A stretch of DNA of 38,530 nucleotides from positions 1 through 38,530 of the forward strand of contig CANHTS010000004.1 of NCBI GenBank assembly GCA_947463435.1, read 5' to 3'. This stretch comes from Flavobacteriales bacterium (GTDB lineage: Bacteria > Bacteroidota > Bacteroidia > NS11-12g > UBA955). The translations under genes and the position numbers were made by a program. This document shows, one piece after another, positions 1 through 38,530 of the stretch. Each line of letters begins with the position of its first letter. Within the stretch, counting starts at the first letter, position 1. The notes beneath the pieces are model-generated. The model saw only the letters and a list, made by a program, of their open reading frames with translations, was not told the origin of the DNA and ran no database searches.

Positions 1-1578
1 GAAGACTATACCATCAACCTGGCGAACGACAACCTCGCTCCCAGCATCACCCTGAACGGTGCCGACACCATCCGTATCGAACGCAATTGCTCCGCTACAA
101 CTTATGTTGATCCAGGCGCAACTGCCAACGATCCTACTGAAGGTGATATCACCAGCCGTATCGTAACCACTACCGATTTCGATCAGTGCGTACCCGGTAT
201 CTACACCTATGTGTACAACGTGACCGATGCCTCCGGCAACCCGGCACCTGCTAAACGCCGCGTAGTAATCGTAGTTCTTGACCGCACCGCTCCTGTTCTT
301 ACCCTGAACGGCTCCAGCCCGATGACAGTAGAACAGTGTGGAACGTACACCGAGCCCGGTGCAAACGCCATCGACGGTGTAGACGGTAACCTGACTACTG
401 CCATCGTAACTACCGGCAGCGTGAACACCAACGTACTCGGCAGCTACACCATCACCTACACCGTGCGCGACGCACAAGGCAATACTGCAACCTTGAACCG
501 TATCGTGAATGTGGTTGACACCAAGCAGCCCACCATGATGCTGAACGGTCAGGCGATTGTAAGCGGTACCACCATCAATGTTCAGATCAATGACGTGTTC
601 TTCGATCAGGTTTACACCGATGATCCTTGCACCGGTATCATCAATACTACCAAGACTCCAGGTTTCAACGGTCCGGTAAACACCACCCGCCGTGCCACCT
701 ATCCTGTAGTTTACACTGCAGCTGACCCCAGCAGCAATGTGGCAACCAACGACGGTGCTGTGCTGAACTACCGCGTGGACGATTATGTCGCTCCATTGAT
801 TGTTCTGAACACCGAAGACACCGTTTACCTCGAAGTAAACACCCCTTACTTCAGCAAGCCGGTAACGGTTACCGATAACTACTACAGCAACTCTCAGGTG
901 AGTGTTGTAAAGACCGGTTCGGTTGATCCCTACACCCTCGGTCTCTACACCGAGCGTTATACTGCTACCGATGCAAGCGGTAACAGCACAACACGCACCC
1001 GTTATGTACGCGTGTTGGATATGCAGGCTCCCCAAATCATCGCGCCCAGCGTGAATGTTTGTATCGGATACGGTTTCGATCCGATGGAAGGACTGCAGAT
1101 CACCGACAACTACTATTCACCCGGCACACTGTTGAGCCTGGTACAGGTAATGAACCACAATGTAAACAGTTGGGAAGCCGGTGTGTACTACATCAACTAC
1201 CGTGTGACAGACCCCAGCAACAATACCAGCGCAGTGGTAACCCGCCCTGTATTTGTCGGTTATCCCCCGAATTGCCAGAATTCTCTGAATGCCTGGAACC
1301 TGGCAACTTCGGTAGCCAGCTTCAACCTCGACGAAGCGATCAGCGTATACCCGAACCCAAGCAGTGGAAAGGTATTCGTTCGCTACCAGCTGAACAATGC
1401 AAACCCGGTTCAGATTGAAGTATTCAATGCAACCGGTGTACGCGTAGCTATGGTGAATGGTTCTGCTGTAAGCGGCACCGGCATGGTTGACCTCGGCGGC
1501 ATGAGCGAAGGCATTTACCTGGTTCGCATTACCAATAATGGTCAGAGTGCCACCCGCAAGGTTGTGGTGAAACACTGA
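1..1578 (+). CDS. Large secreted adhesin-like protein, copy 1 (5'-truncated by window edge): DUF5011-like Ig repeats plus T9SS type-A C-terminal sorting domain
   Basis: Frame 1 is open from base 1 (EDYTINLANDNLAPSITLNGADTIRIERNC...), so the track start at 211 is internal. Repeated 'APxxxLNG...DxxGN...VxVxD' modules. C-terminus ISVYPNPSSGKVFVRYQL...GIYLVRITNNGQSATRKVVVKH. Confidence 0.9.
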   Translation, partial: EDYTINLANDNLAPSITLNGADTIRIERNCSATTYVDPGATANDPTEGDITSRIVTTTDFDQCVPGIYTYVYNVTDASGNPAPAKRRVVIVVLDRTAPVLTLNGSSPMTVEQCGTYTEPGANAIDGVDGNLTTAIVTTGSVNTNVLGSYTITYTVRDAQGNTATLNRIVNVVDTKQPTMMLNGQAIVSGTTINVQINDVFFDQVYTDDPCTGIINTTKTPGFNGPVNTTRRATYPVVYTAADPSSNVATNDGAVLNYRVDDYVAPLIVLNTEDTVYLEVNTPYFSKPVTVTDNYYSNSQVSVVKTGSVDPYTLGLYTERYTATDASGNSTTRTRYVRVLDMQAPQIIAPSVNVCIGYGFDPMEGLQITDNYYSPGTLLSLVQVMNHNVNSWEAGVYYINYRVTDPSNNTSAVVTRPVFVGYPPNCQNSLNAWNLATSVASFNLDEAISVYPNPSSGKVFVRYQLNNANPVQIEVFNATGVRVAMVNGSAVSGTGMVDLGGMSEGIYLVRITNNGQSATRKVVVKH

Positions 1579-1600
1579 TAATCAGATTCCTTTTACAGAG

Positions 1601-1626
1601 AACCCGGCTTCGGCCGGGTTTTTTGT
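1601..1626 (+). terminator. Rho-independent terminator with cUUCGg tetraloop
   Basis: AACCCGGC-TTCG-GCCGGGTT followed by TTTTG, 23 nt after the copy 1 stop. Confidence 0.9.
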
Positions 1627-1951
1627 TTTTGGGCCTGGCCAACAAAGAATGTAAAAGAGCTTGAAGGGGTTCTTTGCCTAAGTGTTTGTTTTTCTTATAG
1701 TTAAATCGAAAAGCAACTGACAGGAATCATAATTCCGACCCAAATGACACAAAAATGACATAATAAAATGTAGGAAGTCAGGCTTCCAGGTGTGAATTTT
1801 CCCGACTGATTAACAAAATGCGACTTAGCTCAGGTCATTTGTCAGCAAAGTGTAAAGTAGATGCAACCCTTTTGCAGGGATGCGTCCATTACATGCTGAC
1901 CGCAGCAGAAACTACAGAATAAACAACATCGTAAAACAACAATCAACCAAT

Positions 1952-4900
1952 ATGAATAGAAAGTACTTCAACTTCAGAGCCAAGTGGCGAATCGGGATTC
2001 TGGCAGCGATGCTGGGATTCGGAGCTTCCGCCTCGGCACAAACTTGGTGCGCAGCAACGCACCAATGGGGATGTTACGGCACTGCAACCGCATCTTATGC
2101 GGGTGTAGGGCATGTGGAGGTGGTGCAGGATGGTAAGAGCCTGTTTCGTAAGACTTCCGATGGTTGTAACGCCACGACCGGTGGTCAGACCTCGGCTTAC
2201 TTCATGAATTCCGGAAAGCCATTTGATATGACTGCCGGCGGAACCTACACCCTGCGCATTTCTCAGGAAAGCGGATGGGGCTATGCCGGTTTCGTAGGTG
2301 TGTGGATCGACATCAACCGCGACGGTAACTTCGCCAACACCGAATACCTGTCAACCGGTTGGGGTCAGTTCGCTGCTGGTGCCATTACCGACCGCAACGT
2401 TACACTGACCTGTAACAATGTGAGCACCGGTACATCGCGCATGCGCGTTCGTACCGAGCCTTATTTCTACACCCTCGGTGCAGGCAACGGTTGCGGAACC
2501 CTGAACTACGGGGAGACAGAAGATTTTGAAATTACGCTCGGTCTTCCTACTTCATTGAGTGCTGACTTCATTCTTCCTGACCCGGCAACCGCATGGGTTA
2601 AGACGCGCCTGAAGTTCATCAACCGCAACCCGAAAGGCTATATCCGCCACGAATGGGACGGCTCAGATAATGGTATAGGCTACGATGCCATCGCCGTCGA
2701 CTGGATGAAGGCTTTCAACAGCGCCGGTACCTATGCAGTAAAGCTGCGTTCGACCAACTGTCTCGGTCGTGATAGTATGACCAAGAACATCACCATCCGC
2801 ACCCCAACAGTGGTTCCGGTGGCTGACTTTATTGCGAATACCAACCTCATGGAGCAGTATGAAGAACTGCAATTGTTCGACCTGAGCCAATACGGTCCTT
2901 ACGACTGGCGTTGGGAGATTTATGATTCTGCCCAGGCACCTCCGGTTTATTACACCGAAGCCGACCGCATCAATCCTCCTACCGATCCCGACGGCAAGAA
3001 GAACCCACGTTTCTTCATGGACGTTCCCGGTAAATACACTGTAAAACTGAGTGCTTACAACGACAACGGTTGGTCGCCCGTGCTGACCAAGGTAGGTTAT
3101 GTTGAAGTGACTCCTCCAACTGACTACACCATTGGTTTTGGTCAGCTCAGCACCCAGGTTGCAAACGGTCGTGTGATTGACCACGCAGGTGTGAGCGCCA
3201 ACTACGGTTCTAACCGTTCCAATTTCGTTGACCGTCTGCTCATCCAGCCTTGCAACGCCCAGGTGATCAACCTGAAGTTCCAGCAGCTCCGTTTTGCTGA
3301 CAACAACGACGTACTCAAAATCTACGACGGTTCTGACGAATCAGGCCGCAAGCTGCACCCCGGAAACGGTATCACCCTTTCCAATCAGGTTGCTGCCCGT
3401 CGCGATACTTTCCGTGCTACTTCCGGTGCTATGTACCTGACTTTCCAGTCGAACGCTTCTGGTTTTGACAGTGGATTCATCGGTACTTTCTGGAGCAAAC
3501 TCGGCTCAGCTACTGCTCCGGTTGCTGAATGGAAAGTGGACTATGAGCCAGGCTACAACAGCACTGAACTCGAATTCAAAAACACTACCCAGGGCAAGTA
3601 TGGTCTGATGGCCTACGAATGGGATATCGACGAAGGTGGATTCTCTACCCAGTACTACACCGAAAACGCCAAGCACACTTTCTACACCGACGGCAAATAC
3701 ACCGTTTGTCTGACTGCTGCTGGTTGTGCCGGTTTCGACAAGTTCTGCAAAGACATCGACATCATTACGCCCAACACCAAGACCAAGCTTGACTTCGTTG
3801 CCAACGACCGTCGTCCTGACATCGGTGAAGAAGTTACTTTCACAATCGATGCTGATAACGCCAACCAGTTTGAGTGGAGCATCTTCCCGCTTACCTACAC
3901 CGTAACCGGTGGTTCTACTGCTGCCAGCAGCAACAAGGAACTGAAAGTTAAGTTCAACGGCGGCGGACCTTACACCTTCACCCTGAAGGGCTGGAACACC
4001 AACGACCAGGCTGTAACCCAGAACACGGTTGTTAAAGACAAATACGTAGTTGTATTGAACTACTGCACTCCTGTAGTTGGTCTCAAGAGCGCTGACGTAG
4101 GCATCAACAACGTGATACTCAAGAAAGGAACACAGACCCTGCTTGCCAACGAAACTGAAAGCGGTGTGGAAGGTTATACCGACTATACCCTCACCAAATC
4201 AGCTACCCTGACATATGGTGCTGAGTACAACGTGGAAGTAAGCCGTAACACTACAGTGAACCCCATGAACCGCAAGGTGTGGATTGACTTCAACATCGAT
4301 GGTGACTTCAACGACCTCAACGAAGAAGTTCTTTCTGAAAATTCTTCGAACAATGCTTCGGTGAACGCTTCGTTCAAAGTTCCTTTCCTATCTGCCAGCT
4401 TCGAAGGCAAGACCCGCATGCGTGTAGCCAGCAGTTACAGCAACTACTCCAACACTCCTTGCGGTGCTAACATCGTAGGTGAGTTTGAAGACTACACCAT
4501 CAATCTGGCGAACGATAACCTGGCTCCGAGCATCACCATGAATGGTGCCGACACCATCCGTATCGAGCGCAATTGCTCTGCTACTACCTTTGTAGATCCA
4601 GGCGCAACTGCCAACGATCCTACTGAAGGTGACATCACCAGCCGCATCGTAACCACCACCGACTTTGATCAGTGCGTACCCGGTATCTACACCTATGTGT
4701 ACAACGTAACCGATGCATCGGGCAACCCTGCACCTGCCAAGCGTCGCGTTGTAATCGTGGTACTTGACCGCACCGCTCCTGTACTGACCCTCAACGGTTC
4801 AAGCCCCATGACGGTTGAACAGTGCGGAACTTACACCGAACCCGGCGCAAATGCCATTGACGGTGTAGACGGTAACCTCACCACCGCCATCATCACTACC

Positions 4901-6064
4901 GGCAGCGTAAATACCAACGTACTCGGCAGCTATACCATCACCTACACCGTACGCGACGCCCAGGGCAACACTGCTACCCTGAACCGCGTTGTGAACGTAG
5001 TTGACACCAAGCAGCCCACCATCATGCTGAACGGTCAGGCTGTTGTGAGCGCTTCTACTGTGAACGTTCAGATCAATGACGTGTTCTTCGATCAGGTTTA
5101 CACCGATGATCCTTGCACCGGTATCATCAGCACTGTGAAGACTCCTGGCTTCAACGGTCCTGTGAATACCACCCAGCGCGCTACTTACCCCATCGTTTAT
5201 ACGGCCGCTGACCCCAGCAGGAACGTTGCCACCAACGATGGTGCCGTAATCAACTACCGCGTAGACGACTACGTAGCTCCGATGATCGTTCTGAACACCG
5301 AAGACACCGTTTACCTCGAAGTAAATACCCCTTACTACAGCAAGCCTGTAACGGTTAGCGATAACTACTACAGCAACTCTCAGGTGAGCGTGGTGAAGAC
5401 CGGTTCGGTTGACCCTTATACCCTCGGTCTCTACACCGAGCGTTACACTGCTACCGATGCAAGTGGTAACACCACTACCCGCACCCGTTATGTGCGTGTT
5501 CGCGATACCAAGGCTCCTCAGATCATCGCACCTACAGTAAACATGTGTGTAGGCTACGGTTTCGATCCGATGGACGGACTGCAGATCACCGACAACTACT
5601 ATGCACCCAGCGCTTTGCTGAGCCTGGTTCAGGTAATGAACCACAACGTGAATAGCTGGGAAGCTGGTGTTTACTACATCAACTACCGTGTAACCGATCC
5701 TAGCGGCAACACCAGCGCTGTAGTATCCCGCCCCGTATTTGTAGGTTATCCGCCGAATTGCCAAAACAGCTTGAACAGCTGGAACCTGGCTACTTCAGTT
5801 GCGAGCTTCAACCTCGACGAAGCCATCAGCGTATACCCGAACCCAAGCAATGGTAAGGTGTTCGTTCGCTACCAGCTCGACAACGCAAATCCCGTTAACA
5901 TCGAAGTGTTCAACACTACCGGTGTTCGTGTAGCCATGGTAAACGGAACTGCTGTAAGCGGTACCGGTATGGTTGACCTGGGCGGTATGAGCGAAGGTAT
6001 CTACCTGGTGCGCATCAGCAACAACGGTCAGACTGCAACCCGTAAAGTGGTTGTTAAGAACTGA
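1952..6064 (+). CDS. Large secreted adhesin-like protein, copy 2: signal peptide, GEVED, PKD-like, CUB-like, second GEVED, DUF5011-like repeats, T9SS type-A sorting domain
   Basis: ATG at 1952 gives MNRKYFNFRAKWRIGILAAMLGFGASASAQ (signal peptide); the track start 1880 adds 24 residues before it. GEVED-like WIDINRDGNF...RMRVRTE...GETEDFEI; CUB-like CNAQVINLKFQQLRFADNNDVLKIYDGSD; C-terminal YPNPSNGK...GIYLVRISNNGQTATRKVVVKN. Confidence 0.92.
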   Translation: MNRKYFNFRAKWRIGILAAMLGFGASASAQTWCAATHQWGCYGTATASYAGVGHVEVVQDGKSLFRKTSDGCNATTGGQTSAYFMNSGKPFDMTAGGTYTLRISQESGWGYAGFVGVWIDINRDGNFANTEYLSTGWGQFAAGAITDRNVTLTCNNVSTGTSRMRVRTEPYFYTLGAGNGCGTLNYGETEDFEITLGLPTSLSADFILPDPATAWVKTRLKFINRNPKGYIRHEWDGSDNGIGYDAIAVDWMKAFNSAGTYAVKLRSTNCLGRDSMTKNITIRTPTVVPVADFIANTNLMEQYEELQLFDLSQYGPYDWRWEIYDSAQAPPVYYTEADRINPPTDPDGKKNPRFFMDVPGKYTVKLSAYNDNGWSPVLTKVGYVEVTPPTDYTIGFGQLSTQVANGRVIDHAGVSANYGSNRSNFVDRLLIQPCNAQVINLKFQQLRFADNNDVLKIYDGSDESGRKLHPGNGITLSNQVAARRDTFRATSGAMYLTFQSNASGFDSGFIGTFWSKLGSATAPVAEWKVDYEPGYNSTELEFKNTTQGKYGLMAYEWDIDEGGFSTQYYTENAKHTFYTDGKYTVCLTAAGCAGFDKFCKDIDIITPNTKTKLDFVANDRRPDIGEEVTFTIDADNANQFEWSIFPLTYTVTGGSTAASSNKELKVKFNGGGPYTFTLKGWNTNDQAVTQNTVVKDKYVVVLNYCTPVVGLKSADVGINNVILKKGTQTLLANETESGVEGYTDYTLTKSATLTYGAEYNVEVSRNTTVNPMNRKVWIDFNIDGDFNDLNEEVLSENSSNNASVNASFKVPFLSASFEGKTRMRVASSYSNYSNTPCGANIVGEFEDYTINLANDNLAPSITMNGADTIRIERNCSATTFVDPGATANDPTEGDITSRIVTTTDFDQCVPGIYTYVYNVTDASGNPAPAKRRVVIVVLDRTAPVLTLNGSSPMTVEQCGTYTEPGANAIDGVDGNLTTAIITTGSVNTNVLGSYTITYTVRDAQGNTATLNRVVNVVDTKQPTIMLNGQAVVSASTVNVQINDVFFDQVYTDDPCTGIISTVKTPGFNGPVNTTQRATYPIVYTAADPSRNVATNDGAVINYRVDDYVAPMIVLNTEDTVYLEVNTPYYSKPVTVSDNYYSNSQVSVVKTGSVDPYTLGLYTERYTATDASGNTTTRTRYVRVRDTKAPQIIAPTVNMCVGYGFDPMDGLQITDNYYAPSALLSLVQVMNHNVNSWEAGVYYINYRVTDPSGNTSAVVSRPVFVGYPPNCQNSLNSWNLATSVASFNLDEAISVYPNPSNGKVFVRYQLDNANPVNIEVFNTTGVRVAMVNGTAVSGTGMVDLGGMSEGIYLVRISNNGQTATRKVVVKN

Positions 6065-6090
6065 TTGGATTGAAAGTCAGCTAATCGTAA

Positions 6091-6117
6091 AAAACCCGGC
6101 TTCGGCCGGGTTTTTTC
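6091..6117 (+). terminator. Rho-independent terminator with cUUCGg tetraloop; same core as the copy 1 terminator
   Basis: AAAACCCGGC-TTCG-GCCGGGTTTTTT just after the copy 2 stop. Confidence 0.9.
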
Positions 6118-6390
6118 GTTTATCAGCAGGTCAATGTTTCTTCTTGCTGAGCAGCGTCAGTTTTTTAAGGTGCTTTGAAGAAGAATGCAAGAGCATGGCT
6201 TGATCAGGTATTATGACGTGTGTCATATCAACCATATAGAATGTGTTTTATGGAAAGTCTTATGATGCTAATATGGGGTGGTATGGGTTGCTGAGTGACG
6301 AGAATCATGATTGTCAATCACTTAGATACCCACCGGGAAGTGCAAAATTGGCGTGTTCAAAGACACCCATATCGAAACAAACCATTACCC

Positions 6391-9300
6391 ATGAAAAGAC
6401 ACTTTACACACGTATGGAAGAACTGCTTTGCGGTCTTCTTGCTGCTCGTTGCCTGGTCTGGAGGCAATCTGCGCGCTCAAACCTATTGCCAGGCTTACCA
6501 TGCAACCGGTTGTTACACCGGCTCAACGGTGCAATGGTATATGTCTGTAGGCCATGTAGAAGTAATGCAGGATGGCAAAACTGTATTCAAGAAAACCAGT
6601 GATGCCTGCACACACACCACCAATGGCATCAACCAGATTGTAATGAATGCGGGCAAGCCATTTGACCTGACGGCTGGCAGCACTTATACCGGGAGCTTCT
6701 CGATCGAATCCGGAACCGGTAATTGGCAAGGTTGGATCGGGGTTTGGGTAGACCTGAACCGCGATGGTACGTTCTCAAATACGGAATTTGTGAGTGTCAA
6801 TTGGGCAGTTTTTGCTTCCGGGGCCATTTCGAGCCGTACCTTCAGCATCGGTTGTTCCGGGGTGAATCCCGGCGCTTCCCGCATGCGCGTGCGCTCCGAA
6901 TACAACGGCTATGCCAACTTTACGGCCGGCGAAGGTTGCAACCAGAAACAGTACGGCGAAACGGAAGACTATGAAATCAATCTTGGTCTGCCTACTTCGT
7001 TGAGTGCCGACTTTATTCTGCCCGATCCATCTACTGCCTGGGTAAAAACACGTTTGAAGTTCATCAACCGCAACCAGAAAGGCTATATCCGCCACGAATG
7101 GGATGGCTCTGACAACGGAAACGGTTATGATGCAACCAGCATCGACTGGATGAAAGCCTTCAACAGCGCAGGTACTTATTCGGTAAAACTTCGTTCCACT
7201 AATTGCCTGGGCCGCGACAGCATTACCCGCAATATCACCATCCGCACCCCAACAGTGGTGCCGGTATCAGACTTCATCGCCAATGCAAACCTCCTCGAGC
7301 AGTACGAAGAATTGCAATTGTTCGACCTGAGTCAGTACGGTCCATACGACTGGCGTTGGGAAATCTATGATTCCGCCCAGGCTCCGCCGGTGTTCTATAC
7401 AGAAGCCGATCGCATCAATCCGCCAACCGATCCTGACGGCAAGAAAAATCCCCGATTCTTCATGGATATGCCGGGTAAATACACCGTTAAGATGACAGCT
7501 TACAACGACAATGGCTGGTCGCCGGTAATGACAAAAATTGACTATGTTGAGGTAACGCCTCCGACCGACTACACCATCGGTTTTGGCCAACTCAGCACCC
7601 AGGTTTCAACCGGTCGGGTAATCGACCATGCCGGTCCCAACGCCAACTACGGTGCCAACCGTTCCAATTTCGTGGACCGTTTGCTTATCCAACCCTGCAA
7701 TGCGCAGGTAATCAACCTCAAGTTCCAACAGCTGCGCTTCGCTGACAACAACGATGTTCTGAAGATTTACGACGGTTCTGATGAATCCGGACGCAAGCTG
7801 CATCCCGGAAACGGCATTACCCTCTCCAACCAGGTTGCTGCCCGCCGCGATACCTTCCGCGCCACTTCGGGTGCCATGTATATCACCTTCCAATCGAACG
7901 CATCTGGTTTCGACAGCGGTTTCATCGGCACGTTCTGGAGTAAACTCGGTTCAGCTACACCTCCTGTTGCCGGTTGGAAAGTGGATTATGAACCCGGTTA
8001 CAACAGCACCGAACTCGAATTCGAGAACGCCACCCAAGGACGTTATGGTCTGATGTCTTACGAGTGGGACATCGATGAAGGCGGGTTCTCCACCCAGTAT
8101 TACACCGAAGATGCCAAGCACACTTTTTATACCGACGGCAAATACACTGTATGTCTTACTGCAGCAGGTTGCGCCGGTATTGATAAGTTCTGCAAAGACA
8201 TCGATATCGTAACGCCGAATACCAAAACCAAGCTTGATTTTGCCGCCAACGACCGCCGGCCTGACATTGGTGAAGAAATCACCCTCAAGATTGATGCTGA
8301 CAACGCCAACCAGTTTGAGTGGAGCATTTTCCCGACCACATATGTTGTAACTGCAGGCTCGGTCTCAACCAGCAGCAATAAGGAACTTAAAGTGAAGTTT
8401 ATTGCCGGTGGGGCCTACACTTTCACACTCAAAGGCTGGAATACAAACAACCAAACTGCAACCCAGGCTACCGTGGTAAAAGATAAATACGCGGTTGTTC
8501 TGAACTATTGCACGCCTGTTGTGGGTCTGAAGAGTGCTGACGTTGGAATCAACAACGTGGTTCTGAAGAAAGGTTCTCAGACCCTGATGGCCAACGAAAC
8601 CGAAAGCGGTGTAGAAGGTTATACCGACTACACCCTGACCAAATCGGCTACCATGACGTTCGGTGCTGAGTATAATGTGGAAGTAAGCCGGAATACTACG
8701 GTAAACCCCATGAACCGCAAGGTGTGGATCGACTTCAACATCGATGGCGACTTTGATGATGCCAATGAAATGGTCCTCAGCGAATCTTCATCGACCAACG
8801 CCAGCGTGAACGCCAACTTCAATGTGCCTTTCTTGTCTGCGAGCTTTGAAGGCAAAACGCGCATGCGTGTGGCCAGCAGCTACAGCAACTACGCCAACAC
8901 CCCTTGCGGCGCCAATGCCGTAGGTGAGTTTGAAGACTATACCATTAACCTGGCGAACGACAACCTCGCACCGACCATCACACTCAATGGTTCCGACACG
9001 GTGCGCATCGAACGCAATTGTGCGGCCACTACTTACGTAGACGCTGGTGCAACTGCTTACGATCCGACAGAAGGTGACATCACCAGCCGCATCGTAACCA
9101 CAACCGACTTCGACCAGTGCGTTCCCGGTATCTATACCTATAACTACAATGTGAGCGACGCTTCAGGTAATCCTGCCCCGGGCCGCCGCCGCGTGGTGAT
9201 CGTAGTGCTTGACCGCACCGCGCCTGTTCTTACACTCAACGGCTCCAGCCCAATGACGGTTGAACAATGTGGTACTTATACTGAACCCGGCGCCAACGCA

Positions 9301-10509
9301 ATCGATGGCGTGGATGGTAACCTCACCACCGCCATCGTTACAAACGGAAGCGTGAATACCAACGTGCTTGGTACTTACACCGTCACCTACACAGTTCGCG
9401 ACGCACAAGGCAATACCGCAACCTTGGATCGCTTAGTAAATGTAGTGGATACCAAACAGCCAACCATGATGATGAACGCTCAGGCGATCGTTACCGGCTC
9501 TACGGTAAATGTCCAGATCAACGATGTATTTGTTGATCAGGTGTATACCGAAGATCCCTGCACAGGCATCATTCCTACCAATAACACTCCCGGCTTCAAC
9601 GGTCCGGTTAATACAACCCGCCGCGCTACTTACCCGATTATCTACAACGCAAAAGATCCAAGCAATAACAATGCAACCAACGATGGAGCAGTGATCAATT
9701 ACCGTGTAGATGATTTCGTTCCCCCGGTTGTGGTACTCAATACCGAAGACACCATCTTCCTGGAAGTGAACACGCCTTACAACAGCAAGCCTGTTACCGT
9801 AACAGACAACTATTACAGCAATTCACAGGTAAGCGTGGTAAAAGCCGGAACAGTTGATCCTTACACACTGGGTCTTTATACCGAGCGTTATACCGCCACG
9901 GATGCCAGCGGCAACAGCACCACCCGCACCCGTTATGTGCGTGTGCGTGATACCAAGTCGCCACAAATCGTAGCGCCTACAGTGAATATCTGCATCGGTT
10001 ATGGTTTCGATCCGATGGATGGTCTTCAAATCACCGACAACTACTATTCACCCAGCACCCTGTTGGGCCTTGTACAGATCATGAACCAGAACGTGAATAG
10101 CTGGGAAGCTGGTGTTTACTACATCAACTACCGTATAACCGACCCGAGCAACAACACCAGCGAAGTGGTTTCACGTCCGGTATTTGTTGGCTATCCGCCG
10201 AACTGCCAGAACACGGTGAACAGCTGGAACTTGGCTACTTCAGTGAATAACTTCAACCTCGACGAAGCCATCAGCGTATACCCGAACCCCAGCGGTGGCA
10301 AGGTGTATATCCGCTACCAGCTGAACAATGCCAAGCCCGTACAGATGGAAGTGTTCAACGCTACCGGTGTGCGTGTCGCCATGACAGACGGTACAGCTGT
10401 AAGCGGTACCGGCATGGTTGACCTCAGTGGTATGAGCGAAGGAATCTACCTGGTGCGCATTACCAACAATGGTCAGACTGCTACCCGCAAGGTGGTTGTG
10501 AAGCACTGA
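6391..10509 (+). CDS. Large secreted adhesin-like protein, copy 3: same architecture as copy 2 with a diverged N-terminal region
   Basis: ATG at 6391 gives MKRHFTHVWKNCFAVFLLLVAWSGGNLRAQ (signal peptide); the track start at 6295 is GTG. Near-identical protein core to copy 2 from LGLPTSLSADFILPDP onward; T9SS C-terminus. Confidence 0.92.
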   Translation: MKRHFTHVWKNCFAVFLLLVAWSGGNLRAQTYCQAYHATGCYTGSTVQWYMSVGHVEVMQDGKTVFKKTSDACTHTTNGINQIVMNAGKPFDLTAGSTYTGSFSIESGTGNWQGWIGVWVDLNRDGTFSNTEFVSVNWAVFASGAISSRTFSIGCSGVNPGASRMRVRSEYNGYANFTAGEGCNQKQYGETEDYEINLGLPTSLSADFILPDPSTAWVKTRLKFINRNQKGYIRHEWDGSDNGNGYDATSIDWMKAFNSAGTYSVKLRSTNCLGRDSITRNITIRTPTVVPVSDFIANANLLEQYEELQLFDLSQYGPYDWRWEIYDSAQAPPVFYTEADRINPPTDPDGKKNPRFFMDMPGKYTVKMTAYNDNGWSPVMTKIDYVEVTPPTDYTIGFGQLSTQVSTGRVIDHAGPNANYGANRSNFVDRLLIQPCNAQVINLKFQQLRFADNNDVLKIYDGSDESGRKLHPGNGITLSNQVAARRDTFRATSGAMYITFQSNASGFDSGFIGTFWSKLGSATPPVAGWKVDYEPGYNSTELEFENATQGRYGLMSYEWDIDEGGFSTQYYTEDAKHTFYTDGKYTVCLTAAGCAGIDKFCKDIDIVTPNTKTKLDFAANDRRPDIGEEITLKIDADNANQFEWSIFPTTYVVTAGSVSTSSNKELKVKFIAGGAYTFTLKGWNTNNQTATQATVVKDKYAVVLNYCTPVVGLKSADVGINNVVLKKGSQTLMANETESGVEGYTDYTLTKSATMTFGAEYNVEVSRNTTVNPMNRKVWIDFNIDGDFDDANEMVLSESSSTNASVNANFNVPFLSASFEGKTRMRVASSYSNYANTPCGANAVGEFEDYTINLANDNLAPTITLNGSDTVRIERNCAATTYVDAGATAYDPTEGDITSRIVTTTDFDQCVPGIYTYNYNVSDASGNPAPGRRRVVIVVLDRTAPVLTLNGSSPMTVEQCGTYTEPGANAIDGVDGNLTTAIVTNGSVNTNVLGTYTVTYTVRDAQGNTATLDRLVNVVDTKQPTMMMNAQAIVTGSTVNVQINDVFVDQVYTEDPCTGIIPTNNTPGFNGPVNTTRRATYPIIYNAKDPSNNNATNDGAVINYRVDDFVPPVVVLNTEDTIFLEVNTPYNSKPVTVTDNYYSNSQVSVVKAGTVDPYTLGLYTERYTATDASGNSTTRTRYVRVRDTKSPQIVAPTVNICIGYGFDPMDGLQITDNYYSPSTLLGLVQIMNQNVNSWEAGVYYINYRITDPSNNTSEVVSRPVFVGYPPNCQNTVNSWNLATSVNNFNLDEAISVYPNPSGGKVYIRYQLNNAKPVQMEVFNATGVRVAMTDGTAVSGTGMVDLSGMSEGIYLVRITNNGQTATRKVVVKH

Positions 10510-10532
10510 GAATCACACACACACTATGAATC

Positions 10533-10565
10533 AAAAGGCCCGGAGCAATCCGGGCCTTTTCTTTT
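10533..10565. terminator. Probable bidirectional terminator with GCAA (GNRA) loop
   Basis: AAAAGGCCCGGA-GCAA-TCCGGGCCTTTT, 12-bp perfect stem with A-tract and T-tract, between convergent adhesin copy 3 and aspartate kinase. Confidence 0.85.
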
Positions 10566-10660
10566 GTGCTTGATTCAACTATTGGGGCTTTCTTACCGCT
10601 TCTGATCGTAAGAACGGCTTCCCGGAAAGCTTTGCCGGTAACCTGCTCATCGCGGCCAAC

Positions 10661-11926
10661 TCAACGAATGATGTATTGGACCGTATGGGCGAGATTTTGT
10701 TCCATCAGGATTTCCCTGCCCGAAAGAATACCGCCGGTATACTGGTCGTGCTGTCGGTTGTAAACGGTCAGCAGGCTGAGGTTTTCCATTACCGACACCT
10801 GGAATCCAAGGTTGCGGAGCGCATCCATGCAGGCTTGCAGCCTTTCCGGTTGTTCGTCGGTGCAAACCGAGAAGTTCAGGGCGGAATGCTGCATCACATT
10901 GGCGTGGATACGGTGTGTGGCCATGGTGCTGAAGATGGCGCTCAGATGGTCTTCTGCAATGAAGTTGAAGTCGCCGCTGCGCACGTTCAACAAGCACTGC
11001 CGGTCTTTCACGATATAACAGGGAACTTCGAGTGGAAGGTCGTTTAGCCCTACAACCGTGCCGGGGATGGCGGGGTCTACGAACGAACGCACATAGAGCG
11101 GAATACCCGCCTGTTGCAAGGGTTGTATTGTTTTTGGGTGAATCACCGAAGCACCGTAGTAAGCGAGTTCTGTGGCGTCGGCATAGGAGATGGAAGCGAT
11201 TGGTTCCGCAAAAGGAAAACGCCGCGGATCAGCATTCATTACTCCCGGCACATCCTTCCATATAACCACTTCATCGGCTTTCAATGCCCAGGCGAAAATT
11301 GCGGCAGAGTAATCGCTGCCTTCGCGGCCAAGGGTTGTCGGCGCACCTTGCCGGGTCTTGCCGATGAAGCCCTGGGTAATGATCAGGCTTTTTTGCGCCA
11401 GCGGTGCGATCATGCGGCGCACCAGGAAACCTGTTTCATTCCACTGCACGCGGCCTTCGCGGTGCCGGTCGTCGGTGAGGATAAAGTTGCGCGCATCCAG
11501 CCAATGGTTTGGCGTTCCGGCATACAACAAGTAATTGCTGATGATGCGCGTGGAAATCAATTCGCCGTATCCAACTACGGTATCGTACAGCGCGTCGTAA
11601 TCATCGCCTTCCGCATGGGTTTCCAACAGGCATTCCAGCTCCAGGAAAAAGTTAGCAGTGTCGTTGTGAACGGGATTGAATTCATCGTCCACCAATTCGC
11701 GCGTGATTTCCAGGTGGAATTCACGCACCTCAGCCAGTATGTCGCGCGCTTCATCACTCCGCTGGTGGATAGCCCGGGTCAGCGCTTCCAGTTTGTTGGT
11801 GGTTTTGCCCATCGCACTCACGACGGTCAGGACGGGGGAGTTGCCGGCGGCTTTCAGTATCCGGCCAACATTCCGAACACTGTCTGCATCCTTCACCGAT
11901 GCACCTCCGAACTTGTATATCTTCAT
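10661..11926 (-). CDS. Aspartate kinase with C-terminal ACT-like region
   Basis: MKIYKFGGASVKDADSVRNV; TLGREGSDYSAA; WKDVPGVMNADPRRFPFAEPIASISYADATELAYYGASVIHPKT. Confidence 0.95.
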   Translation of the reverse strand: MKIYKFGGASVKDADSVRNVGRILKAAGNSPVLTVVSAMGKTTNKLEALTRAIHQRSDEARDILAEVREFHLEITRELVDDEFNPVHNDTANFFLELECLLETHAEGDDYDALYDTVVGYGELISTRIISNYLLYAGTPNHWLDARNFILTDDRHREGRVQWNETGFLVRRMIAPLAQKSLIITQGFIGKTRQGAPTTLGREGSDYSAAIFAWALKADEVVIWKDVPGVMNADPRRFPFAEPIASISYADATELAYYGASVIHPKTIQPLQQAGIPLYVRSFVDPAIPGTVVGLNDLPLEVPCYIVKDRQCLLNVRSGDFNFIAEDHLSAIFSTMATHRIHANVMQHSALNFSVCTDEQPERLQACMDALRNLGFQVSVMENLSLLTVYNRQHDQYTGGILSGREILMEQNLAHTVQYIIR

Positions 11927-11950
11927 GATTCAGGTTGCCCGGCACCTTTG

Positions 11951-11972
11951 TACCTTTGCAGCTGCAAACTTA
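11951..11972. promoter_or_regulatory. Overlapping divergent promoter-like elements around a 14-bp palindrome
   Basis: Plus strand TACCTTTGCAGC (11951-11962); minus strand TAAGTTTGCAGC (11972-11961). Both fit the Bacteroidota -7 motif TAnnTTTG. Palindrome TTTGCAGCTGCAAA at 11955-11968. Lies between divergent aspartate kinase and fbp. Confidence 0.6.
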
Positions 11973-11991
11973 CACCCCATAATCTTTCCGA

Positions 11992-13017
11992 ATGAAGCAG
12001 CAAGGAATCATTACACTCGAACAGTTCATCGTTGACCAGCAGGCCCTTTACAAAGACGCCACCGGAGCTTTCTCACGCATCTTCCGCGCCATCGAACTGG
12101 CTTCCAAACTGGTGAACCGCGATGTGCGGAAGGCCGGTCTGGCCGATATCCTGGGTGATTTTGGTTCTACCAATGTACAGGGTGAAGACCAGAAGAAACT
12201 CGATGTCATCGCCAACGATATCTTCATTCAAACCCTTTCCCGTTGTGGCGAAGTATGTGCCATCATCAGCGAAGAAATGGATGAAGCCGTTTTTGTGGAA
12301 GGCGCTGAACACGCTCCGTATATTGTCAGTATCGATCCGCTCGATGGCAGCTCCAACATCGATGTGAACGCATCCATCGGGTCTATTTTCTCTGTTTACC
12401 GCCGCAGCGATACCTCGCGCAAACCCGATGTTGCCGACTGTCTGCAGGCAGGCAAGCACCAGGCGGCCGCCGGTTATGTGATCTATGGAAGCTCTACCAT
12501 GCTCGTATACACCACCGGTTCAGGCGTGAATGGTTTTACCCTCGACGACGGTATCCAGGAATTCTGCCTTTCTCACCCCGATATGCGCATTCCGGAAGAC
12601 GGGAAGATTTTCTCTGTGAATGAAGGCAATTTTCAGGCTTTCCCTGAAGGCGTGCAGCAATATGTGAACTGGTGCAAGGAAAAGGATGCCGAAACCAAAA
12701 GGCCCTACGGTGCGCGCTATATCGGCAGCCTGATTGCCGATATCCACCGCAACCTGATCAAAGGGGGAATCTATCTTTATCCGCCGACCGCCAAAGATCC
12801 AAACGGCAAGCTGCGCCTCATGTACGAGTGTAATACGATGGCATTCATCGTGGAGCAGGCCGGCGGAGTCGCTTCAACCGGTCATGAGCGCGTGATGGAA
12901 GTATTGCCGCAGGAATTGCACCAACGCGTTCCGTTGTTCATCGGTTCGCGAAACATGGTGAGCCAGGCCGTCGAAATGTACCAGTCGGCGCTCAGGAGTG
13001 AAGCACATCCCGGATAA
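11992..13017 (+). CDS. fbp: Class I fructose-1,6-bisphosphatase
   Basis: DPLDGSSNIDVNASIGSIFSVYRR; KIFSVNEGN; RYIGSLIADIHRNLIKGGIYLYP; LRLMYECNTMAFIVEQAGG. Confidence 0.97.
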   Translation: MKQQGIITLEQFIVDQQALYKDATGAFSRIFRAIELASKLVNRDVRKAGLADILGDFGSTNVQGEDQKKLDVIANDIFIQTLSRCGEVCAIISEEMDEAVFVEGAEHAPYIVSIDPLDGSSNIDVNASIGSIFSVYRRSDTSRKPDVADCLQAGKHQAAAGYVIYGSSTMLVYTTGSGVNGFTLDDGIQEFCLSHPDMRIPEDGKIFSVNEGNFQAFPEGVQQYVNWCKEKDAETKRPYGARYIGSLIADIHRNLIKGGIYLYPPTAKDPNGKLRLMYECNTMAFIVEQAGGVASTGHERVMEVLPQELHQRVPLFIGSRNMVSQAVEMYQSALRSEAHPG

Positions 13018-13723
13018 TCTCTACACTGCGCACCTGTTTCCCGTCCAGTAAATGGAGGCGGGTGTGCTCGAGCAGGCTGTCGAATAATAGGCGCATCGGA
13101 ACTTCGCAGGGGCCGGCATTGGTCAATTCTGCAGCCCTGAGGTGGAATAATTTCAGCGCAAAACGGCATCCTGCCGGAGGAAGGAGCTTGTCGCCGGCAA
13201 TCACTTCATCAGGTCTTGCCATGCGTCCGCGGACAGGGTCGAATCCACTGGTATGATCATCCGTTTCAAAGTCGGGGATGGAGCCTTGCTGAGCCAAGGT
13301 CTGCAACAGAAACCACGAGGGGAATAATTTCCAGAACGCAGGGTCGGCATGGAGGGAATGGACATCTGCGCACAGATCGTACAATCCGGGTTCGGGTGCG
13401 TCTTCACGCAGCAGCAAGTGCAGTATTTCGGTTGAGAAGAGCAGGCATTGGGTGCGCAACAGGTCGCTGCCGGCATCGCGCGCGTCGGCATGCAACTGCA
13501 TTTCCTTCACCTTGTGCAGGGTTCCGGCGGCAGATTCGTAATACCTGATCTCCACCCTGTTCATCACCTGAGTCAACGCCGCAGAACCGCCACCTTTGGC
13601 TTTTCGCAGCCCGTGAACCATAAACGAAACCAGACCGCTTTCGCGGGTAAAGACACGCAGAACGGCGCTGTTTTCTCCGTACGGAGTGCGTTTGAGAATA
13701 AAACCTTCAGCCCTGGCAATCAC
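12992..13723 (-). CDS. recO: DNA repair protein RecO
   Basis: MIARAEGFILKRTPYGENSAVLRVFTRESGLVSFMVHGLRKAKGG...; overall RecO-like pattern and length; 3' end overlaps fbp by 26 bp. Confidence 0.88.
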   Translation of the reverse strand: MIARAEGFILKRTPYGENSAVLRVFTRESGLVSFMVHGLRKAKGGGSAALTQVMNRVEIRYYESAAGTLHKVKEMQLHADARDAGSDLLRTQCLLFSTEILHLLLREDAPEPGLYDLCADVHSLHADPAFWKLFPSWFLLQTLAQQGSIPDFETDDHTSGFDPVRGRMARPDEVIAGDKLLPPAGCRFALKLFHLRAAELTNAGPCEVPMRLLFDSLLEHTRLHLLDGKQVRSVEIIRDVLHS

Positions 13724-13739
13724 CGGCCGAATCCAGGCA

Positions 13740-14882
13740 TCAGTCTTTCAGGATATCGCGGCTGATCACCACGCGTTGCACTTCGCTCGTGCCTTCGTAG
13801 ATCTGGGTGATCTTGGCATCGCGCATCAGGCGCTCCACATGGTATTCTTTCACGTAGCCGTAACCACCGTGAACCTGAACAGCTTCCACCGTGGTTTTCA
13901 TGGCTACTTCGCTCGAGAACAATTTGGCCATTGAGCTGGCACGGGAGTAGTCGAGGTGCTGATCTTTCAACCATGCAGCCTTGAGGCAAAGCAAACGCGC
14001 AGCTTCAATTTCGGTTGCCATATCGGCCAGTTTGAAAGCGATGGCCTGGTGGTTCATGATTTCAGTGCCAAACGCCTTGCGCTCCTTTGAATACTTAAGT
14101 GCCAGTTCGTAAGCACCGCTGGCAATGCCGAGTGCCTGTGCGGCAATACCGATACGACCGCCGGTGAGGGTCTTCATGGCGAATTTGAAGCCGAAACCAT
14201 CTTCTCCGATGCGGTTTTCCTTGGGCACCGTTACATCCTGGAACATGATGCTATGGGTGTCGCTGCCGCGGATACCGAGTTTGTCTTCTTTCTTTCCGAC
14301 GGTTACACCGGGAGAGTTTTTTTCTACGATCAGGGCATTGATGCCTTTATGGCCCTTGGCTACATCGGTTTGAGCCATCACCAGATACACGCTGGCGCTG
14401 TTCCCGTTGGTGATCCAGTTTTTGGTGCCATTGAGCAGGTAATGGTCGCCTTTATCTTCTGCGATGGTGCGCTGTGAAGTGGCGTCGCTACCGGCTTCGG
14501 GTTCGCTGAGCAGGAAAGCGCCAATGATTTCGCCTTTGGCCAGCGGAACCAGGTATTTCTGTTTCTGTTCCTCGTTGCCGAAAGTTTCAAGGCCCCAGCA
14601 TACCAGGCTGTTGTTTACGCTCATGACAACGCTGCAGGAAGCATCGATTTTAGAGATTTCTTCCATGGCGAGCACGTAACTGATCGTATCCATGCCAGAC
14701 CCACCGTATTTGGGGTCAACCATCATACCCATGAATCCCAGTTCGCCGAGCTTCTTGATTTGTTCGGCCGGGAATTTCTGGTGCTCATCGCGTTCGATAA
14801 CGCCGGGGAGCAATTCAGTCTGGGCAAAGTCGCGTGCGGCCTGTTGTACGGCCAGATGTTCTTCGGTGAGTTGGAACTGCAT
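13740..14882 (-). CDS. Acyl-CoA dehydrogenase
   Basis: AFLLSEPEAGSDATSQRT; NGTKNWITNG; GIRGSDTHSIMFQDV; RKAFG; VQVHGGYGYVKEYHVERLMRDAKITQIYEGTSEVQRVVISRDIL. Confidence 0.97.
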   Translation of the reverse strand: MQFQLTEEHLAVQQAARDFAQTELLPGVIERDEHQKFPAEQIKKLGELGFMGMMVDPKYGGSGMDTISYVLAMEEISKIDASCSVVMSVNNSLVCWGLETFGNEEQKQKYLVPLAKGEIIGAFLLSEPEAGSDATSQRTIAEDKGDHYLLNGTKNWITNGNSASVYLVMAQTDVAKGHKGINALIVEKNSPGVTVGKKEDKLGIRGSDTHSIMFQDVTVPKENRIGEDGFGFKFAMKTLTGGRIGIAAQALGIASGAYELALKYSKERKAFGTEIMNHQAIAFKLADMATEIEAARLLCLKAAWLKDQHLDYSRASSMAKLFSSEVAMKTTVEAVQVHGGYGYVKEYHVERLMRDAKITQIYEGTSEVQRVVISRDILKD

Positions 14883-15028
14883 ATTCAGCTACAGGTTAAC
14901 AAGTGCGCGAAATTAGTGTTTTAGAAAGGATTTGCGGGGGGAATCATCAAGAATGGCGGACCGCAGCGAACCTTTGTTTCTTTTCGTGCGTTTCCTCGCT
15001 GTAGTTGTACTTTTGCAGCGGAAACACA

Positions 15029-15358
15029 ATGGGTAAGATTACTTTCCGATTTGAACAAAAGGACCGCGCCGAACAGCAGTTCGACATAGAGGCCGGTGAG
15101 AGCATACTCGAAGTGGCGCTGGACAATGATATCCAGCTCAACCACAACTGCGGTGGCGTTTGCGGATGCAGTACCTGCCATGTGTACATTGAGCAGGGCG
15201 AAGACTTGTTGCCGGAAATGAGCGACAGGGAGGAAGATTACGTAGACCGAGCCCGCAACCCTCGCTACAACAGCCGTCTGGCCTGCCAATGCAAGCTGGA
15301 AGAAGAAGGAGACATTGTTGTAACCATACCAGACCAGAGCGGTATCATCGGTCATTGA
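15029..15358 (+). CDS. fdx: Adrenodoxin-type 2Fe-2S ferredoxin
   Basis: ATG at 15029 gives MGKITFRFEQ...; cluster ligands CGGVCGCSTCHVYI...RLACQC. The track start at 15005 is a TTG upstream. TACTTTTGCAGC motif at 15008-15019. Confidence 0.92.
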   Translation: MGKITFRFEQKDRAEQQFDIEAGESILEVALDNDIQLNHNCGGVCGCSTCHVYIEQGEDLLPEMSDREEDYVDRARNPRYNSRLACQCKLEEEGDIVVTIPDQSGIIGH

Positions 15359-15372
15359 TAAATGGAAGAAAT

Positions 15373-15612
15373 ATGAATATGCACGAACCTCCGATACAGT
15401 GGACCGATTTTGAAGACATTGCCATGAAGCTTTACGAGCGCTTCGGTCAGACTTTCGATGAAAGCCGGATTTACCGTATCCGTTTTACCGAGCTGCTCGA
15501 CTGGGTGATAGAAATACCCAATTTCGCCGGAAAGAAAGAAGAATGCAACGAGGGTTACCTCGAAATGATTCAGGCCCAATGGGTTTATGAATGGCGGGAT
15601 AATAACCGCTGA
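15373..15612 (+). CDS. iscX: Fe-S cluster assembly protein IscX
   Basis: MNMHEPPIQWTDFEDIAMKLYERF...RIYRIRFTELLDWVIEIPNF...CNEGYLEMIQAQWVYEWRD matches the IscX pattern; directly follows the ferredoxin. Confidence 0.88.
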   Translation: MNMHEPPIQWTDFEDIAMKLYERFGQTFDESRIYRIRFTELLDWVIEIPNFAGKKEECNEGYLEMIQAQWVYEWRDNNR

Positions 15613-15832
15613 TTTTTAATAAGAATTAGCGTTGTTTAGGTGGTTTTTTAGTAGATGTATTCACATTTCTTTGTGCTAAACATCGCGATACCTGCATTTT
15701 TGATTCGATATTCAGGTTGTGAATCGGATTTGAAATACTTCTAACAGCGTGTTGAATCATGGATGATGCTTCGATAAGCGGCAAATGCCCGAAGTGGCCC
15801 GGACCTGATAACTCCAGATCGACTAAAAGCGC

Positions 15833-16477
15833 ATGGCTTCCTTCGTGAATGCAATCAACTTTCAACACGTCTTGCTGGTAGATGACCACGAGATTGTCAG
15901 GTTCGGTGTTAACCAGATGCTTCACCAGCGCTGGCCCCACCTGGACATACGTCAGGCACCCTCGCTTTACGTTGCCATGCAGCTTTTGGAGGAGTTCCCG
16001 GCGGATATTGTGATTTCTGACTTGAAATTCACGGGTATCCCGGTTGCCGATTCCGTATCGCGGATATGGGCCATGGCGCGCACGCGGTCGGTCGTTATAT
16101 TTTCTATGTTTCCGGCCGCAATGGTATCCATCCATTTTCGACACCCCAACGTGCTGGCTGCCATTTGCAAGGCAGAAGGGATGGACCGGCTATACAATGT
16201 GCTGGACGAAATCTATTCGGGCAAATGGAAGCGGCCCGAAACGGAATCTGCTTCACTGAAAGCGGGTTCTGTTGCCCGGCTCAGCGCCCGGGAACGCGAT
16301 GTTGCCCTGGCCATAGCCTCCGGAAAATCCAACCACATGATTTGTGAGGAATTGGGGCTGAAACCCAGTACCATTTCCACCTATAAAACGAGGGTATTCG
16401 AGAAGATGGGCGTGAACAATGAAGCTGACCTGATTCGGATGATTGAATTCATTCCTGCAGAAACCAGCGAGGGCTGA
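15833..16477 (+). CDS. NarL/FixJ-family response regulator (receiver + LuxR HTH)
   Basis: VLLVDDHEIVRFGVNQML; ADIVISDLKF; HTH LSARERDVALAIASGKSNHMICEELGLKPSTISTYKTRVFEKMGVNNEADLIRM. Confidence 0.93.
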   Translation: MASFVNAINFQHVLLVDDHEIVRFGVNQMLHQRWPHLDIRQAPSLYVAMQLLEEFPADIVISDLKFTGIPVADSVSRIWAMARTRSVVIFSMFPAAMVSIHFRHPNVLAAICKAEGMDRLYNVLDEIYSGKWKRPETESASLKAGSVARLSARERDVALAIASGKSNHMICEELGLKPSTISTYKTRVFEKMGVNNEADLIRMIEFIPAETSEG

Positions 16478-16501
16478 AGCCTTGGGCACGGTGGTTTAAG
16501 C

Positions 16502-19500
16502 TTACAGCGGGAGATGCAGGGAAAAGGTGCTCCCTGATGCATCGTTCCGATACGTCAGTCGTCCGTTGAGCATCCGGGTAAACCGGAGTATTAGATTCAA
16601 TCCGATTTCGTCTGCAGCAGTAGCTTGCAAGACCCATTCCCCTTCTCCTGCATTTTTGGAGCCGTAGATTTGGAGGATATCGTCTGGAAGACCGCTGCCG
16701 GAATCCTCCACCTGAACCAATAAGCCGGCACCGACCTGGCAGACTTTCAGGTGTATCCTGCCTCCGGGAGTATACTTGTTGCTGTTGTCCAACAGGTTGC
16801 GCAGGATGGATTTGAAGATGCCGGCATGGGTTTCCATGTGTAAATCGGGTGTATCGCTTAGGATTTCGGCGCCCAGTACATTCGTCCCGCTTTCGATAAT
16901 GGGTTGGTAGAAACGCACTACATCTTCCACAAGGGCGGCTACGTGCAGTTTTTTGAACGGCAGTCGGCCATCCAGCGGGCGTTTCAGCCACAGGTTGAAA
17001 TCGGTAGCAAGCAGATACAGGTCTTTGATGGTAGTGGCAAAAAGATTGAAAGTCGAAAAATACTGCGGCGCTTCGGCCCGCAAACGCCTGTTAAAGCGAT
17101 AGGCACTCTCGGTCAGAAACATGAGCGGTGATCTTACGTCGTGTAGCAATACCGCATTCATTTTTTCCCTGGTTTCATAGGCTTCGGTTACTTCGCGGCG
17201 CGAAGCTTCAAGATCGAGCAAGGCAGTGCGCAATTCATGGGTACGCTGATTTACTTGAAAAGTAAGTTCCGCCTTGCGTTTAAGCAGTTTTAGGGTTCGT
17301 ACTTTTAGTAAAACCAGCGCCAAGAAAACAATGCTGCAAACCGTGCTGAGTCTGAACCAGAGCGTGTTGTACCAATAAGGCGGAATGTGGATATTCAGGG
17401 TTTTGAGCACTCCGTTGATGCTGCGCAATTCAAGTTTATAGTCACCGGGTGGCAGTTTGAAGGGCCCGATGGTGTAGTTTTCAGGGATAGGCCTCCATAT
17501 CGGAAAGGCTGGCGAAATGCGGTAGCTCAATGCACCTTCAGCAATGAATGGCTGTAAAGTTTTAATGCGGACTGATACGAAGGAATAGTCAGGCGAAAGA
17601 TCGAGTGAACCGGCGTCGTTGATGGTATCCTTGCCGGAAATGATTGCTACCAGACACAGTTTGTGATTTTTTGCCTGAACATGCGTGTTTCGCGGTACTT
17701 TGAGCAAACCCTGATTGGAAGGGAAGAAGTAGTAGGGAAGATTGTTGACAGATTCCTGGGGATAGTTGCCCCCGTTTAATTCCCTTGCCGGAAGATGCAG
17801 GCCGCATTCCAGCTTGTTATGAATGTTGCCTATTCGTCCATTTGCGTCGCAAGCCAGAATAAAAATCGCCCTGTTAGTTACCAGCCATAATTTGCTGTAA
17901 ACAGGATCGTAGCGCAGGCTGATGGTTGCGAGGCTCCAATCGTACGGATCAGTGAAAGCAGGTGTCTGGGTATCCGGATTCAAACCGCTGAGGATGCCAC
18001 TGCCATAGGTCGCCCATATCCAGGTTTTGCCAATTTTTACTGCGTCGCGAACGGCCAATGTCTTCAGGATATGTGCCTTAATATGAAAATTTCGATCGAC
18101 CAGATAGGCTCCGTTTTGGCTCAACAGCCAGGCATCTTCTCCGTCGCGTCGCATATTGAAAAAACTCAGTGCCCCGCTTATCCGGGTACAAAGAACACTG
18201 CTTCCCTTGTCGAAATCGACCTTGTGAATTTTGTCTGAACTGCAGGCATATACCTGCCCATGCAACTCGAAAAACAGGTCGTAACGATCTTTGCTGCCCG
18301 GCAAACGCTTGGTTTTGCCATCCTTCAAGCGGTAGGCAATAATTCCTGCATCGTCGTGCATCCAGACAATTCCACGGCTGTCGGAAAGTATCGGATGCCC
18401 TATGGACGGTGTTGAAAGCAAACGTCGGACATGCTGCTCGGCCGTATCCATCGACAACAACCCGCCGCTTGGTATGAGCAATTGGGTGTCGTGGGAATGC
18501 GTATAGGAATAGATGAAAACAGCACCTCTTAACTGGAGTTTATTGCCATTCAACAAGGTGGCAGGGGTGAAGCTGAGCCGCAGCAATCCATGATCGTAGG
18601 TTCCGAGCATGAAACTGTTTCGGCTTACCGGAAGTGCGCAGTATACCTCTTCTTTTGAGTATGGATATAAATCGGGGACTTCACGGAGGGTCCCGCTGGC
18701 AAGGTCGCAAACAAACAAGCCCTTTCCGCTGGTGAAGACTACAAGGGTGTCGGTGAACCATAGAAAGCATGGATTGTCGTCGATGGGTTTCAAAATCGAA
18801 CCAGCGGGACCATTGAATCGCAACTTTTCCTTGTTGCATTCCAGTAGATACGGGCCATACCTGGCAATAACAGGATAGTCATTCTTGGTTCCGGCTGGTG
18901 TTCCGGGCGCATGATACCAGTCGTCGTCCACGCAAAATGCGGTAAGCTTTCCGTTGTAAGCGATTTGCTTGGCTACAATATCCGATTTCACCTCGTCCGG
19001 TAGTTGCCAGTCGCGCCGGTTTATTTTCCAGGCTTGGCCGGCATAACCAACAAAAGCGGAATCAGGGTGGGAAGTGAATTCTTGGATGCGCCCATTGTTG
19101 TGCAGCGCAACCAAGCCGCTATAAGCATCCATCAACAGAATCTGGTTGTTGTCGCGGCGCCTGTACATCGATTTGTGTCGGTCTGTCCGCAGGCCCGGAC
19201 TGTTTTTACGCAGGAATACACGGGTATCAATGCCATCGGTTTGCAGGAGACCGAAGCTGGATGCGAGCCAAAGTTCGCCGTTGGTATCGGCCTGGATACC
19301 CAGAATAGAGTTTTGAAGCAGATGCCGGTTGATATTCGATTCAGCCTGAATCAGGTAATGGCGATCAACTACTTGTTGTCCGAAAATGTCTGAAGCACAT
19401 GCAATCCATAGACATACCGGCCATAATGCAGGCTGAATAAGGCGCCCTGTAATGCAATTCAGGGTATTCAGTAAGAATAGGGTGTTCTTTGGTTTGAATA

Positions 19501-19549
19501 TCCTTCTTTGGGCTTGACTGTTTGCCGTTGAACTGTTTGGATTACACAT
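16502..19549 (-). CDS. Periplasmic two-component-propeller / Y_Y_Y-type sensor histidine kinase
   Basis: Propeller-like blades (NSILGIQADTNGELWLASSFGLLQTDG; SDSRGIVWMHDDAGI), Y_Y_Y-like domain (LPPGDYKLELRSINGV), one TM segment, H box VLLHDVRSPLMFL, N box LRNLLDNSNKYTPGG, G1 VEDSGSGLPDDI. Start placed at ATG 19549 (MCNPNSST...); the upstream extension to 19774 has unlikely composition. Confidence 0.85.
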   Translation of the reverse strand: MCNPNSSTANSQAQRRIFKPKNTLFLLNTLNCITGRLIQPALWPVCLWIACASDIFGQQVVDRHYLIQAESNINRHLLQNSILGIQADTNGELWLASSFGLLQTDGIDTRVFLRKNSPGLRTDRHKSMYRRRDNNQILLMDAYSGLVALHNNGRIQEFTSHPDSAFVGYAGQAWKINRRDWQLPDEVKSDIVAKQIAYNGKLTAFCVDDDWYHAPGTPAGTKNDYPVIARYGPYLLECNKEKLRFNGPAGSILKPIDDNPCFLWFTDTLVVFTSGKGLFVCDLASGTLREVPDLYPYSKEEVYCALPVSRNSFMLGTYDHGLLRLSFTPATLLNGNKLQLRGAVFIYSYTHSHDTQLLIPSGGLLSMDTAEQHVRRLLSTPSIGHPILSDSRGIVWMHDDAGIIAYRLKDGKTKRLPGSKDRYDLFFELHGQVYACSSDKIHKVDFDKGSSVLCTRISGALSFFNMRRDGEDAWLLSQNGAYLVDRNFHIKAHILKTLAVRDAVKIGKTWIWATYGSGILSGLNPDTQTPAFTDPYDWSLATISLRYDPVYSKLWLVTNRAIFILACDANGRIGNIHNKLECGLHLPARELNGGNYPQESVNNLPYYFFPSNQGLLKVPRNTHVQAKNHKLCLVAIISGKDTINDAGSLDLSPDYSFVSVRIKTLQPFIAEGALSYRISPAFPIWRPIPENYTIGPFKLPPGDYKLELRSINGVLKTLNIHIPPYWYNTLWFRLSTVCSIVFLALVLLKVRTLKLLKRKAELTFQVNQRTHELRTALLDLEASRREVTEAYETREKMNAVLLHDVRSPLMFLTESAYRFNRRLRAEAPQYFSTFNLFATTIKDLYLLATDFNLWLKRPLDGRLPFKKLHVAALVEDVVRFYQPIIESGTNVLGAEILSDTPDLHMETHAGIFKSILRNLLDNSNKYTPGGRIHLKVCQVGAGLLVQVEDSGSGLPDDILQIYGSKNAGEGEWVLQATAADEIGLNLILRFTRMLNGRLTYRNDASGSTFSLHLPL

Positions 19550-19807
19550 ATTTGAAGCGCTGTAAGGCTTCGGCTTTGCAGCAAGTGAGGGGTTAAATAC
19601 CGGATTGTGAATCCAATAGGGGGGAGTCCATCCGGGAGCAAAGGCTCGCTGAGAAGCGGGCTTTTTCTTTGTTGGACGAGGCGAGGCAGCGCGTTTTCTT
19701 TTGCCACCTGCACCCATAGAACAAGTTATACTTCTGATTTTTGTTATCGGCAGGGCAGTGGTGTGTTTGAACATTCCACTGCCCTGTATCTCAGCCGAGC
19801 GTCCCGA

Positions 19808-20539
19808 TCAGGTGCCGCTGTCTCCGCGGCTGAACATGTGAATCAGCCTTTCCTTAATCGGTTTGCTGAGGCTGATCTTATCGCCGTTCTTGAGGATAAG
19901 TTCGCCGGTACCGTCAGGGAACTTGCGGATGCTGCGGAAGTATTCCTTATTGACCACGATCGATCGGTTGATCTTTACAAACTTGTTGCGCGGCAGCTGC
20001 TTCATGAAATACAACATGGTTTTGCTGGCCTGTATGTCTTCTGAAACGGTTTGCACGGTGCAGTAAGGGCCGTTGGCTAACAACTTGATAATTTCCACGT
20101 GCGGAACGAAGAAAAGCCGGTCCTGGCGGTTGATAATCAGGATACCAGGATTCAGCGAGTCTGTTTCTTCTTCCTCGTCTTGTGTAAGCTCTTCCCTTAC
20201 CCTTTTCATGACCGCGCTGAGGGCCGCAGGTGAAACAGGTTTAACGATATAGTCGAATACTTTGTGGCGAACTGCTTCTATACCGTGCTCAGCGCTGCCG
20301 CTTACCAGAATGGTTAAAGCATCGAAATCGGGCAATAGTTCGAGCATATCGAAGCCCGACATGTTCTGCATGTTCACATCCAGAAACACAACGTCGGGCG
20401 CATTCTCTGTGAGGTAGGCGATGGCCGGAGATTCTTCGGTGAAGTGGCGGATTTCAGTGAACTCGGGACAGTAATCCCGCACCAGTTTGTCGAGCAACTC
20501 TATCGCCAGGATATCGTCGTCAATGATTACTGCTTTCAT
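19808..20539 (-). CDS. LytTR-family response regulator
   Basis: MKAVIIDDDILAIELL; PDVVFLDVNMQNMSGFDMLE; VFDYIVKPV; LytTR: RLFFVPHVEIIKLLANGPYCTV...FVKINRSIVVNKEYFRSI. Confidence 0.95.
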   Translation of the reverse strand: MKAVIIDDDILAIELLDKLVRDYCPEFTEIRHFTEESPAIAYLTENAPDVVFLDVNMQNMSGFDMLELLPDFDALTILVSGSAEHGIEAVRHKVFDYIVKPVSPAALSAVMKRVREELTQDEEEETDSLNPGILIINRQDRLFFVPHVEIIKLLANGPYCTVQTVSEDIQASKTMLYFMKQLPRNKFVKINRSIVVNKEYFRSIRKFPDGTGELILKNGDKISLSKPIKERLIHMFSRGDSGT

Positions 20540-21903
20540 TTAGTTTTTCTTTTATTTAGATTGGGTGTTTGCGGTTGCAATGTAGGGATTCCCAAGATTA
20601 AACATACGCCTTTTGCCTGTGGATCAACTTCACTCCGGTTAATGATTTGAAAGGTGGATTTCGTTCCTGTCTTTTCACTCAAGAGCGCCATACGTTTCCG
20701 TGTGTTTCGCAAGCCAAAAGAGCTTTTATCGGAGAATATTTCCGGAAGTCCTTTCCCATTGTCGCAGATATTGACAACCAACAGCCCGTCTTCTTCCTTG
20801 AATTGAATGTCGATATGCGGAGACAATGTTAATCCATCACTAAACCCATGAATGATAGCATTCTCCACTCCCGGAAGGCAGATCATGCATGGAACCTGTA
20901 GATCAAGATTGGCTTTGAGCTGAATACTGTAGGCGAACTTCGGCCCGAATTGGAGCTTATTCAGTTCGAGGTAACGTTTCAATAATTCAATTTCCTCTTT
21001 CAAAGAATGGCTGCCACTTTCATCCAGTTGCAGTATGGAACGCAGGTAGGCCGAATATTCATGTACCAGTTCCATGGCAACTGTTGCATCGTGTTTCACG
21101 AGCGAGTGCTGAATACGGTTCAGTATATTGGCAAGGGTATGCGTATTAAGTTTAAATGCCAAGCTGAGCGATTCTTGTTCGCGCTGTTCACCGCGTGCCA
21201 TCTTCACTTCATCCAGCAACTTGTCGCGTACGATAACCGCATGCCGTAACCGCAATATGTCTCCTGATGTAAAGGCCATGAACTCAATGCTCAATGCCGG
21301 CAGCAGCAAATAGTGCACAACCATTTGGGTGTCAATGTGAAATGTCTTAGCAGCGAATTTGCTGCCAAAGGTGAACAATGCCGAAACAAGCAGAATGCCG
21401 GCACCCCATAAAAATATATGGATATAAGCAGGCAACGATTTGTTCAATATCCGAATGCGCAAAATAATATACAACATGGCGACACACATTGCGATAATCA
21501 TCATGCTCATCAGGCAAGTATTCAGGGTTAAATCGATAAGAAACGCAATAAGGCCAAGCCAACACAGAATGCGTAGCAATTGCCATGACACCTTGGATAT
21601 TCTTCTTTCGTAGAAATGCAAGTCCAGCCCATGGTGCATCAGCCTTGCGTACAACAAAAAGCTCCCAAGCGTGAGACCATTCGTTATAAGGTAATAATGT
21701 TGAGCACCAAACTGGCCAGCCTGGAATAGGCCAAGTGCCAGAATACTGTGAATAATGGTGAGGTTAAATAGCAGACGAAGGCCCGATGAGGAAATTCTGA
21801 ATGTTAAGTAATGAACCAGGCTTACAATGGACATCATAACCATCATGCCCAGCAGCAGGGTCTGAAGGCTTGTCAATTGAAACCAACCGGTGAACAGAAG
21901 CAT
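20536..21903 (-). CDS. LytS/YehU-type sensor histidine kinase with multiple TM segments and divergent H box
   Basis: Hydrophobic N-terminal half; LAFKLNTHTLANILNRI in the H-box position; CLPGVENAIIHGF N box; DNGKGLPEIF; FGLRNTRKRM. ATG at 21903 preferred over TTG 21942. ATGA overlap with the LytTR gene. Confidence 0.85.
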   Translation of the reverse strand: MLLFTGWFQLTSLQTLLLGMMVMMSIVSLVHYLTFRISSSGLRLLFNLTIIHSILALGLFQAGQFGAQHYYLITNGLTLGSFLLYARLMHHGLDLHFYERRISKVSWQLLRILCWLGLIAFLIDLTLNTCLMSMMIIAMCVAMLYIILRIRILNKSLPAYIHIFLWGAGILLVSALFTFGSKFAAKTFHIDTQMVVHYLLLPALSIEFMAFTSGDILRLRHAVIVRDKLLDEVKMARGEQREQESLSLAFKLNTHTLANILNRIQHSLVKHDATVAMELVHEYSAYLRSILQLDESGSHSLKEEIELLKRYLELNKLQFGPKFAYSIQLKANLDLQVPCMICLPGVENAIIHGFSDGLTLSPHIDIQFKEEDGLLVVNICDNGKGLPEIFSDKSSFGLRNTRKRMALLSEKTGTKSTFQIINRSEVDPQAKGVCLILGIPTLQPQTPNLNKRKTK

Positions 21904-22238
21904 CAGTTCCTTGAAATAATGGTGGGAGTTAATGGCACGCAAGTACTTGCTTTGGTGTATTTCTCTGCACGGAACAGAATTATCTCTTCACAATGGCTGC
22001 TCTTTTCGTTTTTTTGTTAGGCTTTTTGCGAGTTTGCCAGGTTTTTACGAAACTAAACGGTTTTTTGATTGAATTGACAAGCTTCGATTTCTTTTTGTTG
22101 GTATTTTTACCCAAATAGTACTTTGGGTTATCGAAAGCTTTAGGGGCGTTGCCCGAAAACCCATCGCATCCATCGTTTTCGATTTTAAAAGATTTACAGA
22201 ATTTTGTTTAAGGGGGCTTTTTTGAACTCTTGCAGGGT

Positions 22239-22604
22239 TCAGTCGATCCTGATCGATTCGCCGGTTACAAGAAGCGTGAATTCTTGCCCGCGATAGACAA
22301 TTTGACTCCCTGCCTTCTCGTCGTTCACTGCAAAAACAACGCGCTTTTGTACCTCTTTCGGCCAACTGAAAACCTGCTCCAGTTCATCGCCTTCCATGCA
22401 ATCTGCTTTGCGGATAATAATTCGGTCCGGAATCCGGAAACGGGCCTGTAACCTGATCCCATCCAAAGATCGATGGAAAGTCACGCAACTTTCCCTGGAC
22501 TCCATGTATAGCAGTTGCACAAATTCACAAGCCGCCTTTGCGTCAAGACAAAACACGGCAACGTGGAGTGTGCTTGAAACCGAATCTGCATGGCGTGCTA
22601 ACAT
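22239..22604 (-). CDS. Small hypothetical protein, possibly receiver-like and degenerate
   Basis: 121-aa ORF with plausible composition; PDRIIIRKADCMEGDELEQVF faintly resembles the receiver beta3/alpha3 region, with no obvious phosphoacceptor Asp. Confidence 0.4.
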   Translation of the reverse strand: MLARHADSVSSTLHVAVFCLDAKAACEFVQLLYMESRESCVTFHRSLDGIRLQARFRIPDRIIIRKADCMEGDELEQVFSWPKEVQKRVVFAVNDEKAGSQIVYRGQEFTLLVTGESIRID

Positions 22605-22811
22605 GGAATCAATGTTGGTTGTTGAATGGTCTGAATGCTTATCGCCGTAATACGGAGCATTGCATTCGTGAAACTCTGCTAAAAGTGTGATGACTGCGTG
22701 TTAAAATTGTTCGATTGACCATAATAATTCCTGTGGAGTATTTAAAATTTATCGAAATTGTACAATACGGGGCGGTAGGCAGCGCACTGTTTCACGCCAT
22801 AGCTTTGCAAC

Positions 22812-23333
22812 ATGTCTGAATTGCTCGATGCCATGATGCGCATCAAGGCTTTCGCCTTTGATATCGACGGCGTGTTGACTTCCGGGTCGGTGCTGGTTAC
22901 CGAAGAAGGTTATATGCTGCGCAGCGTGCATATCAAAGATGGTTATGCCCTCCAGCATGCCGTAAAATGCGGTTATCCGGTTGCCATTATCTCCGGAGGG
23001 AAAAGCGAAGGCATGCGTTCGCGCTTCGCCGGCCTTGGCATCACCGATATCTGGCTCGGCCAGGCGCACAAGACCGATGCCTTCAGCGCCTTCTTGCAAA
23101 AACATGGTCTTGATCCGCAAGATGTGCTCTATATGGGCGACGACATGCCCGATTTGCCACTGCTGCAGTTGGCAGGAATAGCTGCCTGTCCGGCCGATGC
23201 CGCCACCGATATCCGGTCCGTTTGCGCCTGGATTGCGGCGGCTGCAGGCGGTCAAGGCTGTGCCCGTGAAGTCATTGAGAAAATATTGAAACTGCAACAG
23301 ACCTGGTGGAATGGCGAAAGCCATCGTTGGTGA
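22812..23333 (+). CDS. kdsC: 3-deoxy-D-manno-octulosonate 8-phosphate phosphatase (HAD superfamily)
   Basis: IKAFAFDIDGVLTSGSVLVTEEGYMLRSVHIKDGYALQHAVKCGYPVAIISGG...; YMGDDMPDLPLLQLAGIAACPADAATDI. Alternative starts at 22833 or 22836. Confidence 0.92.
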   Translation: MSELLDAMMRIKAFAFDIDGVLTSGSVLVTEEGYMLRSVHIKDGYALQHAVKCGYPVAIISGGKSEGMRSRFAGLGITDIWLGQAHKTDAFSAFLQKHGLDPQDVLYMGDDMPDLPLLQLAGIAACPADAATDIRSVCAWIAAAAGGQGCAREVIEKILKLQQTWWNGESHRW

Positions 23334-23336
23334 ACG

Positions 23337-23366
23337 TTGCCTTTTCTGTCCGATTGTCTATTTTTG
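23337..23366 (+). promoter_or_regulatory. Bacteroidota-type promoter (TTG-N19-TATTTTTG) upstream of the alpha/beta hydrolase operon
   Basis: TTG at 23337-23339, 19-nt spacer, TATTTTTG at 23359-23366; ATG at 23377. Confidence 0.6.
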
Positions 23367-23376
23367 ACCTGTACCT

Positions 23377-24153
23377 ATGAACGTCAACGTCAGGGAGGAA
23401 AACGGCTTCCGTTTTATTGAAGAAGGAGAAGGTGAACCTATCGTTTTGTTGCATGGCCTCTTCGGGGCCCTCAGCAATTGGAACGATGTACTGAACCATT
23501 TTAAAGGCCGGTATAAGGTGCTCATTCCCCTTATGCCGATTTATTCCATGCCCATCATCCACCTGGGTGTGAAAGGTCTCGCCGGCTTTATCCACGATTT
23601 TATCAGCTGGAAAGGCTACGACAAAGTAACCCTCCTGGGCAATAGCCTGGGTGGTCATGTTGCGCTGGTCTATGTTACCCTGCATCCTGAAAAAGTCAAA
23701 GCCATGATCCTTACCGGAAGCTCCGGGCTGTACGAAAAGGCATTTGGGGATACCTTCCCCAAGCGTGGCGACCGCGAATACATCCGACAGAAAGTTTCGC
23801 TTACTTTCTTTGATCCGGCAGTTGCGACCGATGAATTGGTGGATGAAGTGCTCGAAACCACCAGCGACCGCGCCAAGGTATTGCGCATCCTGACCATGGC
23901 CAAAAGCGCCATTCGACACAATATGCGGAAGGATATTCCAAACATTCAGTGCCCGGTTTGCCTCATCTGGGGCAAACAGGATGGCATCACACCGCCAAAC
24001 GTAGCCGAGGAGTTTCACGAACTGCTGCCCGACAGCGAATTGCACTGGATCGATCAATGTGCCCACGCGCCGATGATGGAGAAGCCGCTGGAATTCAATA
24101 TGCTCCTCGATGGTTTTCTGATGCGCCTGCATGAACGGGGTATCCTCGCATGA
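23377..24153 (+). CDS. Alpha/beta hydrolase
   Basis: EPIVLLHGLFGALSNW; nucleophile elbow LLGNSLGGHVAL; LIWGKQDGITPP; catalytic His region DQCAHAPMMEKP. Confidence 0.93.
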   Translation: MNVNVREENGFRFIEEGEGEPIVLLHGLFGALSNWNDVLNHFKGRYKVLIPLMPIYSMPIIHLGVKGLAGFIHDFISWKGYDKVTLLGNSLGGHVALVYVTLHPEKVKAMILTGSSGLYEKAFGDTFPKRGDREYIRQKVSLTFFDPAVATDELVDEVLETTSDRAKVLRILTMAKSAIRHNMRKDIPNIQCPVCLIWGKQDGITPPNVAEEFHELLPDSELHWIDQCAHAPMMEKPLEFNMLLDGFLMRLHERGILA

Positions 24154-24809
24154 ACGCAGGTGAACTGATATCGCCAACCTTGTCGGCCCTGCGCCGCACC
24201 GATACCGTGGAAGCGGCACTTGAACTGATGAATTCGCTCGGGGTTGGAGAACTGGCCGTCACCGAACAGCAACAATTGCTCGGGTATGCTCCGGCAGCGA
24301 AAATCTGGGCGGAAGACCCTGATGCCACCCTCAACCAGGTGCTCGAATTTCCGCTCTATCCGCTGCAGGCGCGCGCAGACCAGCACCTCTACGAGATCGT
24401 GCCCATGTTCGCCGCGCTGCAGTCTACCGTACTCGCCGTTTGCGCCGCCGACGGCCGCTACCTGGGTATGATTGACCTGCGTCAGCTCAATGCACTCATC
24501 GGAAGCACGCTTACATATAAAGGCGTTGGTGCTATCATCGAGCTGGAGTTGGCTCCCCGCGATTTTTCACCCGCTGAATTGATGCGATTGGTGGAGTTGA
24601 ACGGCGCCAAAGTAGTGGGAATGGTGGTGAACGACAGCAACGACGACCAATTGCTCGTGCACCTGAAACTGAATACCACCGTCCTCAAAGCCATCCTCGC
24701 AACCTTTGAGCGCTACGGATATCAAGTAGTCGCAGCCCACCTGCGCGAAGACACTACCCAGGGCGACGACGAGCGCTTTCGTTCGTACCTGAAATTCCTG
24801 GACATCTGA
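24150..24809 (+). CDS. CBS-domain protein with C-terminal ACT-like region
   Basis: MNAGELISPTLSALRRTDTVEAALELMNSLGVGELAVTE...; ATGA overlap (24150-24153) with the upstream hydrolase. Confidence 0.85.
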   Translation: MNAGELISPTLSALRRTDTVEAALELMNSLGVGELAVTEQQQLLGYAPAAKIWAEDPDATLNQVLEFPLYPLQARADQHLYEIVPMFAALQSTVLAVCAADGRYLGMIDLRQLNALIGSTLTYKGVGAIIELELAPRDFSPAELMRLVELNGAKVVGMVVNDSNDDQLLVHLKLNTTVLKAILATFERYGYQVVAAHLREDTTQGDDERFRSYLKFLDI

Positions 24810-26179
24810 AACAGCTGCTCCTTATCGGCTGTCTACTCTGTTTCGCTCCAGCGCTCTTTGGGCAAGACAGTCTTCCGGTCAACCATATTCACATCCGCGG
24901 CAACCGCATCACCAAGAGTCCGGTTATTCTGCGCGAACTGACGCTGCAGCCCGGCATGCGATTCGATTCTGCAAGACTTGCTGCCACCATTGCAGAAAGC
25001 CGCAACCGCCTGATCAATCTCGGCATCTTTAATGAAGTTAACCTGTCGCATCGCCTGGATACCCTGCACGTTGACATCCGCGACCGTCTGCCGGTTTTTG
25101 GATACCCACGATTTGCCCTCGCCGACCGCAACTTCCGGCAATGGTGGGAAACCCGCGATTTCTCCCGGACTGTTTACGGTATCTGGGGCTTGTGGCGCAA
25201 TGTAGGAGGCTGGAATCACCGCCTTACGTTGCAGCTACTCCACGGCTATACCGAATGGGCTGACCTCAGTTACCGCGTGCCTTTCCGCCGGCAAGACAAA
25301 AGCTGGTCGTGGACAGCCCGCGCACAGTTCACGGCCAACCACGAAGTGTGGTACAAAACCGAGAACAACCGCCTGCAATTTCTCAATGTAGACCGCAACT
25401 GGGGTCAGGTGCAATGGAACGGCGGTCTGACCCTGGCATACCGCCCGACGTTTTATACCTGGCTGGAAGCAGAACCGGCCTGGCAACATTTTCGGGTTTC
25501 GGATACCGTTGTTTCCAACGGCGGCAATCCGCGCTATTTGCAAAATGGCAATACCCGCCAGAATGCGTCGTGGCTGGCGCTGCGCCTGGTACGCGACAAG
25601 CGCATCCGCCGCGATTACCCTGTTAACGGCAGTTTGCTGCGCCTGGAATTGCGGCCGATGCGGATCAGTACTCCGGCTTCTGAAGCAACTGCCCATCTGT
25701 GGCTTTCCGCCCGCTATTCCGTTTATAAACCCCTGGCCGGCGGCGTCTGGGCCTTCGGGGCTTACAGCCGTTATGCAACCGGTGCTCTGCCTTATACCTA
25801 TGGACGGGTTATGGGCTACGGATCCGACTATGTGCGCGGCTACGAAGCTTATGTAGCCGATGGCAATGGATATGCGCTTTTCAAAACCGCCTGGCGCTAT
25901 CCCTTGTGGTTCGATCACCATGTGCGTCCGGAGAAAATCGTTCCCAATAAATTGTTGCGCGATGTGCCGGTCAGTGTCTGGCTGAACGTTTTCGCCGATG
26001 CGGGTCGCGTGGTGCAACCCACCTTGATGCCCGGAAATGAAATGGCCCGGAACTGGATGCATGGCCTGGGCCTGGGTCTCGATGTCTTGGCCTTTTACGA
26101 CCGGATGGTTAGATTTGAAGTGAGTCTGGGTGCCTGGAACAAACCTTCCGGCAACCTCAGTTTTATCAACGCTTTCTGA
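24806..26179 (+). CDS. Omp85/BamA-TamA-like outer membrane protein (signal peptide, single POTRA, beta-barrel), probable CTG start
   Basis: The frame extends upstream of the track ATG (24956): LKQLLLIGCLLCFAPALFGQDSLPVNHIHIRGNRITKSPVILRELTLQPGMRFD. This is a signal peptide plus the start of a POTRA. Barrel contains SDYVRGYEAYVADGNGYALFKTAWRYPL. Confidence 0.85.
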   Translation: MKQLLLIGCLLCFAPALFGQDSLPVNHIHIRGNRITKSPVILRELTLQPGMRFDSARLAATIAESRNRLINLGIFNEVNLSHRLDTLHVDIRDRLPVFGYPRFALADRNFRQWWETRDFSRTVYGIWGLWRNVGGWNHRLTLQLLHGYTEWADLSYRVPFRRQDKSWSWTARAQFTANHEVWYKTENNRLQFLNVDRNWGQVQWNGGLTLAYRPTFYTWLEAEPAWQHFRVSDTVVSNGGNPRYLQNGNTRQNASWLALRLVRDKRIRRDYPVNGSLLRLELRPMRISTPASEATAHLWLSARYSVYKPLAGGVWAFGAYSRYATGALPYTYGRVMGYGSDYVRGYEAYVADGNGYALFKTAWRYPLWFDHHVRPEKIVPNKLLRDVPVSVWLNVFADAGRVVQPTLMPGNEMARNWMHGLGLGLDVLAFYDRMVRFEVSLGAWNKPSGNLSFINAF

Positions 26180-26198
26180 AGCACTTAATGTTATCCTA

Positions 26199-27077
26199 TT
26201 GAAACTCGCCCTATACGCCAAAACCTTTCACCAGCCACAGCACCTTGAAGCATTTGTAAAGGTGGCCACTGCTGCCAAAGCGCTCGGTTGCAGGCTTTTT
26301 GCCCCGGGCAGCATGGAACAAAGTCTGGCCGCCATGAGCCGTTACGGTCTCGATTTTGAACTCTTTGAGCATGCCGATGCCGACCATAAACCATTCGATA
26401 TGCTCTTGAGCATCGGTGGCGACGGAACCATTCTCGATACCGTTTCATTGGTGCGCGATTCCGGTATTCCGGTTTTGGGTATCAATACCGGCCGTCTGGG
26501 TTTTCTCGCAGCGCTCGGCGATGACGACGTGCAGAGTTCGCTCGAAGGCCTGATGAAAGGCAATTACAGCATCGACGAGCGGGTATTGCTCCAATGCGAA
26601 TCGTCTGAACCGCTTTTTGACTACAATGTCGGGCTGAACGACTTCGTGCTCCACAAGCGCGAAAGCAGCAGCATGATCGTAATCAATGCGTACCTCAACG
26701 GCGAATTCATGAATACCTATTGGGCCGACGGACTGATCATCTCCACGCCTACAGGCTCTACCGGTTACAGCCTGGCTTGTGGTGGCCCGATCATTTTCCC
26801 GCGCTCCGGCAACTTCGTCATCACACCCATAGCCCCGCATAACCTAAACGTAAGGCCGGTGGTGGTGCGGGATGAATATGTCATCTCCTTCGAGCTTGAA
26901 GGCCGCGCCAGCAGCTACATGGCCAGCCTTGATGCGCGCAGCATTGCCATCCCGCCCGGCATGCAGATTGCCATCCGCAAGGCCGATCATCGCTTCCGGC
27001 TCGTCCGCCCCGAAGGCCACAATTTCCTGGACACCCTGCGCAGCAAGCTGAACTGGGGGCTGGACAGGAGGAATTGA
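26199..27077 (+). CDS. nadK: NAD kinase
   Basis: SIGGDGTILDTVSLVRDSGIPVLGINTGRLGFLAAL; DGLIISTPTGSTGYSLACGGPI. TTG start at 26199 (MKLALYAKTF) favoured over the track start 26130, which lies inside the preceding gene. Confidence 0.95.
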   Translation: MKLALYAKTFHQPQHLEAFVKVATAAKALGCRLFAPGSMEQSLAAMSRYGLDFELFEHADADHKPFDMLLSIGGDGTILDTVSLVRDSGIPVLGINTGRLGFLAALGDDDVQSSLEGLMKGNYSIDERVLLQCESSEPLFDYNVGLNDFVLHKRESSSMIVINAYLNGEFMNTYWADGLIISTPTGSTGYSLACGGPIIFPRSGNFVITPIAPHNLNVRPVVVRDEYVISFELEGRASSYMASLDARSIAIPPGMQIAIRKADHRFRLVRPEGHNFLDTLRSKLNWGLDRRN

Positions 27078-27089
27078 GATTAGCTGCGC

Positions 27090-30000
27090 TTATAACATGA
27101 GCGACAGATTTGCGGCATCTGTTGCGCTGAAAGTAGTTAAGACCTGCCTGTCGTAGCGATGCGGAATATTGGCTGTTGCATCGCCATGACTCAGAATCCG
27201 GTCTAGTTCCAACCTGAAGTTGAACCCTGAAAGCGTTTCCGGCGTAAAGGCAATCGGACTGTTAAACAAGACCAACACGCGGCTTGAATCCGGCTTCCAG
27301 ATAATATTGGATGCCAGGATCGAGGATTGCGTGGCGCTCAATAACCGCAGGACACGATTGATGCGGAATCGGCCCAGTTGGGTGCTTCGCCCATGCCTGG
27401 TGATGGCGGGAGTAGCGGCGTCCATGTAGTCGGCAAAGTGAATCCACAGACCCAACAGACGGTTGCTGCCGCTTTCCTTTATCAATTGAGGTTGTGCTGT
27501 GGCAGGCGGTGGCAACAGCAATAGTTCCGGTTGTACGGCATCCATCAGGTTCCGGAATCGGAGTTCTGCATTGGACTGTTGTTGTGCCAGGCGGCCGCGT
27601 ACGGCATCGATGGCTTCAGTACCTGTCAAGCCCCCGGGCTGTTTTGCTTCCTTGAATTCTGCGTCTTTTTCAATTTCCCACAAATCCTGCTCAAGTATCC
27701 GGTAATCCCGGAAGCCGTTCATGGCATCGGTGATCAGGGTCGAAGCAGGTATGCGCCCCTCGGTCAGCTGCATTTTTAAAGGTGCAGCGCAAAGTTCCGC
27801 CAGGTTTCTGTTGCGGTTTGCTGTGAATGGGATTTCTATGGATGCGGCTCTGCGCAGGCTGATATTGCTGATAGTATAACCTTGGTTCTGGGTTATACTG
27901 ATAATCCCCGCGCCTCCCGACCATCCTTTGATGCGGTCTGGCAGCAGGGGCGGGATTTTTAGCATCCAGTTGTTGCTGCTCAGCACTTGCAATACTTCGG
28001 TTCTGGTAACGGTAACAGCGTTGGTGCCTACCGTTTTGATTCTTCCGCGCATCGCCAGCCGTTCACCGCTGAAAATATCTACATTGGCATTGAGGGCCCA
28101 GCCTTCCGGAACCAAAACGGTGCTTGCCGTCGTGCTTCCGAGGATCGTAAAGGCGAAATCGCCGAGTGCACTGGTAAGTTGATTGCTGCTGAACAACTTC
28201 CCGCAGCACAAATCCAATAACCAAATGCGTGTGTAGTTCACATGCAGTTCCAGCCGTCCGGCAAAGCAAATTACCCGGATGCGGTTTTTTTGGTCAGCGC
28301 CTGTCTTGAACAAGTCGAACTGCAGATTCGAGCTCAGGGTTCGGCGGAATGTTGTCGCGCCATTTTCGATCAGGCGCAGTTCGGAGCCATTGAGCGTGGT
28401 CTTGGTTACATTGGCGGCTGTTGCTACTGTGTTCCAGCGCAGGATCAGCTCCAGCCGGTTATTGCCGCTCTCCAGCAGGCGGATGGTAAAGTAGTTCGGG
28501 CCAAAACTCTTCGGAACAAAGTCAAATGCCAGGTCTATATCGCTGAGATCCTGCCGCTTCGACGATACCATCAAGTCGGGTTTGTTCCCGCCAATTTCCA
28601 ATCCGGTGTGCCGGTTTGGGCCCAATCCGGTACCGATGTTTATGCCGTCTGAGCAATTGAAACGGTGGCGTACTTCGTCGACACTGCCTGAGCCGGTAGC
28701 TGCCAATTCTTCCCCACCTGAGCCACCGCCAACCAGCAGTGTATATGCTTTTCCGGGTTCCATTCCCACCCGTTGCGTCTGGATATCCAGCGACATATCC
28801 CGCGGCAATCCAAGGCTTTTTCCACGCCGCTGTAATTCAGCCTCCCAATTGGCCTCATCAGGAAAGAAGGTAGTATTGCTCTGCAATGAAAAGCTGCAGG
28901 GCAGATGCCAACTTTCGCCGTCTTTGCCCCGCAGCGCCGTTGACAGGCCGTATTCCGGTGCGCCAATTCCGTTGTGTAAAAGCTGAATGTAATTGCGTTT
29001 GAAGCGCAAGGTAGACCGTGTATTATTCAAAACACCCATGCTGCCTTTTTCAGGATATGAATGCTTCACGTATGCCTCGAGGTTTGCTGGCGGTCCTTCC
29101 GTTTGAAAATAAGCTACCTGGGTATAGTTTTCTTCCTTCGTCTCTGTAGTCCCGCTCAGACCCAGCGCCTGCTTGTACAACAAATAGAGCTTGCGGTTGC
29201 TGTAGACACGTGCGCGCTGCCTGGTTGTGATTTCAATTTTGTAATAGCTGCCAGGCTTCAAGTTGCGGGTCGTTTCCGGTGAAACAGGTAACGCAATGTT
29301 GGCGTAACCCGGGTTGATTACCGGCTGGATATCGTCGTAAACCGGACAGACACGGGCTATTTCAATGAACGAGGCCCGTAGCGTGATCTGTTGAAACGGC
29401 TGTGTGGAGGCCAGGCTGAAAACCGTTCCTTCGGCATTTTGTGCCTTTATGCCGGGCGTGGTGGCAAAGCAGAGATAGTGAAAGTCAGGGTTGGCAAGGC
29501 CGGGTTGGCTTCCCTTGGGATAATTGCCCTTGTCGTCAGGTGCCGGTATTTGGCAAAAATCGGCGTCGAGGAATGCTGCACTGCTGCACAAGGTCAAATC
29601 GATGCGTTTGACCGGCCGATCGAATGCGAGGGTGATGGTTTCCGTGCCGCGCAAGCATGCATCGCGCACCTCAAATCGTTGCGGGGAGTAAACGTGCATG
29701 CCTGCATACGACCAACCGGACCCACCGATAAAACTCAGCGGGGTTTCCGTATTAAATGCAATGCAAGGGTCTTCTGCTGCAGGCAGCAATGGTCCGAATA
29801 AAAAGTTACTGTGTTCATTCAATTGGCGGCGGCTCAAGTGTTCTGCTTTGGCGGCCGTTGAACCGAATAATCCACCCAGGGTTTCCATGCTGTGCATCGT
29901 CATGGCAACCGGATTGGGTGTGTGAAGCTGTAACTTTTTATACGGTGGTCTGCCGGCCATCGCAGGGTCACTTTCCAGCAGCCATGACCCGATCAATTGC

Positions 30001-33000
30001 CTGGGGGTGCCGGCCGAACTGAATTCAAGTGTCCAGGCTGTGGTTTGGAATGGTCTTGACTTGGGTTTCGAGAAAACCTGGATGCTGACGATTTCCGGGT
30101 TGACATCTACTTCTCCGATCCGGTACACTTGGTTTGCTCCCGGGTGACGCAGAAAATGCGCATCATTGAAACCGGTAGCATGGTTCATGTCGCGGCTGAA
30201 ACTAAGCACCGGGAAACTGTCCATCTCGGCGGTCGGTGAGAACTGCGCAATGGGAGCTTCCACAGCGGCATTGGTGATTTCTGCCAAACGGCGGACAGCA
30301 GCTGTTGGCGCATGGGTGCGGAAACGATTGACCAGGCTTACTTCAGCCAGCGGCGATTCCAGGGTGATCCGCTGTACACTGGGCAAGGTGTATTGGAAGT
30401 TGTGTTCAAAAGCAAAGTCGGGCAAGCCATCGGGCAGGTTGAGTTGGGCCCTGAAATCGGCCGACATGGAAAATGGCTGCGGACCGGAGGCTTTCATGTC
30501 GGCCTCCATGATTACGGATGCTTCCAATCCCAGCGCACTGATGCCAAGCTCACCATCGATTTCAAGGGAGCCACTGAACTGGTCTGGCATCATCGAGATT
30601 TCTCCCTTGCCGTCGATCGACAAACGGGCTTTTATATCGATGCCGATATCCTGCCCCAGCACATTGACCTTGGGCGATGGAATCGGTGGTTCAACCACTG
30701 TGGATGCTCCCATCCGTGTACGCAATCCGCCGTTCTCATTCATGTCGAACATCAGATACGCATCGGCGCGGACAACGTTCAGCAGATTGGCCTTGATGCG
30801 GCGGCTCTTCGGTTCGTCAATGCCCAGGAAGATATGCCAGTTGGTGATGTCTTTGAAATCGAAGAAAGCTTCCAGTTCGCCCGATGCATCAAGGGTTTTG
30901 GCAATGATTTCGGCCTGGGCTTCGATATTGAACTGCGCAATTTGTTCCTTGCCGTCAAAAATGGCCAGGGCACGCAGGGGTGGTTCTTTGGGGTTTGAAG
31001 CGGGCAGACCTTCCAGCAACAACGCCCGTCCTTCGAGGATCAGGATGGGGCCGGGAACAGCCAGCACCAGCAAGCCGCGGGTGCCTTTCACAAAGCCGTC
31101 GGCCGAGGTGATGGTGACGCCGATTCCCAAAGCGAAAGCATTGCGCGCATCGCGCCATTTGTTGGTCTGATGGGCGCCCGGAATCGGTCCGCGCTTGTAC
31201 CAGTCGGCATACCAATTCTGGTCCGGATTGCGGTCCGGTTCCACATTGATACCCAGCATGCCCAATGCGCCTTTCAATGCCAGACCCGATTGCCCCAGCG
31301 GAATACCGGCGGCCAGCTCGAACCCGAAATAGGTCATGAAGAAGGCATATGCGGGCATTTCGAAGTTCATGCCCACCAACAAGCCTGCCTCTGCCTTGAA
31401 GCCTGCGGTCGGCACATCCAATACCATGTCGCCACCAAAACCGACCTTGTTGGGTTCCTTGATCAGGCGTGCGCTTCCTTTGATGCTGAGTGTTTTGGGG
31501 ATTTCGAAATCCACATTGACGCCTGAGAACTGCACCTGTATTTTCTTCAGTTCATTGATAACCGTTGCTGCATTACCCAGGTCGAGGGTTTCCGGCCACT
31601 TGAATTTGCATTCTTCTACATCGCCCTTGATGGGAAGGAAGTCGATCAGTTTCATGCCGCCCGAAAAGCCGAACCACATTTGATCGCCTTCCATGCCGAA
31701 GCCGACTTTCTTGATTTCGCCTGAGAAGCCGTAGAAATCAAGCGCTGCCGTTCCCTGCATATCCATCCAGGCTTCCTTGATGCTCAGCTTGCCTTTGCTG
31801 TCAACGAAGAGGTCTTTCACATCCAGCTTGGGCCATTTCATGCCTTCGGCTGCGAAGAGCAGGGGTTCGAGGGCGCCGGAGAGGCCGAATTTGGGGTTGT
31901 CGCCCTGTGTTTGAATGTCAAGGGATTTAAGCGTTAACTTAATAAGCCCTTCTTTTTTTATTTCCAGCCCTTCATTCAGCGCTTCAATGCGGATATTCGC
32001 TTTGAAGTCTTTGTCAAAAGAAACGGAGATGTCGACCGGTGTATTGAAATAAGGGATGAACATTTTTCCCTTGCCTCCGGCTTTGGTGATTTTGTTTTTC
32101 TCAACAGTAATTTCAATGTATTCCAGTCCTGCATTCAGGCCAAAGAAATCTGCGTCCTGATTCACCGTTCCAGTATACCTGATGTGTTTTGTTCCTGCGG
32201 CTGGTGTAGCCGTAAAGTGTAATGGCCACTGGGCTTTGAAGGTTCCGGTTACACCATTTTTATCGATAAGTAAATCTCTCGCGCCAATTTTTGGAAGCAA
32301 TGAAAATAAAGCTGCGTTGATACCCAGCGTCCCTTCTTCTTTTCCGGTTGGGGGAATGATGCTTGCTGAAGAAGCACTAAAACTCAGGTTGTTGATATCA
32401 GGGCTAATGCTCGGATTTTCAACTTCCACCACAAAACCGGTATCGCCAATGAAGAATGGATCAAGTTCAAATGAAACAGGGCTTCGTTGACCGGTAGTTT
32501 CAAAGTTAATATCCGAAAAAAGACCAAACTCCAGGTTCTGGTTTATGCTAATAGAACTTTTGATAAGCACCTTGAATAATTCGTCGTTATTTACCTTGAC
32601 ATAGGTACCGAGGTTATTATCCTTTACTGCTTTTTTTATGAGGGTAGATTGAAACAGTATTTCTATAGGGAAATCATGAAGCGCTATATCAAGTGTACGT
32701 CTGCCGGTTTTGATGGTTACCGGATAAATTTCAAGCGTGTCAGTTTCAGCCGGTGTACCGATTTGAATCGTTGCCAATGAGGCAATACTTACAGGAGATA
32801 GCCTTATCAAATCTTCACATCCAATTACGCAGAACAAGGCGATATGGTCATCGTGTTCATAGTATTCTATATGGAGCAGGTGGAATTTGCTAAGAAATTC
32901 TCGGAGCCCTTCAGGTAGCAAGCCAGGGTTTACCTCGCGCAAGCTGAATGCAGGCTCGGGTATGGAATTCAGAACTGCTTCCTCGAGCAGATGGTTCTCT

Positions 33001-33071
33001 GTGAAATTAAATCGCTGGAGTGACTCAAATAAATCAAACCCCTTCAGAAAATTTTCCGTGAATGTTGTCAT
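27090..33071 (-). CDS. Giant (1,993 aa) beta-repeat-rich protein of unknown function, no obvious signal peptide
   Basis: Single uninterrupted ORF, MTTFTENFLKGFDLFESLQRFNFTENHLLEEAVLN... N-terminal ~900 aa of alternating beta/glycine-rich segments (GFGMEGDQMWFGFSGGMKLIDFLPIKGDVEE...); C-terminal half with lectin-like beta modules. Confidence 0.9.
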   Translation of the reverse strand: MTTFTENFLKGFDLFESLQRFNFTENHLLEEAVLNSIPEPAFSLREVNPGLLPEGLREFLSKFHLLHIEYYEHDDHIALFCVIGCEDLIRLSPVSIASLATIQIGTPAETDTLEIYPVTIKTGRRTLDIALHDFPIEILFQSTLIKKAVKDNNLGTYVKVNNDELFKVLIKSSISINQNLEFGLFSDINFETTGQRSPVSFELDPFFIGDTGFVVEVENPSISPDINNLSFSASSASIIPPTGKEEGTLGINAALFSLLPKIGARDLLIDKNGVTGTFKAQWPLHFTATPAAGTKHIRYTGTVNQDADFFGLNAGLEYIEITVEKNKITKAGGKGKMFIPYFNTPVDISVSFDKDFKANIRIEALNEGLEIKKEGLIKLTLKSLDIQTQGDNPKFGLSGALEPLLFAAEGMKWPKLDVKDLFVDSKGKLSIKEAWMDMQGTAALDFYGFSGEIKKVGFGMEGDQMWFGFSGGMKLIDFLPIKGDVEECKFKWPETLDLGNAATVINELKKIQVQFSGVNVDFEIPKTLSIKGSARLIKEPNKVGFGGDMVLDVPTAGFKAEAGLLVGMNFEMPAYAFFMTYFGFELAAGIPLGQSGLALKGALGMLGINVEPDRNPDQNWYADWYKRGPIPGAHQTNKWRDARNAFALGIGVTITSADGFVKGTRGLLVLAVPGPILILEGRALLLEGLPASNPKEPPLRALAIFDGKEQIAQFNIEAQAEIIAKTLDASGELEAFFDFKDITNWHIFLGIDEPKSRRIKANLLNVVRADAYLMFDMNENGGLRTRMGASTVVEPPIPSPKVNVLGQDIGIDIKARLSIDGKGEISMMPDQFSGSLEIDGELGISALGLEASVIMEADMKASGPQPFSMSADFRAQLNLPDGLPDFAFEHNFQYTLPSVQRITLESPLAEVSLVNRFRTHAPTAAVRRLAEITNAAVEAPIAQFSPTAEMDSFPVLSFSRDMNHATGFNDAHFLRHPGANQVYRIGEVDVNPEIVSIQVFSKPKSRPFQTTAWTLEFSSAGTPRQLIGSWLLESDPAMAGRPPYKKLQLHTPNPVAMTMHSMETLGGLFGSTAAKAEHLSRRQLNEHSNFLFGPLLPAAEDPCIAFNTETPLSFIGGSGWSYAGMHVYSPQRFEVRDACLRGTETITLAFDRPVKRIDLTLCSSAAFLDADFCQIPAPDDKGNYPKGSQPGLANPDFHYLCFATTPGIKAQNAEGTVFSLASTQPFQQITLRASFIEIARVCPVYDDIQPVINPGYANIALPVSPETTRNLKPGSYYKIEITTRQRARVYSNRKLYLLYKQALGLSGTTETKEENYTQVAYFQTEGPPANLEAYVKHSYPEKGSMGVLNNTRSTLRFKRNYIQLLHNGIGAPEYGLSTALRGKDGESWHLPCSFSLQSNTTFFPDEANWEAELQRRGKSLGLPRDMSLDIQTQRVGMEPGKAYTLLVGGGSGGEELAATGSGSVDEVRHRFNCSDGINIGTGLGPNRHTGLEIGGNKPDLMVSSKRQDLSDIDLAFDFVPKSFGPNYFTIRLLESGNNRLELILRWNTVATAANVTKTTLNGSELRLIENGATTFRRTLSSNLQFDLFKTGADQKNRIRVICFAGRLELHVNYTRIWLLDLCCGKLFSSNQLTSALGDFAFTILGSTTASTVLVPEGWALNANVDIFSGERLAMRGRIKTVGTNAVTVTRTEVLQVLSSNNWMLKIPPLLPDRIKGWSGGAGIISITQNQGYTISNISLRRAASIEIPFTANRNRNLAELCAAPLKMQLTEGRIPASTLITDAMNGFRDYRILEQDLWEIEKDAEFKEAKQPGGLTGTEAIDAVRGRLAQQQSNAELRFRNLMDAVQPELLLLPPPATAQPQLIKESGSNRLLGLWIHFADYMDAATPAITRHGRSTQLGRFRINRVLRLLSATQSSILASNIIWKPDSSRVLVLFNSPIAFTPETLSGFNFRLELDRILSHGDATANIPHRYDRQVLTTFSATDAANLSLML

Positions 33072-34270
33072 TGTGTTTTTCTTACGAATCCATGCCCAAA
33101 TTCCAAATCAACGGAAACGCCGGTAATACCTACATCCCTGCTTCTAAGGATTGTTGCCGAAAAGAAATTATTGTTATCTAGTAGCATCATAGATCCGGAT
33201 TCCGCTGCCGCAACAGCAGAAACACCTCCCATGATTTCGAATATATGAAAAGGAAGAATTTCATCAAATGTGAGTGCCGTATCCGTTATAAATTCACCTC
33301 CCGAGAAAGCGTTTTCGGGCAATTCAAGACCGGCTGACCAACCGGAATTTGAAAGTGCATTTGCTATGGTTCGCATATTATCCGGAGTATTTGGCACCTG
33401 CCATGGGAATAAGCCATTAAATGTTGTTTTTAGTTCCTCTAATTTTTTTGTAAACTTTTTTATATATCTAAATCTTTCCAGACTTTTGGTAAGTGCGCTT
33501 ACTCCACGTCCAAGTGCACCGGTTATTTTACTCATTGGAAGACCAACTGCAAATGAATAATAAGTAACATTTCTGTCTGCAATTGATGTGCTAAATGATT
33601 CGTCCATCATTTCCAGTTTCCCCAAGGTGACTTTTGCGCCAATAGCGCCTCTTGCATCGTCGTCTAATCCTGTACCTGAGGAGAAGTTAAATCCGATTTT
33701 CCAATATCTGCTCCTTAATTGTCCATCTGCTTCTGGTGTTGATGATAAGTCCATTTGAACCAGATAGGCGATTTCCACACGTCGATCACCTGGTGTATCA
33801 GCCTCTGTTGTATTTCGGCGTTCTCCAAAACTTTGTAGAATATGTGTGTTCAGTTGTGAAAATGCATCCGCATTCAAAGCCGTTTGATGATGCTTGTATT
33901 TTACTTTTTTGGGTTGCCCAGCTTCAAACAACAATGTGTCAATATGTGCCTTGGTGCGCAATGCCCGCGCCCGACTTAGATCGTCGTTGTATTTGACAGA
34001 TCCCGGGCTGCTTGCATAGCCTGTAATGCTGGTGATTACAAGCTTCACGCACTTCTGGTCAGACTCCATTGCATTCAGGAATGCTGAAAGACTGTCTCTG
34101 TGAGATTCACCAAGTTCAGCCTGATCAAACGCAATTCCTGATAAAGTAATGATGTAATGATTGATGTATCCGTTTTCAAAGCTGACATTTGACTTGCTTT
34201 GATCCAATCTCCTTTGAAATCTAGCTTCGTCCAATGTAGATACCGTATTTGACTCTGTTGCCATTGACAA
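33068..34270 (-). CDS. 400-aa protein with OmpA-like domain and no visible signal peptide
   Basis: ITLSGIAFDQAEL...ITGYASSPGSVKYNDDLSRARALRTKAHIDTLLFEAG...TPGDRRVEIAYLV. ATGA overlap (33068-33071) with the 1,993-aa gene; 5 bp after the upstream gene. Confidence 0.8.
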   Translation of the reverse strand: MSMATESNTVSTLDEARFQRRLDQSKSNVSFENGYINHYIITLSGIAFDQAELGESHRDSLSAFLNAMESDQKCVKLVITSITGYASSPGSVKYNDDLSRARALRTKAHIDTLLFEAGQPKKVKYKHHQTALNADAFSQLNTHILQSFGERRNTTEADTPGDRRVEIAYLVQMDLSSTPEADGQLRSRYWKIGFNFSSGTGLDDDARGAIGAKVTLGKLEMMDESFSTSIADRNVTYYSFAVGLPMSKITGALGRGVSALTKSLERFRYIKKFTKKLEELKTTFNGLFPWQVPNTPDNMRTIANALSNSGWSAGLELPENAFSGGEFITDTALTFDEILPFHIFEIMGGVSAVAAAESGSMMLLDNNNFFSATILRSRDVGITGVSVDLEFGHGFVRKTQ

Positions 34271-34275
34271 GGTGT

Positions 34276-37200
34276 TTAATTAAGTAGAATGGGTTTTGAG
34301 GTGATGCTTTGTTCGCTCATGAACTGAACTGAAATCGACGTGTTTTGGTTGCCTGTACCTTCGTCCAGTACCAGTATGGAGGACTGGTTTGCCGATGTTG
34401 ATGGCAAGGTTTGCCATCCCTTGAAACCTGGTGCTACGTCGTTTATGCGTGTTGTTATGAGGTTGCTTTCATTACCTGTCACTCGATAAACCCGAACCTG
34501 TAAGCCTGGCCGGTTTACGGGTGGCAGGTTGATTTGCCTTTTGCCATTGCTGTTTACTCCCAAAGTGATTCCGCTGATATCGGGAGCTGCAAGGTTGACC
34601 AAGGAGATTTCTCTGGTCGTAAATCGAGCCGACGGTAGCTGTAAGGTGCCGATCGTTTTGATAAATCGTGCTTCGTATATGTAAGCGGTGTTAAGCGCTG
34701 CTGTTTCATCAAGGAAGCTTAAAAAGCCATTTTCTTGCTGCGCAATAACGCCATTGACCTCTATTGAATAACGATCAAATGAATGTTGATTCTCTTTAAA
34801 TGAAACACCCGTAATCCGGATAGTTGTGTTGTTCACTGTTATAAAGTCAATGTTGTAGGTATCTGCCCCTATCAGTTCCGAAGTGGCGTTGGCCTGGTTT
34901 GGCAGGCGGCGCAGAACGACTCGTTGCTTTGCGAAGGCTATAAGAGCCGGTCCAGTTTGGCCGCTGGTTGTTATACGAAAGAATGCCACATCGCTGTTAG
35001 CAATGTTCAGACTCTTTCCATTGGTAAAAAATGGTTTAGGGGAAACAGCTGTATTGGACAGTTCAAATCGCCCGAGTTTAATGGCTAATGGGCTTCCGTT
35101 GGTACGCCGTTGTATCTCAATATGCGTAATTCCAGGGTCTTCGGAGGTCTTCCAGATGAGTAAGCTTTTGTTCTTCAGATTGGCTACTGAAAATGAATGA
35201 ACTTCCTCCGGCGCCCGCATATCCAACTGCAGCACCGCACCTCCGGCCGGCGACCATGGCCCGCGATTCTCAGCCGCATCCACCACACGCACCTTGTAGA
35301 AGAAACGATCCGTGCCGCTGGCTGGCATGCGGTCCGTGTAACCGGGCGTATTCAGGGACGTACTGTGCAATAAGGCAAACGCCTGCTCCATAATGGTCCT
35401 GGCTTCCGGTGTATTGCTGATGTCGGCCAGACGGCGCAATTTGGCTGAATCCCTGTGGATGAGATGATAGGGCGGATCGCGATCCAACTGCATGGTTGAG
35501 CCGGAGGGCGCAGTGAATGGCTGCGTTTTGCACCGCACTACCACCAGGCAGGTGGAGAGATTGTCGGTTGCTGCCTCGGCCTGAAGTATCTGGTAAATAG
35601 CATTGCCTTGTACGAGGCGACCGCCCACAAGGTTATTCAGGTTGTTGGTGGATAAGCGCAGTCTGTGGGTTCCGGCAGGCGCATTGTTTAACCCACTGAG
35701 GGTAGAGAAGGCTACCTGTGTTGGCGGATTCGCGGGCAGGTCATTGAACAAGGTTTCCAGGTTGAAGGCTGTTGGGTTCAAATACCACAAAGTGCGGTGC
35801 TGGTTGATGATCGCACTTCCCGAGGCCCGCGCGATTTCATACCGCATACCTGTGCCGGCATTGTCCCATTCCAGGCAAACCATGGCGTGATTGCTTTGGT
35901 CTGGTAAAGGTGCTTGCTGGTCTGTTCCCTGCGCCGTTCCGCAGAAGCGGGGCATAGGGCCGGGTGCAGCCGGCCTGGGCCGCAATTGCGTCACCTGCAT
36001 GGCTTTCGACATGCGGCCGGCATTGTCTTTTTGATCGCGTGAACGCAGGGCAAAATAGGTATCCAATTTGCCTGCGGTGCCGGGTACAGTGCCGCCAACC
36101 AATGCGCTGATGTCGATCTCGTTCAACGGGAAGAAGCGCGCCTTTTGATTGGGTACAAGCTCCAGAATCTCTTTTGGACACTGTACCAGTGCTTCGTAAT
36201 TGCCGTTGCCAAGGGCATAAACATCGCTCAGCAATTCCATCGACAGGGGCAGCAAGTCGCTGTTGAACGCAGTGGGAGATGTATTGGGTGCGGCACGGAG
36301 ATACCTTCCCCATACAAACATTTCACCTCCGTTTATGCTGTTGGAGGTATTTGGATTGGCGGCATTGCTCATCAACAAGCGCATCATGCCCTGTACCGGA
36401 TTGGCGTTTTCTGCTATGCCTGCTTCGAGGTTTACCTGCGGCAGAACCGGAAAGAAGCGCAGCTGGCTGTTTACTGTGAGCGCGGAAGATGCCGTAACCC
36501 AAATGCGCGTACAATGCAGCTGGGTTTCCGGTTTGTTGTTGAGCAGGGCAATCTGCGACGCTGTAATGACCGATCCCGAGAACTGCTCCAGCACCGGAGT
36601 CGTTAGCGATAAGTCGGTTCCTGCAAGGGAGCCTTTGAAGATGCCAGGTGCCAGCAAAGGCCGGTCGAGGTATAATTCTACGAGGTTCTGCTGGTTGAGT
36701 TTTCTTCCGGTAATGCGGTCAACAGCCATTTCAGGCGTAATGACCCTGCGGTGCAAAATGCGGCAGGTAAAAGCTGCATCCGCGTTGCCCAGTGTTCCGG
36801 GCCGATTGTATCCACGCGATGATGTAAGCCGGAACCCCAGTGGTGAATTGAAGGACTGGCTTGAACGGGCATTCCCCCAGAAAGATGGATCATCAGAAGC
36901 CGCTTCCATGCGCAAGGCGCCTGATGCAGGCAATTCCAGCCCCGGATGGCCGGTCTGAATCCTGATCAGAACTGTATTGTCAGTGTGCAACCGCAGCTGG
37001 AAATTGTTGAACGATAGGCGGCGGGAGGGTGGAAGCGGTTTGCTGTCCGCTCCATGGGTAAGCCGGATGGTGCCGGTTTGCGGCAAGCCGCTGAGGGTGT
37101 TCAAACCCTTGCACTGCAAGGTGTAAATGCGGTTGCCATTGCTTTCTGTAACAAATGTTCTGCCGCCAACCTGCAGTAATTCAAACTTGTGGCTGTCTCC

Positions 37201-38530
37201 CCGGCCCAGTGCGGTTGAACTGTGCAAATCAAACTGCTTGATGTCGGGGGCTGCAAGGTATTCTGAACCGCCGAACATGAATTGCAGGAAAGTCTTTCCG
37301 TCGCGTTGTGTCGTATTCAGCCTGCGTGGCGGGGGCGGTGCGATGGTGTCGGAAACCGTGATGCTGCCGGAATTTACCGGGTTCTGCAAAACGCCAAAAA
37401 GATCGATCCCTTGTGCGCTGTAAGATGTTGGTGTATCAGGCGGCAGTCCGTAATCTGAATAAACCGGTTTGATGCCGGCCATCGCCTCTTCCGAAGGGAA
37501 GATCGGTCGCTTGTCGCCAAGGATCGTATTCTCAGTGCCGCTTATCCGGGTAAGTAGCAATAATATGCTGTCGTTCAGGTCTGCCGCGTTGGGTGTTTTG
37601 GTGAGGGAAATGCGGGCCGTTGCACGACCGACGAACTGATCGGCCGGAATGCTGTTACTCGCCAGAATCTGTGGTTCCGGAGCAGCACTCTCGCGGGTAA
37701 GGATGCCCGGATTCTCGATGGCGCCAAAACGGTAACGGGTATTGTTGTTATCCGAGACCTTGGCCTGTACCGAGTCGAGCACACCTGATAAAATGGTTCC
37801 GCCGCTGTAATGCGCTTCTACCTTGTAGGCGTAAAAAGTGCCTTCAGCAGCCTTCAGGTCTACAAAATACAGCTGCAACAACCGGGCAATGTTGGGGTCA
37901 GTAGCTGCCCAAAGCAGCCATTGCAATGGATAAAACTTCGGCTGGTTTACATTGATTCCGGTGAGCAACTCAAGATCGTGGTAAGGCTTAGTCAGATCTA
38001 CAAAAACACTCTGACTTCCTGCGGGAAGAATTTCCTTCTGCTTCAAGGCTTCCAGTAGTTTTCTGTAGTTGCCGGATAAGCCGCTCAATTTTGTACGGTA
38101 TGCGCTGCCGCCGTTGTTGTAATAATTGCGGTAGTTCGCCAACTCGCTGATATGTAAACTGAAATCGGGGAGTGCCAGGTTAGACGTATTGTATACCAGC
38201 AAATCTTTGTCTGATATCCGTTCCCAAGTGTCTGAAATCATATTGCTCGTTTCGGCGCAGGTGATTTCCGTAATCTTATCAAATACCAACTCAATACCCA
38301 CCCGCGTGATGCCTTCATGGAACAAACTGATTTGTTTCACACCGGCCGGGTGTATCATTTCGATCAACTGGCCACTGTCGCTGTAAGCATGCACACGCAC
38401 GGGTTTCGCGTTCTCGAGATTGATCAGGAATCTGCGTACCGGACGTTCGAGCAAAAACTGCATGTAACGGCCCGGACTTTGGTTCCCCGGCACAAAACAA
38501 TCCGATGTAAACTGCAACCTGCCCTGAATA
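34276..38530 (-). CDS. Giant (>1,413 aa) FN3-like multidomain protein, N-terminus outside the window
   Basis: The track start at 38517 is a TTG; the frame stays open to the window edge (...IQGRLQFTSDCFVPG). FN3-like strings APEEVHSFSVANLKNKSLLIWKTSEDPGITHIEIQRR and FFYKVRVVDAAENRGPWSP. Confidence 0.85.
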   Translation of the reverse strand, partial: IQGRLQFTSDCFVPGNQSPGRYMQFLLERPVRRFLINLENAKPVRVHAYSDSGQLIEMIHPAGVKQISLFHEGITRVGIELVFDKITEITCAETSNMISDTWERISDKDLLVYNTSNLALPDFSLHISELANYRNYYNNGGSAYRTKLSGLSGNYRKLLEALKQKEILPAGSQSVFVDLTKPYHDLELLTGINVNQPKFYPLQWLLWAATDPNIARLLQLYFVDLKAAEGTFYAYKVEAHYSGGTILSGVLDSVQAKVSDNNNTRYRFGAIENPGILTRESAAPEPQILASNSIPADQFVGRATARISLTKTPNAADLNDSILLLLTRISGTENTILGDKRPIFPSEEAMAGIKPVYSDYGLPPDTPTSYSAQGIDLFGVLQNPVNSGSITVSDTIAPPPPRRLNTTQRDGKTFLQFMFGGSEYLAAPDIKQFDLHSSTALGRGDSHKFELLQVGGRTFVTESNGNRIYTLQCKGLNTLSGLPQTGTIRLTHGADSKPLPPSRRLSFNNFQLRLHTDNTVLIRIQTGHPGLELPASGALRMEAASDDPSFWGNARSSQSFNSPLGFRLTSSRGYNRPGTLGNADAAFTCRILHRRVITPEMAVDRITGRKLNQQNLVELYLDRPLLAPGIFKGSLAGTDLSLTTPVLEQFSGSVITASQIALLNNKPETQLHCTRIWVTASSALTVNSQLRFFPVLPQVNLEAGIAENANPVQGMMRLLMSNAANPNTSNSINGGEMFVWGRYLRAAPNTSPTAFNSDLLPLSMELLSDVYALGNGNYEALVQCPKEILELVPNQKARFFPLNEIDISALVGGTVPGTAGKLDTYFALRSRDQKDNAGRMSKAMQVTQLRPRPAAPGPMPRFCGTAQGTDQQAPLPDQSNHAMVCLEWDNAGTGMRYEIARASGSAIINQHRTLWYLNPTAFNLETLFNDLPANPPTQVAFSTLSGLNNAPAGTHRLRLSTNNLNNLVGGRLVQGNAIYQILQAEAATDNLSTCLVVVRCKTQPFTAPSGSTMQLDRDPPYHLIHRDSAKLRRLADISNTPEARTIMEQAFALLHSTSLNTPGYTDRMPASGTDRFFYKVRVVDAAENRGPWSPAGGAVLQLDMRAPEEVHSFSVANLKNKSLLIWKTSEDPGITHIEIQRRTNGSPLAIKLGRFELSNTAVSPKPFFTNGKSLNIANSDVAFFRITTSGQTGPALIAFAKQRVVLRRLPNQANATSELIGADTYNIDFITVNNTTIRITGVSFKENQHSFDRYSIEVNGVIAQQENGFLSFLDETAALNTAYIYEARFIKTIGTLQLPSARFTTREISLVNLAAPDISGITLGVNSNGKRQINLPPVNRPGLQVRVYRVTGNESNLITTRINDVAPGFKGWQTLPSTSANQSSILVLDEGTGNQNTSISVQFMSEQSITSKPILLN

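Follow-up and report, generated by a model that had tools for sequence, protein, structure and literature searches.

Three genes at the end of the 38,530-nucleotide window, by which we mean the whole stretch of DNA analyzed, belong to a conserved gene set that is found in at least three phyla and is apparently undescribed. Comparison of the loci that carry related sequences shows that two giant genes, A and C, are paired while the gene in the third position, B in the window, is exchanged. The original prediction of a candidate undescribed multi-protein system is supported by the recurrence of the genes, together and in order, in other phyla. What is new is the gene set as a system without a characterized relative; its biochemistry may prove familiar.

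Organization of the locus

The three open reading frames abut on the minus strand at the positions first described. Gene A (34276-38529) encodes an FN3-like giant of 1,417 codons that is open at the window edge, gene B (33068-34270) occupies the exchangeable position and encodes an OmpA-like protein of 400 aa (398 aa from the ATG at 34264), and gene C (27090-33071) encodes a protein of 1,993 aa. The stop codon of B and the start codon of C overlap in an ATGA (33068-33071, minus strand). A 5-bp gap separates A from B when the TTG start of B is used, and the gap widens to 11 bp with the ATG two codons further on. Promoter and terminator scans revealed nothing above chance level.

The window spans an entire contig (C4 of genome G000), which is why gene A is truncated, and the earlier caveat that A was incomplete was correct, as the gene runs past the contig end. 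The last 358-359 bp of this contig are shared at 96% identity with a second contig, C165, with both overlaps located at contig ends. C165 supplies 124 further N-terminal residues, giving a total of approximately 1,541 aa for A. The N-terminus (C165, L004:2-730, minus strand) has a Tat-type signal, NRRHFLRISALGSLALYPAI, that includes the twin-arginine motif NRRHFLR and the hydrophobic stretch ISALGSLALYPAI, and A is a predicted Tat substrate. The Tat translocase is represented in the genome by TatC on contig C84 (E = 1.5e-63). As the added residues include the twin-arginine signal, A is not signal-less; the description of the proteins as lacking signals holds for the starts of B and C, where no signal peptide was found, and fails for A, whose N-terminus lies outside the window. 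The genes next beyond the window on C165 are housekeeping genes, named by eye as a membrane protein gene, cysS, a DinB-like gene, rfbB, and an FKBP gene.

Properties of the A, B, and C proteins

No family in Pfam, NCBIfam, or PADLOC names the A protein. A profile built from six other A proteins recovered window A among all open reading frames of the loci (E = 6.2e-15), as well as the C165 N-terminus (E = 3e-7). The conserved motif PLQWLLWAATDPNIARLLQLYFVDLKAAEGTFYAYKVEAHY quoted in the original prediction (37768-37959, minus strand) matches the profile of the other A proteins with a domain c-E of 2.6e-10, and the DPNIARLLQLYFVD motif is a genuine hallmark of the A family, with 47.7% identity over 44 aa to a Chloroflexota A protein (L096, E = 1.5e-7). 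HLRW and ARLLGLYWVD are signatures of A. For the stretch beginning TDRFFYKVRVVDAAENRGPWSP (35134-35343, minus strand; domain c-E of 8.9e-8 against the A profile), analogy suggests an FN3-like fold. Support for the FN3-like designation is indirect: Pfam returned no FN3 domain in window A at E ≤ 1, and the best FN3-type match in the A protein of L012 was fn3_4 at E = 0.043.

The designation of B as OmpA-like stands in part. Residues 48-105 (33956-34129, minus strand) match PF00691 with E = 4.8e-5, but the score of 24.1 bits does not reach the curated cut-off of 27.2. The conserved aspartate and arginine of OmpA domains bind peptidoglycan. In a weak alignment to E. coli Pal, B retains the arginine, but the aspartate of the GHAD motif is replaced by serine (GYAS). 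B also differs from the OmpA family and Pal in having approximately 230 extra residues and neither a signal peptide nor a lipobox. A single-sequence structure model of B was uninformative (pLDDT of 32).

By homology, C is a remote relative of DUF6603 (Pfam PF20248). It shares 25-30% identity over 700-1,000 aa with its homologues (E = 6e-87 to 3e-79), including 29.5% over 857 aa with the C protein of L012 (E = 3e-79), which is itself a member above the PF20248 cut-off (E = 6e-10); a further homologue, from Mycetohabitans, carries a DUF6603 annotation. In contrast, window C has no PF20248 match at E ≤ 1, and none was found in G000. In a phylogenetic tree, the C genes of type III loci group together, apart from three canonical DUF6603 genes (support 100/99). 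The canonical clusters differ in lacking an A gene and in having other giant genes as partners. They offer a parallel in that the gene upstream changes between clusters and may be a subtilase, a metallo-beta-lactamase fold, DUF4135, or tail collar gene. Among 5.39 million open papers, none mentions DUF6603 or PF20248.

Alignment with its homologues delimits a conserved core of C at residues 58-965 (30177-32900, minus strand). A low-confidence model of this core (mean pLDDT of 48, best at approximately residues 640-840 of the modeled fragment) suggests a long antiparallel beta meander. Its fold matches in the PDB were outer-membrane barrels (LptD, ushers, and a Deinococcus porin) and ApoB, with E-values from approximately 1e-5; as the query-normalized TM-scores were just 0.07-0.18, these matches indicate a long beta meander and no more. 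The tails of related C proteins contain jelly-roll domains (PF06439). No C homologue was found among phage records.

A constant A-C pair with a changing third gene

The relatives were reached by a tblastn search of C against plasmids. Single-protein searches of relatives and of the phylum, searches of viral contigs, searches of plasmids with A and its N-terminus, and sequence searches of solved structures yielded nothing useful, and PHROGs and PADLOC gave no firm match. Co-occurrence of the triplet had been set beforehand as a check, and A and C are neighbors in all nine type III loci that are readable across both genes (the window, L009/L010, L011, L012, L093, L094, L096, L097, and L098), which represent Bacteroidota, Chloroflexota, and Pseudomonadota. 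Because this adjacency holds in every relative readable across, the arrangement is not due to chance. A shorter C-A pair is found in Sphingobacteriales, where an A-like gene lies beside a C-like gene in 11 of 11 loci and both proteins begin with Sec-like signal sequences. Signal peptides are mostly absent from the A, B, and C proteins of the remaining type III loci. The Mycetohabitans set is located on a plasmid with transposase genes nearby.

The third gene is OmpA-like in the window and phospholipase-D-like (PLD) at three of the nine type III loci, with HKD motifs in PLD versions from three lineages; given this recurrence, the exchange is not constant. Elsewhere the third gene carries a peptidase-like motif or is of unknown type, and encodes proteins of 811 aa (with an HEGCH motif), 786 aa, or 1,373-1,450 aa. 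The third gene of L094 contains an HEFGH motif that is not kept in its L093 homologue, and a metallopeptidase label for it is thus weak. Both L098 and the Sphingobacteriales loci have the pair without B.

Codon use provides a further distinction between the third gene and its neighbors. Window B has a GC3 of 0.339, compared with values of 0.58 in A and C and a range of 0.43-0.68 across 281 slices of other genes. A and C are host-like in codon use, while B is markedly AT-rich, as if recently swapped in, although its AT-richness could have other causes. The Chloroflexota B2 gene (0.44 versus 0.70), the third gene of L094 (0.45 versus 0.61), and the DUF4135 gene of L033 (0.33 versus 0.54) also have low GC3. 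The variable gene of the canonical cluster L042, in contrast, has a slightly higher GC3.

A proposed exported complex

The pairing of A with C, the exchange of B, the foreign codon use of window B, the Tat signal on A, and the presence of TatC lead us to propose, at roughly even odds, that A, B, and C belong to a single operon whose products assemble into an exported complex, in which a constant pair of giant beta-rich proteins, A and C, carries or displays the exchangeable B. More tentatively, and with somewhat less conviction than doubt, the sets may constitute a new class of exported tripartite assembly spanning at least three phyla, with an A-C chassis, interchangeable passengers, and, in this genome, Tat export in the folded state.

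In such an assembly A, B, and C would bind one another, and B, which has no signal of its own, would cross the membrane with A by piggy-backing, a known behavior of Tat. The C tail might bind glycans. The complex would act outside the cell, with B as its active or tethering part: PLD versions could cleave lipids or nucleic acids, and the OmpA-like version could contact the envelope. Both that the entire complex is exported and what it targets are inferred. A Tat cargo this large would be unusual, which counts against the proposal. Also counting against an exported complex, the OmpA domain of window B appears to lack one of its two peptidoglycan-binding residues, the other type III loci are mostly signal-less, and B is missing from L098 and Sphingobacteriales.

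Insecticidal Tc toxin complexes are comparable in that a single operon encodes giant proteins together with a toxic part that can be exchanged. No Tc domain appeared when A, B, and C were scanned against Pfam. If the passenger idea is true, environmental bacteria would have in these sets a new means of exporting and targeting enzymes or binding proteins, and the loci themselves would be a readable catalogue of passengers.

Alternative explanations

A cell-surface adhesin complex, in which A and C bind glycans and B is a housekeeping-type peptidoglycan tether with no payload, is unlikely but merits serious consideration. The FN3-like A, the jelly-roll tails of C relatives, the OmpA-like B, and the Sec-exported pairs that occur without B would all suit an adhesin. 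Less easily accommodated are the PLD enzymes with HKD motifs that occupy the same position in three lineages, and a B that appears to lack the conserved aspartate of Pal and looks recently acquired. Even as an adhesin, the system would indicate where in the cell a large family of unknown function is located and with which partners, making that family directly testable.

We regard as improbable an intracellular conflict or anti-phage system of giant sensors and exchangeable effectors (PLD, peptidase). A variable enzyme-like gene does adjoin a fixed pair, the PLD resembles DrmC of DISARM (E = 4e-6), B resembles ZorB (PADLOC, E = 0.002), and the Mycetohabitans copy is plasmid-borne near transposase genes. 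However, the Tat signal on A and the Sec-like signals on the related Sphingobacteriales pairs argue against an intracellular role, and no PADLOC family is matched by A or C.

The suggestion in the original prediction that the triplet could be the distal end of an extracellular contractile injection system (eCIS) locus is very improbable. eCIS are recognized by several linked core genes encoding the sheath, tube, baseplate, spike, cap, and ATPase (PMC8213781). The locus resembles them in combining large proteins with a variable, enzyme-like gene that lies next to conserved ones, but neither scanning the main genes of the window against Pfam nor examination by eye revealed any of these core genes in the window or on C165. 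A statistical association does exist: a PF04984 sheath occurs in 8 of 16 DUF6603 genomes compared with 79 of 379 others (Fisher p = 0.011, ignoring kinship), or in 7 of 15 (p = 0.027) when one sub-cut-off genome is dropped. Nevertheless, physical linkage of the sheath and the gene set was seen nowhere. In its own genome, which is 84% complete, the one sheath-like gene detected (PF04984) is an orphan between glyoxalase-like and MscS-like genes, and in sister genomes a lone sheath gene lies beside topA. The genomes holding L012, L013, and L014 have no PF04984 match, indicating that the set does not need a sheath in these three relatives. The eCIS link is not supported, given the housekeeping genes past the window and this distribution of the sheath, and the distal-end reading is contradicted by the sheath-free genomes that carry the set.

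Finally, that three unrelated genes are packed here by chance has a negligible probability, for although dense gene packing is common in bacteria, the same neighbors recur in several phyla.

The A-B-C locus and the N-terminus of A

The original prediction described three closely packed minus-strand genes, and their positions were confirmed on the sequence: A, the FN3-like giant gene (34276-38529), B, encoding a 400-aa OmpA-like protein (33068-34270), and C, encoding a 1,993-aa protein (27090-33071). The source genome (2.64 Mb, 84% complete) is fragmented into 280 contigs; the window spans contig C4 in full, the end of this contig truncates A, and the complete A rests on a contig join. The first 358-359 bp of a second contig of this genome, C165 (5,990 bp), match the end of the window at 96% identity, and strain variation seems to have broken the assembly at this point. 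C165 extends A by 124 residues to a new start, MPSQDNEQNALNRRHFLRISALGSLALYPAIQWA, which by inspection is a twin-arginine (Tat)-type signal; TatC is encoded in the genome. The added stretch also contains an N-terminal signature, GMHLRWLFPLERGFPNFFRVFRR, common to A proteins elsewhere, and the first and second signatures of the joined A are ~262 residues apart versus 266 in the Sphingobacteriaceae protein. Both the signature and the spacing support the join.

Past A, C165 carries genes that we named by eye from their translations (a membrane protein, cysS, a DinB-like gene, rfbB and an FKBP gene), and on the other side an NAD kinase gene is convergent with C and ends 12 bp from it. Given these flanks, the operon probably consists of A, B and C alone, with no obvious immunity gene. 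At its other end (1-10509) the window encodes, in tandem, three large proteins that are related to one another and carry Bact_surface_Ig-like repeats and type IX secretion sorting tails. Two of the three contain GEVED and PKD domains, and all are likely paralogous surface proteins. The Por_Secre_tail proteins of the genome point to Bacteroidota.

Relatives of A and C

Pfam returned nothing firm for A or C, and a below-threshold OmpA match for B. All three were absent from 116 other sampled relatives, and a further 395 genomes of the phylum lacked A. A tblastn search of C against plasmids found a homologue (E 5e-75) in Mycetohabitans rhizoxinica and M. endofungorum, annotated as DUF6603 in the latter. 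The Mycetohabitans array has the gene order of the window, encoding a 1,322-aa A-like protein, a 509-aa phospholipase-D-like (PLD) protein and a 2,337-2,496-aa C; the genes are separated by 18 and 14 bp. A collection scan and profile searches added loci from Sphingobacteriaceae (L012), Azospirillum (L011, L014) and one Dehalococcoidia genome (contigs L013 and L097). They also brought in L093 and L094, from two additional genomes that share the order of the L012 genome, and three loci from two other genomes in the same phylum as that of L013 (L095 and L096 in one, L098 in the other). These loci were reached via C, a route by which relatives of A or B distant from C would escape detection.

Sequence identity among A proteins is low. 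A profile built from six other A proteins nevertheless recovered, among all locus ORFs, the window A (E 6e-15) and the C165 N-terminus (3e-7), and no shuffled decoy scored; on this profile evidence A is a fast-evolving yet real family. An FN3-rich protein in L049 also matched (1e-11), so specificity lies in the two A signatures and not in the FN3-like part. The window C matched other C proteins with E values of 3e-21 to 6e-87. In the C tree, the genes of loci with giant A and C genes (type III) form a separate clade, in which the window C lies next to that of Sphingobacteriaceae with modest support (87/86).

Canonical DUF6603 (PF20248) scored above cut-off in 15/396 sampled genomes of the phylum (about 4%). 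The canonical genes (L033-L048) occur in two kinds of giant-gene cluster, without an A gene, and in several the upstream gene varies (subtilase, metallo-beta-lactamase fold, DUF4135, phage tail collar). Open-access text searched with a few terms yielded no paper under DUF6603 or PF20248.

A-C pairing and exchange of the third gene

In each of the nine type III loci readable across both, A and C lie side by side or are separated by the third gene alone. The third gene itself changes: the window has an OmpA-like gene, and Mycetohabitans, L097 and L096 (the last with two copies) have PLD genes encoding HKD motifs. The third gene of L012 encodes 811 aa with an HEGCH motif, and that of Azospirillum, whose gene order is C-A-B, encodes a 786-aa protein with no Pfam match. 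In L094 and L093 it encodes 1,373 and 1,450 aa, respectively, and lies ahead of C; L098 has none. The Dehalococcoidia and Mycetohabitans PLD proteins (L097 10328-11869, L009 12992-14521) share 61% identity, more than the A proteins (39%) or C N-termini (52%) of these loci, which hints at transfer of the third gene across phyla. The A of the Chloroflexota locus L096 has no clear signal; directly upstream, and slightly overlapping it, is an ORF of 267 aa (18072-18875, minus strand) whose product carries a Tat signal (PF10518 E 6e-4).

In codon use the window A and C resemble the other genes of the host (GC3 0.58, divergence 0.03-0.05), whereas B stands apart (GC3 0.34, divergence 0.35); no 401-codon slice of the other genes falls under 0.43. 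Low GC3 recurs in B2 of L096 (0.44 versus 0.70), the third genes of L094 (0.45 versus 0.61) and L093 (0.30 versus 0.43), and the DUF4135 gene of the canonical cluster L033 (0.33 versus 0.54). The exceptions are Mycetohabitans, in which the values are about equal, and L042, in which the variable gene is slightly higher. The simplest reading of these compositions is that the third gene has been replaced from outside and the A-C pair kept.

The A and C profiles independently found a shorter pair in eleven Sphingobacteriales genomes (L099, L100, L102-L110). In 11/11 loci a C-like gene (~1,000 aa) is directly followed by an A-like gene (461-722 aa), in many cases with a gap of a few bp or a slight overlap, and both proteins start with Sec-like signal sequences; one C-like gene (L102) was found with profile A3 and missed by the second C profile. 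Reciprocally, a profile of the shorter A proteins recovers most type III A proteins (window A, E 1e-5). These results indicate that the A-C partnership is old, and both proteins are probably exported in this branch.

Proposed mechanism

Most likely, the locus encodes two giant beta-rich proteins that are exported as a complex with an exchangeable third protein, a proposal based on the A-C pairing, third-gene exchange, foreign codon use of B, the Tat-type signal and TatC. A, B and C would bind physically, with B exported by piggy-back, and the targets of the complex may be other cells or extracellular polymers. The C tail might bind glycans: PF06439 jelly-rolls are present in C of Mycetohabitans and Dehalococcoidia, and Pfam detected none in the window C. 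A low-confidence model of the C core, from a shallow alignment, is a long antiparallel beta meander, a shape that does not discriminate among barrel, lipid-binding belt and scaffold. Of two conserved binding residues, the OmpA domain of B keeps just one, making tethering to peptidoglycan uncertain.

Relation to contractile injection systems

Extracellular contractile injection systems (eCIS) are defined through several linked core genes (Geller et al., PMC8213781). The original prediction suggested an eCIS link, which we reject: no eCIS core gene is present at the locus, sheath genes are unlinked, and the genomes holding L012, L013 and L014 gave no sheath match. Sheath genes are mildly enriched in DUF6603 genomes with kinship uncontrolled (8/16 versus 79/379, p 0.011; 7/15, p 0.027, on dropping one sub-cut-off genome); these sheaths include orphans, and linkage was seen for none of them. 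The sole PF04984 match in the window genome is a solitary 655-aa sheath-like gene (L050, contig C241, 714-2681) between glyoxalase-like and MscS-like genes, and two sister genomes each have a solitary sheath-like gene next to topA. Such solitary genes (~490-655 aa), outside contractile loci, occur in each of the three genomes sampled from the genus of the window and in one other genome, G227; those besides L050 lie at L065 6654-8219, L067 2-1456 and L051 8745-10217.
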